Shown here piece by piece: positions 1 to 64,000 of a DNA stretch of 64,000 bases. A model generated the notes under the pieces. It was not told where the DNA came from. It made no database searches and saw only the letters and a list, made by a program, of their open reading frames with translations. Origin of the DNA: Hydrogenophaga sp. (lineage in GTDB: Bacteria; Pseudomonadota; Gammaproteobacteria; Burkholderiales; Burkholderiaceae_C); assembly GCA_018993155.1 (NCBI GenBank), contig JAGKSX010000041.1:21085-85084 (forward strand), given 5' to 3'. Position numbers and translations under genes: made by a program. Numbering within the stretch: the stretch's first letter is position 1; each line of letters begins with the position of its first letter.

Positions 1-1
1 C

Positions 2-214
2 TGGGCACACCCGCAACTCCAGGCGCGCCAGCGCTGGACCGAGGTGGGCTCGCCCCAGGGGCCGCTGCCGGCCCTGCTGCCACCGGGCACCTGGAACGAA
101 GGCCCGCGCATGGACCCGGTGCCCGCACTGGGCGAGCACACCGATGCGATCCTGGCCGAACTGGGTTACGGCGCGGACGGCATTGCCGCGCTGCGTGCGG
201 CCAAGGCCATCTGA
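2..214 (+). CDS. CaiB/BaiF family CoA-transferase, C-terminal fragment
   Basis: Only the last 70 residues lie in the window; the gene starts upstream. The reading frame is open from base 2 and ends at TGA 212-214. The stretch HPQLQARQRW, followed by a proline-rich turn, PALGEHTD and a final ILAELGYG helix, is the usual C-terminal end of family III CoA-transferases, where an arriving CoA thioester passes its CoA to a carboxylic acid. The CitE-like gene follows 10 bases later, so they are probably co-transcribed. CoA activation followed by lyase cleavage would suit a dicarboxylic or hydroxy acid, but the substrate cannot be read from this fragment. Confidence 0.8.
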   Translation, partial: WAHPQLQARQRWTEVGSPQGPLPALLPPGTWNEGPRMDPVPALGEHTDAILAELGYGADGIAALRAAKAI

Positions 215-224
215 GGTCGTGGCC

Positions 225-1055
225 ATGTCGACGCCCCTCGCCTGCGCGCGCACCTACCTCTTCGTGCCCGGCACTCGGCCCGATCGCTTCGGCAAGGCCT
301 TGGTCAGTGGCGCGGATGCGGTGGTGCTGGACCTCGAGGACGCCGTGGCGCCCGAGCACAAGACCGCCGCGCGCGCCCACGTGGTCGGTTGGCTGCAGAC
401 CGCCGGGCCAGCCGACCGCTCCCGCTGCGTGGTGCGCATCAACGATTCGACTTCGGACTGGTTTGCGGACGACCTGACCGCCCTGCTGGGCACCGGCGTG
501 GCGCAGATCATGCTGCCCAAGACCGAACAGGCGCAGCAAGTCCGCTTCGTCGTGGAGGCCTTGCCGGGCGTTCAGGTGCTGGCCCTCATCGAAAGCGCCA
601 GGGGCGTGGCCCAGGTGGACGAGATTGCGGGCGCCATCGGTGTGGCCAGGCTCGTGTTCGGCACCCTGGACTTCGCCCTGGACCTGGACCTGGACATCCG
701 CCGCGACGCTGTCGGTCTGAGCCACGCGGCGGCGCGCATCGCACTGGCCTCGCGCCTGGCCGACCTCCCCGCGCCCGTGGCCGGCGTCACCCCGCAACTG
801 GACGACGAGGCACGGCTCATGGCCGACCTGGCCTGGGCGCGTTGCCACGGCTTCGGCGCCAAGCTGTGCATTCACCCGAACCAGGTCCTGCCGATCCACC
901 GCGCGCTGCAGCCCGCCGAGGCCGAACTCGCCTGGGCCCGGCGCGTGCTGGCGGCCGATGCGGCGTCGCCCGGCGCGGCCCGGCTCGACGGCCGCATGGT
1001 CGATGCGCCCGTGGTGCGCCAGGCGCGCCGAACGCTGCGGGCCGCGGGGCATTGA
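225..1055 (+). CDS. CitE-like HpcH/HpaI family CoA lyase
   Basis: The 276-residue protein matches the CitE/malyl-CoA lyase family (TIM barrel, Mg-dependent cleavage or formation of hydroxyacyl-CoA). Visible motifs are YLFVPGTRPDRF (11-22), VVLDLEDAV (33-41, acidic residues near the metal site), the LIESARG strand and GTLDFALDLD. The C-terminal GAKLCIHPNQV is typical of citramalyl-CoA and malyl-CoA lyase relatives. I start at ATG 225, just after the upstream stop, because the longer frame from 144 only adds residues overlapping the CoA-transferase end. The pairing of CoA-transferase and CitE-like lyase recalls itaconate/citramalate catabolism, but the MaoC-type hydratase of that pathway is not here. 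Confidence 0.85.
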   Translation: MSTPLACARTYLFVPGTRPDRFGKALVSGADAVVLDLEDAVAPEHKTAARAHVVGWLQTAGPADRSRCVVRINDSTSDWFADDLTALLGTGVAQIMLPKTEQAQQVRFVVEALPGVQVLALIESARGVAQVDEIAGAIGVARLVFGTLDFALDLDLDIRRDAVGLSHAAARIALASRLADLPAPVAGVTPQLDDEARLMADLAWARCHGFGAKLCIHPNQVLPIHRALQPAEAELAWARRVLAADAASPGAARLDGRMVDAPVVRQARRTLRAAGH

Positions 1056-1099
1056 ACCCGGGCCTCATCCCCACCGATTACCACAGAGAAAGAAGCAAC

Positions 1100-2446
1100 A
1101 TGGCATCCACCATCATCGATTCGCGCATCTTCGGCGACATGTTCAGCGATGCGCGCATGCGCGAGGTCTGGTCCGACGAGAACCGCACGGCCAAGTACCT
1201 CGACATCGAGCGCGCGCTGGCCAAGGTTCAGGGACAGCTCGGCATCATTCCTCAGGAAGCGGCCGACGAAATCGTCAGGAACTGCGAGCTGTCGCAGATC
1301 GACTGGGCCAAGCTCAAGGCCAAGACCGAACAGATCGGCTACCCGATCATCGCGGTCGTCAATCAGATCAATGCCAACTGCCGCGACAAGCTCGGTGAGT
1401 ACTGCCACTGGGGTGCCACCACGCAGGACATCACCGACACCGCCGCCGTCCTTCAGATGCGAGAGGGCCTGGCGCTGGTGGAGCAGGACCTGAACGAGAT
1501 CGGCGAAGCGCTGGCCGCGCTGGCCCGCAAGTACCGGGACACGCCCGTGATCGGCCGCTCCAACCTGCAGCAGGCCACGCCCATCACCTTCGGCTACAAG
1601 ATGGCCAGCATCCTGGCCGGCATCGACCGGCACCGCGAGCGGCTGCAGCAGCTCAAACCGCGCGTGCTGATGGGCGAATTCGGTGGCGCCTCGGGCACCC
1701 TGTCGTCGCTGGAGAGCGGCGCCATGGAGACGCAGGCTGGATTGATGAAGGAGCTGGGCCTCGCCCAGCCACTGATCTCGTGGCACACCGTGCGCGACAC
1801 CATCGCCGAGGTCGGCGCGTTCCTGGGGCTTGTCGGCGGCTCGCTCGGCAAGATCGCCATGGACGTCAAGCTCATGATGCAGACGGAAGTGGCCGAGGTG
1901 TTCGAGCCCTATGCGCCGGGGCGCGGCTCCTCCTCCACCATGCCGCAGAAGCGCAACCCGATTTCCTGCCTCTACATCCACGCCAACATCTCGGTGGCCC
2001 GCCAGCATGCCGCGGCCCTGATGGACGCCATGGTCGCCGACCACGAGCGCTCCACCGGTCCCTGGGAAATCGAATGGGTGTCGCTGCCCGAGATCTTCTG
2101 CCTGATGTCTGGGGCGCTGAAACAGACCAAGTTCGTGCTCAAGGGCCTCGAAGTGGACGCTTCCCGCATGCGCGCCAACATCGACATCACCAACGGGCTG
2201 GTGATGTCGGAAGCGGTGATGATGGGCCTGGGTCCCTACATCGGCCGCGAGTACGCACACGACCTGGTCTACGACCTGTGCCGTCAGGCATTGAAGGAAG
2301 ACCGGCCGCTGATCGAAATCCTGGCCGTGCACCCGGAAATCACGCCCCATGTGACCCGTGCCCAGCTCGAAGCCATGTGCGAGCCGGCGAACCACCTGGG
2401 CCAGGCCGGCGTCATGGTCGATCGCGTGCTCGCGGCGCGGCGCTGA
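1100..2446 (+). CDS. Class II fumarase/aspartase-superfamily lyase
   Basis: This 448-residue protein belongs to the superfamily of adenylosuccinate lyase, argininosuccinate lyase, fumarase and 3-carboxymuconate cycloisomerase. The signature loop GSSSTMPQKRNP is at 276-287, with the catalytic serine within the SSS run, and HWGATTQD is at 103-110. These enzymes are tetramers that eliminate fumarate-like products. Its length and the GATTQDITDT motif point to the adenylosuccinate lyase/carboxymuconate cycloisomerase branch. Its place after a CoA lyase and next to a LysR/Bug pair favours a catabolic role over purine synthesis. An AGAGAAAGAAG purine-rich stretch precedes ATG 1100. Its 3' end overlaps the convergent LysR gene by 35 bases. 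Confidence 0.85.
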   Translation: MASTIIDSRIFGDMFSDARMREVWSDENRTAKYLDIERALAKVQGQLGIIPQEAADEIVRNCELSQIDWAKLKAKTEQIGYPIIAVVNQINANCRDKLGEYCHWGATTQDITDTAAVLQMREGLALVEQDLNEIGEALAALARKYRDTPVIGRSNLQQATPITFGYKMASILAGIDRHRERLQQLKPRVLMGEFGGASGTLSSLESGAMETQAGLMKELGLAQPLISWHTVRDTIAEVGAFLGLVGGSLGKIAMDVKLMMQTEVAEVFEPYAPGRGSSSTMPQKRNPISCLYIHANISVARQHAAALMDAMVADHERSTGPWEIEWVSLPEIFCLMSGALKQTKFVLKGLEVDASRMRANIDITNGLVMSEAVMMGLGPYIGREYAHDLVYDLCRQALKEDRPLIEILAVHPEITPHVTRAQLEAMCEPANHLGQAGVMVDRVLAARR

Positions 2447-3362
2447 CGCCTTCGGCGGCCTTGCCGCGTTTTGCTTTCATCTCCGCAAAGAACTCATACA
2501 ACTGCAGCGCCGCCGGCGAGAGCGAGCGACCCTTGCGCCGAATCAACCCGACCTTGCGGGTGATGATCGGATCCACCAGCGGCACGCTCACCAGCAGCGG
2601 GTGACCGGGAGCGGGCATGGCCATCGAAGGCACCGCTGCCACGCCCAGACCTGCTTCGACCAGGCCCAGCATGGTCGTCACATGCTGCGCTTCGTAGATG
2701 TTCTGCGGCAGACCGGGCTGGCCCGACAGCGCCTGGTCGATCAGCAGCCGGTTGCCCGAGGCCTTGCTCACGGAGATGTAGTCGTACCTGGCCAGATCGG
2801 CCCAGGACACGCGGCGTTTTCGGGCAATGGCGTGATCGCGGCGACAGGCCGCGACGAAGCGCTCCTCCAGAAGCGGCTTGAACTCGATGTCGGGCTCCTG
2901 GCTGCCCATGAAATTGAGCCCGAAATCCGCCTCGCCGCGCGACACGGCCGACAGCACCTCGTTCGCGCTGGCATCGAAGATCTTCACCCGGATCTTGGGG
3001 TACTGTTCCCGGTAGCGCGAGATCACGTGCGAGATGAAGTAATACACCGTGGACGGCACGCAGGCGATGGTGACCTCGCCCATGCGGGTGCTGCCCACCC
3101 CCCGGATGCCGAGCAGGGTGTTGTCCAGCTCGTCCAGCAATTGCTGCACTTTTCGGTCGAAGTCGCGGCCGACGGCTGTGAGTTCGACCTTGCGCGTCGT
3201 GCGCTCCAGCAACTTGACCCCCAGGGCTTCTTCCAGTTTTTCGATGCGGCGGCTGAACGCGGGTTGAGACACGTGCAGCGCGTTGGCCGCCTTGCGAAAA
3301 CTGCTGAGTTCGGCCACGGTGCGGAATGCCTGCAGGTCGTTGAGGTTGAAGTTGATGGCCAT
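2412..3362 (-). CDS. LysR-type transcriptional regulator
   Basis: The 316-residue protein has an N-terminal winged helix-turn-helix (about residues 5-60; SFRKAANALHVSQPAFSRRI) and a LysR substrate-binding domain, including FGLNFMGSQEPDIEF. I start at the ATG at 3362 (MAINFNLNDLQAFR) rather than the longer frame from 3413, because LysR proteins begin a few residues before the DLQAF helix. It is transcribed divergently from the Bug receptor gene at 3494 and converges on the lyase gene, the standard layout for a regulator of a neighbouring catabolic operon. The inducer is unknown; a substrate or CoA-lyase intermediate is a guess. Confidence 0.9.
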   Translation of the reverse strand: MAINFNLNDLQAFRTVAELSSFRKAANALHVSQPAFSRRIEKLEEALGVKLLERTTRKVELTAVGRDFDRKVQQLLDELDNTLLGIRGVGSTRMGEVTIACVPSTVYYFISHVISRYREQYPKIRVKIFDASANEVLSAVSRGEADFGLNFMGSQEPDIEFKPLLEERFVAACRRDHAIARKRRVSWADLARYDYISVSKASGNRLLIDQALSGQPGLPQNIYEAQHVTTMLGLVEAGLGVAAVPSMAMPAPGHPLLVSVPLVDPIITRKVGLIRRKGRSLSPAALQLYEFFAEMKAKRGKAAEGVSAAPRARDRP

Positions 3363-3389
3363 GGCAGCGGTGGGTTTTCTGGTTGATCC

Positions 3390-3424
3390 AAATTGTGCAT
3401 CAATGATTCGCAAACATGCAATTT
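3390..3424. promoter_or_regulatory. Candidate LysR operator region between divergent genes
   Basis: The 131-base spacer between the LysR start (3362) and the Bug start (3494) contains AAATTG (3390-3395) and its inverted partner CAATTT (3419-3424). Inside lies the short symmetric element ATTG-TGCAT-CAAT (3392-3404). LysR proteins usually bind imperfect dyads in exactly such divergent spacers. The symmetry is seen in the sequence; binding is inferred. Confidence 0.4.
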
Positions 3425-3493
3425 ACTTGGCATAAGACAGCGGCGACGATACGTTCCGAGATTCAAGACCACCCCCACCCATCGGAGAGACAA

Positions 3494-4471
3494 ATGCAGA
3501 TTCAAAAGAGACAAGTGCTGAGCGCTGTTGCCGTTGCGATCGCCGCCACCTGGGCGTTCGGTAGCGCTCAGGCGGCTTACCCCGAGAGGACCATCAGCAT
3601 CGTCGTTCCGACGTCGGCGGGCGGTGCCAACGATGCCATGGCCCGGACCATCGGCCAGGCCCTGACGCTGCTTCTCAAGCAGTCCGTCATCGTGGACAAC
3701 AAGGCCGGCGGCAATGGCGCGATCGCCAGCGAGTTCGTGGCGCGCGCGGCGCCCGACGGTTACACGCTGATGCTGGGCTACATCGCCACCCATGCGATGA
3801 ACCCCTCGCTGCAGAAGCTGCGCTACGACCCCGTCAAGGACTTCGAGCCGGTGGGCATGGTGGGCTATTCCGCCACGCTCATGGTGGCCAACACCCAGGT
3901 AGCGGCCAACAACGCAAAGGAGTTGGTGACCTTCATGAAGGCCAACCCGGACAAGATCAACTACGCGTCGGCCGGCAACGGCACGGCCCCGCACTTCGCG
4001 GCGGAGATGTTCAAGCTGTCCACCGGCACCGCCATGACGCATGTCCCCTACAAGGGCTCTGCCCCCGCCGTGACCGACACGATCGCCGGCCAGACGCAGG
4101 TGATGTTCCCCAGCCTCTTTACCGCGATGCCGAACGTGAAGAACGGCAAGCTCAAGGCACTGGGCCTGGCCGGCTCCAAGCGGTCGCCGTTGATGCCCGA
4201 TGTGCCCACGCTCAAGGAGCAGGGCATCAACAATGTGGACGTGTCGCAGTGGTACGCCATCTTCGCGCCCGCCAAGACGCCCAAGCCCGTGCTGGAGCAG
4301 CTGAACAAGGCGCTGAATCAGGTGCTCGCCGACCCCGCCACCGTCAAACGCCTGGAAGAGCATGGCGCCGAAGTCGACACGATGAGCCTGGAGGAAATGC
4401 GCGGTTTCGTGCAGGCCGAACAGGTGAAGTGGAAGCAGGTGGTGCAAGCCGCGAAACTGAAGGCCGACTGA
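3494..4471 (+). CDS. Bug/TctC-family periplasmic solute receptor
   Basis: The 325-residue protein has an N-terminal signal peptide (about 1-26, ending AQA before AYPERT) and the Bug family hallmarks YPERTISIVVP, GGxxDAMAR-like (GGANDAMART), DNKAGGNG and THVPYKGSAPA. Bug proteins bind carboxylates in the periplasm for tripartite tricarboxylate transporters, or act as sensors when no membrane partner is linked. No TctA or TctB gene is in this window. ATG 3494 is chosen over 3416 because it gives a clean signal peptide and has GGAGA at 3484-3488. It is divergent from the LysR gene, which likely controls it. Confidence 0.92.
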   Translation: MQIQKRQVLSAVAVAIAATWAFGSAQAAYPERTISIVVPTSAGGANDAMARTIGQALTLLLKQSVIVDNKAGGNGAIASEFVARAAPDGYTLMLGYIATHAMNPSLQKLRYDPVKDFEPVGMVGYSATLMVANTQVAANNAKELVTFMKANPDKINYASAGNGTAPHFAAEMFKLSTGTAMTHVPYKGSAPAVTDTIAGQTQVMFPSLFTAMPNVKNGKLKALGLAGSKRSPLMPDVPTLKEQGINNVDVSQWYAIFAPAKTPKPVLEQLNKALNQVLADPATVKRLEEHGAEVDTMSLEEMRGFVQAEQVKWKQVVQAAKLKAD

Positions 4472-4503
4472 AGTTCCAATCGACGCAGCGGCTCCCGGTC
4501 AGA

Positions 4504-5571
4504 TCACCTCCCGCCGGTCCGCTTGTGCCGCAAGGCCCCGGGCGGATGCCCGATGACCCTTTTGAACGCGCGGCTGAACGAGGCCTCCGAGTCGTAGCCC
4601 AGGCGGCTGGCGGCCACGGCCACGCGCATGCCTTCGCGCTCGATCCAGCGGCGCGCCTGGAACATCCGCACGCGGGTCACGTACCGGGCCGGGCTCTCGC
4701 CCAAGGTGCGCGTGAACAGCTCGGCGAAGCTGGAGCGCGAGGCACCCATCAGGTCCGCCAGCGCCGGCACCGTCCAATCGCGTTCGGGCTCGGTGTGGAT
4801 CGCGGCGATCACCTTGCCGATGCGGGGGCATTGCACCGCCGCGATCCAGCCACTGGCGTCGCTGCAGGCGCACTCGACCCAGGCGCGGATGATGCAGGCG
4901 GCCAGCACATCGGCCAGGCGCGCGAGCATGCCGCAGGCACCGATGCGGTCCAGCGCGACCTCGCGCTCCATCGCTTCGAGCAACGCGGGCACGGAGGGGT
5001 CTCGCGTGGCCAGTTCGTTGGCGCGCATCGCCTCCGGCATCATCGCCAGCAGGGGGTGCAGGGGATCGAGGTTGAAGCGCATGGCGCCGCAGAAGACGAT
5101 GTCGTTCGGCGCGCCCGCAGGCCCTTCGTCCGGCGTTGGGGGCGATGAGGCCGATGAGGCCGGGGAAGCGGGCTGCGGCGCGCCACCGATGAGGTAGATG
5201 TTGTCCGCCACCGGGGTGCGCGAGAGCGATTCGATGTCGACGCACGGCACGTCGGGCGCGCTGGCCAGGATGTGAAAGCTGCCCCGCGGCAGCAGCACCG
5301 CATCGCCAGCGTCCAGCCGCACCCAGTCGTGACCGGGCAGCCAGAGCCAGCAGCCGCCGCGCGCCACGAAATGGAAACGGGCCTCCGGGCGCGCGGGGTA
5401 GGCCACGGCCCAGGGCGGCTGCATCACGCAACGGCCGTATTCGACGCCGTCCAGCCGCAAGCCCAGCAGGATGCGGCTCAGCAGGTCGGCGGGGCGGGGC
5501 GGCGCGTCCACCGCGCCACGGGCGGCGCTGCCCTCTGGCAGGGCGACAGATTCGGAGGAATAGTCAAGCAT
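4504..5571 (-). CDS. AraC-family transcriptional regulator with cupin sensor domain
   Basis: The 355-residue protein has an N-terminal cupin-type domain (AraC-binding-like; HFVARGGCWLWLPG, GDAVLLPRGSFHIL) and a C-terminal double helix-turn-helix (roughly 255-345; MGASRSSFAELFTRTLGESPARYVTRVRM and YDSEASFSRAFKRVIGHPPG). A low-complexity Ala/Ser/Pro linker lies near residue 140. The first ATG is at 5571; a GTG at 5586 would add five residues. It is divergent from the MFS gene at 5649, with only 77 bases between the two starts, so it probably regulates that exporter. This layout is common for AraC/MFS drug-efflux pairs in Burkholderiales. Confidence 0.9.
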   Translation of the reverse strand: MLDYSSESVALPEGSAARGAVDAPPRPADLLSRILLGLRLDGVEYGRCVMQPPWAVAYPARPEARFHFVARGGCWLWLPGHDWVRLDAGDAVLLPRGSFHILASAPDVPCVDIESLSRTPVADNIYLIGGAPQPASPASSASSPPTPDEGPAGAPNDIVFCGAMRFNLDPLHPLLAMMPEAMRANELATRDPSVPALLEAMEREVALDRIGACGMLARLADVLAACIIRAWVECACSDASGWIAAVQCPRIGKVIAAIHTEPERDWTVPALADLMGASRSSFAELFTRTLGESPARYVTRVRMFQARRWIEREGMRVAVAASRLGYDSEASFSRAFKRVIGHPPGALRHKRTGGR

Positions 5572-5648
5572 TTCGGCTTTTCCCACATGGAAACGCCGGC
5601 ATCTTATCCCTAAGCTGGCGGTCTTGCTGGCTTCCCCCCGTTCAATTC

Positions 5649-6905
5649 ATGTCCTCCTCCTGCTCCACCTGCATCGATCCCTCCCAAGCCGTGGCCGCAC
5701 CGCCGCCGCCGGCGAACGCGGATTCGCCCCACTGGGCCGCCGTCGGTTCGCTGGCGCTGGGCGTTTTCGGCCTGGTGACCGCCGAATTCCTGCCGGCCAG
5801 CCTGTTGACGGCCATGGCCGCGGACCTGGGCATCAGCAACGGCGCCGCGGGCCAGACGGTCACGGCGACGGCGCTGGTGGGCGCGGTCGCCGCTCCCGCC
5901 TTTCCGCTGCTGACGCGGCGGCTGGACCGCAAGTGGGTGATGCTGGCGCTGAGCCTGCTGCTGGTCGTCTCCAACCTGATGGCCGCGACGGCCACCTCGC
6001 TGCCCGTGCTGCTGGTGGCCCGCGTGCTGCTGGGCTTGGCGCTGGGCGGCTTCTGGGCCCTGGCGGGCGCGCTGGCCCTGCGGCTGGTGCCCGCGGACCG
6101 ATTCGCCCGCGCCATGTCCCTGATCCTCACGGGGGTGTCGGTGGCCACGGTGTGCGCCGCCCCCATCGGCGCGTGGATGGGCGATCTGTGGGGGTGGCGC
6201 AGCGCCTTCGTTGCCGCAGGTGTGGTCAGCGTGGTGACGCTGGTCGCGCAGGCCATCACGCTGCCCGCGCTGCCGCCGCGCGACCACGCCAATCTGCGCG
6301 TGCTGGGCCAGTTGCTGCTGCGGCCGCAGGTGCGCATGGCCCTGCTGGCGGTGCTGCTGGTGATCTCGGGCCATTTCGCGGGCTTCACCTATATCCGGCC
6401 GCTGATGGAAAACGTCACCCACCTGTCCGTCCAGGCGATCACGGTGGTGCTGCTGGGCTACGGCATCGGGGGCTTCTTCGGCAACCTGGCGGGTGGCTAC
6501 CTGGCCGAGCGCAGTGAGCGCCGCGCCATCGTGGCGGGGGGCACGCTGGTCGTCCTCATGGCGGGCAGCCTGTTGCTGGCGGGTTCGTCAGGGCTGGTGA
6601 CCGCCGTGGCGGTGGCGCTCTGGGGTTTTGCGTTCGGCGCTTTCCCGGTCGGTTTCCAGACCTGGGTGGTGCGGGCCGCGCCCGACCACGCCGAAGGCGC
6701 GGGCGGCCTGATGGTGGCGGCGTTCCAGATCGCCATTGCCAGCGGCGCGGTCGGCGGCGGGCTGCTGGTCGATCACGTGGGCGCGCTCGGTGCGCCGGCC
6801 TTCGCGCTGGTCGCCATCGTGCTGGGCACCTTGCTCACCCTGCGCCACGGTCCCCGGCCGCAGGGCCAACGGGCCGCCGCCCAGCCGGCGCCGGTTCATC
6901 ACTGA
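5649..6905 (+). CDS. MFS transporter, AraJ/sugar-efflux type
   Basis: The 418-residue protein has about twelve hydrophobic segments and MFS signatures: LGVFGLVTAEFLPASLLTAMAADLGIS near the first helix, the loop motif RRLDRKWVM after helix 2, and ALGGFWALAGALALRLVP around helices 4-5. This resembles the drug:H+ antiporter-1 / arabinose efflux (AraJ, NepI) group. It acts in the inner membrane as a proton-coupled exporter; the substrate is unknown. The N-terminal 30 residues are Cys/Ser/Pro-rich and cytoplasmic. It ends one base before the convergent LysR gene, so both genes share essentially no 3' spacer. Confidence 0.88.
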   Translation: MSSSCSTCIDPSQAVAAPPPPANADSPHWAAVGSLALGVFGLVTAEFLPASLLTAMAADLGISNGAAGQTVTATALVGAVAAPAFPLLTRRLDRKWVMLALSLLLVVSNLMAATATSLPVLLVARVLLGLALGGFWALAGALALRLVPADRFARAMSLILTGVSVATVCAAPIGAWMGDLWGWRSAFVAAGVVSVVTLVAQAITLPALPPRDHANLRVLGQLLLRPQVRMALLAVLLVISGHFAGFTYIRPLMENVTHLSVQAITVVLLGYGIGGFFGNLAGGYLAERSERRAIVAGGTLVVLMAGSLLLAGSSGLVTAVAVALWGFAFGAFPVGFQTWVVRAAPDHAEGAGGLMVAAFQIAIASGAVGGGLLVDHVGALGAPAFALVAIVLGTLLTLRHGPRPQGQRAAAQPAPVHH

Positions 6906-6906
6906 A

Positions 6907-7866
6907 TCAGGGCGTCGTCGGGTCTGAAGCCGGGGCATTGCGCACGCGCCGCTGGCGCGCCTGCGGCAGCGACGCGTGCTGGTGCAAGGCGAGGCGCAGG
7001 GCCGTCGCGGCCACACCGAGGGCGCGGTCGGTGCGGCGGGCCAGGTAGGTTTGCGTGTGCGCCACGCCCTGCGGACCGAGGGCCGTGGCGGCCAGGGGCA
7101 CCAGTTGCTTCTCGGCCAGTTCGCGCTCGATCACCCACCTCGGCAGGCGGCCCCAACCCACCCCGCCCAGGATCAGGGCCCGCTTGGCGTCCTGCGTGCC
7201 CACGCGCAGCGTCTGGGGCGACAGCACACCGAAGTCGCGTCCCTCGGACAGCGGTGTGGGATCCTCCAGCACGATCTGCACGTGGTCGGCCAGCTCGACG
7301 CTGGTGAGCACCTTGCGGCGCCGGGCCAGCGCATGGCTGGCGGCGGCCACCGCCACGATGGGCACCCGCTGCAGCGCCTCGGTCTCGATGCGCGGATCGA
7401 GAAAGTCTTCGCCGGCCATGATGGCCAGGTCGCACTGCCGCTCGCGCAGCGCTTGCAGCGGACCACCCAGTGGCGCGACCGCCAGGCGCAGCCGAACCGA
7501 CGGCCAGGTCTCGCGCACCTCCTTGAGCGCGGCGGCCACCACGGGCAGCGGGTAGAGCGTGTCCACCATCAGCGACAGCTCGATCTCCACGCCCTCGCCC
7601 AGGCCGCGCGCGCGTGCCCGCATGAAGTCCACCTTGAGCAGCACGGCGTGCGCGTCTTCCAGCAAGGCCAGGCCGGCCGGCGTGAGTGTGGGCCGGTGGC
7701 CGCCGCGATCGAAGAGGCTCACGTCGAGCTGGTGTTCGAGGTTGGCGATCGCGTGGCTCACGGCCGACTGCGCGCGCCGCAGGCGCGTGGCACCGGCCCG
7801 AAAGCTGCCGGCCTCGGCCACGGTCACGAACATGCGAATCTGATCGAGGGTGAGCGCGTCCAGCAT
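6907..7866 (-). CDS. LysR-type transcriptional regulator
   Basis: The 319-residue protein has a LysR helix-turn-helix (about 4-62; [20 protein letters not shown]) followed by a periplasmic-binding-like effector domain ([26 protein letters not shown]). It is divergent from wrbA; the spacer holds a textbook LysR box that overlaps the start codon of this gene, suggesting negative autoregulation and control of the wrbA-MFS-ahpD cluster. A quinone or electrophile-related inducer would suit the targets but is inference. The 3' end faces the MFS gene with one base between stop codons. Confidence 0.9.
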
Positions 7867-7918
7867 TGATCGATTCCGTAGATCAGGAAGCGCAGAATTT
7901 TAGGCCTTCCGCAGATCA
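7867..7918. promoter_or_regulatory. LysR box and half-site in the LysR/wrbA spacer
   Basis: TGATC (7867-7871) and GATCA (7881-7885) form the inverted repeat TGATC-N9-GATCA, containing the classic ATC-N9-GAT LysR recognition pattern. A second GATCA at 7914-7918 lies exactly 33 bases downstream, about three helical turns. The longer unit TTCCG(T/C)AGATCA occurs at 7874-7885 and 7907-7918. Arrangement of a strong dyad beside the regulator start and a half-site nearer the target promoter is the usual recognition/activation-site pair. Sequence pattern is seen; binding is inferred. Confidence 0.65.
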
Positions 7919-7967
7919 ATGTGGCTACCCATACTTCTCCCATTTCCACATGAGAGGTGTTCACGTC

Positions 7968-8594
7968 ATGACCCAAGTGCTGGTGCTCTATTACTCTTCC
8001 TATGGCCACATCGCGACCATGGCCAGCGCCGTGGCCGAGGGCGCGCGCACGGCGGGCGCGCAGGCCGTGATCAAGCGCGTGCCCGAACTGGTACCGGACG
8101 CCGTGGCGCGCAAGGCCGGCTACCAGCTGGCGCACGACGTGCCGGTGGCCACCGTGGAGGAGCTCGCCGCGTACGACGCCATCGTGCTGGGCACGCCCAC
8201 CCGCTTTGGCAACATGGCCGCGCAGATGAAGAACTTTCTCGATCAGGCCGGTGGCCTGTGGGCCCGGGACGCGCTGGTGGGCAAGGTGGGCAGCGTGTTC
8301 ACCTCCACGGGCAGCCAGCACGGCGGGCAGGAGTCGACCATCCTCTCGACGCACATCGTGCTGATGCACCTGGGACTGGTGGTGGTGGGCCTGCCCTACA
8401 GCTTCAAGGGCCAGATGCGCATGGACGAGGTCACCGGTGGCTCGCCTTATGGCGCGGCCACGTTGGCCGATGACGGGTTGGGCGGCGACCGCCAGCCCAG
8501 CCTGAATGAAATCGAAGCGGCCCGCTACCAGGGGGCCCATGTGGCGCGGGTGGCCCGGGCGCTGGCGCTGTCGCAGCCGATGGCGGTGGCGTGA
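7968..8594 (+). CDS. wrbA: WrbA-type NAD(P)H:quinone oxidoreductase
   Basis: The 208-residue protein matches type IV NAD(P)H:quinone oxidoreductases, FMN flavodoxin-fold enzymes that reduce quinones by two electrons and limit redox cycling. Key parts are [12 protein letters not shown] (FMN phosphate loop), [22 protein letters not shown] and [18 protein letters not shown]. coli WrbA has 198 residues. ATG 7968 ([11 protein letters not shown]) is the family start; the frame from 7866 would overlap the LysR start codon and operator. The stop TGA overlaps the GTG of the MFS gene, so the two are translationally coupled. Confidence 0.93.
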
Positions 8595-9763
8595 GCGGGG
8601 CCTCTTCAAACCCGGCACGCACCGACTGGCGGGCCGTGTGGGTGGTGGTGGCCGCCGGGGTGGTCTCGGCCTTTCACCTGGGCAAGGTCGCCATCGCGGC
8701 CCCCCAGCTGCAGGCCGATCTGGGCCTCAGCCTGGGCATGCTGGGCGCCCTCGGTGCCACCTTCGCCGTGCTGGGCGCACTGGGCGGCGTGGTGGCGGGC
8801 TCCGTGGTGGCCCGTGCCGGCGACCACCGCATGCTGGTCCTCGGGCTGTTGGCCACGGCACTGGGTGCGGCGATGGCGGTGCCGACCGACCGCTTCGGTG
8901 TGCTGCTGGCGTCGCGCGTGGTGGAGGGGCTGGGATTCCTGCTGATCACGGTGGCCGGGCCCACGGTGCTGGCGCGCCGGGTGCGTGCGGACGATCAGGG
9001 CACCGCCTTGGTCTTGTGGAGTTGCTTCATGCCAGCCGGCATGGCGCTGGCGATGCTCACCGGGCCGTGGTTCGGCGACTGGCGCAGCCTGTGGGGGGCC
9101 GCCGCGCTGGCGGCCGGTCTGCTCGTGGTCCTGGTGGTGGGTGTGGTGCCGCGTGGTCCACGGCCTGCCCGCGCGGGCGACCCGGCCCGACTCGCCGAGG
9201 TCTGGCGCTCCGAACCCCTGGCGATGGCCGCCACGTTCCTGCTCTACAGCCTGATGTTCTTCGCGCTCTTCAGCTTTCTGCCCGTGCTGCTGTACCAGCG
9301 CCTGCAGGTGGGCGCCGGTGCCGTCGGGCTGCTCGCTGCGGTGGCCTGCGCGGCCAACATCGTGGGCAACCTGTGCGCGGTCGTCCTGCTTCGCAAGGTG
9401 CGCCGTGAGGCGCTGGGCATCTGCGCGGCGATCACGATGGGCCTCTGTGGCCTGGGCATCTTTCTGCCGGTGCTGGGTCCGGGGATGGCGTTTGCCCTGT
9501 GCCTGGTGTTCTCGGCCGTGGGCGGCCTGATCCCGGCCAGCCTGCTGTCCGCGGTACCTCGGGTCACCTCCACGCCCGCGCAGGCGGCCCTCGCGGTGGG
9601 GCTGCTGATGCAGGGCAGCAACCTGGGCCAGGCGCTCGGGCCGGTGCTGGTCGGCAGCGCGGTGGACCGCCACGGCTGGCCGGCCGCCGCGGTCTGGGTG
9701 CTGGCCGCGGCACTGGCCATGGCCTGGACCGTCTGTCACAAAGCGGTGCCGAAGCCCGTCTAG
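8591..9763 (+). CDS. MFS transporter
   Basis: The 390-residue inner-membrane protein has about twelve hydrophobic segments. MFS marks include [25 protein letters not shown] after helix 1 and [13 protein letters not shown] in the loop after helix 2. The start is GTG 8591, which overlaps the wrbA stop (GTGA), implying translational coupling and a shared physiological role. It may export a quinone-like or aromatic compound that WrbA also meets, but that is inference. It resembles cyanate/nitrate-type or YbfB-like small MFS proteins more than drug exporters with 14 helices. The AhpD-like gene follows 37 bases later. Confidence 0.85.
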
Positions 9764-9800
9764 CAAGACAAGGATCCCCTTTTCAACCCAGGAGCTCACG

Positions 9801-10262
9801 ATGTCCTCTCCCCGACTTGACTACTTCACGCTGGCACCCAAGGCCGCCAAGGCGCTCGCCCAGCTTTCACACGTGGCCGGCGCCACGCTGGACAAACGGC
9901 TGAAGGAGCTGGTGAACCTTCGCATCAGCCAGATCAATGGCTGTGCGTTCTGCATCGACATGCACTGGGCCGACCTGGTGAAGCAGGGCATGGACCCACG
10001 GCACATCAACGCCGTGGCGGGTTGGCGCGAGGCGCCGCGCTTCTTCAGCGACGCCGAGCGCGCCGCGCTCCAGTGGGCCGAGGCGGTGAATGCCTTGCCA
10101 CAACGGGCACCGAGCGATGCCGACTTCGAAGACCTGCGGCGGCACTTCAGCGACGGCGCGGTGGCGGAGCTGACGTTCGCCGTCGGCGCCATCCGGGCGT
10201 GGAACATGCTCAACGCCAGCTTTCACACCCCGGTGCCCGAAACCCCTTATGCGGCCGGTTGA
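9801..10262 (+). CDS. AhpD-like carboxymuconolactone decarboxylase family protein
   Basis: The 153-residue protein belongs to the alkylhydroperoxidase AhpD/CMD superfamily. It has the redox CxxC in INGCAFCIDMHW (near residues 50-54) with the following histidine, the proton-relay arrangement of AhpD-type peroxidases. Such small proteins reduce organic peroxides or have unknown thiol chemistry. A good ribosome site AGGAG (9790-9794) precedes ATG 9801. Its position after wrbA and the MFS gene makes an oxidative or electrophile-stress operon likely. It converges on the GntR gene with only 13 bases between stops. Confidence 0.88.
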   Translation: MSSPRLDYFTLAPKAAKALAQLSHVAGATLDKRLKELVNLRISQINGCAFCIDMHWADLVKQGMDPRHINAVAGWREAPRFFSDAERAALQWAEAVNALPQRAPSDADFEDLRRHFSDGAVAELTFAVGAIRAWNMLNASFHTPVPETPYAAG

Positions 10263-10275
10263 GGGTCGGGAAGAC

Positions 10276-11055
10276 TCAGCCCGGCCCCTCCCGAAGCACG
10301 TTGCGCACGCGCACGAAGTCGGCCCTGAAGATGCCCGTGGACTCGTAGATCACCACCTGGTCCACGTCGAACACCGTGCGCGAGACCACCATCACGGGCG
10401 CGTGGATGGCCAGCTGCAGCAGCGTGGAGATCTCCGGGTCGGCGGTGGTCGCCGTGATCGTCTGCTCCGCCCGTCCGAGCCGGTCACCGGCGTGCTTCTG
10501 GAGCACGCGCATCGGCGCCGGCGTGTTGAAGGGCTTCTTGCCGGTCTTCTTGAAGAGGCCCTGCTCCAGGTAGGAGATGCCGAGGAAGTAGGGGATCTGG
10601 TTGTGACGCTGCAGCCGCCGGAAGTACTGGTAACCACCCGGGGCCAGCGTGCCACCCGGGTGGGACACCGGGATGGCGTCGTTCACCGTCGCGGTGGCGA
10701 GCCATTCGATGTCGATCTGCGGTGTCTGGTCGACCAGGGTGTGCCAGTCGGTGGGGATGTCGTAGAACACCTCGCTGACCGGGCGCCGCAGCACGAAGGT
10801 GCCGCGGCCCCGGTAGCGGCCGATCAGACCTTCGCTCTCCAGGAAGCTCAGCGCGTGCCGCACCGTGGCGCGGGCCACCCCGGTCTCCTCAACCAAGGCT
10901 TCCAGCGAAGGGATCTGCCCGTCGACCGGCCATTCCCCGGACTCGATCCTTCGGCGAAAGCGCATGAGCAGCTTCACGTAGGTGGCCGTGCCGATGTCCA
11001 GGGCGCTCGTCAAGGGTCTTGAACTCACCTGGGGTGAGTCGTTCAGTGGCTTCAT
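10276..11055 (-). CDS. GntR-family regulator (HutC type, UTRA domain)
   Basis: The 259-residue protein has a GntR winged helix (about 25-90; RRRIESGEWPVDGQIPSLEALVEETGVARATVRHALSFLESEGL and RGRGTFVL) and a UTRA effector domain ending VVIYESTGIFRADFVRV. I start at ATG 11055 (MKPLND). It is clearly paralogous to the GntR at 24574: both share RIESGEW, ARxTxRHAL, the RGRGTFV wing and the VFY strand. The two flank the same meta-cleavage locus, so they probably sense related pathway compounds and may bind the related operators at 12464 and 17069. It sits downstream of the porin gene on the same strand. Confidence 0.9.
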   Translation of the reverse strand: MKPLNDSPQVSSRPLTSALDIGTATYVKLLMRFRRRIESGEWPVDGQIPSLEALVEETGVARATVRHALSFLESEGLIGRYRGRGTFVLRRPVSEVFYDIPTDWHTLVDQTPQIDIEWLATATVNDAIPVSHPGGTLAPGGYQYFRRLQRHNQIPYFLGISYLEQGLFKKTGKKPFNTPAPMRVLQKHAGDRLGRAEQTITATTADPEISTLLQLAIHAPVMVVSRTVFDVDQVVIYESTGIFRADFVRVRNVLREGPG

Positions 11056-11138
11056 CAGGGTCCTTCGCGGTTCTGCAGGGCTGCTCCTGCCAGGGGATCC
11101 CGGATGGTAACGGCAGAATGGTCTGGTCGGATGAACGA

Positions 11139-12356
11139 TCAGAAGTTGTGAATGATCCCCAGCGCGATGATGCGCGGGTCCGCGCCCGGACTGAGGTTGG
11201 GCACCGCGTTGAGCGCCATCCCCGTGTAGTCCAGCGTGCCGTTCGCGCGGTTCTTCACCTGGTTCAGTGAGGCGTACACGGCGGTGCGCTTGGAGAACAG
11301 GTACCGGGCCGCGACCATGTACGAGGTGGCCCCCGTGTCCTTGCAGCCGCGGCCCGCCGCGCCCGCCACCACCGAGGTGCATCCCTTCGCGTCGCGCAGC
11401 ACGCCCGCCGACGCCAGCAGCTGGATCTTGGGCGTGATCATGTGCTCCCACGCGAAGCCCCAGCCAAACTGGCTGAGGTCGTCGCCCCGCGCCGCGAAAC
11501 CCGCCATCGGCACCGCGAGATCCTTGAGCGCGACGCGCACGCCGATGACCGAGATCTGTGCACCCGGCATGTAGCGCCAGCCCGCCATCACCTTCAGGCC
11601 TGTGCCACTCGGGCGCAGGCCGGCCACCGCGTCGGACGAGGTGCGCTTGTGCGCGACGTCCAGCTGCGCCGCGTAGGGCGCGCCCTGCCAGCGCACGGTC
11701 AGGCCATGCAGCCGCGCGTCGTGCGCCGCGCCGGGCGCGACGGTCTCGCTGTCGACGAAACCGGGGCCGGGGCTGGTGGTGGGCGACACCGAGAAGCTCG
11801 CGTTCGCGCCGCCCAGCGTGGGCGTGGTGTACATGATCGAGTTGTTCACGCGCGAGATCAGCAGCGGCAGGCGGCCGGTGCTCACGCCAGTGAAGAACGG
11901 CACATCTGCATTGATGTAGAAGTTGCTCGCGGGAATGATGGCGCCGTTCTGCCAGTAGACCGACTGCCGGCCGGCCGTGACGCGGCCCGCGGGCGTGTCC
12001 AGGCCCACGAAAGTGTCGCGCAGGAAAGCACCCACGTTGGTGTTGGCCGTGCCGTCCTGCGCGCGGTCGGTCCCGGTGTCGAAGTTCACGCCGGCCTCCA
12101 TCTGGAACACGGCCTTGTAGCCGCCGCCCAGGTCTTCCGTGCCGCGAAAGCCCAGGCGCGAGATCGCGTCGTACAGGCGGGTGCGGTGGATCGCCGGGCC
12201 CGCGGTGGCGCCGGTGGCGTCGTAGCGGTCCAGGCCCACGTTGCCGCGGCCGTAGATCTGCACGCCGTCCTGCGCCCAGGCGCCGGAAACACCTGCGACG
12301 AGGGCGGCGCCAGCGGCGAGCCGCGGCAGTTCGCGCCAAAGATTTTTTCTGTGCAT
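11139..12356 (-). CDS. Gram-negative outer-membrane porin
   Basis: The 405-residue protein has a signal peptide cut after AWA (residue 28) and starts its mature part QDGVQIYGRGNVGLDRY, the first strand of the Bordetella/Comamonas/Neisseria trimeric porin family. SRLGFRGTEDLGGGYKAVFQMEAG and the C-terminal IIALGIIHNF, ending in phenylalanine for BAM recognition, complete the pattern. It forms a 16-strand barrel for small anionic solutes. It is divergent from the Bug receptor gene at 12541 with the candidate operator between them, so it is likely induced with the aromatic pathway and brings substrate across the outer membrane. Confidence 0.93.
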   Translation of the reverse strand: MHRKNLWRELPRLAAGAALVAGVSGAWAQDGVQIYGRGNVGLDRYDATGATAGPAIHRTRLYDAISRLGFRGTEDLGGGYKAVFQMEAGVNFDTGTDRAQDGTANTNVGAFLRDTFVGLDTPAGRVTAGRQSVYWQNGAIIPASNFYINADVPFFTGVSTGRLPLLISRVNNSIMYTTPTLGGANASFSVSPTTSPGPGFVDSETVAPGAAHDARLHGLTVRWQGAPYAAQLDVAHKRTSSDAVAGLRPSGTGLKVMAGWRYMPGAQISVIGVRVALKDLAVPMAGFAARGDDLSQFGWGFAWEHMITPKIQLLASAGVLRDAKGCTSVVAGAAGRGCKDTGATSYMVAARYLFSKRTAVYASLNQVKNRANGTLDYTGMALNAVPNLSPGADPRIIALGIIHNF

Positions 12357-12463
12357 TCAAGTCTCCAATGGGGGCCACGGATGTTCCGGACCATATGTTG
12401 TGAAGCCGGCCGGGTGGCGGGCAACGAGAGTGTCTGCGTTTGCCTCATCAAACGTACATAGGG

Positions 12464-12483
12464 ATAAACTACTAGACGTTTAT
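12464..12483. promoter_or_regulatory. Candidate GntR operator between porin and Bug genes
   Basis: ATAAACTACTAGACGTTTAT is a 20-base element with perfect 6-base inverted arms (ATAAAC and GTTTAT). It lies in the 184-base spacer between the divergent porin and Bug genes. A closely related element occurs at 17069 upstream of the second operon; the shared pattern is ATAAAC-NN-CTA(G/A)ACGTT. HutC-type GntR proteins favour sites with a TA-N-AC core, which both copies contain. Which of the two GntR proteins binds is unknown. Confidence 0.6.
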
Positions 12484-12540
12484 GAATTCACCCATTAAGA
12501 TGCGGCACACGATCAAAAACCCACAACAGGAGACAGACAG

Positions 12541-13518
12541 ATGGATCGCAGAACGGCGCTTGGCGCCATGGGCGCGGCATGCGCCACCGCCATGGTCCCC
12601 CTGGCTCGCGCGCAGGCCTTTCCCGAGCGCCCGGTGCGCATCATCGTTCCCTTCGCCAGTGGCAGCACCCCCGATGTGGTGGCGCGCATCCTGGCCTCGA
12701 AGCTGTCGCCCAAGTGGGGCCAGCAGGTCATCGTCGAGCCCCGGCCGGGCGGCAATGGCGTCATCGCGATCGCGGCCCTCAAGTCGTCGCCGCCCACCGG
12801 CCACGACCTGCTGCTGGCCAGCAGCTCGCACCTGGCGGTCAATCCGCATCTGCTGCGCAATGTGAACTACTCGGTGGAGAAGGACTTCGCTCCCATCTCC
12901 TTCGTCTTCCACACGCCGTTCTTCATCGTCACCTCCGCCACCGGGCCCCTGCAGTCCATGAAGAGCCTGATCGCGGCGGCGCAGGCGGCACCGGGCAAGC
13001 TGAACGTGGGCGTGCCCTACCTCGGCAGCCCGCCGCACCTGGCCGTGTCCATGCTGGAGAAAGCCACGGGCATCAAGATGACCGTGATTCCTTTCCGCGA
13101 CGGCCAGCAGATCTACACGGCCATCGCCGGGGGCGATGTGGACCTCTCGCTGGCGACGATCGGCTCGACGCTGCCGCTGGTGCAGGCGGGCAAGCTCAAG
13201 CTGATCGCCATCGCGGCTCCGAAACGGCTGGCGCGGCAACCCGATGTGCCCACGGTCGGCGAAGCCGGCGGGCCCATGGGCTACGACGTGAACACCTGGG
13301 TCGGCCTGGTGGCGCGCAGCGGTTCTCCGCAGCACGCCATCCAGAAGATGGCCGACGACGTGGCCGAGGTGCTGCGCGACCCCGAGGTGGTGGAGCAGTT
13401 CGCGCGGCTCGGCATCGAGCCCGAGTCGTCTTCGCCGGCGGCCATGCGCGCGCGCACGGCCAGTGACAACGCCACCTACGCCGAGGTGGTCAAGCGGCTC
13501 GGCATCTCCATCGAATGA
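12541..13518 (+). CDS. Bug/TctC-family periplasmic solute receptor
   Basis: The 325-residue protein has a signal peptide (MDRRTALGAMGAACATAMVPLARA, cut near residue 24) and Bug motifs FPERPVRIIVPFASG, STPDVVARILA and EPRPGGNG. It is the first gene of the meta-cleavage operon and probably binds the aromatic carboxylate or ketone that the operon degrades. The ligand loop deviates from the common HVPYKG (here MTVIPFRDGQQIYT), as expected for a different ligand. The stop TGA overlaps the ATG of the class II aldolase gene. The membrane partners of a tripartite transporter are absent here. Confidence 0.92.
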   Translation: MDRRTALGAMGAACATAMVPLARAQAFPERPVRIIVPFASGSTPDVVARILASKLSPKWGQQVIVEPRPGGNGVIAIAALKSSPPTGHDLLLASSSHLAVNPHLLRNVNYSVEKDFAPISFVFHTPFFIVTSATGPLQSMKSLIAAAQAAPGKLNVGVPYLGSPPHLAVSMLEKATGIKMTVIPFRDGQQIYTAIAGGDVDLSLATIGSTLPLVQAGKLKLIAIAAPKRLARQPDVPTVGEAGGPMGYDVNTWVGLVARSGSPQHAIQKMADDVAEVLRDPEVVEQFARLGIEPESSSPAAMRARTASDNATYAEVVKRLGISIE

Positions 13519-14225
13519 CGGCGCTTGCACGGGACGAGCTCGCGCAGGCGAACCGCATCCTGGCGCACCTGGGCATCCTCGATGCCTACGGCCACGTCAG
13601 TGCGCGCCTGCCGGACCGGGCGGACCGCTTCCTGATCTCCCGCTCGCTGGCGCCCGCGCTGGTGACGGAGGCCGACCTGATGGAGCTCGATCTGGAGGGT
13701 GAGCCGGTGGGGGGCGATGTGCGCAAGCCCTACCTGGAGCGCTTCATCCACGGCGCGATCTACCGCGCCCGGCCCGATGTGCAGGCGATCGTGCACAGCC
13801 ACTCGCCCTCGGTGATTCCCTTCTCGGTCTCCAGCGTGCGGCTGCGCCCGGTATGTCACATGGGCGGCTTCCTCGGTGGCGGCGCGCCGGTGTTCGACAT
13901 TGGGCACCGCTTCGGCTGCACCGACATGCTGGTGCGCGATGCCGAGCAGGGCGCAGAGTTGGCGCGTTCGCTCGGCAGCCACGCCGCCGCGCTGATGCGG
14001 GGCCACGGCTTCGTGGTGGTGGGCGGTACCGTGCAGGCCGCCGTGTACCGCGCGGTCTACACGGAATGGAACGCACGCCTGCAGCGTGACGCGATCTCGC
14101 TGGGCGGGGACGTCACCTACCTCACCGAAGCCGAGGCCGCGCTGGCGGACGAGGCGAATGCCGGCACCGTCGAGCGGCCATGGCAACTCTGGCTGCGTGA
14201 ATGCGGCCTCAACGAACAGGCTTGA
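13515..14225 (+). CDS. Class II aldolase/adducin-family protein, possible aromatic acid decarboxylase
   Basis: The 236-residue protein has the zinc-binding class II aldolase fold (L-fuculose-1-phosphate aldolase, adducin head): ILDAYGHVSARLP near residue 20, IVHSHSPSVIPFS with two metal histidines near 95, and MRGHGFVVVGG with the third near 160. Some members of this family decarboxylate dihydroxyphthalates and similar ring acids rather than cleave sugars, as known for 3,4-dihydroxyphthalate decarboxylase. Its place between a Bug receptor and meta-cleavage enzymes favours such a ring or side-chain decarboxylation. That is inference. ATGA overlap with the upstream stop shows coupling. Confidence 0.82.
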   Translation: MTALARDELAQANRILAHLGILDAYGHVSARLPDRADRFLISRSLAPALVTEADLMELDLEGEPVGGDVRKPYLERFIHGAIYRARPDVQAIVHSHSPSVIPFSVSSVRLRPVCHMGGFLGGGAPVFDIGHRFGCTDMLVRDAEQGAELARSLGSHAAALMRGHGFVVVGGTVQAAVYRAVYTEWNARLQRDAISLGGDVTYLTEAEAALADEANAGTVERPWQLWLRECGLNEQA

Positions 14226-14235
14226 AAGCAACACC

Positions 14236-15033
14236 ATGACAACACAGAACATCCTTGCCGCAGCCGAAGCGCTGCACCGGGCACGCACCGAGCGCGCGCC
14301 CATCGCCCCGATCTCGACGACGTTCGGCGTGGTCAGTGCCGAAGACGCTTATGCCGTCGCGTCACTGAACACGCAGCGCTGCCTGGCGGCGGGCGCGCGC
14401 GTGGTCGGCCTGAAGGTTGGCCTCACTTCGAAGGCTGTGCAGCAGCAACTGGGCGTGAGCCAGCCGGACTTCGGCGTGCTGCTGGACGACATGGCCTACC
14501 TGAACGGCGACACCCTGCCGGCGGGCCGGTTAATGCAGCCCAAGGTGGAGGCCGAAGTGGCCTTCGTGGTGGGGCGGGAGCTGCGCGGCGAGCGCCCTTC
14601 CTGGGGCGAATTCCTGGCGTCCCTGGCCTACGCGCTGCCGGCGCTGGAGGTCGTCGACAGCGCGATCGCCGACTGGAAGATTTCCCTGGTGGACACGGTG
14701 GCGGACAACGCCTCGTGCGGGGTGTTCGTGCTCGGGGACCAACCCGTGGCCTTGGGTGGCATCTCCCTGCGCGACATCGGCATGCAACTGTCGAAGAACG
14801 GCCAGGTCGCGTCCATCGGCACGGGCGCGGCCTGCCTGGGGCATCCGCTGCGCGCGGCCTACTGGCTCGCCTGCACCATGGCCGAACGGGGCGAGACGCT
14901 GGCCGAAGGTTCCATCATCCTGTCCGGCGCCTTGGGTCCCATGGTGCCGGTCGGCTCGGGCGATCTGGTGCATGCGGACCTGGGCGCCCTGGGGTCGGTG
15001 TCCTGCCAGTTTGCAGCGGAGGCCCGGCGATGA
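14236..15033 (+). CDS. mhpD: 2-hydroxypenta-2,4-dienoate (2-keto-4-pentenoate) hydratase
   Basis: The 265-residue protein belongs to the MhpD/DmpE hydratase family, which adds water to 2-hydroxypenta-2,4-dienoate to make 4-hydroxy-2-oxovalerate. Visible are [18 protein letters not shown], the metal-binding [11 protein letters not shown] near residue 100, and [24 protein letters not shown], all characteristic. Size fits MhpD (269). It is the first of the three-enzyme lower meta pathway here, followed by the acetaldehyde dehydrogenase with an ATGA overlap. I keep the name mhpD as family-level, since paralogues such as dmpE and bphH do the same reaction. Confidence 0.92.
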
Positions 15034-15959
15034 CGCGCAAGATGAAGGCGGCCATCATCGGCAGCGGCAACATCGGCACCGACCTGATGATCAAGATCCT
15101 GCGCCACGGCGAGGCGATCGAGATGGGCGCCATGGTCGGCATCGATCCTGCCTCCGACGGTCTGTCGCGTGCCGCCCGCATGGGCGTGGCGACCACGCAC
15201 GACGGCGTCGAAGGCCTGACCCGCATGCCCGAGTTCGCCGACATCGACGTCGTCTTCGACGCCACCAGCGCCTCGGCCCATGTGAAGAACGATGCCTTCC
15301 TGCGCGGGATCAAGCCGGGCATTCGCGTGATCGACCTTACGCCTGCGGCCATCGGCCCGTATTGCATTCCGGTCGTCAACGGTGACGCCCACCTCGATGC
15401 GCTCAATGTCAACATGGTCACCTGTGGCGGCCAGGCCACCATTCCGATGGTGGCGGCCGTCGCGCGCGTGGCCCGGGTGCACTACGCCGAGATCGTTGCC
15501 AGCATCTCCAGCAAGAGCGCCGGCCCCGGCACGCGCGCCAACATCGACGAGTTCACCGAGACCACCTCCAAGGCGATCGAGGTGGTCGGTGGCGCGGCCA
15601 AGGGCAAGGCCATCATCGTGCTCAACCCGGCCGAGCCACCGCTGATCATGCGCGACACGGTCTACACGCTCAGCGAACAGGCCGACGAGGCGGCCATCAC
15701 CGAGTCCGTCGAGCGCATGGCCGCGGCCGTGCAGGCCTACGTGCCGGGCTACCGCCTGAAGCAGAAGGTGCAGTTCGACCGCGTGAAGGGCCTGCGCATT
15801 CCCGGCGTGGGCGAGGGGCTCGAAGGCCTGAAGACCTCCATCTTCCTGGAGGTGGAGGGCGCCGCGCACTACCTGCCGGCCTACGCCGGCAACCTCGACA
15901 TCATGACCAGCGCCGCGCTGCGCACCGCCGAAACCCTGGCCCGCAAGGTGCTCGCATGA
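15030..15959 (+). CDS. mhpF: Acetaldehyde dehydrogenase (acylating)
   Basis: The 309-residue protein matches MhpF/DmpF/BphJ, which turns acetaldehyde, NAD and CoA into acetyl-CoA. The NAD-binding GSGNIG is at 11-16 and the catalytic cysteine is C132 in [12 protein letters not shown], the family position. [20 protein letters not shown] is also typical. The partner aldolase follows with an ATGA overlap; in this family the two enzymes form a complex that channels acetaldehyde. Its presence shows that the pathway ends in pyruvate plus acetyl-CoA. Confidence 0.95.
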
Positions 15960-16987
15960 ACCCCAGCCAAAAGATCTACATCTCCGACGTGACGCTGCGC
16001 GACGGCAGCCACGCCATCCGCCACCAATACAGCGTGGCGCAGGCCCGGCAAATCGCCCAGGCGCTGGACGAGGCCCAAGTGGATTCGATCGAAGTCGCGC
16101 ACGGCGACGGCCTGCAGGGCGGCAGCTTCAACTACGGCTTCGGCGCGCACACCGACCTGGAGTGGATCGAGGCCGTGGCCAGTGTGGTCAAGCACGCGAA
16201 GATCGCCACCTTGCTGCTGCCCGGCATCGGCACCGTGCACGACCTGAAGGCGGCCTACGACGCGGGCGCGCGCATCGTGCGAGTGGCCACGCACTGCACC
16301 GAGGCCGACGTCAGCAGGCAGCACATCGAATATGCCCGCCACCTCGGTATGGAAGCGGTCGGCTTTCTGATGATGAGCCACATGCAGACGCCGCAGGGCT
16401 TGGCGCAGCAGGCCAGGCTGATGGAGAGCTACGGCGCGACCTGCTGCTACGTGGTGGACTCCGGTGGCGCCTTGGGCATGAACGACGTGCGCGACCGCTT
16501 CCGCGCGTTCAAGGACACCTTGAAGCCCGAAACCCAGACCGGCATGCACGCGCACCACAACCTGAGCCTGGGCGTGGCCAACAGCATCGTGGCGGTGGAG
16601 GAGGGCTGCGACCGTGTCGATGCCAGCCTGGCCGGCATGGGGGCGGGCGCGGGCAACGCGCCGCTGGAGGTGTTCGTCGCCGCCGCAGAGCGCCTGGGCT
16701 GGCACCACGGCACCGACCTGTACAAGCTGATGGACGCGGCCGACGACATCGTGCGCCCGCTGCAGGACCGCCCGGTGCGGGTGGACCGCGAAACGCTCGC
16801 GCTGGGCTACGCCGGCGTGTACAGCAGCTTCCTGCGGCACTCGGAAACGGCGGCCGCGAAGTACGGCCTGAAGACGGTGGACATCCTGGTCGAGCTCGGC
16901 CGTCGCCGCATGGTCGGGGGGCAGGAAGACATGATCGTCGACGTGGCGCTGGACCTGCTGAAACAAGGGCAGGCGGCAGCCGCCTGA
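15956..16987 (+). CDS. mhpE: 4-hydroxy-2-oxovalerate aldolase
   Basis: The 343-residue protein matches MhpE/DmpG/BphI, the Mn-dependent aldolase that splits 4-hydroxy-2-oxovalerate into pyruvate and acetaldehyde. [12 protein letters not shown] (13-24) holds the catalytic arginine, aspartate and histidine, and the metal histidines are H198 and H200 in MHAHHN. The DmpG communication domain is present at the C-terminus ([17 protein letters not shown], then [20 protein letters not shown]). It is the last gene of the first operon; a strong terminator follows 21 bases after the stop. Confidence 0.95.
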
Positions 16988-17008
16988 TCCCAGAGGGGCG
17001 CGCATCGA

Positions 17009-17033
17009 GGGGGCCGTCAGGCCCCCTTTTTTT
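17009..17033 (+). terminator. Rho-independent terminator after the aldolase gene
   Basis: GGGGGCC (17009-17015), loop GTCA, GGCCCCC (17020-17026) and seven T (17027-17033) form a 7-bp all-GC stem with a four-base loop and a T tract. It ends the Bug-to-aldolase operon and separates it from the hydantoinase/ring-cleavage operon, which therefore needs its own promoter. Confidence 0.9.
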
Positions 17034-17068
17034 CGCCCACGCCCAAGGCCTCGGGAAAACCCTGACAG

Positions 17069-17089
17069 ATAAACATCTAAACGTTCTAT
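17069..17089. promoter_or_regulatory. Candidate GntR operator upstream of the hydantoinase operon
   Basis: The element starts ATAAACATCTAAACGTT and continues CTAT. It shares ATAAAC-NN-CTA(G/A)ACGTT with the site at 12464. It lies after the terminator and about 95 bases before GTG 17183, in a short AT-rich stretch unlike the surrounding coding DNA. A common regulator, most likely the UTRA-domain GntR at 24574 or its paralogue at 10276, would couple the two halves of the pathway. The similarity is seen; the binding is inferred. Confidence 0.6.
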
Positions 17090-17182
17090 TGTCTATCCTT
17101 TTGATCTGTTCAAATACGCATCGCGAATTCATTCACTGACCCCTGCCGCGCCACCCCGCGGCCCATCTGGAGAAACCATTCC

Positions 17183-19276
17183 GTGAACTACATCGGGACC
17201 GACATCGGCGGCACCTTCACCGACCTTGTCTACCTTTCTGACGAAGGCGACGTGCGCATCTTCAAGGCGCTGACCACCCCGGACGACCGCACGCAAGGCG
17301 TCATCGACGCCATGCGGCTCGCGGCCGAGGCCGACGGCATCAGCCTGGACCAGCTGATCGAGCAGCTCGGCTACTTCGCCCATGGGACGACGGCCGCGAC
17401 CAACGCCTTCATCGAGCGCAAGGGCGCGCGCACCGGCCTGCTGGCCACCCGGGGCTTCGAGGACACCCTGCGCATCCAGCGCGCGATGGGCGGCTGGATC
17501 GGCCTGCCTTCGCACGAGATCTCCCACTTCTCCAAGCGCCACGTCCCCACGCCCATCATCCCGAGCGACCTCATCGAGGGCATCGTGGAGCGCGTCGACT
17601 ACAAGGGCGGCGTGATCGTGGCGCTCGACGAGGCGGCGGCCCGCCAGTCGATCCGCGCGCTGATCGCCAAGGGCGTGGAGGCGATCGCGATCAGCTTGCT
17701 CTGGTCCTTCCGCAATCCCGCGCACGAGCAGCGCCTGGTGGCCCTGGTGGAAGAAGAGGCCCCGGGCATGTTCGTCACCGCGTCCTCCAGCCTGGTGCCC
17801 ATCATCGGCGAGTACGAGCGCACCTCGACGACGGCGATCAACGCCTACCTGGGCCCGGTGATCCACCGCTACATCAACGGCCTCGAAGCCTCGATCCGCA
17901 AGTTCGGCTTCAACGGCCCGATCTCCATCATGGAGTCCGGCGGCGGCGTGCTGCCCGCCTCGGAGGCCGCGTTCCAAGCCGCCAACCTCATGACCTCGGG
18001 CCCGGCCGGTGGCGTGCTCGCGTCGCAGAAGCTCGGCGAACTGCTGGGCTACCCCAACGTGCTGACGGCCGACATGGGCGGCACCAGCTTCGACGTGGGC
18101 CTGATCGTGAACGGGCAGCCGCTGCTGGAAACCGTGCGCGAGGTCGGGCGCTTCCACGTGGCGCTGCCTTCGATCAAGGTCACGGCCATCGGCGCTGGCG
18201 GCGGCTCGATCGCGCGGGTGGTCGACGGCCACCTGCATGTCGGCCCCGAGAGCGCGGGCTCGACCCCGGGGCCGGCCTGCTACGGCCGCGGCGGCGTGGA
18301 GCCCACCATCACCGACGCGGACGTGGTGCTGGGCATCATCGACGCGAAGTACTTCCTGGGTGGCCGCATGAAGCTGGACGTGGCTGCCGCGCATGAGGCG
18401 GTGCGCAAGCACGTCGCCGAGCCGCTGGGGCTGACGGTGGCGCAGGCCGCGGCCGGCATCCGCGAAGTGGCCAACAACCAGATGGCCGACCTGCTGCGCC
18501 GCGTGACCCTGCGCGCCGGCTACGACCCGCGCGATTTCGTGCTCATGGCCTATGGCGGCGCGGGCGCCACGCACGCGCACCAGTACGCCGAGGTCGCCGG
18601 TATCGGCACGGTGGTGGTTCCGAGCACGGGCCCGGCGCACTCCGCCTTCGGCACTGTCACGGGCGACCGCCACCGCTCCTTCTCCCTGGCCATCGGGCAA
18701 CACGCGCCGGCGCGCTTCAAGAAGGCCTCAGACCACGTGGACCCTGCCGTGCTCAACCGGGGCTTCGACCAGATCGAAACCCGCGCGAGAGACGCGCTCG
18801 GCGAAGGTGTGTCCATCCACCGCTACATCGGCATGCGCTTTCGCCAGCAGGTGCACGAGATCGGCATCCCGGCCCCGGCCGGCGTGCTGCAGGCCAAGGA
18901 CGTCGACGCGCTGGTCGACACCTTCGAGGCCGAGTACGAGCGCATCTACGGCAAGAACACCGCGCTGCGCATCTCGGGCGTGGAATTCACCGTGGTGCGC
19001 GTCGAAGCCACCTCGCCGGTCATCCGCCCGACGCCGCGCCACGTGGACGGGACGGGCCGCTCCAACAAGCCCTGTGGCCGGCGCCAGGTGTACTTCTTCG
19101 GCACCGACTTCGTGGACGCCGACATCTACCGCAGCGAGGACGTGGGCCCCGGCCACGCGATCGCTGGCCCCGCCATCGTCGAGCGGCCGGACACCACCAT
19201 CGTCGTCGGCCCGGGCCAGGTCGCCGAGATGGAGCCCTACGGCAATTTCCTGATCCGCATTCAACCCAGCCACTGA
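17183..19276 (+). CDS. Hydantoinase A / acetone-carboxylase-type ATP-binding subunit
   Basis: The 697-residue protein is of the HyuA/5-oxoprolinase/acetone and acetophenone carboxylase superfamily: an ASKHA-fold ATPase that phosphorylates a carbonyl group. Phosphate-loop motifs are GTDIGGTFTDLVYL (5-18) and LTADMGGTSFDVGLI (near 300). Also visible are HGTTAATNAFIERKGARTGLLATRGF and AYGGAGATHAHQYA. GTG 17183 has GGAGA nine bases upstream. It pairs with the HyuB-type gene at 19290. Members either hydrolyse lactam/hydantoin rings with ATP or carboxylate ketones; the gamma-like tail on its partner favours carboxylase-type chemistry here, but I cannot decide from sequence. Confidence 0.87.
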   Translation: MNYIGTDIGGTFTDLVYLSDEGDVRIFKALTTPDDRTQGVIDAMRLAAEADGISLDQLIEQLGYFAHGTTAATNAFIERKGARTGLLATRGFEDTLRIQRAMGGWIGLPSHEISHFSKRHVPTPIIPSDLIEGIVERVDYKGGVIVALDEAAARQSIRALIAKGVEAIAISLLWSFRNPAHEQRLVALVEEEAPGMFVTASSSLVPIIGEYERTSTTAINAYLGPVIHRYINGLEASIRKFGFNGPISIMESGGGVLPASEAAFQAANLMTSGPAGGVLASQKLGELLGYPNVLTADMGGTSFDVGLIVNGQPLLETVREVGRFHVALPSIKVTAIGAGGGSIARVVDGHLHVGPESAGSTPGPACYGRGGVEPTITDADVVLGIIDAKYFLGGRMKLDVAAAHEAVRKHVAEPLGLTVAQAAAGIREVANNQMADLLRRVTLRAGYDPRDFVLMAYGGAGATHAHQYAEVAGIGTVVVPSTGPAHSAFGTVTGDRHRSFSLAIGQHAPARFKKASDHVDPAVLNRGFDQIETRARDALGEGVSIHRYIGMRFRQQVHEIGIPAPAGVLQAKDVDALVDTFEAEYERIYGKNTALRISGVEFTVVRVEATSPVIRPTPRHVDGTGRSNKPCGRRQVYFFGTDFVDADIYRSEDVGPGHAIAGPAIVERPDTTIVVGPGQVAEMEPYGNFLIRIQPSH

Positions 19277-19289
19277 AGCGAGAGGCACC

Positions 19290-21479
19290 ATGAGCAACGT
19301 ATTCGAGTACCAAAAGAAAGACGTCGACGCCGTCACCTTCGAGGTGATCCGCCACCGACTCCTGTCGATCACCGACGAACAGGCGAGCACGCTGGCCTCC
19401 GTGTCGGGCTCAGCCCTCGTGAACGAGGCAACCGACTTCAACACCGGCCTCTACCGCGCGTTTGGCGAGGTCGTCACCATGGGCAAGACGGTGACCTTCC
19501 ACGCCGCCTCGCTCTCGCTGATGGTCAAGCACGTCATCGAAGACTGCGAACAGACCGTGGGCATCCACGAGGGCGACATGTTCATCGTGAACCACCCGCA
19601 CAAGGGCGCGCTGCACTGCCCGGACATCGGGATCCTGGCCCCGATCTTCGTGGAGGGCCGCCGCATCGGCTGGACCGGGGCTTGCGCCCACCAGCTGGAC
19701 GTGGGCGGCATGGTGCCCGGCAGCTTCGCCTCCATGGCCAAGGACATTCGCCAGGAAGGCATGCTGATCCCGCCGGTGAAACTGGTGGACCGGGGCGAGC
19801 TGCGCAGCGATGTGCTGAACTTCATCACCGGCATGTCGCGCCTGCCGACCAACATCAGCCTGGACCTCAAAGGCCTGATGGCAGCCAACCACATCGGCAT
19901 CAAGAGCCTGCTCGACACCGTGCGCAAGTACGGCGTGGAAACCGTGCTTACCGTGATGGACGGCATGATGGACCTCTCCGAATCGAAGATGCGCAAGCGC
20001 CTGCTCGAGTTGCCCGATGGGGTCTTCCGCGCGCAGGCCTTCCTGGACCACGACGGCTTCGAGAACAAGATCTACAAGATCCACGTCGAACTGCGCAAGC
20101 AGGGCGAGAAGATCGTCTTCGACTACACCGGCTCGGACGCCCAGGCGCCCGGTTTCGTGAACGCCACGCGCACCGGCCTGCTGGCCGGCATCTACGCGGG
20201 CATCCTGCCCATCATCGCCTACGACCTGCCCTGGAACGACGGCCTGCTGCGCCCGCTGGAGGTGCTGTCCACCGAGGGCTCCATCGTCTCCTGCAAGTTC
20301 CCGGCGCCCTGCAGCCAGGGCCCGCTGGGCGCGATGTGGCTGATCGAGGTCACGACCACTGAAGTGATGTCCAAGCTGATGGCCAGCCACCCGGATTACC
20401 TTCGCGAAGCCCAGGCCGCACCGGCCAGCGGCCCGGACCTGTTCCACATCCACGGGCAGAACCAGTACGGCGAGCCCGCGACGGCGCCCATCCTCGAAGT
20501 GATGCTCTCCGGCGGCGGCGCCTATGCGCACCGCGACGGCATCAGCGTCTCGGGGCAACGCAACATCACGGCCGGCAAGGCCCCCAACGTGGAGGCCACC
20601 GAGCTGAAGCTGCCGGTGCTCTACCTGTACCGCCGCATCATCACCGACAGTTCCGGCGCGGGCGCCTCGGTCGGCGGCCAGGCGGCCGGCGCGGCCTTCG
20701 TGCTGCACGGGGTCGACGAGGTCGAGTCGCTGGTGGCCTGCCATGGCTACGAGTCGCCCACCTCGCGCGGCCTCTTCGGTGGTTATCCCAGCGGCTGCAA
20801 CCACCGCCGGCTGCTGCGGCATTCGAACATCCGCGCGCTGATGCAGGACGGCATCTTCCCGGACCGCCTGGACGGCATCGAGGGCGACGAGACCGTGTTC
20901 ACCGCCAAGCCACCGGAGTTCCCTTTCGAGCGCAACGACGTCTACGAGTGCAACCCCACCGCTGGTGGAGGCTGGGGCGACCCGCTGCGCCGCGAGCCGG
21001 CGCGGGTGGCCGACGATGTGGCCCAGGGCGTGTTCTCCGAGGCGGTGGCCAAGACCATCTTCGGCGTGGTGGTGACGGACGGGCGCCTCGACGCGGCGGC
21101 GACCGAAGAGCGACGTCGCCACATCCGCGCGTCGCGTCTGCAGTGGACGGCGGCGCGCGCGCTGCCCGGCAAACTCCGCTTCGACAAGCGCGACGGCGTC
21201 AAAGCCATCGTCGGCGACGTGGCCCGTTTGCAGCGCGGGGCCGACGGTGCCTACTTCGTCTGCGAAGCCTGCGACACGGCGGTCGCGCCGGCGGGCGAGA
21301 ACTGGAAGGACTACGCGCGCCAGCACGTGGCGCAGCCCGCCGACCTGGGCCCGCGCGTGAAGGTGCACCAGGACCTCGAAGTGGTGGAGCACGCCTGCCC
21401 GCATTGCGCGCAACTGCTCGACGTGGAAGTGCGCCGCAAAGGGGAAGCCTGCCTGTTCGACATCGAGGTGGCCGCATGA
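19290..21479 (+). CDS. Hydantoinase B-type subunit fused to an acetone-carboxylase gamma-like zinc domain
   Basis: The 729-residue protein is a HyuB-family subunit for about the first 610 residues (TDFNTGLYRAFGEVVTMG, VNHPHKGALHCPDIGIL with likely metal histidines, ending AGGGWGDPLRREPARVADDVAQG). About 100 extra residues follow. They carry two cysteine pairs, C658-x2-C661 and C703-x2-C706, in CEACDTAV and CPHCAQLLDVEV, closely resembling the separate gamma subunit of acetone carboxylase (AcxC). So one chain seems to combine the beta-type and gamma-type subunits. The stop overlaps the next ATG (ATGA). The ordinary HyuB of hydantoinases lacks this tail. Confidence 0.85.
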   Translation: MSNVFEYQKKDVDAVTFEVIRHRLLSITDEQASTLASVSGSALVNEATDFNTGLYRAFGEVVTMGKTVTFHAASLSLMVKHVIEDCEQTVGIHEGDMFIVNHPHKGALHCPDIGILAPIFVEGRRIGWTGACAHQLDVGGMVPGSFASMAKDIRQEGMLIPPVKLVDRGELRSDVLNFITGMSRLPTNISLDLKGLMAANHIGIKSLLDTVRKYGVETVLTVMDGMMDLSESKMRKRLLELPDGVFRAQAFLDHDGFENKIYKIHVELRKQGEKIVFDYTGSDAQAPGFVNATRTGLLAGIYAGILPIIAYDLPWNDGLLRPLEVLSTEGSIVSCKFPAPCSQGPLGAMWLIEVTTTEVMSKLMASHPDYLREAQAAPASGPDLFHIHGQNQYGEPATAPILEVMLSGGGAYAHRDGISVSGQRNITAGKAPNVEATELKLPVLYLYRRIITDSSGAGASVGGQAAGAAFVLHGVDEVESLVACHGYESPTSRGLFGGYPSGCNHRRLLRHSNIRALMQDGIFPDRLDGIEGDETVFTAKPPEFPFERNDVYECNPTAGGGWGDPLRREPARVADDVAQGVFSEAVAKTIFGVVVTDGRLDAAATEERRRHIRASRLQWTAARALPGKLRFDKRDGVKAIVGDVARLQRGADGAYFVCEACDTAVAPAGENWKDYARQHVAQPADLGPRVKVHQDLEVVEHACPHCAQLLDVEVRRKGEACLFDIEVAA

Positions 21480-22225
21480 ACGCGCGCTGGATCACGTTCC
21501 CGAGCGGCGCGGACCAGGTCCGCGCCTACCTCGCCGAGCCCCCGGGCACCGAGGTCGTGGGGGCCATCGTCTGCGCGCCCGAAAACCTGGGCGTGACCGA
21601 GCACCGGCAGGCCGAGACGCGGCGCCTGGCCGCCGAGGGCTTCATCGTGCTGACGGTGGACCCGTACAGCCGCATCGGCGGCCGCCCGCCGCAGGACCAC
21701 ACCACAGCGGAAGAGCGCCGCAGCAAGGCCTTCATCGCGGCCAGGGACGAGACGGTGGTGCCCGATTGCCAGGCCGCGCTCGCGTGGCTGCGAACCCAGC
21801 CCCGGGTGGACCCGAAGGCGATCGGTGCCGTCGGCTACTGCCTGGGCGGGGGCACGGTGCTCGCCTGGGCGGCCCAGACCCGGGACCTGGCCTGTTCGGT
21901 CGTGCTCTACGCGCTGCCGGTCATCCCGGCCGCGTACACGCCGGATGGCCAGGCCCGTTCGCGCATCGGGCTGGCACCCAAGATCGCCGCGCCCATGCAG
22001 CTGCACTTCGGCGAGGCGGACGAGGCGATCCCGCTGGACCAGGCGCAGGCCTTGAAGGCCGCGCTGGAAGCCCAGGCCCCGGTGCCTGTTGACTTCCACC
22101 TGTACCCGGGCGCGCGCCACGCCTACATGGACGACACGCTGGACCGTTACTCACCCGAAGCGGCGAAGCTGACCTACGGGCGCATGGTCGCCTTCTTCCG
22201 GGGACATCTGGAGGCACCGAAATGA
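21476..22225 (+). CDS. Dienelactone hydrolase-family protein
   Basis: The 249-residue alpha/beta-hydrolase matches the dienelactone hydrolase family: nucleophile C122 in GAVGYCLGGG, acid in FGEADEAIPLDQ and histidine H215 in GARHAYMDD, giving the Cys-Asp-His triad. VVGAIVCAPENLGVTEHRQAETRRLAAEGF is the family N-terminal motif. It may open a lactone or enol ester formed in this pathway, for example after carboxylation or ring opening; the substrate is unknown. Start ATG 21476 overlaps the HyuB stop; its own stop overlaps the next ATG, so it is in the middle of a tightly coupled operon. Confidence 0.88.
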   Translation: MNARWITFPSGADQVRAYLAEPPGTEVVGAIVCAPENLGVTEHRQAETRRLAAEGFIVLTVDPYSRIGGRPPQDHTTAEERRSKAFIAARDETVVPDCQAALAWLRTQPRVDPKAIGAVGYCLGGGTVLAWAAQTRDLACSVVLYALPVIPAAYTPDGQARSRIGLAPKIAAPMQLHFGEADEAIPLDQAQALKAALEAQAPVPVDFHLYPGARHAYMDDTLDRYSPEAAKLTYGRMVAFFRGHLEAPK

Positions 22226-23049
22226 CCGCCTCCATCGTGTGGGGCGGCGTCTGCTCGCACACCGGGGCGATGATGCGCGCGCCCAAGGCGGGCGATGGCG
22301 AGGGCGAGCGCGTCGGACGCGTGTTCGCGGCCTTCGACGAACTGGCCGAGTCGCTGCACCGCTCCGGCGCCCAGGTGCTGGTGACGGTCGCGACCGACCA
22401 CTTCCTCACCTTCGACTACGCCAACCTGCCGGTGTTCTCCCTCGGCACCGGCACGAAGTTCCGCGGCCACGGGGAGTTCGGTGTGCCGCAGCGGGACTTC
22501 GATGGCATCGACGGGCTGGGCGAGGCCGTTCACGCCTCGCTGGTGCAGGGCGGCTTCGATGTGGCCAGCGCCCGGGGCATGCCGCTGGACCACGCCTTCG
22601 CCTGCCCCCTGCAGCTGATGTTCAAGCGCCTTTCGATGCCGGTGCTCCCCCTCTACGTGAACTGCACCGTGTCACCGCTGCCCACCCACCAGCGATGCCT
22701 TGAACTGGGCAAGGCGCTTGGCCAGGCCCTGCGCGCGCAGCGCGTGGTGGAGCGCGTCGCGATCGTGGGCACGGGCGGCATCAGCCACTGGGTGGGCACG
22801 CCGCAGACCGGCACGATCAACGAGGCCTTCGACCGGCAGTTCCTCGACGACTTCACGCAGGGGCGTTTCGAGGCCATCGCGCGCTGGGACTCGGACGAGG
22901 TCATCCGCACGGCCGGCAACGGCGCGGCGGAGATCCGCAACTGGCTGGTCGCGGCCGGGGCCTTCGGCGCGCGCGCGGCAAGGTCCTTGGCCTACGAACC
23001 GGTCCGGGCCTGGAGCACGGGCATCGGCGTGCTGGAGATGCAGGCATGA
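22222..23049 (+). CDS. LigB-type class III extradiol ring-cleavage dioxygenase, catalytic subunit
   Basis: The 275-residue protein has the LigB fold (protocatechuate 4,5-dioxygenase beta, MhpB, AmnB). Likely non-haem Fe(II) ligands are H13 (CSHTGAM), H60 (VTVATDHFLTF) and E237 (AAEIRNW); H189 in GGISHWVG matches the catalytic base of LigB, and LDHAF (H124) is also conserved. It opens a catechol-type or aminophenol-type ring next to the hydroxyls with O2. The LigA-type small subunit follows immediately with an ATGA overlap, in reverse order to the classic ligA-ligB. Because a C-C hydrolase lies downstream, the ring-fission product is probably a 2-hydroxy-6-oxo-dienoate. Confidence 0.9.
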   Translation: MTASIVWGGVCSHTGAMMRAPKAGDGEGERVGRVFAAFDELAESLHRSGAQVLVTVATDHFLTFDYANLPVFSLGTGTKFRGHGEFGVPQRDFDGIDGLGEAVHASLVQGGFDVASARGMPLDHAFACPLQLMFKRLSMPVLPLYVNCTVSPLPTHQRCLELGKALGQALRAQRVVERVAIVGTGGISHWVGTPQTGTINEAFDRQFLDDFTQGRFEAIARWDSDEVIRTAGNGAAEIRNWLVAAGAFGARAARSLAYEPVRAWSTGIGVLEMQA

Positions 23050-23300
23050 ACCGGCACGCGCTCGAACGCTTCCTGTTCGATTTCGACAAGAGCGCCGCGC
23101 TGCAGAGCGCGCTGCGCGACAACCCCGAAGCCACGTTCCAGGGCTACGAACTCACGGCGGAAGAAAAGGCCGCGATCTTCGCCAAGGACGTCGCCACCCT
23201 CTACCAGTGGGGCGTCCACCCACTGCTGGTCCGCAACTTCGCTGGCACCGTGGGCGTGCGCTACGTGGCCGAGTACGCCAGGCGTGGGCTGAAACCGTAA
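23046..23300 (+). CDS. LigA-type small subunit of the extradiol dioxygenase
   Basis: This 84-residue helical protein matches the protocatechuate 4,5-dioxygenase alpha subunit (LigA) family: RFLFDFDKSAALQSALRDNP, FQGYELTAEEKAAIFAKDVATLYQWGVHPLLVRNFAG. In LigAB the small chain caps the active site of the catalytic chain and helps define substrate specificity. It is shorter than LigA (about 139 residues), missing the N-terminal part, which is usual for stand-alone members of this family. It overlaps the LigB-type gene by four bases, so stoichiometric synthesis is likely. Confidence 0.88.
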   Translation: MNRHALERFLFDFDKSAALQSALRDNPEATFQGYELTAEEKAAIFAKDVATLYQWGVHPLLVRNFAGTVGVRYVAEYARRGLKP

Positions 23301-23322
23301 ACCCATAGAAAGGAATCCCTTC

Positions 23323-24186
23323 ATGAACTCCAACCCAGTGCGTTCCCGTTGGGTCGTCGCCCAGGGCGTGCGAACCCATTACGCCGAAGCCGGCGACGGC
23401 GAGCACAAGGTGCTCGCCCTGCACGGCGGCGGAGCCGGCTCTTCCGGCGCCTCCGGCATGGGCCCGGTGCTGCCCCTGCTTGGCAACGATTTCCATGTGC
23501 TGGCGCCCGACTCGATCGGCGGCTTCGGCCTGACCGACGTGCACGCGCCCACGCCCTATGGCCTGATCAGCCGGGCCCGGCACACCGCCGACTTCATCGA
23601 CGCGCTGGCGATCGACCGCTGCAGCCTCATCGGCAATTCGCAGGGGGCCTGGGCCGGGGTCTATTACGCGATGCTGCACCCCGACCGCGTGAAGAAACTG
23701 GTCATCGTCTCCTCACTCACCATCGCCGGGTCCATGGGCATCAAGCAGGCGCCCAACGCCGCGATGAAAGCCCTCATGGGCTACGACGGCACGCGCGAAG
23801 GCATGAAGGCGCTGCTGGAGGCGCTCATCATCGACACGTCGCGCATCACGGACAAGCTGATCGATGACCGCCAGGCCGCCGCCACCCGGCCGGGCGCGCT
23901 GGACGCCTTCCGTCGCATGGCCGCGGGCATCGAGCACGTGCGCAACGACCCGGTGCTGTCGCTGCAGACCCAATGGCAGCGCGCCCTGCCCATCCTCACC
24001 GAGCGCATCCCGACCCTGATCCTCTGGGGCAAGGCCGACACCTTCGCGCTGCCCGAGACGGGCCAGGCCCTGGCGGACCTGCTGCCCGCCGCGCGCATCG
24101 AATGGGTGGAGGGCGCCGGCCACCAGGTGCAGACCGACGCGCCCGATGCCTCGGCCCGGCTCATCAGGGACTTTCTGCATGGATAG
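23323..24186 (+). CDS. Meta-cleavage product (C-C bond) hydrolase, MhpC/BphD-like
   Basis: The 287-residue alpha/beta-hydrolase has nucleophile S106 in IGNSQGAW, acid D239 in LWGKADTFALP and histidine H267 in GAGHQVQTDAP. LHGGGAGSSGAS is the oxyanion loop, and the whole pattern matches MhpC, BphD and HsaD. Such enzymes split 2-hydroxy-6-oxo-dienoates into 2-hydroxypenta-2,4-dienoate (substrate of the hydratase at 14236) and a carboxylic acid set by the ring substituent. It therefore links the ring-cleavage genes with the lower pathway. AAAGGAA precedes ATG 23323. Confidence 0.92.
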   Translation: MNSNPVRSRWVVAQGVRTHYAEAGDGEHKVLALHGGGAGSSGASGMGPVLPLLGNDFHVLAPDSIGGFGLTDVHAPTPYGLISRARHTADFIDALAIDRCSLIGNSQGAWAGVYYAMLHPDRVKKLVIVSSLTIAGSMGIKQAPNAAMKALMGYDGTREGMKALLEALIIDTSRITDKLIDDRQAAATRPGALDAFRRMAAGIEHVRNDPVLSLQTQWQRALPILTERIPTLILWGKADTFALPETGQALADLLPAARIEWVEGAGHQVQTDAPDASARLIRDFLHG

Positions 24187-24193
24187 GACCACC

Positions 24194-24574
24194 ATGCCCC
24201 AATCCGATGCCGCGCCCGAGCGCATGGCGGGCATGGTGCCCGGCGTGCGCGCCGGCGGTTTCCTGTTCCTGTCGGTGGTCCGGGGCCGGGAACCCGGCAC
24301 GGGCCGGTTTCCCGCCGATCCTCTGGAGCAGGCGCGCCTGGCGCTGAAAAACCTGTCGGAGGTGCTCAAGGCCTCGGGCGGCACGCTGGCCGACGTGGTG
24401 AAGGTCACGCTTTACCTGGGCGACCTGCGCCACCGCGACGCCTTCCACCAGGCCTGGGTGGAGGCCTTCCCGGCCGACCCCCCGGCGCGCACCGCCGTGG
24501 GCGTGGCCGACCCGAATGCCTCGCCCGGCGGCGGCGCGCTGTTCGCGCTGGACGTGATCGCCCTGGCGCGCTGA
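24194..24574 (+). CDS. RidA/YjgF-family protein
   Basis: The 126-residue protein is a RidA-family trimer subunit: GMVPGVRAGGFLFLSVVRG, FPADPLEQARLALKNLSEVLKASGGTLADVVKVTLYLGDL and PARTAVGVADP. Canonical RidA deaminates reactive enamines with an arginine in the (S/A)RxxVxVxxLP region; here PARTAVGVADP retains the arginine but not the usual LP ending. Some relatives are 2-aminomuconate deaminases in aminophenol meta-cleavage pathways, so a nitrogen-bearing intermediate is possible. ATG 24194 is used as upstream codons overlap the hydrolase gene. The stop overlaps the GntR start (TGATG). Confidence 0.85.
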   Translation: MPQSDAAPERMAGMVPGVRAGGFLFLSVVRGREPGTGRFPADPLEQARLALKNLSEVLKASGGTLADVVKVTLYLGDLRHRDAFHQAWVEAFPADPPARTAVGVADPNASPGGGALFALDVIALAR

Positions 24575-25320
24575 TGCTCGATCTGCGGTCCTTCGCGCCC
24601 CGCACCGGCGGCCCGCCGATGTACGCGCAGCTGTACGCGCTGTTCCGCCAACGCATCGAAAGCGGCGAGTGGACCGTGCACGAGCGCATTCCCGCGCTCG
24701 AGGAACTCATGGCGGAGTTCCACGTGGCGCGCGTGACCCTGCGGCACGCGCTGGGCCTGCTGGAGGCCGAGGGCCTCATCCAGCGGCAGCAGGGCCGGGG
24801 CACCTTCGTGGTGGAGAAGCCAGCCTCCAAGGTGTTCTACCGGGTGCCGCCTACCTGGGACGAGCTGCTGTCCACCGTGCCCGACATCGAATTCGACGTG
24901 CTCGAGGACGGCATGGCCGACCGCCCCCCTTCACCGGCCCACCCCATCGGCGCCGTGGCACCCGCCTACCGCTTCCTGCGCCGCCGCATGCTGCGGCACA
25001 AGGTGCCATACGGCATCGGAACGACCTACATCGAAGCCCGAGCCTATGAATCCATCGGGCACCTGCGGTTCGCCAAACCCCTGCCCATGGTCGTGCTGAA
25101 CGAGCACCTGGCCGGCGGGATCGCCTCGGCGCAGCAGACCGTGCGCGCGGCGGTCGCGGACCTGCGGACCGCGGAGTGCCTGGTGCTGGAGCCGGGGGCG
25201 CCGGTGCTGACGGTGGCCCGGTCCGCGACCGACATCGATGGTGTGCTGGTCTACGAATCGCTGGGCATCTTCCGGGGCGATTTCGTCGAGGTGCACATGC
25301 CCCTTGTCATGAACCGCTAG
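24574..25320 (+). CDS. GntR-family regulator (HutC type, UTRA domain)
   Basis: The 248-residue protein has a GntR helix-turn-helix (about 14-75; RQRIESGEWTVHERIPALEELMAEFHVARVTLRHALGLLEAEGL, wing QQGRGTFVVEKP) and a UTRA effector-binding domain (LVYESLGIFRGDFVEVHMP). It is a close paralogue of the regulator at 10276. Being co-translated with the catabolic genes (one-base overlap with the RidA gene), it would be induced together with them, the usual feedback loop of repressors. Its likely targets are the related sites at 12464 and 17069. Confidence 0.9.
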   Translation: MLDLRSFAPRTGGPPMYAQLYALFRQRIESGEWTVHERIPALEELMAEFHVARVTLRHALGLLEAEGLIQRQQGRGTFVVEKPASKVFYRVPPTWDELLSTVPDIEFDVLEDGMADRPPSPAHPIGAVAPAYRFLRRRMLRHKVPYGIGTTYIEARAYESIGHLRFAKPLPMVVLNEHLAGGIASAQQTVRAAVADLRTAECLVLEPGAPVLTVARSATDIDGVLVYESLGIFRGDFVEVHMPLVMNR

Positions 25321-25329
25321 GCCGCACCC

Positions 25330-25815
25330 ATGCCCCCACCCGCCGCTTTCTACCGGCCCGATGCGCTTCCCGCGGACCAGAACGTGGGCTATCTGATGAA
25401 GCGCATCGTCAACGGCCTCGGTCACGACATCGATGCCTTGCTGGCGTCCCAGGGCCTGACGCACGCGCAGTGGATGCCGATCTACAAGCTGCACCTGGGC
25501 CAGGGTCGCACCGTGGCCGAACTGGCGGCCGCGTGCCTGATGGATGCGGGCGCCATGACCCGCACGCTGGACCGGCTCGAACGCAAAGGGCTGGTGCGCC
25601 GCACCCGCTCCGCCCAGGACCGGCGGGTGGTCGATCTGGCGCTCACGCCACAAGGCCGCGCCGCGGCGGCCGGGATCCCGTTCGTCCTGTGCGAGGTGCT
25701 CAATGCGCGCTTGGCAGGTTTCTCCAGGGAAGAGTGGCAGCAGCTCCAGTCCTTCCTCAGCCGCATGCTCGACAACGCGGCCGGATCGGGCGCGGGGCCT
25801 CTCACGCCCCGGTGA
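25330..25815 (+). CDS. MarR-family transcriptional regulator
   Basis: The 161-residue protein has the MarR winged helix (VAELAAACLMDAGAMTRTLDRLERKGLVRRTRSAQDRRVVDLALTPQGR, about 55-105). MarR proteins are dimers that release DNA on binding phenolic compounds. It is nine bases after the second GntR gene and probably ends the operon. Its 3' end overlaps the convergent crotonase gene by 14 bases. Two or three regulators on one aromatic locus suggest response to more than one signal, such as substrate and CoA-thioester. The target site was not identified. Confidence 0.9.
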   Translation: MPPPAAFYRPDALPADQNVGYLMKRIVNGLGHDIDALLASQGLTHAQWMPIYKLHLGQGRTVAELAAACLMDAGAMTRTLDRLERKGLVRRTRSAQDRRVVDLALTPQGRAAAAGIPFVLCEVLNARLAGFSREEWQQLQSFLSRMLDNAAGSGAGPLTPR

Positions 25816-26548
25816 AGCGCGGCGCGCGCCGCGCGCGCCGCGCGGCCACCCCTTCCGCCGCGTCCGCGCTGTCGGCCACCAGACGGGCCTGGTACTGGGT
25901 CATGACCATCGCTTCCACTGGTGCCTTGGCCAGCGCCTCGCGCGCGGTCTGCTTGAGAAAGCGCAACACGCTCGGCGAGGCATCGGCCAGGTGGTGCGCC
26001 ATCTCCATTGCCACCATGGTCTCTTCGCCGGGGGCGCACAGGCGGTTGACCAGGCCGACCTCGTGCGCGCGCAGCGCGCCCACGGGTCGGCCCAGCAGCA
26101 TCAGCTCCATCGCCACCTTGTGCGGCAGGCGCGGCAGCAGCGAGGTGATCAGGCCCGCCGCCGTGCCCAGTTGCGCTTCGGGGTAGATGAAGCTGGCCTC
26201 GCTGGACGCCACGCACAGGTCGCAGAACGCCACCATCGACACGCCCGCCGCGATCACCGGTCCCTGGACCGCGGCGATCACGGGTTTGCCCAGTGGAAAG
26301 GGCAGGTCGGGGATCGCGCGCCAGAAGTCCGCCGGGGCGTCCGAGGTGTCGAGGCCGGCGGTGAACACCGGCCCCTCGGCGCGCAGCACCGCGACGCGGT
26401 CACGCGAGGCCGAGAAGGCCTTCCACGCGGCGTGCAGCTGGTCCACCATGGCCGCGTTCATCGCGTTGCGCTTGTGGGACCGATTCAAGGTGATGACCCG
26501 GACCCGGCCCACGGAGCGCACGTCGATCAGCGCGTCGGGTGGCGTCAT
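25802..26548 (-). CDS. Enoyl-CoA hydratase/isomerase family protein
   Basis: The 248-residue crotonase-fold protein has NRSHKRNAMNAAMVDQL, the oxyanion-hole segment GPVFTAGLDTSD and VIAAVQGPVIAAGVSMVAFCDL. The first catalytic glutamate of rat enoyl-CoA hydratase (E144) is replaced by serine (AGVSMVAFCD), while the second (E164) is kept in FIYPEAQLG. A single-glutamate active site is seen in isomerases and in some hydratases and lyases. The start ATG 26548 overlaps the stop of the gene upstream (26545), so the two crotonases are coupled. It is the last gene of the minus-strand operon from 31913. Confidence 0.85.
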   Translation of the reverse strand: MTPPDALIDVRSVGRVRVITLNRSHKRNAMNAAMVDQLHAAWKAFSASRDRVAVLRAEGPVFTAGLDTSDAPADFWRAIPDLPFPLGKPVIAAVQGPVIAAGVSMVAFCDLCVASSEASFIYPEAQLGTAAGLITSLLPRLPHKVAMELMLLGRPVGALRAHEVGLVNRLCAPGEETMVAMEMAHHLADASPSVLRFLKQTAREALAKAPVEAMVMTQYQARLVADSADAAEGVAARRARRAPRFTGA

Positions 26549-27282
26549 CGGGTCTTCTCGAGAAAAGCCTTGAAGATGCGCTGCGTGTCTTCCGTGTTGA
26601 GCAGGTCGGCGAACGCGCGGACCTCGGCATCGAGCGCGCCCATCAATTCGGCCTCGTGGCTTCGGCGCAGCAGCGCCTTGCCGGTGCGCAGCGAGGCCCT
26701 GGGCAGCTGGGCCAGGTCCGCTGCGGTGGCCCGGGCGGTGGCCAGCACCTGGCCGGGTTCGGCCAGCGCGGTGACGAAGCCTGCGGCATGCGCTTCCTGC
26801 CCGGTGAAGGGCTTGCACTGCAACAGCCATTCGCGCGCCCGCCGCGCGCCCACGAGCCGTTCGAGCAGAAGGCTGGAGCCGGCTTCCGGGCACAGGCCCA
26901 GGGCCACGAACGGCATGCGAAAGCGCGTCTGCGGCGTGGCGTAGACAAAGTCCACGTGCTGCAGCAAGGTGGCCCCGATGCCGATGGCGAAACCTTCGAC
27001 GGCGGCGATCACCGGCACGTCGGTGCGGGCGAGCTTGCGCAGAAAGCGCACGGCGGGCGAGTCTTCGTGGCCGCGCCGGGTCTGGAAGTCCTGGATGTCC
27101 GCGCCCGCCGTGAACATGCCGCCCGCGCCGTGCAGGATGACGACCGCGCACGCGCCATCGGCACTGGCCTGCTCGATCAGCTCACCCAGCCGGTCGTACA
27201 TCGCGTGGCTGAGGGCGTTGCGCTTGTCCGGCCGGTCCAGGCAGATCTCCAGCACGCCCTGGTGGTTGTGCGAGCGGATCAT
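26545..27282 (-). CDS. Enoyl-CoA hydratase/isomerase family protein (ECI-like)
   Basis: The 245-residue crotonase-fold protein has LDRPDKRNALSHAMYDRL, MFTAGADIQDF and GFAIGIGATLLQHVDFVYA. Both hydratase glutamates are absent (threonine and phenylalanine at the E144 and E164 positions). Instead it has LGLCPEAGSSLLLERLVG, resembling the PEAxSS segment whose glutamate is catalytic in delta3,delta2-enoyl-CoA isomerases. I therefore read it as an isomerase rather than a hydratase, with moderate certainty. Four-base overlaps link it to both neighbours. Confidence 0.83.
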   Translation of the reverse strand: MIRSHNHQGVLEICLDRPDKRNALSHAMYDRLGELIEQASADGACAVVILHGAGGMFTAGADIQDFQTRRGHEDSPAVRFLRKLARTDVPVIAAVEGFAIGIGATLLQHVDFVYATPQTRFRMPFVALGLCPEAGSSLLLERLVGARRAREWLLQCKPFTGQEAHAAGFVTALAEPGQVLATARATAADLAQLPRASLRTGKALLRRSHEAELMGALDAEVRAFADLLNTEDTQRIFKAFLEKTR

Positions 27283-28571
27283 GGCGCCCCCACCGGGTCG
27301 GCTTCGTGGCAGGTGACGATGCCACGCTGCCGCAGGCCGTCGATCGCTGCCGCGTCCAGGCCCATGACGTCCGTGAGCACCTCGGCCGTGTGGCGACCCA
27401 GCGCGCTCGGGGCGCGCGGGTACCGGATGGGCGTGGCGCTGAACTTGATGGGGTTGGCGATGCCGCGCACGAAACCTTCGCCGTCGTCGCTGCCCACCTC
27501 CACGGCCATCTGGCGGTGGACGATCTGGGGATGCTGGAAGGTCTCGCGGTAGCTGTTGATGCGCCCATGCGGAATGTCGCAGCGCGCGAACGCCTCCAGC
27601 CAGTGCGCGCACGGTTGCCGTCCGATCAGCGCCTGCAGCTCGGGCAGCAGGGTCTCGCGGTGCCGGATGCGGCCGGACATGCGGGCGAACCTCGGGTCGG
27701 CCGCCAGGGTGGTGCTGTCCACGGCCTGGCAGAACCGGCCCCATTGGGCGTCGTTGCCCACCGCCACGACGATCTGGCCGTCGGCCGTGTCGAACACCTG
27801 GTAGGGCACCAGCGCCGGGTGCGCGTTGCCCCAGCGGCGCGGGTCCAGGTCGTTGACCAGGTGGAACGCACCCTGGTTGGAGGCCAGCGCGGTCACGCAG
27901 TCCAGCAGGGCGAGGTCGATGTACTGCCCTTCGCCGGTCGCGTGGCGGTGGTTGAGCGCGGCCAGCACCGCGATGGACGCGTACAGCCCGGTGGTGAGGT
28001 CGGCCATCGCGATGCCCACCTTCTGCGGCCCGCCGCCGGGCAGGTCGTCGCGCTCGCCGGTGATGCTCATCAGCCCGCCTTCGGCCTGGAAGACGAAGTC
28101 GTAGCCAGGGCGGTCGGCGTAGGGGCCGGTCTGGCCGTAGCCCGTGATGGAGCAGTAGACGATGCCGGGGTTGACGCGGCGGATGCTCTCGTAGTCCAGG
28201 CCGTACCGGGCCAGGTCACCCACCTTGAAGTTCTCGATGAACACGTCGCACCGCGCCGCCATCGAGCGCACGAGCTCGGCGCCCTCGGGCGACGCGATGT
28301 CGATGCCCACCGAGCGCTTGTTGCGGTTGGTCGAGGCGAAGTAGGTGGCGTCGTGCGCCTCGCGGCCGTCGGTGGTGCGGAAGTAGGGCGGGCCCCATTG
28401 GCGCGTGTCGTCGCCGCGCGTGGGGTGCTCGATCTTGATGACGTCGGCCCCCATGTCCGCCAGGGTCTGCGTGCACCAGGGCCCGGCGAGGATGCGGGTG
28501 AGGTCGAGCACGCGCACGTTGCCCAGGGCTTGCGCGTTCACTGGCGTGCCTTCGGCCTGTGTGGCGCTCAT
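27279..28571 (-). CDS. CaiB/BaiF family (family III) CoA-transferase
   Basis: The 430-residue protein has the family III signature VLDLTRILAGPWCTQTLADMGADVIKIEHPTRGDDTR, then NRNKRSVGIDIASPEG, FIENFKVGDLARYGLDY and the catalytic aspartate D191 in GIAMADLTTGLYA. It moves CoA from a donor thioester to a carboxylic acid, here probably the imported substrate of this operon. Full length for the family (about 400-430). Four-base overlaps join it to the ECI-like gene and to the aldehyde dehydrogenase gene, so the whole set is one transcript. Confidence 0.93.
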   Translation of the reverse strand: MSATQAEGTPVNAQALGNVRVLDLTRILAGPWCTQTLADMGADVIKIEHPTRGDDTRQWGPPYFRTTDGREAHDATYFASTNRNKRSVGIDIASPEGAELVRSMAARCDVFIENFKVGDLARYGLDYESIRRVNPGIVYCSITGYGQTGPYADRPGYDFVFQAEGGLMSITGERDDLPGGGPQKVGIAMADLTTGLYASIAVLAALNHRHATGEGQYIDLALLDCVTALASNQGAFHLVNDLDPRRWGNAHPALVPYQVFDTADGQIVVAVGNDAQWGRFCQAVDSTTLAADPRFARMSGRIRHRETLLPELQALIGRQPCAHWLEAFARCDIPHGRINSYRETFQHPQIVHRQMAVEVGSDDGEGFVRGIANPIKFSATPIRYPRAPSALGRHTAEVLTDVMGLDAAAIDGLRQRGIVTCHEADPVGAP

Positions 28572-30004
28572 GCCGCCCCCTGCGCCACGGGCGGGTTCAT
28601 CTGAATGGACTTGATCTGCATGAATTCCTCCAGGCCGAACAGGCCCGCCTCGCGGCCCACGCCGCTTTGTTTGTAGCCACCGAAGGGCGCGAGCGGGTTG
28701 AAGCGCGCGCCGTTGATGTCGACCTGTCCGGCGCGGATGCGGCCGGCCACTTCGCGGGCCGCAGCCGGCTCGCCCCAGACGGCGGCGGCCAGGCCGTACA
28801 CCGTGTCGTTGGCCAGCCGCACGGCCTCGGCTTCGTCCCCGTAGGTGCTCACGCTGAGCACCGGGCCGAACACCTCCTGGCGGAACAGCGGGTTGGCCGG
28901 CGTGACCCAGTAGGCCTGCGGTGCCACGAAAAAGCCGTCCGACGGCAGGGTCGCGGGCGTGTGGATGGCCTGTGCGCCCTGGGCCACCCCCTCGTCCACC
29001 AGCGCGTTCACGCCCTGCATCTGCCGCCGCGAAATCAGCGGTCCGATGCGCGAAGCCGCGTCCATGCTCGCGCCCACGGTCAGCCTGGCGAGCTCCTGCT
29101 GGATCAGCGCCTGCACCTCGTCGCGCTGGGCCTGGGGCACCAGCAAGCGGGTCAGGGCGCTGCAGGTCTGGCCGTTGTTCAACATGCACGAGGCCACCGA
29201 GGCCTTGATGGCACGCGGCAGGTCGGCGCCGGGCAGCACCACCGTGGGCGATTTCCCGCCCAGCTCGGTCGCCACCTTCTTGATGGTCTGGGCCGCCAGT
29301 GCGGTGACCGCGCGGCCGGCCGCGGTGGAGCCGGTGAAGCTGACCATGTCCACGAACGCACTGGCGGCCAGGGGCGCGCCCACCACCGTGCCCAGGCCGT
29401 TCACCACGTTGACCACGCCGTCGGGCAGGCCGGCGTCGTGCAGGGCCTCGCAGACCAGCTGCGTGGTCTGGGGCGTGAGTTCGCTGGGCTTGAGCACCAC
29501 CGTGTTGCCCGCGAGCAGGGCGGGCACGAGCTTGAGCACGATCTGGTGCAGCGGGAAGTTCCACGGCGTGATGCAGGCCACCACGCCGTACGGTTCGCGC
29601 ACCAGTTCGGAGTGCGCCAGCGGCGAGGACCAGCGCAAGGCCAGGGCGCAGTCGATGAAGTTCGTGATGTTGCGGATCGGCGCGTCCACCTGCACGATCT
29701 GCGAGATCTTGAGCGGCGTGCCCACCTCCTGCGCGATGGCCTGGGCCAGCGCGCTTTGGCGCTCGGTCAGCGCGGCCTGCCAGCGCTGCAGCCCCTGCAC
29801 CCGCTGCGCCAGCGGCCGTTCGCTCCAGCCGTCGAAGGCGCGCCGGGCCGCCTGGACGGCGCGCTCCACGTCACCTTCGTGGCCGCCGTTCACGCGCGCG
29901 GCCAGCTGCCCCGAGTTCGGTGCATGCACGTCGATGAAGTCCGTGCCCTGGCTCGCGCTCCAGGCGCCGTCGATGTACTGGCGGTCGTAGACGTGCGTCG
30001 TCAT
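28568..30004 (-). CDS. NAD(P)-dependent aldehyde dehydrogenase
   Basis: The 478-residue protein has all aldehyde dehydrogenase marks: ITPWNFPLHQ with N149, FTGSTAAGRAV, general base E247 in TELGGKSPTVVLP, nucleophile C281 in NNGQTCSALTRL, EVFGPVLSV and PFGGYKQSGVGREAG. It oxidises an aldehyde to the acid in the cytoplasm. In a CoA-dependent operon with crotonase-fold proteins, the aldehyde could arise by retro-aldol cleavage of a hydroxyacyl-CoA, as in ferulate and coumarate catabolism. That is inference; neither crotonase here shows the diagnostic glutamate of hydroxycinnamoyl-CoA lyase. Confidence 0.93.
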   Translation of the reverse strand: MTTHVYDRQYIDGAWSASQGTDFIDVHAPNSGQLAARVNGGHEGDVERAVQAARRAFDGWSERPLAQRVQGLQRWQAALTERQSALAQAIAQEVGTPLKISQIVQVDAPIRNITNFIDCALALRWSSPLAHSELVREPYGVVACITPWNFPLHQIVLKLVPALLAGNTVVLKPSELTPQTTQLVCEALHDAGLPDGVVNVVNGLGTVVGAPLAASAFVDMVSFTGSTAAGRAVTALAAQTIKKVATELGGKSPTVVLPGADLPRAIKASVASCMLNNGQTCSALTRLLVPQAQRDEVQALIQQELARLTVGASMDAASRIGPLISRRQMQGVNALVDEGVAQGAQAIHTPATLPSDGFFVAPQAYWVTPANPLFRQEVFGPVLSVSTYGDEAEAVRLANDTVYGLAAAVWGEPAAAREVAGRIRAGQVDINGARFNPLAPFGGYKQSGVGREAGLFGLEEFMQIKSIQMNPPVAQGAA

Positions 30005-30873
30005 GCCGACACCTCCGCCAGCGGCTGCACCCGCTCGGGTCGGCCCGACCACTGCCAGGCCAGCGAGTGCCGGGACACGCCCATCAGCACGCCGTTGAGC
30101 GCGCTGGGGTGGATCCACAGGCCATCGCGTTCCTGCGGCGTCTGGGTGCGCCGCGTCCAGCGGCAGCCGCGCCGATCCAGGCGGTCGATCACGGCCTGAA
30201 GGTCGTCGGTCTGCACGTAGCACATGTACAGGTCGTCTCCGCGCTTGGCCGAGAACCGGCCCATGGCGAAAGCGGGGTCGTGCGCCTCGGAGAGTTCGAT
30301 GCGATCCAGCCGGTCGGGATCGAACAGCATCAGCGTGCCGTCGTAGCCGAAGCGCGGAAAGCTGATGCCCACCATGCGATCGGCCTGCAGCCCCAGCGCG
30401 GCGGTGTAGCGCGCCGCCACGGCCTGCCACGGCGAGCGCAGCACCATGGTGAGTTCGTACAGGAACTCGATCGGCCCGGGCGCGCGCGGCCGGGCGGGCT
30501 GGGCGTGGGCGGACACCGTCAGCGGCAGTCCGTGCAGGTCGGCGCTGTCGAGGTACAGGCGGTCGTCGGCGCGCGTGAAGCGCACCGCGTTCGCCTTCAG
30601 ATGCTGTTCGCAGGCGGCGAGGTCGACGGCCGTCACCCCGCCCCGCAGCAGGCCCTCGCCGAAACGGTCGAGGTGCGTCCGCACGGGCCCATCGCCCCGG
30701 GGTTCGCACAGCTCCACCTCGGAGCCGCCGATCGCCATGCGGCGGACCCGCGCGTTGAGGAAGTCGCTCTCGAACGCCCCGGCCACGCAGGCGCCGAGCA
30801 CATCGGTGTAGTTCTGTTCGGCCTCGTCGAGCGAGCGGACCGCCACCAGGATTCTGTCTACGGTATGGAACAT
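30001..30873 (-). CDS. VOC (glyoxalase/bleomycin-resistance fold) family protein
   Basis: The 290-residue protein has two glyoxalase-like modules (MFHTVDRILVAVRSLDEAEQNYTDVLG; and from about 130, EFLYELTMVLRSPWQAVAARYTAALGLQ). Metal ligands of classic glyoxalase, epimerase or extradiol enzymes (His/Glu at fixed places) are not all obvious; H4 and the acidic residues in SEVELCEP are candidates. Methylmalonyl-CoA epimerases and type I extradiol dioxygenases share the fold, so it could be an epimerase or a binding protein. No precise function can be given. It overlaps the dehydrogenase gene by four bases. Confidence 0.75.
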   Translation of the reverse strand: MFHTVDRILVAVRSLDEAEQNYTDVLGACVAGAFESDFLNARVRRMAIGGSEVELCEPRGDGPVRTHLDRFGEGLLRGGVTAVDLAACEQHLKANAVRFTRADDRLYLDSADLHGLPLTVSAHAQPARPRAPGPIEFLYELTMVLRSPWQAVAARYTAALGLQADRMVGISFPRFGYDGTLMLFDPDRLDRIELSEAHDPAFAMGRFSAKRGDDLYMCYVQTDDLQAVIDRLDRRGCRWTRRTQTPQERDGLWIHPSALNGVLMGVSRHSLAWQWSGRPERVQPLAEVSA

Positions 30874-30878
30874 GGCGC

Positions 30879-31913
30879 TCAGTCGATCTGGATGCCCAGT
30901 TCCTTGATCAGGCCGCCCCAGCGGCGGTCCTCGGCGGCGACGAAGTCGCCGTACTCCTTGGGCGTGCTCGGCGTGATGTCGATGTTCTGCTGCCTGAAGT
31001 GCTCGATGAAGTCCGGCTTGGCCTGCACCGTGCGGATGGCGGCGTTCAGCTTGTTCACGATCTCCGGCGGCGTGCCCTTGGGCACGTGCACGCCGAACCA
31101 CGAGGCCACGGTGACGTCGGGCAGGCCGCTCTCCACCAGGGTCGGGACCTTGGGCAGCGCGATGGAGCGCTCGGCTTTGGTCACCGCCAGCGGAATGATC
31201 TTGCCGGCCTTGATGTGCGGCAGGGCGGTGTTGATGCTGTCGAACATGAAGTCCAGGTTGCCGGCCAGCAGATCGATCATGGCCGGCGCGCTGCCTTTGT
31301 AAGGCACGTGCGTCACCTTGATGCCGGCCGCCTTGGCGAACAGCTCGGCCGACAGGTGCGAGGACGAGCCCGGGCCGAAAGACCCGTAGTTGAGCCGGCC
31401 GGGGCGCAGCTTGGCCTCTTCCACCAGGCGCGCCACGTTGGGATAGGCCTTGACCTTCTCCGCGTTGATCACCAGCACGTTGGCGCCATCGGCCACTTTG
31501 GCCACGGGAATCAGGTCACCCGGCGCGTAGGGCATTTTCTTCAACAGGAAGGGGTTGACGCTGACCTGGCCGATGGCCCCGAACATCACCGTGTAGCCAT
31601 CGGCGCGTGACCGCGCCACCTGGCCGGCGGCGATCGAGCCGTTGGCGCCGGCGCGGTTCTCGACGACCACCGGCACGCCCAGCACCGGCGAGAGCTCGGC
31701 CGCGAGCTTGCGGGCGATCACGTCGTTGATGCCGCCCGCGGCATAACCCAGCACGAAGGTGACCGGCCGCTCGGGCCAGGCCGTGGCGGCCGCATCGGCG
31801 CCTTGCGCCAGGGCGCCCAGCGGCCAGGCCAGCGCGCCTGCGGCGCAGGTGGCCACTGCGGCCTGAAGCACGCGCCGCCGAGGGCCGCCGGAGGAGGTCA
31901 ATGTCTCGTTCAT
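30879..31913 (-). CDS. Bug/TctC-family periplasmic solute receptor
   Basis: The 344-residue protein has a signal peptide with an arginine run (GGPRRRVLQAAVATCAAGALAWPLGALAQ; Tat- or Sec-type cannot be told apart) and Bug motifs WPERPVTFVLGYAAGG, NDVIARKLAAELSP, ENRAGANG and THVPYKGSAPAMIDLLAG. It is the first gene of the minus-strand operon ending at 25802 and is five bases upstream of the VOC gene. It probably captures the acid whose CoA ester is handled by the downstream enzymes. The IclR gene is divergent, with 93 bases between starts. Confidence 0.93.
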   Translation of the reverse strand: MNETLTSSGGPRRRVLQAAVATCAAGALAWPLGALAQGADAAATAWPERPVTFVLGYAAGGINDVIARKLAAELSPVLGVPVVVENRAGANGSIAAGQVARSRADGYTVMFGAIGQVSVNPFLLKKMPYAPGDLIPVAKVADGANVLVINAEKVKAYPNVARLVEEAKLRPGRLNYGSFGPGSSSHLSAELFAKAAGIKVTHVPYKGSAPAMIDLLAGNLDFMFDSINTALPHIKAGKIIPLAVTKAERSIALPKVPTLVESGLPDVTVASWFGVHVPKGTPPEIVNKLNAAIRTVQAKPDFIEHFRQQNIDITPSTPKEYGDFVAAEDRRWGGLIKELGIQID

Positions 31914-31990
31914 GTCTCGTTCCTTTGTTGTGGAGGCCCGATTCTTCTGCGCGTCCCGGGCGCGTGGCCGACCGCTGGTTCAGCTTTTGT

Positions 31991-32001
31991 GCGAATATCG
32001 C
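31991..32001. promoter_or_regulatory. Candidate IclR operator
   Basis: GCGAATATCGC is an 11-base dyad (GCGA-N3-TCGC) ending five bases before the IclR start codon, in the spacer shared with the divergent Bug operon. IclR-family regulators of aromatic catabolism (PcaR, PobR types) often use sites with GCGA/TCGC-like arms near this position. Only the symmetry is seen directly. Confidence 0.35.
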
Positions 32002-32006
32002 CCGCC

Positions 32007-32825
32007 ATGCCCACCCGCCCCAGCGACCCCGGAACCACAGCCCTCGGCCGCGTGCAGCAGGCCGCCGAGCTGTGCAAGGGCGACCCCGATTTCATGCTCT
32101 CGCTGGCGCGTGGCATGCAGGTGCTTCTGGCGTTCTCCGAGCGACATGCGCCATTGTCCGTGTCGGACATCGCGGCCAAGACCGCGCTGGACCGCGCGGT
32201 GGTGCGGCGCTGCATCTTCACCCTGGAGCAGATGGGCATGGTCCGGGGGGAGAGCCGGCGCTACGTGCTGGACGCCGACGTGCTGAGCCTGGGGCACGCC
32301 TTCTTCTCGTCCAGCGACCTGGTCCACCGGGCGCAGCCCCTGATGGATGCCTTGAGCGACACAGTGCACACCAACGCGGCCCTGGCGATCCTGAACAACC
32401 ACGACGTCGTGTACCTCGTGCGCTCGCAAAGCCGGCGCCTGACGCAGCGCTCGCTTGGCATGGGCAGCCGGCTGCCCGCCTATTGCACGTCGCTGGGCCG
32501 TGTGCTGCTGGCCGGCCTGCCCGCTGCCGATCTGGACGCCTACTTCCGATCCACCAAACGCCGCCCGCTGACCTCGTACACCGTGACCGACGAAAGGAAG
32601 CTGCGCGAGATCCTCAAGGCCGTGCGCAAGGACGGTTTCGCCGCCGTCAACCAGGAGGTCGAGCTGGACCTGGTGGGAATCGCCATTCCGGTGAGCGTAC
32701 CCGGCTTCCACCAGCCGCTGGCCCTGAGCGTCACGGTCAATCCGCGTTTCACGACGGTGCGGGAGATGAAGGACCGGTACCTGGTCCACATGCGGGACAC
32801 CGCGAAGCGCCTGGAAGCGCTTTGA
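32007..32825 (+). CDS. IclR-family transcriptional regulator
   Basis: The 272-residue protein has the IclR winged helix (about 28-85; FMLSLARGMQVLLAFSERHAPLSVSDIAAKTALDRAVVRRCIFTLEQMGMV) and the IclR effector domain (SRLPAYCTSLGRVLLAGLP, DERKLREILKAVRKDGFAAVNQEVELDLVGIAIPV). LARGMQVL and YCTSLGRVLLA are typical of the PcaR/PcaU/PobR subgroup that controls aromatic degradation. It is divergent from the Bug-to-crotonase operon and most likely controls it. ATG 32007 is chosen from family length; the frame continues upstream to 31803 but would run into the Bug gene. Confidence 0.92.
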   Translation: MPTRPSDPGTTALGRVQQAAELCKGDPDFMLSLARGMQVLLAFSERHAPLSVSDIAAKTALDRAVVRRCIFTLEQMGMVRGESRRYVLDADVLSLGHAFFSSSDLVHRAQPLMDALSDTVHTNAALAILNNHDVVYLVRSQSRRLTQRSLGMGSRLPAYCTSLGRVLLAGLPAADLDAYFRSTKRRPLTSYTVTDERKLREILKAVRKDGFAAVNQEVELDLVGIAIPVSVPGFHQPLALSVTVNPRFTTVREMKDRYLVHMRDTAKRLEAL

Positions 32826-32867
32826 GCGAACACCCTGCGTCGGCCCGATGCCGCCGCCGGGCCTTGC

Positions 32868-34094
32868 TCAGGCGTGCTTCCGATCGACCAGCACCGGGGC
32901 ATCGGTGGCCAGATCGTCGACGCCCAGCCATTCGACGGTGTCCAGCCGGAGGCGCGTGCGCTGCTTGAAGACCTCCCGCAACTGCATTTCGACCGCAGGC
33001 GCCGCAACGCCCGGGTGCAGCACGCCGCGCAGGGTGATCGTTTCGCGGTGCGCTTGCGCCGTGACCACCAACTGTGCACGCTGGATCTGTGGCACCTGCA
33101 TCAGCACCTCGTCCACGTTGCGCGGATAGACGAAGATCTCCCGCATCTTCACCGCCTGCCCGACCCGGCCTTGGAGAAGGCCGATGCGGCCCACGAAGCC
33201 ATCGGCGGTGGTGCTCAAGCCACTCGCCACATCGCCCGTGCCAAAGCGCACAAGGGGCCAACCGCGGTCCAGGGTGGTGACCACGATCTCACCGGTCTCG
33301 CCCAAGGGCAATGGGACGCCCGTTTGCGGGTCGCAGATCTGGACCAGCCTGTGCGGTTGCACGGTGTAGCCTTCCAGCCCGGCTTCTTCGTGGCCGATGA
33401 GGCCGAAGTCGCCGGTGGCGTACGCCGAGAAGGTCTTGATGCCGTAGCGGCTCTCGAGCGCGCGCCGCTTGCCCATCCAGTCACCCATTTCCCCACCGAG
33501 CAGTGCCGACTTGAGTTTCCAGGCCGCCGGCAGCGCGTGGCCCAGCTGCTCCAGTGTGTGGACCAGTGTGACGAAGAAGGCGGTGGAGGCGCAGATGCAG
33601 GTGATGCCCAGTTCCAGGATCAGTTGGGCCTGTTGCTCGGCGCCGCCCGGGCCACAGGGGATCACGGTGGCGCCTGTGGCCGCGATGCCCTGGTCGAGCA
33701 GGATGCCCGCAGGCACCAGGTGGTACGACCAGGTGTTCAGTACCCGGTCCTGGGGACCGATGCCTGCCTGCCGGAAACAATGGGCAAACCCGTGACCGTC
33801 CTGGTCGTCGTTCAGCTGCGGTTCGTAGATGGGGCCTGGTGACACGAAGATGCGCCGGATCGCTGCTTCGTCGGCGGCCAGGAAGCCGCCAAAGGGCGGC
33901 GCCTTGCGTTGACGCTCCAGCAGCGCATCCTTGCTCGTGACGGGCAGGCGCGCCAGGTCGGCCGCGCTGCGGATGTCCTGGGGCGTCATGCGCGCACGCT
34001 CGTAGATGTCGCGGATGGCGGGTGCGCGGTCGTGGGCGTGCTGCTGCGCCGCGCGCAGTGCAGCGAGCCGATCCCGTGGCATGGGGTGTTCCAT
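32868..34094 (-). CDS. PaaK-like AMP-forming CoA ligase
   Basis: The 408-residue protein is of the phenylacetate-CoA ligase (PaaK) type adenylate-forming family: IYERARMTPQDIRSAADLARLPVTSKDALLERQ near the N-terminus, ATGDFGLIGHEEAGLEGYTV in place of the usual AxYGxTE-type loop, RFGTGDVA and MREIFVYPRNVDEVL in the C-terminal domain. The classic P-loop (SSGTTGKP) is missing, replaced by FVSPGPIYEPQ, so adenylation may use altered contacts or activity may be lost. It lies downstream of the hydratase gene (34108) on the same strand and shares that promoter. Confidence 0.8.
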   Translation of the reverse strand: MEHPMPRDRLAALRAAQQHAHDRAPAIRDIYERARMTPQDIRSAADLARLPVTSKDALLERQRKAPPFGGFLAADEAAIRRIFVSPGPIYEPQLNDDQDGHGFAHCFRQAGIGPQDRVLNTWSYHLVPAGILLDQGIAATGATVIPCGPGGAEQQAQLILELGITCICASTAFFVTLVHTLEQLGHALPAAWKLKSALLGGEMGDWMGKRRALESRYGIKTFSAYATGDFGLIGHEEAGLEGYTVQPHRLVQICDPQTGVPLPLGETGEIVVTTLDRGWPLVRFGTGDVASGLSTTADGFVGRIGLLQGRVGQAVKMREIFVYPRNVDEVLMQVPQIQRAQLVVTAQAHRETITLRGVLHPGVAAPAVEMQLREVFKQRTRLRLDTVEWLGVDDLATDAPVLVDRKHA

Positions 34095-34107
34095 GGCTGG
34101 CCTGTGC

Positions 34108-34890
34108 CTACTGGCCGGTGAATCGGGGAGGGCGCTTCTCTTCGAATGCCAGCAGCCCTTCGCGCTGATCGGCGCTGTGCGAGTGCACTTCCGAGGTGAG
34201 CAGCTCCAGGCGCAAGGCCGTCTCGATGGGCTGTTGAAGGCCATCATCGACCAGCGCCTTCATGCGCCTCAAGCCCAGCGGGCTCTTGGTCGCGATCTTG
34301 TCCACCAGGACCTGGGTCGCAGCCTCCAGGTCGCCGGCTTCCACCACCTGGTTCACCAGACCGGCCTCCACCAGCTCTTCGGCCGTGAGAAAGTCACCGG
34401 TGAAAAGCAGGTACTTGGCGCGCGTGGGCCCGATGACCCGAGGCAGGCGGACCGAGCCTCCGCCGCCCGGCAGCAAACCGTAGTTGGCGTGGGCGTCGCC
34501 GATCTTGGCGCCGCGAGCGGCCAGCACCAGGTCACAGCACAGGACCAGCTCCAGGCCGCCCGCCAAGGCCAGCCCATTGAGCGCGGCGATCACCGGCTTG
34601 GGAAAGCGGTCCAGCCGATTCATCGTGGTCAGGACACAGTCGAGAAACCGACGCGGGCCGTCCGGGTCCGATTGTGCGCGAACGTACTTGAGATCGGCCC
34701 CGGCGCAGAAGGCCCGGCCCGCGCCGGTGAGAACGACCGCCCGCACCTCGGGGGTTTTCTCGGCCTCGTTCAAGGCCTGATCAATGCCGCTGAGCAGTTC
34801 CGGTGTGAGGGCGTTCATGGCCTCCGGCCGATTCAGGCGGATCCACATCGCCCCTTGGCGGACTTCCACGACAACGGCGGGGGGTGGCAT
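34108..34890 (-). CDS. Enoyl-CoA hydratase/isomerase family protein
   Basis: The 260-residue crotonase-fold protein has LNRPEAMNALTPELLSGID, AFCAGADLKYV and LNGLALAGGLELVLCCDLVLAARG. The first hydratase glutamate is present (AGGLELVLCCD) but the second is histidine (GDAHANYGLLPGGGG). Start choice: ATG 34890 directly follows GGAGAGAG, better than the upstream ATGs at 34947 and 34920. It is divergent from the racemase gene at 35027, with the TTTAC-N-GTAAA element between. It probably performs the hydration step of the beta-oxidation set, though the histidine makes this uncertain. Confidence 0.85.
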   Translation of the reverse strand: MPPPAVVVEVRQGAMWIRLNRPEAMNALTPELLSGIDQALNEAEKTPEVRAVVLTGAGRAFCAGADLKYVRAQSDPDGPRRFLDCVLTTMNRLDRFPKPVIAALNGLALAGGLELVLCCDLVLAARGAKIGDAHANYGLLPGGGGSVRLPRVIGPTRAKYLLFTGDFLTAEELVEAGLVNQVVEAGDLEAATQVLVDKIATKSPLGLRRMKALVDDGLQQPIETALRLELLTSEVHSHSADQREGLLAFEEKRPPRFTGQ

Positions 34891-34989
34891 TGTTTCTCTC
34901 TCCATGGCTTGTTTTTTCATGATCGGATTCTGCGATTCAACCGGCATTCCGGCCCTTGGTGATTTCCATTACTGCAGGGTTGTTAATTT

Positions 34990-35004
34990 TACTTTACAGT
35001 AAAA
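34990..35004. promoter_or_regulatory. Palindromic operator, copy 1 (probable TetR site)
   Basis: TACTTTACAGTAAAA contains the dyad TTTAC-A-GTAAA (34993-35003). An outer pair, TTTTAC (34987-34992) and GTAAAA (34999-35004), extends the symmetry. It sits 22 bases before the racemase start and about 100 bases before the divergent hydratase start. The same 15 bases recur exactly at 36134. The TetR gene at 46522, at the end of this gene set, is the best candidate regulator. Confidence 0.7.
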
Positions 35005-35026
35005 ATCACACAACCGAAAGAGCAGA

Positions 35027-36094
35027 ATGAACCAGCAGGCGGCATTGCAGGGGTCTCCGTTGAAGGGGATTAAAGTAGTGGAGTTCGAGGGCATCGGACC
35101 GGGGCCTCTGGCCGGCTTGCTGCTCATGCAACTCGGGGCGGAGGTCACGCTGGTGGCGCGCCCGGGACCGGGCGCATTGCCCAAGGACATGACGCCGCGT
35201 GAGGATGGTTTGTTGTCTCGCGGCAAGCGCCGCGTGGTCTTGAACCTGAAAGAGGACCACGGCCGCGCCCACGCGCTGGAGATCGTTGCGGCGAGTGACG
35301 GGCTGATCGAGGGCAACCGGCCCGGCGTCATGGAGCGCCTGGGTCTTGGGCCGGACGCCTGTGCGCCGCTGAACCCGCGCCTGGTGTACGGGCGCATGAC
35401 CGGTTGGGGCCAGGACGGGCCACTGGCGCAGGCCGCCGGCCACGACATGAACTATGTGGCGCTCACCGGCCTCATGGCGTTGACGCAGCGCCCTGGTCAC
35501 CCGCCCATGCTGCCCCCCACGGTGCTGGGCGATGCGGCGGGCGCGCTGGGTTTCGCGTTGGGCATGGTCTCCGGCTTGCTGGCGGCCAGGTCGAGCGGGC
35601 AGGGCTGTGTGGTGGATGGCGCCATCGTGGATGTGTTGGCCATGCTGTCTCCGCTGGTGCAGATCATCAGCGCCGCAGGTGGTTTTGATCCGGGGGTGCC
35701 CAGTGTGTTCCACGACTCGCCCTTTTACGACCGGTACCTCTGCTCGGATGGCCGCTACATCACCGTGGGGGCCATCGAGCCACCGTTCTACGCACTGCTG
35801 CTGCAGCGGCTCGGGCTGACTGATGTGGTGTTGTCCGATCAGATGAACCGATCGGCGTGGCCGGCGCTGAAGGCGCGGATGACGGCGCTGTTCGCATCGC
35901 TGCCCAGTGCCCACTGGACACAGCTTCTGGAGGGGACGGACGCCTGCTACGCACCGGTGCTGAACATGACCGAGGCGGCCAAACACCCTCACAACGTGGC
36001 GCGTGGCCTGTACCGCGTCACGCCGGAAGGCGATGTCGAGACCGTGAGGGGATTGCGCTTTCTGGCGCTGACGGATCGGGCCACCGCCGCCTGA
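35027..36094 (+). CDS. mcr: Alpha-methylacyl-CoA racemase-like CoA-transferase family protein
   Basis: The 355-residue protein is a family III CoA-transferase relative of the alpha-methylacyl-CoA racemase (AMACR, bacterial MCR) branch. The two catalytic residues of MCR are visible: H139 in RMTGWGQDGPLAQAAGHDMNYVALTG (split here at about 123-147) and D169 in TVLGDAAGAL. GRPGVMERLGLGPDA-type helix is also present. AMACR interconverts 2R- and 2S-methylacyl-CoA so that acyl-CoA dehydrogenase can act. This marks the operon as handling 2-methyl-branched acids. CCGAAAGAG precedes ATG 35027; the gene name is by family resemblance. Confidence 0.87.
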   Translation: MNQQAALQGSPLKGIKVVEFEGIGPGPLAGLLLMQLGAEVTLVARPGPGALPKDMTPREDGLLSRGKRRVVLNLKEDHGRAHALEIVAASDGLIEGNRPGVMERLGLGPDACAPLNPRLVYGRMTGWGQDGPLAQAAGHDMNYVALTGLMALTQRPGHPPMLPPTVLGDAAGALGFALGMVSGLLAARSSGQGCVVDGAIVDVLAMLSPLVQIISAAGGFDPGVPSVFHDSPFYDRYLCSDGRYITVGAIEPPFYALLLQRLGLTDVVLSDQMNRSAWPALKARMTALFASLPSAHWTQLLEGTDACYAPVLNMTEAAKHPHNVARGLYRVTPEGDVETVRGLRFLALTDRATAA

Positions 36095-36133
36095 TCAGGC
36101 ATCGGGATTTCCCTAGTCCTTTCGTCAAAATTC

Positions 36134-36148
36134 TACTTTACAGTAAAA
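36134..36148. promoter_or_regulatory. Palindromic operator, copy 2 (probable TetR site)
   Basis: TACTTTACAGTAAAA is identical over 15 bases to the element at 34990 and holds TTTAC-A-GTAAA (36137-36147). It lies 66 bases upstream of the thiolase start in an AT-rich stretch of 119 bases after the racemase gene. This suggests a second, co-regulated promoter for the thiolase-dehydrogenase-transporter genes. Confidence 0.7.
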
Positions 36149-36213
36149 CAACTTTATAAACAGTAGATCGGCGTCGAAGCGGCGCCTCCATTCGACCCGC
36201 TTAAAGGAGAAAT

Positions 36214-37455
36214 GTGTTGGAAGACATCTATGTCGTTGGTGTGGGGATGACCCCGTTTGGCCGACATCTGGACAAAGACATCAAGCAGCTGACGCGCGAG
36301 GCGACCGAGGCGGCACTGGTGGATGCGGGGATGCGGCAGGAGGACCTGCAAGCCGCCTTCTTTAGCAACACCTCCCAAGGTCATATGGAAGGCCAGCACA
36401 TGATCCGCGGGCAGATCGCCTTGCGCGCCATGGGAATCGGGCGCATCCCGGTGGTGAACATCGAGAACGCCTGCGCCAGCGGATCTTCCGCGTTTGTGCT
36501 GGCGTGCAACCACGTCCGGTCAGGTGCAAGTGATGTGGCGCTGGCCATTGGCGCGGAGAAGATGTTCACCACGGACAAGCAGAAGATGTTCTCGGTCTTT
36601 GACAGCGCCTGGGATCTCTCGCGGGCGGCCGAGATTCGCGACGACCTGATGAAGCTCGGGCGCGATGTGGTGGTGCCCGAGGGGTCCACTTCACCCCGGC
36701 CCTACAGCGTGTTCATGGACGTGTACGCGGCGTTCGCGCGTTCCCACATGCGCACGTTCGGCACCACGCAGCGGCAGCTGGCGGCCGTCTCTGCCAAGAA
36801 CCACGTGCACTCGGTGCACAACCCGCTGTCGCAGTACCAGGTGGCTTACAGCATCGACGACGTGCTGGCCGCGCCGCCCATCACCTACCCACTGACCTTG
36901 CCGATGTGTTCGCCGGTGTCGGACGGTGCGGCTGCGGTCATCGTGTGCAACCGGTCCGCGCTCCAGCGGCTGGGCCTCGACGCGCGCCGGGCGATCCGGG
37001 TGCTGGCCACCCTCGTGCAAAGCGGCTCGCCCCGCAGCGAGGACGACCACGCCAACCATTGCACGGCGCTGGCCGCGCGCCGGGCCTACGAGCTGGCCGG
37101 TGTGGGGCCTGACGACATCTCCGTGGCCGAAGTCCACGACGCCACCGCCATGGGCGAAATCATCCAGTCCGAAAACCTGGGCTTCTGCGAGTTCGGCCAG
37201 GGTGGCGTGATCGCCGAACGGGGCGACACCCGCATCGGTGGGCGCATTCCCATCAACCCATCGGGTGGGCTGGAGTCGAAGGGGCACCCGGTGGGTGCGA
37301 CAGGCCTGGCGCAGGTGCATGAGCTGGTGACCCAGCTGCGCGCCGAAGCCGGCGCGCGGCAAGTGGAAGGCGCGCGCATCGCATTGGCCGAAAACGGCGG
37401 TGGTCTCGAAGGCATCGAGGAAGCCGTGGCCTGCATCACCATCCTGGCGCGCTGA
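36214..37455 (+). CDS. SCPx-like thiolase (3-oxoacyl-CoA thiolase family)
   Basis: The 413-residue protein matches the thiolase branch of sterol carrier protein x: nucleophile C87 in VNIENACASGSSAF, TLPMCSPVSDGAAAVIV, VAEVHDATAMGEI and NPSGGLESKGHPVGATGLAQVHEL with H358. The second cysteine motif of ordinary thiolases (CxG) is replaced by ENGGG, as in SCPx-type enzymes, which can cleave 2-methyl-branched 3-oxoacyl-CoA. The start is GTG 36214, with AAGGAG at 36204-36209; the ATG two bases earlier is out of frame. It is the thiolytic step of the branched beta-oxidation set. Confidence 0.87.
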   Translation: MLEDIYVVGVGMTPFGRHLDKDIKQLTREATEAALVDAGMRQEDLQAAFFSNTSQGHMEGQHMIRGQIALRAMGIGRIPVVNIENACASGSSAFVLACNHVRSGASDVALAIGAEKMFTTDKQKMFSVFDSAWDLSRAAEIRDDLMKLGRDVVVPEGSTSPRPYSVFMDVYAAFARSHMRTFGTTQRQLAAVSAKNHVHSVHNPLSQYQVAYSIDDVLAAPPITYPLTLPMCSPVSDGAAAVIVCNRSALQRLGLDARRAIRVLATLVQSGSPRSEDDHANHCTALAARRAYELAGVGPDDISVAEVHDATAMGEIIQSENLGFCEFGQGGVIAERGDTRIGGRIPINPSGGLESKGHPVGATGLAQVHELVTQLRAEAGARQVEGARIALAENGGGLEGIEEAVACITILAR

Positions 37456-37481
37456 GCGCCCTACCGAAAGAAGCAAGCAAC

Positions 37482-38243
37482 ATGGACATCAAGAACACGG
37501 TGGCGCTGGTGACTGGCGCGGGTTCGGGCCTGGGTCTGGCGACCTGCAAGGCCCTGGTCGATGCGGGGGCCAAGGTGGTGGCGGTCGACCTGGACGAAGA
37601 CCGCCTGGTGCGCGAGATGGCGCCTTTGGGCGACAACGTGCGCGCACTGAAAGTGGATGTGGCCGACGACGCCAGTGTGGAGGCTGCCGTGGCGTTCGCG
37701 GTCCGCACGTTCGGGTCCTTGCAGGTGGCCGTGAACTGCGCGGGCATTCTGGGCCCGTGCAAGACCTTGTCCAAGGGCGAGCTGTTTCCGCTGGATCTCT
37801 GGAACCGCGTGATCGGTGTCAACCTCACCGGCACCTTCAACGTCATCCGGCACGCTGCCCGGGCCATGGCTCAAAACGAACCCAATGTGGACGGCGAGCG
37901 CGGCGTGATCGTCAACACATCGTCGGGGGCGGCCTGGCAAGGGCAGATGGGGCAGGCCGCCTACAGCGCCAGCAAGGCGGCCGTCATGGGCCTGACCCTG
38001 CCCGTGGCGCGAGACCTGGCGCAGCACGGAGTGCGGGTCGTCGCGCTCGCGCCGGGGCTGTTCGAGACAGGCATGTCGGCCGGCATGCCGACCAAGGTGG
38101 CGCAAAACATCATCGAGAAAGTCATCCTGTTCCCGAACCGCATGGGGCAGGCGCCGGAGTTCTCTGCCCTGGTCCGCCATGTGGTGGAGAACGCCTACCT
38201 GAACGCCACCACGCTGAGCATCGATGGTGGCGCCCGGCTCTGA
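37482..38243 (+). CDS. Short-chain 3-hydroxyacyl-CoA dehydrogenase (HSD10-like SDR)
   Basis: The 253-residue SDR has the cofactor motif TGAGSGLG (11-18), acidic D36 in VVAVDLDE pointing to NAD, NCAGIL, and catalytic S148, Y161 and K165 (NTSSGAAWQG, YSASK). FETGMSAGMP and the length fit type II 3-hydroxyacyl-CoA dehydrogenases (HSD17B10, FadB2x), which oxidise 3-hydroxy-2-methylacyl-CoA. It lies 26 bases after the thiolase gene and supplies the third beta-oxidation step. Confidence 0.88.
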   Translation: MDIKNTVALVTGAGSGLGLATCKALVDAGAKVVAVDLDEDRLVREMAPLGDNVRALKVDVADDASVEAAVAFAVRTFGSLQVAVNCAGILGPCKTLSKGELFPLDLWNRVIGVNLTGTFNVIRHAARAMAQNEPNVDGERGVIVNTSSGAAWQGQMGQAAYSASKAAVMGLTLPVARDLAQHGVRVVALAPGLFETGMSAGMPTKVAQNIIEKVILFPNRMGQAPEFSALVRHVVENAYLNATTLSIDGGARL

Positions 38244-38314
38244 CCGGGGCGGATGCGCCAGCCCGAAAAGAACCCCACCGCAAGACCCCCCAATGGTCTG
38301 AACAAGGAGACTCG

Positions 38315-38353
38315 ATGGACATGATCCCACCCGGCAAGAGGCGGCCCTCATGA
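38315..38353 (+). CDS. Twelve-codon leader ORF coupled to the ABC transporter
   Basis: ATG 38315 begins a 12-residue reading frame (MDMIPPGKRRPS) whose stop TGA overlaps ATG 38350 of the ABC ATPase gene. It has a near-perfect ribosome site AAGGAG (38304-38309), while the ATPase start has only a weak GAGGCGG-like stretch. Ribosomes ending here could restart on the ATPase gene. It may be a true coupling leader or the vestige of a lost gene. The PP pair could slow ribosomes, but that is conjecture. Confidence 0.45.
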   Translation: MDMIPPGKRRPS

Positions 38354-39147
38354 CGGCCACCACCAGTGCCCATTCGCACGATGTGGTGCTCTCGGCCCGG
38401 AACCTGTTGCTGCAGTTCGGTGGCATCGTCGCGCTCAACGATGTGTCCATCGATGTGCGCAAGGACGAGCTGCTGGCCATCATCGGTCCGAACGGCGCGG
38501 GGAAGTCCTCGCTCATGAATTGCTTGAGTGGCTTCTACCGCCCCAGGAAGGGCGATATCACGCTCGGGGGCCGAAGCGTGCGCCACATGGCGGTGCACGA
38601 GGTCGCGGGCCAGGGCCTGGCCAGGACCTTTCAGGGCACGCACATCTTCTCGGGCATGACGGTGGTCGAGAACCTGATGGTGGGGCGCCACATGCACATG
38701 CGCACGAACCTGGCGCAGTCGTTCCTCTACTTTGGCGCGGCCCGGCGCGAAGAGGTGATCCACCGGGAGGTGGTGGAGGAAATCATCGAGTTCCTGGAGA
38801 TCGAGGCGATTCGCCACGCCCCGGTGGGCAGCCTGGGCTACGGCCTTCGCAAGCGCGTGGACCTGGGGCGGGCGCTGGCCCAGGACCCTCGCATCCTGTT
38901 GATGGACGAGCCCATGGCCGGCATGAACGCCGAAGAGAAGGAAGACCTGGCGCGCTTCATCCTGGACGTGCGCGAGGCCAAGCGGATTCCGGTCGTGCTG
39001 GTGGAGCACGACATGGGCGTGGTGATGGATCTCGCAGACCGCATCGCGGTGCTCGACTTCGGTCGCAAGATCGCCGAGGGCACCCCTCGCGAAATTCAGG
39101 CCGATCCCGCTGTCATGAAAGCCTATCTCGGGGAGGGCGGGCCATGA
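38350..39147 (+). CDS. livG: Branched-chain-type ABC transporter ATPase (LivG-like)
   Basis: The 265-residue ATPase has Walker A GPNGAGKS (46-53), Q-loop in ARTFQGTHIFSGMTVVENLMVG, signature LGYGLRKRVDLGRAL (162-176; the usual LSYGxQ is altered to LGYGLRK) and Walker B ILLMDEP (182-188) followed by MAGMNAEE. LivG proteins energise uptake of branched amino acids; relatives in aromatic or lipid operons import carboxylic acids. It sits with CoA ligase, LivH, LivM, LivK and LivF genes in one coupled operon, so a fatty or cyclic acid is the likely cargo here. Confidence 0.9.
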   Translation: MTATTSAHSHDVVLSARNLLLQFGGIVALNDVSIDVRKDELLAIIGPNGAGKSSLMNCLSGFYRPRKGDITLGGRSVRHMAVHEVAGQGLARTFQGTHIFSGMTVVENLMVGRHMHMRTNLAQSFLYFGAARREEVIHREVVEEIIEFLEIEAIRHAPVGSLGYGLRKRVDLGRALAQDPRILLMDEPMAGMNAEEKEDLARFILDVREAKRIPVVLVEHDMGVVMDLADRIAVLDFGRKIAEGTPREIQADPAVMKAYLGEGGP

Positions 39148-41111
39148 TGCTCAAGATCGAAACCCTGCCACAGCTGTTGCAGCGCCATGCGCAGGCCACA
39201 CCCGAGCGGTTGTCCCAGCGCCACAAGCAACGTGGCATCTGGCGCGAATACAGCTTTGCGGCGGTGGAACGCCAGGTGCTGGAGCTGGCCCTGGGGCTGC
39301 ACCACATGGGCGTGCAGCGCGGTGCCACGGTGGCCATCATGGGGGAGAACGAGCCGCAGCACTACTGGGCCGAATTTGCAGCGCACGCGCTGGGCTGCAA
39401 AGTGGTCTCGCTGTACCCGGATCTGACGGCGGACGAAGTCCAGTACCTGCTGGAGGACAGCGAGACGGTCTGCCTTTTCGCCCAGGACCAGGAGCAGGTG
39501 GACAAGGGCCTGGAGGTCAAGGACAAGCTGAGGCTGCTTCGCCACATCGTGTACTGGGACGACACCGGCATGTGGTCCTACAACGACCCGATCCTCGGCA
39601 CCTTCAGCTCGGTGCAGCAGCAGGGGCGGGCGCTGGAGGCGCAGGACCCCGGGCTGTACCGTTCGCTGCTGGCAAAAGGCTCGCCCGACGACGTGGCCGT
39701 GTTGTCCTACACCTCGGGGACCACCGGCAAACCCAAGGGGGTGGTGCTCACGCACCGTTTCCTGATCGACAACGCGCAGCGCCTGATCCAGGCCACCGAC
39801 GCCCAGCCGGGCATGGAGTACCTGAGCTACATCGCGCCGGCCTGGGCGACCGAGCAGATCAACGGCATCTCGGTGGGCCTGGGGCTGCCCATGGTGGTCA
39901 ACTTCCCGGAAAACCCCGAGCAGGTGCTGGCCAACATCCGCGAGCTGGCCGTCGAGGCCATGACCTTTGCCCCGCGCCAATGGGAGAGCATGGCCTCCTC
40001 GGTGCAGGCCCACATGCTGGACGCCGGGCCCGTGCGGCGCGCCGTCTACGAGTGGGGCTTGAAGGTGGGGCGCGCCTTCAACGTGGGCCGCCTGGATGGT
40101 CAACCGATCGGCTTGCTGGACCGCCTGCAGTTCCCTCTGGCCGAAGCCTTGGTCCTGCGGCCTTTGCGGGACCAGCTCGGGCTGACCCGGTTGCGCATTG
40201 CCAGCTGTGGCGGGGCCACCATGGCGCCCGACGTGTTCCGCATGTTCCATGCCATGGGCGTACCCCTGCGCAACATCTACGGCTCCACCGAAACCGGCCT
40301 GCTCACCTGCCACCAGAGTGACCGCTTCGACCTGGAAACCGTGGGCCACTGGATGCGGGCACACCCGGAGGCCGGCCCTCCCCTCGAATGGCGGGTGAGC
40401 CCGGACGGCGAACTTCAGATCCGGGGTGGCAGTCCTTTCCTGGGCTACTACCGGCGGGAGGGGTCGGTCGAGTCCAAGGTCAAGGACGGCTGGTTCCACA
40501 CCGGCGATGCCGTGACCCGGACCGACCGCGGAGAGCTGGTCTTTCTGGAGCGGCTGTCCGACTTGAAACGGCTGCGCAGCGGCGACACCTTTCCGCCCCA
40601 GTTCGTCGAGACGCGTTTGCGGTTCAGCCCGTTCATCAAGGACATCATGACCGTGGGCGATGAAGGACGTGACTTCGTGGCCGCTCTCATCAACATCGAC
40701 ATGGCGGTGCTGTCGCGCTGGGCCGAAGACAAGCGCATCGGTTTCTCGACCTTCACCGATCTTTCGCAGCGCCCCGAGATCGCGGTCCTGATCGGCCAGG
40801 AAATCGCGCGCGTCAACCAGTTTCTGCCGGTGCATGCGCGGGTAAAGCGGTTCGCCAACTTTCCCAAGGAACTCGATCCCGATGAGGGGGAGCTGACGCG
40901 TTCGCGCAAGCTGCGGCGCGAGTTCCTGGAGGAGCGCTACAGCGCCCTGATTCAGGGCCTCTACGACGGCTCCCGTGAGGTGCGGATCGACATCCCCGTG
41001 ACCTACCAGGACGGACGCCGAAGCAACTTCAACGCGAAGGTGTTCGTTCACGATGCCGACGGATCCGGTTCGAACACCTTGACCGAACCCCAGCGAAGGA
41101 GGCCCGCATGA
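39144..41111 (+). CDS. Long-chain-type acyl-CoA synthetase (AMP-forming)
   Basis: The 655-residue protein is an adenylate-forming ligase: P-loop SYTSGTTGKPKGV (188-200), YGSTETGLLTCH (A5-like motif), DGWFHTGDAV and the linker LSDLKRLRSGDTFPPQFVE, with the C-terminal lysine region near ELTRSRKLRREFL. It resembles the long-chain (FadD15/ACSBG-like) synthetases that are often inserted between liv genes in Burkholderiales and Bradyrhizobium, where they activate the acid just imported. Four-base overlaps with both the LivG and LivH genes show strict coupling. Substrate length is not evident. Confidence 0.9.
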   Translation: MMLKIETLPQLLQRHAQATPERLSQRHKQRGIWREYSFAAVERQVLELALGLHHMGVQRGATVAIMGENEPQHYWAEFAAHALGCKVVSLYPDLTADEVQYLLEDSETVCLFAQDQEQVDKGLEVKDKLRLLRHIVYWDDTGMWSYNDPILGTFSSVQQQGRALEAQDPGLYRSLLAKGSPDDVAVLSYTSGTTGKPKGVVLTHRFLIDNAQRLIQATDAQPGMEYLSYIAPAWATEQINGISVGLGLPMVVNFPENPEQVLANIRELAVEAMTFAPRQWESMASSVQAHMLDAGPVRRAVYEWGLKVGRAFNVGRLDGQPIGLLDRLQFPLAEALVLRPLRDQLGLTRLRIASCGGATMAPDVFRMFHAMGVPLRNIYGSTETGLLTCHQSDRFDLETVGHWMRAHPEAGPPLEWRVSPDGELQIRGGSPFLGYYRREGSVESKVKDGWFHTGDAVTRTDRGELVFLERLSDLKRLRSGDTFPPQFVETRLRFSPFIKDIMTVGDEGRDFVAALINIDMAVLSRWAEDKRIGFSTFTDLSQRPEIAVLIGQEIARVNQFLPVHARVKRFANFPKELDPDEGELTRSRKLRREFLEERYSALIQGLYDGSREVRIDIPVTYQDGRRSNFNAKVFVHDADGSGSNTLTEPQRRRPA

Positions 41112-41992
41112 GCGATTTTCTGAACTACCTCGTCAACGGGGCATTGACCGGTCTGCTCTACGCCCTCATGGCGATGGGCTTCGTGGTGATCTACCGCGCG
41201 TCCAAAGTGTTCAACTTTGCACAGGGGGAGCTGGTCGTCTTCGGCGGCTACATGGTGTGGTGGACCATCATCCAGATGGGCATGCCGGTGTGGCTGGGCT
41301 TGCCCGTGGCCTTCGCCAGCGCGGCGATCTTCGGCCTGATGATCGAGCGCATCTTTTTCGCGCGCCTCGTGGGCGAATCCGTGTTCTCGATGGTGATGGT
41401 GACGATCGGACTGCTGATCCTGATCCGCGGGATTGTGCTGGTGTTCTTTGGTCCCCAGGTGCGCGCCTTCCCGATCATCTTTCCGATCGAACCCATCATC
41501 CTGGGTGATGTGGTGATCTCCCGCTCGCTCCTCTACGGCGGCATCCTGACCGTGGCCATCGGCTTTGGCCTTTCTTGGTTCTTCAATCGGACCCGCATGG
41601 GTCTGACGATGACGGCCGTGGCCGAAGACCACCAGGTCGCGATGTCGATGGGCATCTCGGTGCAACGCTCGATCGCGTTTGCCTGGATGCTGGGTGCCGT
41701 GCTTTCGACGCTGGGCGCGATGGTCCACCTGAGTGGCCGGTCCATCAACATGATGAGTTCCGACATCGGCCTGGCCGCGCTGCCCGTGGCGCTGCTCGCG
41801 GGCCTGGAGTCGCTGGCCGGGCTGCTGCTGGCCGGCATTCTGGTCGGGGTCATCCAGGGGCTGGCGTCGGCCTACCTCGATCCCCTGGTGGGCGGGGCGC
41901 TCGGCTCGGTCTTCCCTTTCATCATCATGTTGTTGATGTTGTTGATCCGTCCCACCGGCATGTTCGGCTGGAAAACCATTGAGAGGGTATGA
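41108..41992 (+). CDS. livH: Branched-chain-type ABC transporter permease (LivH-like)
   Basis: The 294-residue inner-membrane protein has about eight hydrophobic helices. LivH marks are NGALTGLLYALMAMGFVVIYRASKVFNFAQGELVVFGGY at the N-terminus, the cytoplasmic EAA-like loop FNRTRMGLTMTAVAEDHQVAMSMGIS and IQGLASAYLDP. It forms the heterodimeric channel with the LivM protein encoded next. The start overlaps the CoA-ligase stop; the stop overlaps the livM start (ATGA). Confidence 0.92.
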   Translation: MSDFLNYLVNGALTGLLYALMAMGFVVIYRASKVFNFAQGELVVFGGYMVWWTIIQMGMPVWLGLPVAFASAAIFGLMIERIFFARLVGESVFSMVMVTIGLLILIRGIVLVFFGPQVRAFPIIFPIEPIILGDVVISRSLLYGGILTVAIGFGLSWFFNRTRMGLTMTAVAEDHQVAMSMGISVQRSIAFAWMLGAVLSTLGAMVHLSGRSINMMSSDIGLAALPVALLAGLESLAGLLLAGILVGVIQGLASAYLDPLVGGALGSVFPFIIMLLMLLIRPTGMFGWKTIERV

Positions 41993-43047
41993 GCATGGAT
42001 CCCGCAGGTGTTTTCGCGACCTCGTTTGCCCAGGACCAGGCGCTGGTGCGCACGCGCAGCCAGGCCGTGACGCTGGCCTTGTTCGTCTTGGCCATGTTTG
42101 CGCTGCCCTTGATCGCCGACGCCCGCTCGGTGGCGGTGATGACCTCGATGCTGATCACCGCCGTGGTGGTGATCGGTTTGCAGATCAACACCGGCTTGGC
42201 CGGGCAGATCAACATGGGGCAGGCAGCCTTCATGGGCGTGGGCGCCTACGCCACCGCGCTGCTCGCGACCAAGGGCGGCCTGCCGTTCTGGATCGCGTTG
42301 CCGGTCGGTGGCGTGTGCGCGGCCCTGTTCGGCCTGGTGTTTGGCCTGGCCGCTGTCCGCATCAAGGGCTTTTACCTGGCCCTCACCACGATCGCGGCGC
42401 AGATCCTGTTCCATTTCATGGTGCTGAACCTGCCCGCTGCCTGGCTGGGTGGGTCCAACGGCATCACGGTCGATGCGGCACGGCTGTTCGGCGTGGTGCT
42501 CGACACCGATGCCGGCGTCTACTACCTGTGTCTGGTGGTGGCCTGCATCATGATCGCGGGCGCCTATGGCGTGGCCCGCAGCCGGCATGGCCGGATCTTC
42601 GCCGCCGTGCGCGATGACGACGTCGCCTCCGGCATGATGGGCATCAACGTGGTGCGCACCAAGGCACTGGCCTTCCTGCTGGGCGCCTTCTATGCGGGCA
42701 TCGGAGGCGGGCTGTGGGCGTACTACGTGCGCTTCGTCTCGATCGATCAGTTCACCCTGATCCACTCCATCTGGTTCATCGCCATGATCATCGTGGGTGG
42801 CATGGGCTCGGTGACAGGCGCACTGATTGGTGTGTTCGTCATCCGCCTTGCGCAGGAGTCCTTCACCAGCATGGGCCCTTCCCTGGTCGAGAGCTTCTCG
42901 TTCCTGAGCGGCGACGTGGTCTTCGCCGCGATGAACATCTTTCTGGGCGGCATCATCGCCGGCTTCCTGATCTTCGAGCCGCGTGGACTGATGCACCGCT
43001 GGAACATTCTCAAGCGGTCCTACCGGATGTGGCCCTACCCCTACTGA
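41989..43047 (+). CDS. livM: Branched-chain-type ABC transporter permease (LivM-like)
   Basis: The 352-residue inner-membrane protein has about nine or ten hydrophobic segments, with LivM marks GLAGQINMGQAAFMGVGAYATALLATKGGLPFW, VRIKGFYLALTTIAAQILFHF and the loop HGRIFAAVRDDDVASGMMGINVVRTKALAF. It is the second channel subunit with LivH. The C-terminal tail (FEPRGLMHRWNILKRSYRMWPYPY) is longer and aromatic-rich, a form common in the carboxylic-acid subgroup. It is followed after 81 bases by the binding-protein gene. Confidence 0.92.
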   Translation: MSMDPAGVFATSFAQDQALVRTRSQAVTLALFVLAMFALPLIADARSVAVMTSMLITAVVVIGLQINTGLAGQINMGQAAFMGVGAYATALLATKGGLPFWIALPVGGVCAALFGLVFGLAAVRIKGFYLALTTIAAQILFHFMVLNLPAAWLGGSNGITVDAARLFGVVLDTDAGVYYLCLVVACIMIAGAYGVARSRHGRIFAAVRDDDVASGMMGINVVRTKALAFLLGAFYAGIGGGLWAYYVRFVSIDQFTLIHSIWFIAMIIVGGMGSVTGALIGVFVIRLAQESFTSMGPSLVESFSFLSGDVVFAAMNIFLGGIIAGFLIFEPRGLMHRWNILKRSYRMWPYPY

Positions 43048-43128
43048 TACCGGACTTTCGCGGCCGTCCGCTGCGCTGGAGGACGGTTGATTCGTGTTGG
43101 ACAGCGTGATCAAAACCAGGAGACTTGC

Positions 43129-44379
43129 GTGAATACAAACAATGGATGTCTGTCGGCCTTTGCCCGCGTGGCGCGATGCGGTGCCTTGGCCGCCGGTGTG
43201 TTCGGTCTGGCGGGCACGGCCCAGGCACAGACCACCTACAACATCGCTGGACTGGCCGACTTCACCGGGCCTTATGCCGACGTCATGAAGGACATGACCG
43301 GTTGCCGCAAGGGCGTGCTCGACTGGTGGAGTGAGGAGGTGGGCAAGCCCCAGGGTGTGGCGCTTCGCGTCAAGGAGTACGACACGCGCTACGACGTCGC
43401 GCAGGTCGCCAGCCTGTGGCCCGGCATCCGGTCGGAGCTGGACCCCGTGGCCATTCTGGGCATCGGCGGGTCGGACGCGGCGGCCCTGCAGCAGCGCCTG
43501 CCCAACGACAAGGTGCCCCAGGTCCTGGCCACGGCCGGCTATGGCTTTGCCTGGAAGAGCGACAGCTGGGTGTTCAACGCCCGAGCCACCTACCCGCACG
43601 AGGTGGCGGCCTTCTACACCTGGTTGCAGAAGAAATCCGGTTCCGCCGCGCCCATCAAGGTCGGTGTGATTTCCTCCGAAGTGTCCCCGGCTTACGTGGA
43701 CATCCACAAGGGAACCGAGAAGTTCGCGAAAGACAACCCCAAGATCCTGGAAGTCGTGGAGACGGTCTACACCGAAGCCCAGCCCACCGACCTGACGCAG
43801 CAAGTGAACCGCCTGATTCGCAAAGGCGCGACGGTGCTCCAGGTCTTCAACAACACGGCCTCCGTGGTGGCGACGCGCCGTGCCCTGCAAAGCCTGGGCA
43901 AGACCAACATCCCCATCGTCATGTCGGCCCACAACGGCTTGATTTCATCGGGCAAGGCCCTGGGTGGACTGGAGCAGATGGAGGGCAACTACGAGGTCTA
44001 CGGCATGGCCATGCCCACGGACGATCCGACCACGGCGCGGGCCTTCTTCGACCAGCTGCGCAGCAAGTACAAGGCACAGGTCAGCTACACCTCGGCCTGC
44101 ATCATGGGCATGAGCCAGGGCCTCATCGTGGCCCGTGCCGTCGAGCAGGCGATCAAGACCAAGGGGGTCAAGGGCGTCAAGGGGGAGGACGTCCGCGCGG
44201 CGCTGCTGTCCACACCGATGCCGAGCGAGCGCAGCTTTGGCGTGCTGCCCAACCTGCAGTACGGCAAGGACGCGCCATTTCCCACCGAAGGCCTGGCCGT
44301 CAACATCGGCACGGTGGAAAAGGGCAAGTACAAGCTGCTGGAACAGAACGTTCCCATGCCCGTGTTGAACAAGTGGTAA
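43129..44379 (+). CDS. livK: ABC transporter substrate-binding protein (LivK-like)
   Basis: The 416-residue periplasmic protein has a signal peptide ending near TAQAQ, then TTYNIAGLADFTGPYADVMKDM and a type I periplasmic-binding fold (LGIGGSDAAALQQRLPNDKVPQVLATAGYG, YTEAQPTDLTQQVNRLIRKGATVLQV). It binds the imported acid for the LivHMGF permease. The start is GTG 43129, with AGGAG at 43118-43122 spaced six bases; an earlier in-frame ATG at 43087 has no such site. The binding pocket diverges from amino-acid-binding LivJ, consistent with a non-amino-acid ligand. Confidence 0.9.
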   Translation: MNTNNGCLSAFARVARCGALAAGVFGLAGTAQAQTTYNIAGLADFTGPYADVMKDMTGCRKGVLDWWSEEVGKPQGVALRVKEYDTRYDVAQVASLWPGIRSELDPVAILGIGGSDAAALQQRLPNDKVPQVLATAGYGFAWKSDSWVFNARATYPHEVAAFYTWLQKKSGSAAPIKVGVISSEVSPAYVDIHKGTEKFAKDNPKILEVVETVYTEAQPTDLTQQVNRLIRKGATVLQVFNNTASVVATRRALQSLGKTNIPIVMSAHNGLISSGKALGGLEQMEGNYEVYGMAMPTDDPTTARAFFDQLRSKYKAQVSYTSACIMGMSQGLIVARAVEQAIKTKGVKGVKGEDVRAALLSTPMPSERSFGVLPNLQYGKDAPFPTEGLAVNIGTVEKGKYKLLEQNVPMPVLNKW

Positions 44380-44439
44380 ATGAACCCCGGCGTGGATCCG
44401 GATCGATCGCGGTCCACGCCCACTCCAACGGAGTCACCC

Positions 44440-45228
44440 GTGCTTGAACTGAACAACGTCGAGGTCCTGTACAGCGATGTCATCCTCGCTGTCAAAGGCA
44501 TTTCCGCCCAGGTGCCCACCGGGCAGTGCGTGACCTTGCTGGGCGCCAATGGGGCGGGCAAGAGCACCACCCTGAAGGCCATCTCGAACCTGATCAAGAC
44601 CGAAGATGGCCGCGTGACGGCAGGCACCATCCGCTTCGATGGGGCCGACATCACGGGGGGCAACCCGGCCGAGCAGGTGCGCAGGGGGCTGGTGCATGTC
44701 ATGGAAGGCCGCAAGGTGCTGCGGCACATGACGGTGGAGCAGAACCTGGTGGTCGGCGGGCACATGGGCCCTGGGCGAGACGCCCGTGAACTGCTGGACG
44801 AGGTGTATGGCCGCATCCAGCGGCTTGCCGCCTTGCGCCACCGCACGGCGGGCTACCTGTCCGGGGGGGAGCAGCAGTTGCTGGTGATCGGGCGGGCCCT
44901 CATGGCCAGACCCAAGCTGGTCATGATCGATGAGCCCTCGCTGGGCCTGGCACCGCTCATGGTGGAAGAGGTCTACGGTTTGCTCGCCGATCTCAAGGCC
45001 AGTGGCCTGACGCTGCTGATCGTCGAGCAGAACACGCGCGTCGCGCTGGAGCTGGCCGACTACGGCTACGTGATGGAAGGCGGTCGGGTCGTGCTCGAAG
45101 GCCCCTCTGCCAGCCTCAGGAGCAACGAGGACGTGCGCGAGTTCTACCTGGGCCTGACGGTGGAAGGCGAGCGCAAGAGCTTCAGGGACATGAAACATTA
45201 CCGCCGCCGCAAGCGGTGGTTGGGCTGA
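44440..45228 (+). CDS. livF: Branched-chain-type ABC transporter ATPase (LivF-like)
   Basis: The 262-residue ATPase has Walker A GANGAGKS (35-42), HVMEGRKVLRHMTVEQNLVVGG, signature YLSGGEQQLLVIGRAL and Walker B KLVMIDEPSLGLAP, the LivF pattern. I choose GTG 44440 because ACGGAG (44428-44433) lies six bases before it and the protein then begins MLELNNVEVLY like its family; ATG 44380, touching the livK stop, is the alternative and adds 20 residues. The C-terminus has an extra basic tail (MKHYRRRKRWLG). It completes the transporter. Confidence 0.9.
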   Translation: MLELNNVEVLYSDVILAVKGISAQVPTGQCVTLLGANGAGKSTTLKAISNLIKTEDGRVTAGTIRFDGADITGGNPAEQVRRGLVHVMEGRKVLRHMTVEQNLVVGGHMGPGRDARELLDEVYGRIQRLAALRHRTAGYLSGGEQQLLVIGRALMARPKLVMIDEPSLGLAPLMVEEVYGLLADLKASGLTLLIVEQNTRVALELADYGYVMEGGRVVLEGPSASLRSNEDVREFYLGLTVEGERKSFRDMKHYRRRKRWLG

Positions 45229-45274
45229 TGGGCCTGTGCCCAACAGCGGTATCGACAACATTCAAGGACGAGCA

Positions 45275-46426
45275 ATGAGCAGCGTTTCCAATGCATTTTT
45301 GAGCGAGCAGGAAGTGATGATCCGCGAGTCGGCCCGTCGCGTGGCCAGTGAAGTGGTGGCCAGCACCGCGGCCGAGCGCGATCGCAGCAGCGCCTGGCCC
45401 CACGATGAAATCCGCGCGGTGGCCGAGCTGGGTTTCATGGGGATGCTGGCGCCCCAGGCCTACGGTGGATCCGCGTTGTCGTTCGTGGAGTACTGCCTGG
45501 CGATCGAGGAGTTCGCCGCCGCCGATGGGGGCTTTGCCACCCTGATGCACGTGCACAACTCGTCTGCGCACGTGCTGCGGTCGTTCGGCACCGAGGAGCA
45601 GATGCGCTCCTTCCTGCCCGAGCTGGCCAGTGCGCAGCGCATCGGGGCCTTCCTGCTGTCCGAGCCCCATGCCGGCTCCGACACCGCCGCCATCCGCACC
45701 ACGGCCCGGCGCGAGGGCGACAGCTATGTGCTCAACGGCAGCAAGCAGTGGATCTCCAACGGCAGCGAAGCCGGCTTTGCCCTGGTGGTTGCCGCCACGG
45801 GCGCGCCGGGCTCGCGCGACCGCTTCAGTCTGTTCATCGCGGACCCGAAGGAGCCGGGCTACCAATGCCTTCGCATCGAAAACAAGCTGGGCCAGCACAC
45901 GGCGCACACCGCCCAGATCCAGCTGGACAACCTGCGCGTGCCGGCGAAGAACATGATCGGCGAGGAAGGGCGGGGTTATGGCAAGGCACTCTCCCTGCTG
46001 TCGGACGGCCGCATCGCGATCGCCGCGCTGTCCATCGGCATTGCCCGCGCGGCGCTGGAGGCCGCGATCCGCTACGCGAAGGAGCGGGAGGCCTACGGAA
46101 AACCGATTGCCGAATTGCAGGCCGTGAGCTTTGACCTGGCGGAGATGGCCACACAGGTGGACGTGGCCCGCCAGTTCATGTTGTACGCCGCGCGTTTGAC
46201 GGATGCGAAGCTGCCGTCCATCAAGGAGGCCGCGATGGCCAAGCTGTTTGCCAGCGAAATGGCGGAGAAGGTCTGTTCGGCCGCGCTGCAGGTGCATGGT
46301 GGCTATGGCTACGTGAACGATTTCCCCGTCGAGCGTTACTACCGCGATGTGCGGGTGACGAAGATCTACGAGGGCACCAGCCACATTCAAAGACTGATCA
46401 TCGCGCGCCAGATCCTGGCGGGTTGA
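45275..46426 (+). CDS. Acyl-CoA dehydrogenase
   Basis: The 383-residue flavoenzyme has the standard domains: LSEPHAGSDTAAIRTTARR and KQWISNGSEAGFALV (FAD/substrate binding), DGRIAIAALSIGIARAALEAAIRYAKEREAYGKPI, and the C-terminal VHGGYGYVNDFPVERYYRDVRVTKIYEGTSHIQRLIIAR. The catalytic base is E366 in IYEGTS, the position used by short-, medium- and 2-methyl-branched-chain enzymes. It makes the 2-enoyl-CoA in the operon's beta-oxidation spiral. ATG 45275 follows AAGGACGAG. The TetR gene comes 95 bases later. Confidence 0.92.
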   Translation: MSSVSNAFLSEQEVMIRESARRVASEVVASTAAERDRSSAWPHDEIRAVAELGFMGMLAPQAYGGSALSFVEYCLAIEEFAAADGGFATLMHVHNSSAHVLRSFGTEEQMRSFLPELASAQRIGAFLLSEPHAGSDTAAIRTTARREGDSYVLNGSKQWISNGSEAGFALVVAATGAPGSRDRFSLFIADPKEPGYQCLRIENKLGQHTAHTAQIQLDNLRVPAKNMIGEEGRGYGKALSLLSDGRIAIAALSIGIARAALEAAIRYAKEREAYGKPIAELQAVSFDLAEMATQVDVARQFMLYAARLTDAKLPSIKEAAMAKLFASEMAEKVCSAALQVHGGYGYVNDFPVERYYRDVRVTKIYEGTSHIQRLIIARQILAG

Positions 46427-46521
46427 CACAGGTCGGACGCCGCCTGGCGCTGCGGTGGGCCTGTCCGATATCATCGAAACCCAGCCTGTATCTGGGCCAA
46501 CGCGCGGAGGACACTGCAAGA

Positions 46522-47241
46522 ATGAGCACGCAAATCGACGCCAAGCCCAAGCCGAGACCCCGTGGCCCCGCCAAACGCCCCAGCAAGGGTGTGAAGTGGA
46601 ACAACGCGGTCGGCGGCGCGGACGAGCAGTACCAGCTCAAGAAGCAGGCGGTCATTGCTGAGGCTTCTCGCACCTTCGGTCGCCACGGCTACAAGAATGT
46701 GTCTCTGGACGAGATTGCCGCTTCGCTCAATGTCACGAAACCCGCGCTCTACTACTACTTCAAGAACAAGCAGGAGCTGATCTACGAGTGCCACGAGCTG
46801 TCGATGAGGCTCGGCGATCAGGTGCTGAAAGATGCCATTGCCTCGGAAACCACCGGGTATGACCGCATCACGACCTTCATCAAGAACTACATCTCACTGC
46901 TGACCGACGAGATGGGGGCGCCCGCCATCCTCCACGACTTCTCGGCGATGACGGCGGCGGACCAGAGGAAGATCACCGCGAGGCGCCGAAAGTTCGACCT
47001 GGAGTTGCGCCAGGTGTTCGAGGAAGGTGTCCGGGACGGCTCCATCGCGCCGTGCGATGCCAAGCTGGCGGTGTTCTGGTTCATGGGGGCCGTCGGCGGG
47101 ATTTCCCAATGGTTCCACGCCGAAGGCCGCTTGCGAGGCGATGAGGTCGCCGACATCTTCATCGGGCTGCTGGCGCATGGCATTCGTCCCGCAGCGCCCG
47201 GCAAGGCGGGCGCGAGGGCGAACAAGCCTGGGTCCACCTGA
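46522..47241 (+). CDS. TetR/AcrR-family regulator
   Basis: The 239-residue protein has a basic, proline-rich N-terminal arm of about 35 residues (KPKPRPRGPAKRP), then a TetR helix-turn-helix (about 42-90; AEASRTFGRHGYKNVSLDEIAASLNVTKPALYYYFKNKQELIYECHE) and a ligand domain with a TetR_C-type end. It closes the transporter/acyl-CoA operon and probably represses it from the identical sites at 34990 and 36134 until an acyl-CoA binds, as for many fatty-acid TetR regulators. Site assignment is inference. Start ATG 46522 is by family fit; the frame runs further upstream into the acyl-CoA dehydrogenase end. Confidence 0.9.
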   Translation: MSTQIDAKPKPRPRGPAKRPSKGVKWNNAVGGADEQYQLKKQAVIAEASRTFGRHGYKNVSLDEIAASLNVTKPALYYYFKNKQELIYECHELSMRLGDQVLKDAIASETTGYDRITTFIKNYISLLTDEMGAPAILHDFSAMTAADQRKITARRRKFDLELRQVFEEGVRDGSIAPCDAKLAVFWFMGAVGGISQWFHAEGRLRGDEVADIFIGLLAHGIRPAAPGKAGARANKPGST

Positions 47242-47260
47242 GCGCGAAAGGGCCGGGCCT

Positions 47261-48274
47261 TCAGGCCGAACGGATCTCCACCCGTTGGTCAATCGCCCCG
47301 AACACGGCTTCGCCATCCGGGCCGCCGGCCAGGATGCGCACGCGGTCCCCGTGCTGAAGGTAGGGCGGCAGCCGGTCCTCGGGCTCCCCTTGCAGCTGCG
47401 CGCGCACGCGGGCTTCGGTAATGCAGGCGCTGCCCGAAGCGGGGTCGGCGTTGCTGACCGTGCCTGCGCCCACGATGCTGCCTGCCACCAGGCTGCGGGT
47501 GCGCGCCAGGTGGGCGATGATCTGCGCGAAGTTGAACACCACCTCGCTGTTGGCGTGGGGTTCGCCGAAGCGTTCGCCATTGAGCTCGATGCGCACGCGC
47601 CCGTCGAACATGTGGTCCTTCCAGGCCTCGCCCAGCGCGGCAGGAGTGACCGCGATGGGGGCGAAGCTGGTGGCCGGCTTGCTCTGGTAGAAGCCGAAGC
47701 CCTTCGCGAGTTCGCCCGGGATCAGGCCGCGCAGCGACACGTCGTTGAGCAGCACCACCAGCGCGATGCGATCGGCGGCCTGTTCGGCGGTGGTGCCCAT
47801 GGGCACATCCTTCGTGATCACCGCGACCTCGGCCTCCAGGTCCACCAGGTGGGCCACGTCGGTGGCCACGATGGGCTCCACGGGGCCGAGCATCACGTCC
47901 GAACCGCCCTGGTACACCAGGGGCTCGAGTTCGTAGCGCGGCGGGATGGGCTCCTTGCGCCATTGGTAGATCAGGCGCGCGTGGTTGCGGTAGACGGAGG
48001 CGTCGGCCCACTGGTAGGCCCGGGGCAATGGCGCCATGCAATGGGCCGGGTCGATGCGCTCGGCACCGCGCCAGCCCTGGGCTTGCAGGGCGAGGCGGCG
48101 CTGCTCCAGGCCCGGGGCCTGGGCATCCCAGACGTCCAGCAGGGCCTGCAGCGTGGGCAGGTCGCGGCCGGCGGGCACCCATTGTTGGCCGGACGGGCTG
48201 ACTAGCATGAGTTCACCGTCTCGGGTGCCGTTGTGGCGGGTGGCGAGTCGCAGGTGCAGGGGACTTGGGGTCAT
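47261..48274 (-). CDS. Fumarylacetoacetate hydrolase (FAH) family protein
   Basis: The 337-residue protein has an N-terminal cap and the FAH C-terminal barrel: PLPRAYQWADASVYRNHARL, metal-binding DLEAEVAVITKDVPMGT (acidic residues near 145-147), VVLLNDVSLRGLIPGELAKGFGFYQSKPATSFAP and GSIVGAGTVSNADPASGSACITEAR. It resembles the fumarylacetoacetase-like hydrolases that cleave C-C bonds of acylpyruvates in tyrosine/homogentisate-type pathways. No homogentisate dioxygenase or HmgC isomerase is near. It lies 20 bases downstream of the NrtR gene, so it may share its transcript. Confidence 0.88.
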   Translation of the reverse strand: MTPSPLHLRLATRHNGTRDGELMLVSPSGQQWVPAGRDLPTLQALLDVWDAQAPGLEQRRLALQAQGWRGAERIDPAHCMAPLPRAYQWADASVYRNHARLIYQWRKEPIPPRYELEPLVYQGGSDVMLGPVEPIVATDVAHLVDLEAEVAVITKDVPMGTTAEQAADRIALVVLLNDVSLRGLIPGELAKGFGFYQSKPATSFAPIAVTPAALGEAWKDHMFDGRVRIELNGERFGEPHANSEVVFNFAQIIAHLARTRSLVAGSIVGAGTVSNADPASGSACITEARVRAQLQGEPEDRLPPYLQHGDRVRILAGGPDGEAVFGAIDQRVEIRSA

Positions 48275-48294
48275 GGGGTGGTGGCTTGTAGGTG

Positions 48295-48945
48295 TCAGAG
48301 GCCGCGCTCGCGCACGCTCAGCGCGGAACGGAATTGTTTCTTGAGGCGGTACAGCTGGGCCGGGCGGTTGCGGCCGCCGAGCCTGGTCGCGCCGGGCACT
48401 TCTTCCAGGATACCCAAGTCATCGAGCTTGCGCCGGAAGTTGGGCAGGTTCAAGGGCTGCGCCAGCACCGCCTCGTACACCGCATGAAGTTCGGGCACGG
48501 TGAATTGATCGCCGCAGAGGAACGCCGGCAGCGACGAGTAAGCCGCCTTGTTGCGCACGCGCGCCACCACGCCGGCGATGATCTGCGCGTGGTCGAAGGG
48601 CAGGGCAGGCAGCCTGCCCACCGGGAACCGCTGGACCGTGCCGCCCAGCACGCTGGGCGGCACCAGGGCGTAGTAGACGACGGTGAGCGACCAGCCCCGT
48701 GGATCGCGGCCGGGGCCGGAGAAGGTGCCGTACTCTTCGAGGTAGGGGCTCACGACACCCGCCTTGCGCTTGAGCACGCGCGCAGCTGCCGCGCCGGCGT
48801 GGTCGTCCTGGTCCTCGTGCATGTAGCCACCGGGCAGCGCCCAGAGCCCCTTGAAGGGCTCGGTGTCGCGCTTGAACAGGGCGACTTCCAGCTCCCCCTC
48901 GACCAGGGTCAGGAGCACGGCGTCGACGGTCAGGATGATGGACAT
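48295..48945 (-). CDS. nrtR: NrtR-like regulator with degenerate NUDIX domain
   Basis: The 216-residue protein has an N-terminal NUDIX fold (VALFKRDTEPFKGLWALPGGYMHE, 22-44) and a C-terminal winged helix (FRRKLDDLGILEEVPGATRLGGRNRPAQLYRLKKQF, about 160-208). The NUDIX helix reads AAAARVLKRKAG, lacking the REUxEE glutamates needed for hydrolysis, so it should sense rather than cleave its ligand. NrtR repressors sense ADP-ribose and control NAD synthesis genes. The divergent nicotinamidase-like and pncB genes support that assignment strongly. Confidence 0.9.
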   Translation of the reverse strand: MSIILTVDAVLLTLVEGELEVALFKRDTEPFKGLWALPGGYMHEDQDDHAGAAAARVLKRKAGVVSPYLEEYGTFSGPGRDPRGWSLTVVYYALVPPSVLGGTVQRFPVGRLPALPFDHAQIIAGVVARVRNKAAYSSLPAFLCGDQFTVPELHAVYEAVLAQPLNLPNFRRKLDDLGILEEVPGATRLGGRNRPAQLYRLKKQFRSALSVRERGL

Positions 48946-48977
48946 GGTGGGAAATTTTTTCGGATTCTACTGCTTAG

Positions 48978-49014
48978 ATTCAAAATGAATTGAATAGGTG
49001 TATGGATCAATTCA
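48978..49014. promoter_or_regulatory. Candidate NrtR operator in the divergent spacer
   Basis: The AT-rich 155-base spacer between nrtR and the nicotinamidase-like gene has two nested inverted repeats: ATTCAA-N6-TTGAAT (48978-48995) and TGAATTG-N15-CAATTCA (48986-48992 and 49008-49014). Either could be the NrtR site controlling both directions. A TAAGAT (49042-49047) resembles a -10 box for the plus-strand operon. Symmetry is observed; assignment is inferred from context. Confidence 0.5.
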
Positions 49015-49100
49015 TGTGGCATTTTTCAAGAATCTGAAGACTAAGATGTAAAAAGAATCAAAATAGATGGACTGAATTCATCGACACCCACCAAGGACGG

Positions 49101-49922
49101 ATGGACATGCGAACCAAGCTCCTGATCATTGATCCCCAGAACGACTTCTGCGACATCGAGGGCGCGGCGCTCCCGGTGACCGGCGCCCGCGACGACCTGC
49201 GCCGCCTGGCCCGCTTCATCGACGCCCAGGCGGCCCGCCTCAGCGACATCACGGTGACGCTGGATTCGCACGCCAGCGTCGCGGTCGAACGCACCAGCTT
49301 CTGGCTGACCCGTGAGGGTGAGGCCGTGGCGCCGTTCACCTTCATCACGGCCGCGAGCGTGGCCGCTGGCGAGCACCGGCCCCGCGATGCCCGCCTCACC
49401 GGCCAGGTGATGGCCATGCTCGACCAGCTGGCCACCGCGGGCAAGCAGGGCATGGTGGTGTGGCCGGTGCACTGCGTCACGGCCACGTGGGGCCACAACA
49501 TCCAGAGCGACCTTGCCAACAGCCTCGCCGCCTGGGAGATGGCCCACCAGCGCGCGGTGACCAAGGTGCTCAAGGGCGAGTATCCACTGACCGAGCATTT
49601 CGGCGTCTTCGAGGCCGACGCCCCAGTGGCCTCGGTGCCGGGCACCCAGTTCAACCGCGCGCTGGCCGCCTCGGTGGCCAGTGGGGCCGACTTCGTCGCG
49701 TTCGCGGGCCAGGCGTCAAGCCACTGCGTGGCCGCCAGTTACGACCAGTTCATGCGCTTCCTCGCCAGCGCGCCCGCTTTCGCACCCCGGGTGGTGCTGC
49801 TGCGCGACTGCATGAGCCCGGTGCCCGGCTTTGAGACACTGGCGGACGGCCTTTTCGAGCGCGCGCGGGCTGCCGGCAGCCTGGTGCTGGGCGTGGACGA
49901 GTTCGCCGCGCGAATCCGCTGA
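49101..49922 (+). CDS. pncA: Nicotinamidase-like cysteine hydrolase (isochorismatase fold)
   Basis: The 273-residue protein has the isochorismatase/PncA fold: D11 in [12 protein letters not shown], the lysine in [10 protein letters not shown] and nucleophile C209 in [28 protein letters not shown] stands where PncA has its WPxHC metal/substrate loop. It is longer than E. coli PncA (213) by about 60 residues. Nicotinamidase turns nicotinamide into nicotinate, the substrate of the pncB product encoded 25 bases downstream. The neighbouring NrtR supports the role. AAGGA (49093-49097) precedes ATG 49101; ATG 49107 is nearly as good. Confidence 0.83.
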
Positions 49923-49947
49923 CTTCAGACAAGACAAGGAGCGCAAC

Positions 49948-51177
49948 ATGGGCAGAACCACCGACACCGCGATGCAGGCCGAGGCGGCGTTCTCGCCCGT
50001 CGTGAGCTCGCTGCTGGGCACCGATCTCTACAAGTTCACGATGCTGCAGCCCATGCTGCACTCGATGCCGGCCAACCAGGCAGAGTACCGCTTCGTGTGC
50101 CGCAACCAGCCCGGCTACCCGCTGGCCGAGTTGCGGGAGGAAATCGAACGCCAGATGGCGCACCTGTGCACCCTGCGCTTCACCGAGGATGAGCTCCAGT
50201 ACCTGGGCGGTCTGCGCTACATGAAGTCCGATTTCATTGACTTCCTGCGCATCTTCCAGCTCCAGCACCGCTACGTGACCGTGGCCGCCCAGGGCGATCA
50301 ACTGGTCATCGTGGCCCAGGGGCCGCAGATCCACGTGATGTTCTTCGAGATCTTCGTGCTCGCCATCGTCAACGAGGTCTATTTCCGCCGCCTCGCCACG
50401 CCCGAGGTGATGAGCGAAGGCCGCCGGCGCCTGCAGGAGAAGATCGCGTTGCTGCGCAGCGTCCGCGCCCGACGCCGCAACCCTTTCGAGTTCTTCGACT
50501 TCGGTGTGCGCCGCCGCTTCTCGGCCGCCTGGCAGGAAGTGGTGGTGGCCACGTTCGCGAAGGAAGTGCCCGAGTTCTTCAAGGGCACTTCCAACGTGTA
50601 CCTGGCGAAGAAGTACGGGCTGGTGCCGATCGGCACGATGGCGCACGAGTACCTGCAGACCTTCCAGGCCATGGGCGTGCAGCTCAAGGGCTTCCAGAAG
50701 GCCGCGCTGGAGACCTGGGTTCAGGAGTACCGCGGTGACCTGGGCGTGGCCCTGACCGATGTGGTGGGCATGGACGCCTTCCTCGCCGACTTCGACCTCT
50801 ACTTCGCCAAGCTCTTCGACGGCCTGCGCCACGACTCGGGCGATCCGGTAGCCTGGGGCGAGAAGGCGCTGGCGCATTACGAGCGCCTGAAGATCAATGC
50901 GCACACCAAGCGCCTGGTGTTCTCCGACGGGCTGGACCTGCCGACCGCGATCGGCCTCTATGAACACTTCGCCGACCGCATCCAGACCGGCTTTGGCATC
51001 GGCACCAACCTGACCAACGACATGGGCTTGCCGACCCTGAACATCGTCATGAAGCTGGTGAGCTGCAACGGGCAACCGGTGGCCAAACTCTCCGACTCGC
51101 CGGGCAAGACCCTCTGCGACGACGAGACCTTCCTCGCCTACCTGCGGCAGGTGTTCCGCGTCGCGGCGCACCCCTGA
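49948..51177 (+). CDS. pncB: Nicotinate phosphoribosyltransferase
   Basis: The 409-residue protein matches Pnc[17 protein letters not shown] (21-37), [17 protein letters not shown] (180-196), [13 protein letters not shown] with H233, equivalent to the autophosphorylated histidine, and [18 protein letters not shown] plus [11 protein letters not shown] and GIGTNLTND for the phosphoribosyl site. It makes nicotinate mononucleotide in the NAD salvage route. AAGGAG lies ten bases before ATG 49948. Its stop codon abuts the first copy of the ATTCCA-N5-TGGAAT site. Confidence 0.96.
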
Positions 51178-51225
51178 ATTCCACTCCTTGGAATTGGGGT
51201 GGTGCACTGCCCGACCAGGCGACCT
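51176..51225 (+). repeat. Direct repeat, left copy flanking the A/T-rich islet
   Basis: This 50-base stretch matches 53556-53605 at 42 of 50 positions by direct alignment, including an unbroken CCGACCAGGC and the ATTCCA-N5-TGGAAT dyad. The right copy is the promoter region of a Bug gene; this left copy overlaps the pncB stop codon and heads no obvious gene. The two enclose the unrecognised pair of minus-strand genes. Confidence 0.8.
51178..51194. promoter_or_regulatory. IclR-type operator, copy 1 (orphan)
   Basis: ATTCCACTCCTTGGAAT is the dyad ATTCCA-N5-TGGAAT. The same arms and spacing occur at 53558 and 60424. Here no plus-strand gene follows, so this copy looks like a relic of a promoter duplicated with the islet. 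It could still bind the regulator and influence neighbours. Confidence 0.6.
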
Positions 51226-51507
51226 GGGAGCGCGGCTGGTCTGTAGTCGGCAACCATGTCGTCAGCGACACTTTGGGGTTGGCGTGACCGTTCCTTCTCC
51301 TGTCGGTGAATCGATTGCAGCCATCAGCGTCGCGGCGCCGGCACAGCGCACGTCTCCAGCGAGCAGCGCTTTGTCGTGAAAGCCAAGAGAGATGCCATTG
51401 CTGCTTTGGTGCCGGAGTGACCCCAGCTTCGTATTGGCATAGGAAAAAACTTCTGGCCAACTGGCTGGACTCGAATTCCCCCAAGTCGGCCGGAAAAAGG
51501 GGCATCG
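51226..51507. other. Non-coding tail of the islet
   Basis: Between the left repeat and the 3' end of the gene at 51508 I see no convincing gene. A 77-codon plus-strand frame (51306-51539) exists, but it has no recognisable motif, no clear ribosome site, and its end overlaps the minus-strand gene. No clear terminator or transposase remnant was found; the stretch may be scar sequence. Confidence 0.4.
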
Positions 51508-52287
51508 TCAAGGGATTTCTTGAATCCGCATCTCGTTGACGATCTTGCCGCCGCCGAAACCCTTGTCGCCGGCCTGCTTGAGGATGTTGTCCATGTCTTG
51601 TTGAGACTTGACCGTGCCCGTGAGTCGGATGCTTCCGCTGGAGTCAAAACGAAGTACACCCAGGGAGGGCGACAAACTCCTCTTGATTGAATTCTCGAAC
51701 TCGCGCGCTTTCATGAGTTCTTCATCCACTTTCAAGAGTTCCGAGTAGGCCGACTCGCTGTGCGTCAGAACGTTGCCGAACACCAGTTTCTTTTCTGCAT
51801 CCGGCAAGCCTGCGATGGACGCGTAAATGGCATTGGCCTTTTCTTTTTGACCTGTGTCAGAGGCGACTTTTGCGTTGATTCCTACTTGATTTCGGTAGGT
51901 CGAGTTCGACCGGATCGCCTCCTCGTCGGTCAACGGTACCTCGCCCTGAAACGCCAGCATCAACCCTTCGGAGCGCTTGAGCGTCACTGCCAACGTGGTC
52001 GGATTTCGGGAGTAACCCGGCTTGCTGATGCGTGCGTATTCCTTTCCGGAGAACGAGGGCACCGAAGGAAAACGGAAGTAGAAGTTGCCGCTGGTGTTGG
52101 TCAGCGTGGTGGAAATGGGGCTGTTTTTGTCGTCAAACAGCACCACGGTGGCGCCCGTGACCGGCTTGTCCCCATTGGAGCCACCGGTCTCCACCACTTT
52201 TCCGGAAACCACAAACTCCACTGCCCAGGTCATCGGGCAATGCATTGCAAGAACCAGCAAGGCGAAGTACGGCGTTGGGTTCATCAT
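51508..52287 (-). CDS. Unrecognised secreted protein with a carboxypeptidase-regulatory-like domain
   Basis: The protein of 259 residues starts with a signal peptide (MMNPTPYFALLVLAMHC..., cut after TWA) followed by a beta-rich part (VEFVVSGKVVETGG, VTGATVVLFDDKNSPISTTLTNTSGNFYFRFP) that resembles carboxypeptidase-regulatory or Cna-B-type sandwich domains. A helical middle has LLKVDEELMKAREFENSIKRS. The last 60 residues (LGVLRFDSSGSIRLTGTVKSQQDMDNILKQAGDKGFGGGKIVNEM) look like a BON-type domain. Start 52287 overlaps the upstream gene's stop (ATGATGA), with GAGGAA directly before. The DNA is more A/T-rich than its neighbours. I cannot name a function. Confidence 0.7.
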   Translation of the reverse strand: MMNPTPYFALLVLAMHCPMTWAVEFVVSGKVVETGGSNGDKPVTGATVVLFDDKNSPISTTLTNTSGNFYFRFPSVPSFSGKEYARISKPGYSRNPTTLAVTLKRSEGLMLAFQGEVPLTDEEAIRSNSTYRNQVGINAKVASDTGQKEKANAIYASIAGLPDAEKKLVFGNVLTHSESAYSELLKVDEELMKAREFENSIKRSLSPSLGVLRFDSSGSIRLTGTVKSQQDMDNILKQAGDKGFGGGKIVNEMRIQEIP

Positions 52288-53390
52288 TTCCTCACTAAAG
52301 AGCATGTTGGCTTGATCTTTTCAACATCGCGCAAATCGGTGCCAGGGCCACCCGTCAAACTGAATTCAGCCAGCTGACGGCTCCGCGGCTTCACCACCGG
52401 CCAGGCCACCCGCAGGCGCGCCACGTCCTCGACCACAAGCCAGTCCTCATTGGATGCCCCGTCGATCGGCCGCCAGTAGCCCGGCGAGGTGGAGAACTTG
52501 CCTCCCGCCAGAGTCAGGTCGCATTCAACGCCAGTGAATGCTTCCATCGGACCCACCCTGAGCGTCCACAAAAAATCAGCGCGGTTTTCTTTCTCTCGGA
52601 TCTGCTTGAGCGCGATGGTCGCCTGGGGGGCGTTCGGCCACACGACGAGCCGGGCGACTGCGGACTCGGAATGCGTGTCTCTGAAGATGCCCGCGTTGGC
52701 CTGCACAGACACATTGATCTTGTGTTCACCGGCCTTGAGCCCATCGGCAAAGAGCTGGTACGAGCGGCTCTTGGTCGCAGGCAGTGAAGTGCCTTGGGCG
52801 TCCACCAGTTTGAACTTCTCACCGGCTTGCGCTTCTCCCGGGCTCAGTGTCGGTTGAATTCGAATCTCGGACAGTTCAACATTGGAGAGTGCGTTCTCCA
52901 CGGTAAGGATCGAAGTGAACGAGCCGCCTTCGTCGACCTCGTATTCGTGGTTGTTGAGCCTCACGGTGTACTGGGGTGCGGCAATCAAGACGTCATACCG
53001 CTTGTTGAGCACATCCAGTGCACCGAGCACTGCCACCGTGGTTAACAGCAAGGGCACCGCCTTGCTCTTCATCTTCTGGGAAAAGTCCGGCGCCTTTGTC
53101 AGGGGTTCCATCGCTGTCCCTGCCAGGGAAACCGTTGAGCTGCCCAGTCGGTATTGCAGCGTGGGCTCGTTGGCGTGTGCGTCGTCTGATGACGACCAGT
53201 ACGCGATGAATCGCAGCTTCCCGTCCTGGTCTCTGACGGGCTGAACGGCATTCAGGCCTTTGAGGTTCTTCAACAGGTCGGTCGGAATTTCGACCAGCGT
53301 GCTTTCGTGAATAGCGACGAAAGCCGTGCTTCGAGGAGCCGGTGACTTCAATGCTTCGATAAGACGCTTGAATCCCAAGATGCCCTCCAC
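52284..53390 (-). CDS. Unrecognised membrane-anchored protein
   Basis: The 368-residue protein has a cytoplasmic N-terminal part of about 105 residues (FVAIHESTLVEIPTDLLKNLKGLNAVQPVRDQDGKLRFIAYW), one predicted membrane segment (AVPLLLTTVAVLGALDVL, about 112-129) and a beta-rich outer part with Ig-like repeats (YQLFADGLKAGEHKINVSVQ, ATIALKQIREKENRADFLWTLRV). I recognise no family. It is co-transcribed with the secreted protein gene, whose start overlaps its stop. The pair could act together at the cell envelope. Base composition is A/T-richer than the surrounding genes, suggesting later arrival. Confidence 0.65.
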   Translation of the reverse strand: MEGILGFKRLIEALKSPAPRSTAFVAIHESTLVEIPTDLLKNLKGLNAVQPVRDQDGKLRFIAYWSSSDDAHANEPTLQYRLGSSTVSLAGTAMEPLTKAPDFSQKMKSKAVPLLLTTVAVLGALDVLNKRYDVLIAAPQYTVRLNNHEYEVDEGGSFTSILTVENALSNVELSEIRIQPTLSPGEAQAGEKFKLVDAQGTSLPATKSRSYQLFADGLKAGEHKINVSVQANAGIFRDTHSESAVARLVVWPNAPQATIALKQIREKENRADFLWTLRVGPMEAFTGVECDLTLAGGKFSTSPGYWRPIDGASNEDWLVVEDVARLRVAWPVVKPRSRQLAEFSLTGGPGTDLRDVEKIKPTCSLVRK

Positions 53391-53555
53391 TTGTCGCCAT
53401 TGTGCCGGTCTGTGCGCGGCGAGCCGGGTGTTTCGACGGGCTCAACTCTAGTTTCCGCAGATGGCTTGTCAAGCCGTTTTGGGGGAAAGTCCGCGCCTGC
53501 TCGCCACCATGGGACCAATGGCCAGGGGCTTTCTCCCCGAGAAAGTGCGCCGGTC

Positions 53556-53605
53556 GAATTCCATTCTGTGGAATTTGGGTGGTGCGCGGTCCGACCAGGC
53601 GTCCT
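53556..53605 (+). repeat. Direct repeat, right copy flanking the A/T-rich islet
   Basis: This copy matches 51176-51225 at 42 of 50 bases. It lies 68 bases upstream of the Bug start at 53674 and includes the ATTCCA-N5-TGGAAT dyad, so it is the functional promoter copy. A duplication or insertion that split an older promoter next to pncB would explain the pair. Confidence 0.8.
53558..53574. promoter_or_regulatory. IclR-type operator, copy 2
   Basis: ATTCCATTCTGTGGAAT is the dyad ATTCCA-N5-TGGAAT, 99 bases upstream of the Bug start at 53674. The copy at 60424 is next to the IclR gene. A single IclR regulator controlling both converging operons is the simplest reading. Confidence 0.65.
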
Positions 53606-53673
53606 AAGCTGCGCGGAGGTGCCACGGCCACGCCGTGCCGCCTTCCCATACCTAGACCTGGAGACACCGACCG

Positions 53674-54669
53674 ATGACCACCCAACACCCCTTGTCGCGC
53701 CGCCGCTTCAACGCCGCGCTCGGTGCCAGCCTGGTCCTGCCGTTTGCGGCACCCGCGCTGGCGCAGCCACAGGCTTTTCCGAACAAGCCGATCCGCATCC
53801 TGGTGCCGTTCGCGGCAGGCGGCCCGACCGACCTGATGGCCCGCGCCGTCGGCAAGAACCTATCGACCTCCATGGGTCAGCCGGTGATCATCGAGAACAA
53901 ACCCGGTGGCGGTGGCGTGATTGCCATGGGCGAGGTGGCGCGCGGCCCGGCCGATGGCTACACGCTGGTGTTCCCTTCCATCCTCGCGGTGACCAACCCC
54001 GCGCTCATGCCCAACTACCCGTTCGACACGCTGCGCGACTTCGCGCCACTGACGGTGGTGGGCTACATCCCGCACGCGCTGGTGGTGCGGCCCGACTTCC
54101 CGGCCAAGGACCTGCAGGCCCTGGTGGCCATGGCCAAGGCCGCGCCCGGCAGCGTCAACTACGGCTCCTCGGGCAACGGCACCTCGGCCCACCTCGGCGC
54201 CGCGCTGTTCGCGCAGCGCGCCGACATCAAGGTCACGCACGTGCCCTACCGCGGCGCGGCCCCGGCGGTGCAGGACCTGCTGGGCGGTCAGATCCAGTTC
54301 ATGTTCCTCGACATGAGTTCGGCGCTGGCGCAGATCAAGACCGGCAAGCTGCGCGCGCTGGCTGTGGCCCCGGCCAACCGCTTCGCCGGCCTGCCCGACG
54401 TGCCCACCGTGGCCGAGCAGGGCTACCCGGGCTTCAACGTGCACGGCTGGTACGGCCTGTTCGCGCGCAGCGGCACGCCCGCGCCCATCGTGCAGGCGCT
54501 CTACACCGAGGTGAAGAAGGCGCTGGCATCGGCCGAGATCCGCGAGCTGTTCCAGAACTACGGCATCGAGGCCGGCGGCATGCCGCCCGAGGACTACACC
54601 GAGATCGTGCGCAAGGACCTCGCCATGTGGAAGCGCACCGTCGACCAGCTTCAGATCACCCTGCAATAA
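53674..54669 (+). CDS. Bug/TctC-family periplasmic solute receptor
   Basis: The 331-residue protein has a signal peptide containing SRRRFNAALG, which fits a twin-arginine (Tat) export motif, and a cut near ALAQP. Bug motifs are FPNKPIRILVPFAAGGPTDLMARAVG, ENKPGGGG and THVPYRGAAPAVQDLLGGQ. It is the first gene of a two-gene operon with a 2-hydroxyacid dehydrogenase; the ligand may be a hydroxy or keto acid. The upstream ATTCCA-N5-TGGAAT site suggests control by the IclR protein at 60448. Confidence 0.93.
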   Translation: MTTQHPLSRRRFNAALGASLVLPFAAPALAQPQAFPNKPIRILVPFAAGGPTDLMARAVGKNLSTSMGQPVIIENKPGGGGVIAMGEVARGPADGYTLVFPSILAVTNPALMPNYPFDTLRDFAPLTVVGYIPHALVVRPDFPAKDLQALVAMAKAAPGSVNYGSSGNGTSAHLGAALFAQRADIKVTHVPYRGAAPAVQDLLGGQIQFMFLDMSSALAQIKTGKLRALAVAPANRFAGLPDVPTVAEQGYPGFNVHGWYGLFARSGTPAPIVQALYTEVKKALASAEIRELFQNYGIEAGGMPPEDYTEIVRKDLAMWKRTVDQLQITLQ

Positions 54670-54673
54670 GTCC

Positions 54674-55651
54674 ATGATCATTGCGATTCCCGACGACTAC
54701 CAGGACTGCGTGCGGCACCTGGACTGCTTCGCCAAGCTGGCCGGCCACGAGGTGCGCATCTTCAACGACTCGGTGAAAGGCACCGATGCCCTGGCGGCGC
54801 GCTTCGCCGACGCCGAGGCCATCGTGCTCACGCGCGAGCGCACGCGCATCGACGCCGCCTTGCTCGACCGCCTGCCGAAACTGCGCCTGATCAGCCAGAC
54901 CGGCAAGCTCGCGGGCCATGTGGACCTGGCCGCGTGCAGCGCCCGTGGCGTGCGGGTGGCCGAGGGCAGCGGCGCGGGGTCGGCCACGGCCGAGATCGCC
55001 TGGACGCTGGCGCTGGCCAGCCGGCGGCACCTGGTGAGCGAGGCCAACCGGCTGCGCGACGGGCAATGGCAGGGCCACCTGGGCCAGCAACTCAGCGGGC
55101 AGCGCCTGGGCGTCTGGAGCTACGGCCGCATCGGCCGGCAGGTCGCGGGCTACGGCCGCGCCTTCGGCATGAAGGTGTGGGTGTGGGGCCGCGAAACCTC
55201 GACCGCCGCCGCGCGCGCCGACGGCTTCGAGGTCGCGCCGTCGCGCGAGGCCTTCTTCGCGCAGAGCGACGTGATCAGCCTGCACGTGCGGCTCTACGCC
55301 GACACCGTGGGCATCGTGACGGCCGAGGACCTCGCGCGCATGAAGCCCACGGCGCTGCTGGTGAACACCAGCCGGGCCGAGCTGATCGCGCGCGGCGCGC
55401 TGGAGCACGCGCTGGTGCAGGGCCGGCCCGGTTTCGCGGCGGTGGACGTGTACGAAGAAGAACCGGTGCTGGGCGCAAACCACCCCCTGCTGCGCCTTCC
55501 GAACGTGCTGTGCACCCCGCACATCGGCTACGTGGAGAAGGACAACTACGAGCGTTACTTCGGCATCGCCTTCGACCACATCCTGGCCTATGCAGAAGGC
55601 CGCCTGAGCGACGGGGTCAGTCCCGCAGCCAGTCCAGCAGCAGCGGGTTGA
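54674..55651 (+). CDS. D-isomer-specific 2-hydroxyacid dehydrogenase
   Basis: The 325-residue protein has the D-2-hydroxyacid dehydrogenase two-domain fold. The NAD motif is LGVWSYGRIGRQVAGYGRAFG (145-165), where the first glycine of GxGxxG is serine. Catalytic residues are R234 (NTSRAELI), E263 (VDVYEEEPV) and H283 (CTPHIGYV). It reduces a 2-oxoacid or oxidises a D-2-hydroxyacid, or acts like a phosphoglycerate dehydrogenase relative. ATG 54674 follows the Bug stop by four bases. The 3' end overlaps the convergent hydrolase gene by 35 bases. Confidence 0.9.
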   Translation: MIIAIPDDYQDCVRHLDCFAKLAGHEVRIFNDSVKGTDALAARFADAEAIVLTRERTRIDAALLDRLPKLRLISQTGKLAGHVDLAACSARGVRVAEGSGAGSATAEIAWTLALASRRHLVSEANRLRDGQWQGHLGQQLSGQRLGVWSYGRIGRQVAGYGRAFGMKVWVWGRETSTAAARADGFEVAPSREAFFAQSDVISLHVRLYADTVGIVTAEDLARMKPTALLVNTSRAELIARGALEHALVQGRPGFAAVDVYEEEPVLGANHPLLRLPNVLCTPHIGYVEKDNYERYFGIAFDHILAYAEGRLSDGVSPAASPAAAG

Positions 55652-56453
55652 TGGCGTCGGCCTGCTCGTACTGCACCCAGTGCCCGGCCCCGGCCACGAC
55701 GCGGGTGCGGGCCTCGGGCAGGGGGGCGGCCAATGCGGGCGCGATGCGCGCGGGCTCGGCCGTCACATCGTGTTCGCCCCAGGCCAGCAGGGTCGGCCCG
55801 GCATAGACCGCCAGCGCCCCGGCGAGGCCGCCAGCGCGTGAGATCTCCTTGCTGCGGAACCGCGTGCGCACACAGGCCTCGGTGTGCACGCGCAGCGCGA
55901 GCGGGTCGATGCCGTCGGCCGCCCCGCTGAGCATGTGCATCGCGAGGTTGTGGCGCATGGCCTGTTCCACCGCCGCCGCATCGCCCGCGCGCCAGGCCGG
56001 TTTCCAGTTGACCAGTTCGCCCTTGGGGCGGCGCGGCCCCTGGTGGCCGCCCGTGCCCAGCAGGGCCAGGCGCTTCACCTGGGGCCGCTGCGCGGCCAGG
56101 TGCGCGGCCACCAGGCCGCCGAACGAGAAGCCCACCAGTTGCAGCGGCGTGCCGGGACCGATGAGCGTGTCCAGCGTGAACAGCGTGGGGTCCAGCAGCG
56201 CGACCAGACCCTCGACCTCGGGAGCGTCCGAGTCGCCGAAGCCGGGCAGGTCGGGCACCCACACGGTGTGCTGCGCGGCCAGCGCGTCGATGTTGCGAAC
56301 CCAGTGCAGCCAGCTGCCGTGGCCGCCGTGTACCAGCACCACCGGGCTGCCGCTGCCGAAGCCGCGCCAGCAGACCTGGCCGCCGGCCCAGGCCACGCGC
56401 TCGGTGCGGGCCTGCGCGGACAGCGTGTCGATGAAGTCCGCGTCAGCCCGCAT
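55617..56453 (-). CDS. Alpha/beta-hydrolase
   Basis: The 278-residue protein has the alpha/beta-hydrolase fold: VVLVHGGHGSWLHWVRNI (oxyanion loop), nucleophile serine in LVGFSFGGLVAAHLA (near residue 110), acid in LAWGEHDVTAEP and histidine in VVAGAGHWVQYEQADAI near the end. It resembles MCP hydrolases and esterases; a thioesterase or lactonase role in this CoA operon is possible. It is the last gene of the operon from 60336 and overlaps the acyl-CoA synthetase gene by 11 bases. Confidence 0.88.
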   Translation of the reverse strand: MRADADFIDTLSAQARTERVAWAGGQVCWRGFGSGSPVVLVHGGHGSWLHWVRNIDALAAQHTVWVPDLPGFGDSDAPEVEGLVALLDPTLFTLDTLIGPGTPLQLVGFSFGGLVAAHLAAQRPQVKRLALLGTGGHQGPRRPKGELVNWKPAWRAGDAAAVEQAMRHNLAMHMLSGAADGIDPLALRVHTEACVRTRFRSKEISRAGGLAGALAVYAGPTLLAWGEHDVTAEPARIAPALAAPLPEARTRVVAGAGHWVQYEQADAINPLLLDWLRD

Positions 56454-58542
56454 CGGCCAACACCACCACGCCGTCGGCCGCCTTCACACCATGGCCTTCG
56501 GGCAGCACGAACACCGGGTTGATCTCGGCCTCGATCAGCCGCTCGCCGAGCTGCGCGGTCATCTGCGAGAACGCGACGATGGCCGAAACCAGGGCCTCGA
56601 CGTCGGCCTTGGGCCGGCCCCGGTAGCCGTCGAGCAGGGGCCAGGTCTGGAGCTCGCGCAGCATGCCGTGCGCCACCTCGCGGCTCAGGCCGCCTTGTGG
56701 GGGCAGCATGCGCAGCGTGGTGTCCTTGAACAGTTCGGCGGTGATGCCGCCCATGCCCAGCAGGATGGCCGTGCCCAGCGCGTCGCGGTGCATGCCGAGG
56801 ATGAGCTCGGTGCCGCCCGACACCATCTCCTGCACCAGGAAGCGCGTGGGCGCCACCCCGGCCTTGGCCCGCACCTCGTCGGCCATGCGGGTGAGGCGCG
56901 CACCGATCTGTGCGGGCGTCACGTTGACGGCCACGCCGCCCACGTCGCTCTTGTGCGTGATCTCGCCCGTCAGGATCTTCAGCACCACGCGCTCGCCCAG
57001 CGCGCGCGCGGCCTGCTCGGCCTCGGCCGGGCTGACCACCACGGTTTCGGCGGTGCAGGGAATGCCGAAGCGCCGGAACAGCTGCTTGCACTCGGCCTCG
57101 TTCAGCGAGCCGCTGCCGATGTCGTGCACCGCCACCGGCGCGCCCAGCGGCGCGGCGGGGTGGTCGCTCCAGCGACGGGTCTGCAGCATGCTGTTGAGGG
57201 CCACGCTGCAGCTCTCGGCGTCGGCGAAGGCCGGCACGCCGCGCTGCGTCAGCAAGGCGGCCACCTGCGGTGCGTGCGGGCTCACGTAGGCGATCACGGG
57301 TTTGTCGCTCAGGGGCAGGCAGTCCTGGATCGCATTGGCCATCAGCTCGGGCATGGCCAGGCTGGACGAGCCCACGATGATGGTCAGCGCGTCGTAGCTC
57401 GGGCTCTCCAGCAGGGCGCGGATGGCGCCGCGCAGCAGCTCGGGCTGCAGGCCCGCCAGCGTCACGTCGATCGGGTTGCGGTCCAGTGCGGCCTGCTCGC
57501 CGGTCTGCAGCGCGCGCAGCTTCGCGGCGGTGGCTTCGTCGGGCGGCGGGGTCTCGAGACCGGACACGCCGTAGCTGTCCGACACCAGCGTGCCAGCGCC
57601 GCCGGTGGAGGTGAGGATGGCCACGCGCGGGCCGCGCAGCACGCGCCCGGTGGACAGCGCCACCGGAATGTCCAGCAGGTCGCTGAAGGTCTGCGCGCGG
57701 ATCACGCCCACTTCCTTGAACAGCGCGTCGTACATGCGGTCGGCGCCGGCGAGCGCGCCGGTGTGCGAGACGGCGGCCTGGGCGCCGGCCTCGGAGCGGC
57801 CGATCTTGAACGCCACCACCGGCTTGCCCGCGCGCGCGGCCTTCAGCGCGGCCTGGCGGAAGCGTTCGGGGTGGCGCACGCTCTCCACGTACAGCGCGAT
57901 GACCCGCGTGGCCTCGTCGTCGGCCAGGTGGTCCACGAAATCGGCGAGGTCCAGGTCCACCTCGTTGCTGGTGGAGATCAGCTTGGACAGGCCGATGCCG
58001 CGCGCGGCTGCGCGCGAGAGCAGCGCGCCCAGGATGCCGCCGCTTTGCGAGACCACGCCCACCGGGCCGGCCGGGAAGCGGTCCATCTCCAGCGCGCCGC
58101 TGGCCGAGAGCACGATGTTGTCGGTGAGGTTGACCAGTCCGATGGTGTTCGGGCCGAGGAGGCGCATGCTGCCTGCGGCCTCGCGCAGCTGTGCCTGGCG
58201 GCGCGCGCCTTCCTCGCCGGTCTCGGTGTAGCCGCTGGCCAGCACGATGGCGGCGGCCGTGCCGCGCGCGGACAGGTCCGACACGGCCTTGTGCGCGCGC
58301 TCGGCGCCGAGCAGCACGATGCCCACGTCGGGCACGGCCGGCAGCGAGGCCACGTCGGGGTAGCAGCGCAGGCCGTCGATCTGCTCGGCGCGCGGGTTGA
58401 TCGGGTAGATGTCGCCGGTGAAGCCGTGCTTGCGCAGGTAGGCCACCGGGCGCCCGGCGGTCTTGCCCGCGTCGGCCGAGGCGCCGATGACGGCGACGCT
58501 GCGCGGCTGCAGCAGCCGGGAGATGGGGGTCACGGGGTTCAT
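56443..58542 (-). CDS. ADP/NDP-forming-type acyl-CoA synthetase
   Basis: The 699-residue protein fuses the alpha part (CoA-binding ISRLLQPRSVAVIGASADAGKTAGRPVAYL, PVGVVSQSGGILGALLSRAAA, then ligase-CoA domain with phosphohistidine candidate VSHTGALAG) and the beta part (ATP-grasp; LNEAECKQLFRRFGIPCTAETVVV, VVLKILTGEITHKSDVGGVAVNV, EMVSGGTELILGMHRDALG, ELFKDTTLRMLPPQ). This is the acetyl-CoA synthetase (ADP-forming) / FerA architecture. It activates an acid to its CoA thioester with ATP. Overlaps with both neighbours show coupling; a crotonase gene precedes it. Confidence 0.9.
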   Translation of the reverse strand: MNPVTPISRLLQPRSVAVIGASADAGKTAGRPVAYLRKHGFTGDIYPINPRAEQIDGLRCYPDVASLPAVPDVGIVLLGAERAHKAVSDLSARGTAAAIVLASGYTETGEEGARRQAQLREAAGSMRLLGPNTIGLVNLTDNIVLSASGALEMDRFPAGPVGVVSQSGGILGALLSRAAARGIGLSKLISTSNEVDLDLADFVDHLADDEATRVIALYVESVRHPERFRQAALKAARAGKPVVAFKIGRSEAGAQAAVSHTGALAGADRMYDALFKEVGVIRAQTFSDLLDIPVALSTGRVLRGPRVAILTSTGGAGTLVSDSYGVSGLETPPPDEATAAKLRALQTGEQAALDRNPIDVTLAGLQPELLRGAIRALLESPSYDALTIIVGSSSLAMPELMANAIQDCLPLSDKPVIAYVSPHAPQVAALLTQRGVPAFADAESCSVALNSMLQTRRWSDHPAAPLGAPVAVHDIGSGSLNEAECKQLFRRFGIPCTAETVVVSPAEAEQAARALGERVVLKILTGEITHKSDVGGVAVNVTPAQIGARLTRMADEVRAKAGVAPTRFLVQEMVSGGTELILGMHRDALGTAILLGMGGITAELFKDTTLRMLPPQGGLSREVAHGMLRELQTWPLLDGYRGRPKADVEALVSAIVAFSQMTAQLGERLIEAEINPVFVLPEGHGVKAADGVVVLADAG

Positions 58543-59333
58543 GCCTGGGGCGCGGCTTTGTTCAGAAAGGCCATCACCGAGTCGCGGTGCTCGGTGCTCG
58601 TGTAGCAGATGCCCTGGGCCTGGCTGCCCTGGGCGAAGACCTGTTGCGCCGGCAGCTCGAAGGTCTGGTTCAGGATGGTCTTGCTCAGCGCGAGCGCGGT
58701 GGCCGAACCCTGGCTGAGTTCGCGCGCCCAGGCCTGGGCGTCGGCCAGCAGCCGGTCCGCCGTGGTCTTGCGGTCCACGATGCCGAGCGAGAGCGCCTCG
58801 TCGGCATCCACCTTGCGGCCGGTGAAGATGAGCTGCTTGGCGATCGGCAGGCCCACGCGGCGCGGCAGGAAGTACATGCCGCCGCCGTCGGGCACGATGC
58901 CGCGGTGGATGTACGACCAGGTGAAGCTGGCCCATTCGCTGGCGATGATGAAATCGCAGGCGAGGGCGGTGTCGGCGCCCAGGCCGGAGGCCGCGCCGTT
59001 CACGGCCGCGATCACCGGTTTGGGCATGGTGTGCAGCAGCATCTGCGTGTGGTGCACGCGCTGCTGCCGGTGCCAGCCGTTGAAACCCACTTCGCCGGCC
59101 GGGGCGTTCATGCGCTTTTCCATGCCGGCCACGTCGCCGCCGGCGCAGAAGCCCTTGCCGGCGCCGGTGAGCACCAGCGCGCGGATGGCCTTGTCGGCCG
59201 CGACCTGCTCCAGCGCGTGGATGAACTCCGCGCGCATGGCGTCGCTCATGGCGTTGCGTTTGTCGGGCCGGTTCAGCGTGAGCGTGGCGATGCCGGTGTC
59301 AACCTGCAGATCGATCAGGGGAGGCGTGGACAT
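58539..59333 (-). CDS. Enoyl-CoA hydratase/isomerase family protein (PaaG-like)
   Basis: The 264-residue crotonase-fold protein has LNRPDKRNAMSDAMRAEF, GFCAGGDVAGM and AVNGAASGLGADTALACDFIIASEWASFTWSYIHRGIVPDGGGMYFLPRRVG. Hydratase glutamates are replaced (aspartate at E144, tyrosine at E164); the GLVPDxGGxxFLPR pattern with the aspartate resembles PaaG-type isomerases. So an isomerase or specialised hydratase is more likely than a standard one. ATG 59333 is chosen; it overlaps nothing upstream. The stop overlaps the synthetase start by four bases. Confidence 0.87.
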   Translation of the reverse strand: MSTPPLIDLQVDTGIATLTLNRPDKRNAMSDAMRAEFIHALEQVAADKAIRALVLTGAGKGFCAGGDVAGMEKRMNAPAGEVGFNGWHRQQRVHHTQMLLHTMPKPVIAAVNGAASGLGADTALACDFIIASEWASFTWSYIHRGIVPDGGGMYFLPRRVGLPIAKQLIFTGRKVDADEALSLGIVDRKTTADRLLADAQAWARELSQGSATALALSKTILNQTFELPAQQVFAQGSQAQGICYTSTEHRDSVMAFLNKAAPQA

Positions 59334-59358
59334 GGTGGGTTCCAGAGAGAAGAGAGGG

Positions 59359-60336
59359 TCAGTTCGAGGTGATGTTGTTTTCTTTGACGATCTTGCGCCA
59401 GCGCGCTTCCTCGGCGCGCACGTAGGTCTCCAGCTCGGCCGGCGCACCGGCGCTGATCACCAGGCCTTCCTGCTCGACCTTCTTGCGGAATTCGTCGGTG
59501 GCCACGGCCTTCTTGGCAGCGGCGTTGAGCTTGTGGATCACGTCGGGCGGCGTGCCGGCGGGTGCGTACAGGCCGTACCAGCTCTCCATCACGTAGCCGG
59601 GAATGGTTTCCGCGATGGCCGGCACGTTCTTGAGCACCGCCGAGCGCTCGGCGCCGGTCACGCCCAGCGCGCGCAGCTTGCCGCTTTCCAGGCCCGAGGA
59701 CACGGCGGTGGCGGTGCCGAAGATCATGTCCACCTGGCCGCCCAGCAGGTCGGTGAGCGCCGGGCCCGCGCCCCGGTAGGGGATGTGCTTCATCTGCACT
59801 TTGCCGAGGTTGTCGAACATCTCGCCGGCCAGGTGCGCCGAGGTGCCGTTGCCCTGCGAGGCGTAGTTGAGCTTGCCCGGGTTGGCGCGGGCCGCGTCCA
59901 GCACGTCCTTGACGGACTTGTACGGGCTCTCGGCGCGCACCACCAGCACGTTGGGGCCCTTGCCGATCAGGATCACAGGCGCGAAGGCCTTGTCGTTGTC
60001 GTAGGGCAGCTTGGGCATCAGGCTGGGGTTGACCGCGTGGGCGAAGGTGGAGATCACCAGCGTGTAGCCGTCGGCCGGGCTCTTGGCCACGAGGTCGGTG
60101 CCGATGATGGTGCCCGCGCCGGGCTTGTTCTCGATCACCACCGTCTGGCCCAGCTCCTTGGACATGCCCAGGCCCAGGGTGCGCGCGATCAGGTCGGTGC
60201 CGCCGCCGGGCGCGAAGGGCACGACCAGGCGGATCGGCTTGTCGGGGAACTGGGCCAGCGCGGCGGTGGTGGCGAGTGCCGCCGACACGAAGAAGAGGCT
60301 GATTCGCGCGGCGGCGGTTCGACGGGAATAGGGCAT
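59359..60336 (-). CDS. Bug/TctC-family periplasmic solute receptor
   Basis: The 325-residue protein has a signal peptide (MPYSRRTAAARISLFFVSAALATTAALAQ) and Bug motifs FPDKPIRLVVPFAPGGGTDLIARTLG, ENKPGAGT, KHIPYRGAGPALTDLLGGQ. It heads the operon with the crotonase, acyl-CoA synthetase and hydrolase genes, so its ligand is probably the acid they activate. ATG 60336 follows CCGGAGAC; a second in-frame ATG at 60357 adds seven residues. It is divergent from the IclR gene, with the dyad at 60424 in between. Confidence 0.93.
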   Translation of the reverse strand: MPYSRRTAAARISLFFVSAALATTAALAQFPDKPIRLVVPFAPGGGTDLIARTLGLGMSKELGQTVVIENKPGAGTIIGTDLVAKSPADGYTLVISTFAHAVNPSLMPKLPYDNDKAFAPVILIGKGPNVLVVRAESPYKSVKDVLDAARANPGKLNYASQGNGTSAHLAGEMFDNLGKVQMKHIPYRGAGPALTDLLGGQVDMIFGTATAVSSGLESGKLRALGVTGAERSAVLKNVPAIAETIPGYVMESWYGLYAPAGTPPDVIHKLNAAAKKAVATDEFRKKVEQEGLVISAGAPAELETYVRAEEARWRKIVKENNITSN

Positions 60337-60423
60337 GGTTGTCTCCGGTAAGGCCATGGGTGAAAACGGTGTTCTTTTCAGGGAAGCATGCTACGTTCGA
60401 TGCTTGACAGCCGCATCCCTTCA

Positions 60424-60440
60424 ATTCCAATCAGTGGAAT
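60424..60440. promoter_or_regulatory. IclR-type operator, copy 3
   Basis: ATTCCAATCAGTGGAAT is the dyad ATTCCA-N5-TGGAAT, lying between the Bug start (60336, minus) and the IclR GTG (60448, plus). It matches the arms and spacing of the sites at 51178 and 53558. Location next to the regulator points to autoregulation as well as control of the Bug operon. Confidence 0.7.
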
Positions 60441-60447
60441 CAAGAAC

Positions 60448-61248
60448 GTGAAGACCTTCTCTGCTCCGACCCCGACCGAGGACCGCTTCGGCAGCTCGCC
60501 CACCAACCGCTCGCTGGAGCGCGGCATCCTGATCCTGCGGGCGTTCCGCCCCGGCTCGAGCTGGCTGGGCAATGGCGACCTTGCGGAGCGCACCGGCCTC
60601 TCGCCTTCGACCATCAGCCGGCTCACGCAGACCCTGGTGGGCGCGGGTCTGCTGCAGAACGACCGGCGGCGCCGCGCCTACCGGCTCGCGCCGCCGGTGT
60701 TGAGCTTCGCGCACGCCATGCGGGCCGGCTCGCAGGTGCTCGCGGTGGCCGCGCCGCGCATGCGCGCGCTGGCCGAAAGCCAGCGCGTCAACGTGGGCCT
60801 GGCCGCGCCCGACAACGACGAGATGGTGTACCTCGAATCCATCCGCTACAACCGCCGCGTGGCGCTGCGCAACGTGGTCTCGGGGCAGCGGGTGCCGATG
60901 GAGCTCACCTCGCTGGGCCGCGCCTACCTGTCCACCGTGTCGGCCGGCCGGCGCAAGGCGCTGTTCGGCGTGTTCCAGCGGCGCTGCGGCGGCCACTGGC
61001 CCGAGGTGCAGGCCGACATCCTGGCGGCCATGCGGCAGGTGCAGGAGCAGGGCTTCTGCGCGGCGTCCTGGCAGCCGGAGGTGGTGGCCATGGCCCTGCC
61101 GCTGGACACGGTCGAAGGCATCCACGTCCTCAACCTCAGCGTCTCCACCGAGGAGCCGCTGCCGCGCGTGGTGCGCGAGCTCTCGGGTTCGCTCAAGGCA
61201 TTGGCCGCGGACATCCAGGATGCGCTGGCGCGGGAGGTGGAAGTCTGA
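60448..61248 (+). CDS. IclR-family transcriptional regulator
   Basis: The 266-residue protein has an IclR winged helix (about 20-75; SLERGILILRAFRPGSSWLGNGDLAERTGLSPSTISRLTQTLVGAGLL) and an effector domain (ELTSLGRAYLSTVSAGRR, VVAMALPLDTVEGIHVLNLSVSTEE). I prefer GTG 60448 because ATG 60388 would place the ATTCCA-N5-TGGAAT site inside the coding part; however ATG 60388 has an AGGGA just upstream, so it remains possible. It likely regulates the divergent Bug operon and, through the site at 53558, the Bug-dehydrogenase operon. Confidence 0.88.
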   Translation: MKTFSAPTPTEDRFGSSPTNRSLERGILILRAFRPGSSWLGNGDLAERTGLSPSTISRLTQTLVGAGLLQNDRRRRAYRLAPPVLSFAHAMRAGSQVLAVAAPRMRALAESQRVNVGLAAPDNDEMVYLESIRYNRRVALRNVVSGQRVPMELTSLGRAYLSTVSAGRRKALFGVFQRRCGGHWPEVQADILAAMRQVQEQGFCAASWQPEVVAMALPLDTVEGIHVLNLSVSTEEPLPRVVRELSGSLKALAADIQDALAREVEV

Positions 61249-61305
61249 GCCGGCGTGTGCGTTGCCGAACGGAGCTGGCCTGCGGGTCCGGCTATAAAGG
61301 GGCGC

Positions 61306-61842
61306 ATGAAGAAGGCATCTTTCTGGTTCTGGCCGGCTGCCATGATCGCCGGCTCCTTGCTCGTCGCAGGCTGCGCGGTGCGCGTGCCCGACAACCTGCA
61401 GCCCGTCACCAACTTCGATGTGGGCCGCTACGCCGGCACCTGGTACGAGCTGGCGCGGATCGACCACCGGTTCGAGAAAGGCCTGGTCAACGTCAGCGCG
61501 CAATACAGCCTGAACTCCGACGGCACGGTGAAGGTGGTGAACCGCGGATTCAACCCGGCAAAAAACGAATGGAAGGAAGCCACGGGCACGGCCCGCTTCC
61601 TGGGCGATCCGCGCACGGCCGCGTTGAAGGTGTCCTTCTTCGGGCCGTTCTATGGCGGGTACAACGTGGTTCGGCTGAGCGACGACTACCAGACCGCGCT
61701 CGTGATCGGCAACACGCGCGACTACTTCTGGCTGCTCTCGCGGCAGAAGACGATGCCCGAGGCGCAGAAGCGGGCACTGCTGGCCGAGGCCGCCCGGCTG
61801 GGGGTCGACTTGAACAAGGTGATCGAAGTCCCTCAGCCTTGA
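61306..61842 (+). CDS. blc: Blc-type outer-membrane lipocalin
   Basis: The 178-residue protein has a lipoprotein signal peptide with lipobox LLVAGC, then the lipocalin start FDVGRYAGTWYELARIDHRFEKGLVNVSAQYSL, the GxW motif and TYR core of Blc. FGPFYGGYNVVRLSDDYQTALVIGNTRDYFWLLSR matches the bacterial lipocalin family. It binds lysophospholipids or other lipids at the outer membrane under envelope stress. AAGGGG precedes ATG 61306. It is 57 bases after the IclR gene and probably transcribed on its own. Confidence 0.92.
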   Translation: MKKASFWFWPAAMIAGSLLVAGCAVRVPDNLQPVTNFDVGRYAGTWYELARIDHRFEKGLVNVSAQYSLNSDGTVKVVNRGFNPAKNEWKEATGTARFLGDPRTAALKVSFFGPFYGGYNVVRLSDDYQTALVIGNTRDYFWLLSRQKTMPEAQKRALLAEAARLGVDLNKVIEVPQP

Positions 61843-61939
61843 AAAGGGGCGGCGGATCGGCGGTGGCGGTGCGGCGTCCTAAACTACCGCCCTCCCCCTG
61901 CCGTTCCATCGGCGCCTTTTTTGACGGGATCTGCCCAGC

Positions 61940-62857
61940 GTGTCACGCCCCACCTTGCTGCACATCGAGACAGCACTTTCCGTCGCCCACATCGGCTCCT
62001 TCAGCGGCGCGGCCCGCAAGCTGGACGCCACGCAGCCCGCCATTTCGGCCCGAGTGCGCGAACTGGAAGCGGCGTTGGGGTATCGCCTGTTCACGCGGCG
62101 CGGCCAGCGCATGGAACTCACGGTCAAAGGGCGCCAGTTCCTTGAACAGGTGGAACCGCTCTTTGTCCAGCTGCAGGGCATTCTCAACGAGCGCGAGTCG
62201 CCGGTGCCGGCCAGCATCCGCGTGGGCTGCGGCCAGATCGCCATGTCCGCCTGGCTGGGCAAGGTGATCGGTCGCATGCAGTCGGCCAACACGCGCCTGC
62301 GGTTTCAGGTGTCCATCGGCATCTCGACCGTGCTCATTCCGCTGCTGGACCAGGACAAGCTGGACATCGCGGTGACCGTCGGCAAGATCGACTACCCGGG
62401 CCTGCACACGGAGCGGCTGGGGCGCCGCTCCAGCGGCATGTGGGTGACCACGCCCGATCGCTGGAAGAAGTACGCGTCCTACGCAGGCTCCACCGCGAAA
62501 CCGGACCTGGCGGATCTCATCAACTGCGGCCCCGTGTGGACACCGCCGCTGAGTTCGCGCCTGTACACCGAGCAGAGCGAGATTCTGCGCGACCATGGCG
62601 GTCACATGCGCAACATCAACACCTGCGATGACTCCCGCGTGCTGGCCGACCTGATCGTGACCAGCAGTGGCCTGGGCTATGCGCAGCACGTGCTGATCAA
62701 GGACCGGCTGGCCTCGGGGGCGCTGGTCGAAATACCGGGCCTGCCGGGCACCGTCAACTCGGACTACCACTTCGTCTGGCGCGAGGCCAACCTATCGCCC
62801 ATCGTGCACATGCTCATGAAGCTGGCGAAGGCAGAAAGCGAGCAGTGGGCGGTCTGA
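61940..62857 (+). CDS. LysR-type transcriptional regulator
   Basis: The 305-residue protein has a LysR helix-turn-helix (about 6-62; SFSGAARKLDATQPAISARVRELEAALGYRLFTRRG) and a binding domain (SIRVGCGQIAMSAWLGKVI, DIAVTVGKIDYPG). The start is GTG 61940. It is followed after 150 bases by the Gfo/Idh/MocA gene on the same strand, and the spacer holds repeated ATCAAA/TTTGAT elements, so it may control that gene and whatever lies beyond the window. Confidence 0.88.
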   Translation: MSRPTLLHIETALSVAHIGSFSGAARKLDATQPAISARVRELEAALGYRLFTRRGQRMELTVKGRQFLEQVEPLFVQLQGILNERESPVPASIRVGCGQIAMSAWLGKVIGRMQSANTRLRFQVSIGISTVLIPLLDQDKLDIAVTVGKIDYPGLHTERLGRRSSGMWVTTPDRWKKYASYAGSTAKPDLADLINCGPVWTPPLSSRLYTEQSEILRDHGGHMRNINTCDDSRVLADLIVTSSGLGYAQHVLIKDRLASGALVEIPGLPGTVNSDYHFVWREANLSPIVHMLMKLAKAESEQWAV

Positions 62858-62882
62858 GGTCCGTGGATTCGGGGCGGTTTCC

Positions 62883-62920
62883 ATCAAATAATTTTTGATA
62901 TCGATCAAAAAATTTCTTGA
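62883..62920. promoter_or_regulatory. Nested inverted repeats upstream of the oxidoreductase gene
   Basis: ATCAAA (62883-62888) pairs with TTTGAT (62894-62899). The perfect 8-base arms TTTTTGAT (62892-62899) and ATCAAAAA (62904-62911), spaced by ATCG, follow at once; then CTTGAT overlaps 62916. This A/T-rich block in GC-rich DNA is a likely binding site for the adjacent LysR protein, which sits upstream. Confidence 0.55.
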
Positions 62921-63007
62921 TATCTGGGCGGTGGGCGCGCACAAAACTAGCGTCCATGAACCACCGCCATCGCACATGCCTCGCGCATGTCCTGACCCGA
63001 GAGCACC

Positions 63008-64000
63008 ATGGCTGCCGAGCGTGACGGTCCCGCGCGCGGGGGCGAGAAACCCGTGCGGCTCGGCATCCTCGGTCTTGGTCTGGCCGGGGGCATCATGGTC
63101 CCCATCGCCGGCCGGCATGCGCGAATCGAGCTGACCGCAGCGGCCGACCTCAGCCCCTCGCTGCGGGAGCGCTTTGCCCAGGACCACCCCGGCGTGGCGG
63201 TGTTCTCCGATGCGGCGTCGCTGATGCAAAGCGACCTGATCGACGCGGTCTACATCGCCACACCCCATCAGTTCCACGCAGAGCACGTGTTGCTGGCGGT
63301 CCGGCACGGCAAGCATGCCGTGGTCGAGAAGCCCATGGCCCTGCGGCTCGACGAATGCGACCGCATGACCGAAGCGGCCGATGCGGCCGGTCTCGCGCTC
63401 ATCGTCGGGCACACGCATGGCTTCGACCCCGCCATCGCGCGGCTTCGCGAGTGGACCCGGTCGGGCGAATTCGGCCGGCTCGCCATGGTGGTCATGTGGA
63501 ACTACACCGACTTTCTCTACCGCCCACGCCGTCCGGAAGAGCTCGACACCGCGCTCGGTGGCGGCATTGTCTACAACCAGTTGCCGCACCAGATCGACGT
63601 GGCGCGAATGATCGCCGCGGAACCCGTCGAATCGGTTCGCGCTTCCCTCTGGCAACTGGATGCCACGAGGCCCACCGAAGGGTGCTGTTCGGCAGCGCTG
63701 CATTTCCGCAGCGGCGCCGTGGCGAACCTGACCTACAGCGGCTACGACCACTTCGACAGCGACGAACTGCACGGCTGGGTGAGTTCATCGGGCTTTCCCA
63801 AGGCGCCGCGACACGGGACGGCGCGCCGTGCCCTGGCGCAGGCGGGCGGCGGCGACGCGGAGCTGCAGCTGCGGCAGACGCAGTACGGCTATGGCAGCGG
63901 CCGAAGCAGCGGCGTGCCTTCCTACCCGCCGCACTTTGGGCCAGCTGATCCCCCACCATGCGCGCCGCCCAGCGCGTTCCCCGCCCCGCGGCCCGGCGGG
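63008..64000 (+). CDS. Gfo/Idh/MocA-family oxidoreductase, 3' end outside window
   Basis: ATG 63008 opens a frame that stays open to the last base (331 codons). The N-terminal Rossmann motif is VRLGILGLGLAGG (16-28), then YIATPHQFHAEHVLLAVRHGKHAVVEKPMAL with the EKP motif, and HTHGFDPAIARLREW. Members oxidise or reduce sugars and other polyols with NAD(P). Phthalate 4,5-dihydrodiol dehydrogenases belong here too, which would suit the aromatic setting, but the C-terminal part needed to judge is missing. A GAGAG lies just upstream. The last residues are proline-rich. Confidence 0.85.
   Translation, partial: MAAERDGPARGGEKPVRLGILGLGLAGGIMVPIAGRHARIELTAAADLSPSLRERFAQDHPGVAVFSDAASLMQSDLIDAVYIATPHQFHAEHVLLAVRHGKHAVVEKPMALRLDECDRMTEAADAAGLALIVGHTHGFDPAIARLREWTRSGEFGRLAMVVMWNYTDFLYRPRRPEELDTALGGGIVYNQLPHQIDVARMIAAEPVESVRASLWQLDATRPTEGCCSAALHFRSGAVANLTYSGYDHFDSDELHGWVSSSGFPKAPRHGTARRALAQAGGGDAELQLRQTQYGYGSGRSSGVPSYPPHFGPADPPPCAPPSAFPAPRPGG

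Follow-up and report, generated by a model that had tools for sequence, protein, structure and literature searches.

A HyuB-type chain with a fused acetone carboxylase gamma-like domain in a meta-cleavage operon of Hydrogenophaga sp.

Two-gene hyuAB operons are usually read as hydantoinases. In the cited part of a published guide to the family (PMC5214803), three branches are distinguished, Hyd with two genes and no gamma subunit, Acx with three genes, and Apc with four or five; of these, Acx and Apc possess gamma whereas Hyd lacks it, and hydrolases are told from carboxylases by gene number, tree branch and chain length. Caprolactamase, as described in the cited part of PMC8453981, has two chains only. 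A stretch of 64,000 nucleotides from Hydrogenophaga sp. (contig JAGKSX010000041.1, positions 21,085 to 85,084; hereafter the window, meaning the whole stretch analysed) carries a hyuAB-type pair with as many genes as Hyd and with gamma as in Acx and Apc, which falls into none of the three branches in phylogenetic trees. Fused-gamma pairs of this kind break the published guide, since they combine the gene number of hydrolases with the gamma of carboxylases.

The two chains and the gamma-type tail

The fused gene (positions 19290-21479, + strand) is an intact ORF with 729 codons open. It matches PF02538 (Hydantoinase_B) at residues 13-565 (E 1.7e-119) and continues into a gamma domain up to residue 729, confirming the sequence-only reading of a HyuB-family chain with extra C-terminal residues. 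The ORF is intact in five other records as well, and an assembly artefact or a frameshift was rejected on this ground. Every score against the NCBIfam equivalogs was far below the cut-off. In the HyuB core (approximately residues 1-619; 19290-21146, + strand), the metal-site columns of the alignment hold H109, D112, H134 and D49; the metal-site residues are His150, Asp153, His175 and Glu89 in Acx, and His123, Asp126, His148 and Asp65 in Apc. The Glu89 column of Acx is occupied by D in the window chain and by E in both Acx rows. These columns are kept in hydrolases too, and are therefore not diagnostic of a carboxylase. Residue 448 separates the gamma-bearing from the gamma-less groups: Arg was found in 26/33 gamma-bearing rows, both Acx rows among them (the rest being K in 3, Q in 3 and S in 1), and in 0/22 gamma-less rows, where Tyr is the commonest residue (17/22). 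An AlphaFold model of the full-length chain, made with five alignment rows, had a mean pLDDT of 41 and was of little use.

The partner gene (17183-19276, + strand) encodes a HyuA-type ATP-binding chain of 697 aa (PF05378, PF01968 and PF19278), which is alpha in the naming of Weidenweber. Its phosphate motifs are intact (DIGGTFTD at residue 7 and DMGGTSFD at residue 297), and the adenosine motif GSTPGP is present at residue 359. The interface segment VERVDYKG, starting at residue 135, is close to the fingerprint that is assigned to Apc alpha, and not to alpha-prime, in the cited part of PMC5214803. In a phmmer search against the PDB, the chain scored best with caprolactamase CapA (407 bits), followed by ApcC (387) and AcxB (368); caprolactamase was also best in NCBIfam (553 vs 397), both scores being below the cut-off. 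Four other HyuA matches, one of them cut by a contig end, were detected in the genome, none of them on the contig of the window.

The tail of the fused chain (approximately residues 640-729; 21207-21479, + strand) contains C658, C661, C703 and C706 at the positions claimed for them. It had been proposed to be acetone carboxylase gamma-like, and a profile search against the gamma family bore this out: PF08882 (Acetone_carb_G) matched residues 655-727 with 21.9 bits, just over the gathering cut-off of 21 (E 2.1e-4), and this ORF was the only PF08882 match in the genome. When the tail alone was searched by phmmer against the PDB, AcxC was the best match, although a weak one (E 0.34). An AlphaFold model of residues 601-729, for which the window protein and four relatives were used as input, had a mean pLDDT of 88. 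In a Foldseek comparison of this model with 350,542 PDB chains, the top five matches each had a probability of 1.00; four of them were acetone carboxylase gamma chains (5svc_C, 5svb_C, 5m45_C and 5svb_F; E 7.2e-5 to 1.1e-4), and the other, 5l9w_C (E 1.5e-3), belongs to the Apc core complex and with 127 residues has the size of a gamma chain. At the sixth match, the probability dropped to 0.30. An alignment of fused tails and separate gamma proteins showed two Cys pairs, a motif near N-W/Y-K, and CPxC in common, and, together with the Foldseek matches, led us to reject a chance occurrence of the Cys pairs.

In the six rows of the window clade, the first Cys pair is C-x2-C or C-x-C, and the second is C-x2-C in all six. 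According to the cited part of PMC5543143, zinc is bound in X. autotrophicus AcxC by Cys74, Cys76, Cys124 and Cys127, and the role of gamma is called unclear by the authors. The cysteines are not universal, as locus L023 keeps one Cys and L026 none; the HyuB of L026 (5995-8079) has a tail of gamma length with neither Cys pairs nor a match to our gamma HMM, perhaps a decayed gamma domain. We also observed a separate AcxC beside acxAB (L070, 9269-9769) without the first Cys pair, so that even acetone carboxylases do not all have the zinc site. As many of the fused tails had served to train the gamma HMM, their own matches to it prove nothing. Outside the training set, it matched L023, L057, L059, L063, L068, L134, L135 and L136, the match of L057 being weak (E 3.9e-5). 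The HMM also matched L081, an Apc-type control; no match was obtained in 19/19 longer gamma-less loci, nor in a further gamma-less pair, L137.

The operon and its relatives

Judged from its domain content, the operon is an mhp-like meta-cleavage set with a dienelactone-hydrolase (DLH)-family hydrolase. Genes for an extradiol dioxygenase, a C-C hydrolase-like protein and MhpD/E/F-like proteins lie around the pair, all on the + strand, in agreement with the meta-cleavage setting claimed for it. The first gene of the presumed operon encodes a TctC-type periplasmic binding protein (12541-13518; PF03401), and is followed by that of a class II aldolase/adducin family protein (13515-14225; PF00596), which is distant from the 3,4-dihydroxyphthalate decarboxylase PhtC (NCBIfam 92 bits, cut-off 200). 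The genes up to the pair encode an MhpD-like 2-keto-4-pentenoate hydratase (14236-15033; PF01557; NCBIfam 293 bits, cut-off 350), an MhpF-like acetaldehyde dehydrogenase (15030-15959; PF09290) and an MhpE-like 4-hydroxy-2-oxovalerate aldolase (15956-16987; PF00682 and PF07836). Behind the pair lies the DLH-family gene (21476-22225; PF01738), whose first 4 bases are also the last 4 of the fused gene, and whose translation contains a GYCLGG elbow. It is followed by genes for a LigB-type (class III) extradiol ring-cleavage dioxygenase (22222-23049; PF02900; NCBIfam matches including the MhpB type, all below cut-off), an alpha/beta hydrolase like the HsaD/BphD C-C hydrolases (23323-24186; PF00561; NCBIfam HsaD 133 bits, cut-off 400) and a RidA-family protein (24179-24574; PF01042; start picked among in-frame ATGs). 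Neither a CoA ligase, a beta-keto acid cleavage enzyme (BKACE), an SDR nor a ring hydroxylase was found among the genes scanned in the operon. A separate cluster lies downstream on the - strand (25802-30709), encoding two crotonase-family proteins, a CaiB-type CoA transferase and an aldehyde dehydrogenase, and is adjoined by a MarR gene (25330-25815).

The five other records of the fused ORF are those of Ramlibacter sp. WS9 (92% identity to the window protein), Pigmentiphaga sp. NML080357 (82%), alphaproteobacterium AAP38 (80%), Niveispirillum cyanobacteriorum (80%) and Rhizobiales bacterium 62-17 (53%). In the stretches fetched for these relatives, HyuA is in front of the fused gene, a DLH-family gene is directly behind it, and LigB and alpha/beta-hydrolase genes are close by in 5/5; one HyuA is present per operon of the window clade in the stretches seen. 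The MhpD/F/E-like genes are common to the window, L006 and L009, RidA to the window, L006, L008 and L009, and the class II aldolase to the window, L006, L007 and L019. Three congeners from the family search (G019, G961 and G1032) gave no match at E 1e-100, and the operon looks on that account like an accessory of the genome.

The fused form is more widely spread. A search of the order detected HyuB matches extending through the tail in at least 11/399 genomes, the present one included, and at least 13 places; the family search (299 genomes) added at least one fused form (G879) and at least one three-gene form (G824), and the phylum search (398 genomes) at least one three-gene form (G194), all counts being lower bounds with at most two or three candidates scored per genome. 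When PF08882 was run over 398 genomes, 9/10 places were separate proteins of AcxC/ApcB size (open frames of 124-269 aa), and the fused form was found only in the ORF of the window itself. Plasmid records added fused forms from haloarchaea and Actinomycetota (L020-L024; Natrinema, Halorientalis, Rhodococcus and Mycobacterium branderi). These proteins, annotated as hydantoinase B/oxoprolinase family protein and approximately 29-32% identical to the window protein, have the same architecture next to hyuA, but unlike the window their neighbours are CoA ligases or transferases, SDRs or P450s, with no meta-cleavage operon. Three relatives have gamma in its own frame: L025 (Natronosalvus) shows HyuA, HyuB and then a 93-residue gene annotated as acetone carboxylase subunit gamma, and in L135 and L136 gamma comes right after HyuB and is followed by an SDR gene. 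The HyuA/HyuB/gamma locus of L135 is flanked by genes for a DUF3363 protein and an integrase-core protein (2164-4245 and 17597-18454), hinting at a possible mobility of the locus.

Place of the two chains in the family

Phylogenetic trees were constructed for HyuB (55 of 56 rows, leaving out the fragment L003) and for HyuA (59 rows; 4/20 gamma-less loci, L078, L084, L089 and L092, have no HyuA of at least 450 aa). In the HyuB tree, 22/22 gamma-less rows form one clade (100/99), and in the HyuA tree 18/18 do so (99/95); the window chain lies outside in both. The gamma-less HyuB rows comprise caprolactamase, N-methylhydantoinase, hydantoinase-type loci of the order, and two rows from the genome of the window. 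A plain hydantoinase or oxoprolinase was rejected on account of this place. Of the two outcomes named beforehand as refuting the sequence-only reading, a tail without any gamma match and a pair inside the 5-oxoprolinases or hydantoinases, neither was observed. The window pair is nested in neither AcxABC nor ApcABCD, whose rows are apart in both trees, and its sister is L057 in both (98/95 and 100/99). Locus L044, at first placed in the hydrolase group, was relabelled as separate-gamma after falling among the Apc rows; a longer piece of the same place (L081) shows the gamma gene.

The gamma label changes once in the HyuB tree when L026 is counted as gamma-bearing; with L026 recounted as gamma-less, it changes once in the HyuB tree and twice in the HyuA tree. 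The HyuA tree unites 21 fused and 3/3 three-gene rows on one branch (86/93), with the fused L066 below it and the fused L020, L022 and L026 next to the gamma-less clade. The HyuB tree is weak in the order of its deep branches (67/19), and gain and loss of gamma are not told apart, since both trees are unrooted. Both chains belong to deep gamma-bearing branches other than Acx and Apc.

The AcxABC enzyme of X. autotrophicus (PDB 5SVB, 5SVC and 5M45) resembles the window pair in combining HyuA, HyuB and gamma with one HyuA chain, in its gamma fold, which is the top structural match, and in Arg at the HyuB 448 column in both Acx rows. It differs in that its gamma, which is 168 residues long and extended at the N-terminus, is a protein of its own encoded by a downstream gene, in its long beta and gamma chains, and in its separate clades in both trees; no meta-cleavage operon was noted at Acx loci. 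The ApcABCD(E) enzyme of A. aromaticum (PDB 5L9W) shares a gamma homologue and an alpha-chain interface fingerprint that the window HyuA resembles, but has a second HyuA (alpha-prime), a separate gamma and a separate clade, with the gene order alpha-prime, gamma, alpha, beta (L071-L074). CapAB (PDB 6YRA) and the hydantoinases/oxoprolinases share two genes and the best single-chain scores for HyuA and HyuB; in contrast to the window pair they have no gamma and lie in a different clade in both trees, and the scores of the window chains are far below the NCBIfam cut-offs.

Carboxylation or hydrolysis

The neighbour genes that say most about the reaction are those of relatives, outside the window. 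A BKACE gene lies directly upstream of hyuA on the same strand in L057, and again directly upstream in L066, which is far from L057 in the trees and has an AMP-binding (CoA) ligase downstream. In L063 and L067, close relatives of each other, a gene with a carbonic-anhydrase domain lies upstream of hyuA; its product combines an Adhesin_E-like part with an alpha-type carbonic anhydrase domain (L063 4573-6261 and L067 4739-6382). A gene for an Sbt_1 sodium-dependent bicarbonate transporter was observed near the fused pair of L065 (1899-2906), with a LysR gene on the other strand between them. Molybdenum hydroxylase genes adjoin the fused members L058, L060 and L064, and flavin hydroxylase genes adjoin L061 and L134. 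BKACE adjoins 2/23 fused, 0/19 gamma-less and 0/8 separate-gamma loci; in the gamma-less pair L137, it lies 0.3 kb beyond on the opposite strand, convergent. Counted by place, it lies beside one fused pair each in G558 and G549, and beside a gamma-less one in G407 (L137). Genome-wide, BKACE was present in 26/32 genomes checked, Sbt_1 in 16/32 and PF00194 in 11/32, and BKACE adjacency was rejected as a statistical proof because the cases are too few. Gene calls in unannotated loci were longest-ORF picks, and the Pfam scan covered 30 selected neighbours and a further 10. As read from their domains, the BKACE, ligase, carbonic anhydrase and bicarbonate transporter genes would fit a reaction of ketone and bicarbonate to a beta-keto acid.

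We consider it probable that the pair is an ATP-dependent ketone carboxylase rather than a lactam hydrolase. What we observed directly is the domain make-up, the gamma fold match, the intact ATP and metal motifs, the tree place and the conserved operon. A two-chain carboxylase is the better reading than a hydantoinase because the tail matches gamma and both chains lie outside the gamma-less clade, and this is helped by the BKACE, CoA-ligase and carbonic-anhydrase genes beside other gamma-bearing pairs. The Arg at HyuB 448 and the existence of three-gene forms with gamma in its own frame speak for it as well. The original claim of a two-chain carboxylase that is not a hydantoinase is supported in these respects, but only in part, as the pair falls inside neither Acx nor Apc, and as N-heterocycle or lactam chemistry would suit the neighbours of other fused members too. 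With the fused L020 and L022 next to the gamma-less clade, the presence of gamma may not imply carboxylation. The small number of fused loci with BKACE, the BKACE gene near the gamma-less L137, the metal-site columns shared with hydrolases, and the window operon itself, with RidA and with neither CoA ligase nor BKACE among the genes scanned, also count against it. In the proposed mechanism, the HyuA chain would phosphorylate the enol, and probably bicarbonate too, at a single ATP site, and the two activated intermediates would be coupled by the HyuB core at its His/Asp metal site. The gamma domain, fused to the C-terminus of HyuB, is presumably a structural zinc module. The beta-keto acid formed would be fed into the meta-cleavage route that the same operon encodes. 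Carboxylation, the use of bicarbonate, the zinc and the catalytic metal, the stoichiometry and the substrate are what we infer here, and an aryl-ketone substrate, as originally suggested, is a guess.

It is possible, although doubtful in our view, that the pair is instead an ATP-dependent cyclic amidohydrolase that hydrolyses a phosphorylated imidate and so opens a lactam, imide or hydantoin, with gamma kept from a common ancestor. The best HyuA score, that with CapA, and the two-gene layout, which is that of Hyd in the cited part of PMC5214803, agree with this. The RidA genes of the window, L006, L008 and L009 would make sense if the product contained nitrogen, and the molybdenum or flavin hydroxylases beside several fused members would suit lactam-forming routes of N-heterocycles. 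An amidohydrolase is at odds with the position of both chains outside the clade that holds the caprolactamase and N-methylhydantoinase rows, and with the absence of gamma from all 19 longer gamma-less loci, and the BKACE, CoA-ligase and carbonic-anhydrase neighbours of relatives would not be expected. The BKACE and carbonic-anhydrase neighbours, together with gamma, would be left unexplained if the pair were a ketone kinase or hydrolase that phosphorylates an enol or a lactone/ester carbonyl, with the DLH protein rather than bicarbonate taking the intermediate. The 4-base overlap of the DLH gene, with its Cys elbow, and the DLH homologue behind the fused gene in 5/5 other clade records speak for such a coupling; we know of no precedent for it in the hydantoinase/carboxylase family and regard it as improbable.

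A four-chain Apc enzyme was rejected on the grounds of the HyuA tree and the single HyuA on the contig of the window. The pair might still be part of a larger Apc-like complex whose second HyuA (alpha-prime) is borrowed from another locus, as the two-site mechanism of Apc needs alpha-prime and epsilon (PMC5214803, cited part) and the genome has the four further HyuA matches mentioned above. None of these four is on the same contig, the operons of the window clade have one HyuA each in the stretches seen, and Acx works with one HyuA chain, all of which make borrowing very improbable.

Within the ketone carboxylase reading, a more specific and speculative proposal, unlikely to hold in all its parts, is that fused-gamma pairs would be an unrecognised type of the family, two-chain ketone carboxylases with built-in gamma, that the substrate in the window would be a catecholic methyl ketone, and that the enzyme would link CO2 fixation to aerobic ring cleavage with no need for a CoA ligase. 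Carboxylation of, for example, a 2,3-dihydroxyphenyl methyl ketone might give a 3-oxopropanoate that resembles the natural substrate of MhpB. Any lactone would be opened by the DLH protein; LigB and the C-C hydrolase would then yield oxaloacetate, from hydrolysis of the ring-cleavage product, and 2-hydroxypenta-2,4-dienoate, and the rest of the route to pyruvate and acetyl-CoA would fall to the MhpD/E/F-like enzymes. This route is modelled on mhp chemistry, by analogy with MhpB and MhpC, and is of low confidence. It does not so far account for RidA and the PhtC-like aldolase.

In openly licensed full text, searched for hydantoinase with acetone carboxylase, gamma and meta-cleavage and for acetone or acetophenone carboxylation with hydroxylated acetophenones, no title or abstract start among the papers listed described a hydantoinase-gamma fusion. 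Should the fused-gamma pairs prove to be carboxylases, a group of CO2-fixing enzymes, found here in Pseudomonadota, Actinomycetota and haloarchaea, is at present filed under the wrong function. With only two chains, the form would be convenient for studying the role of gamma and the point at which hydrolysis and carboxylation diverge in the family. As far as its sequence indicates, the fused-gamma pair points to an overlooked, two-chain kind of CO2-fixing enzyme in an operon for aromatic breakdown.
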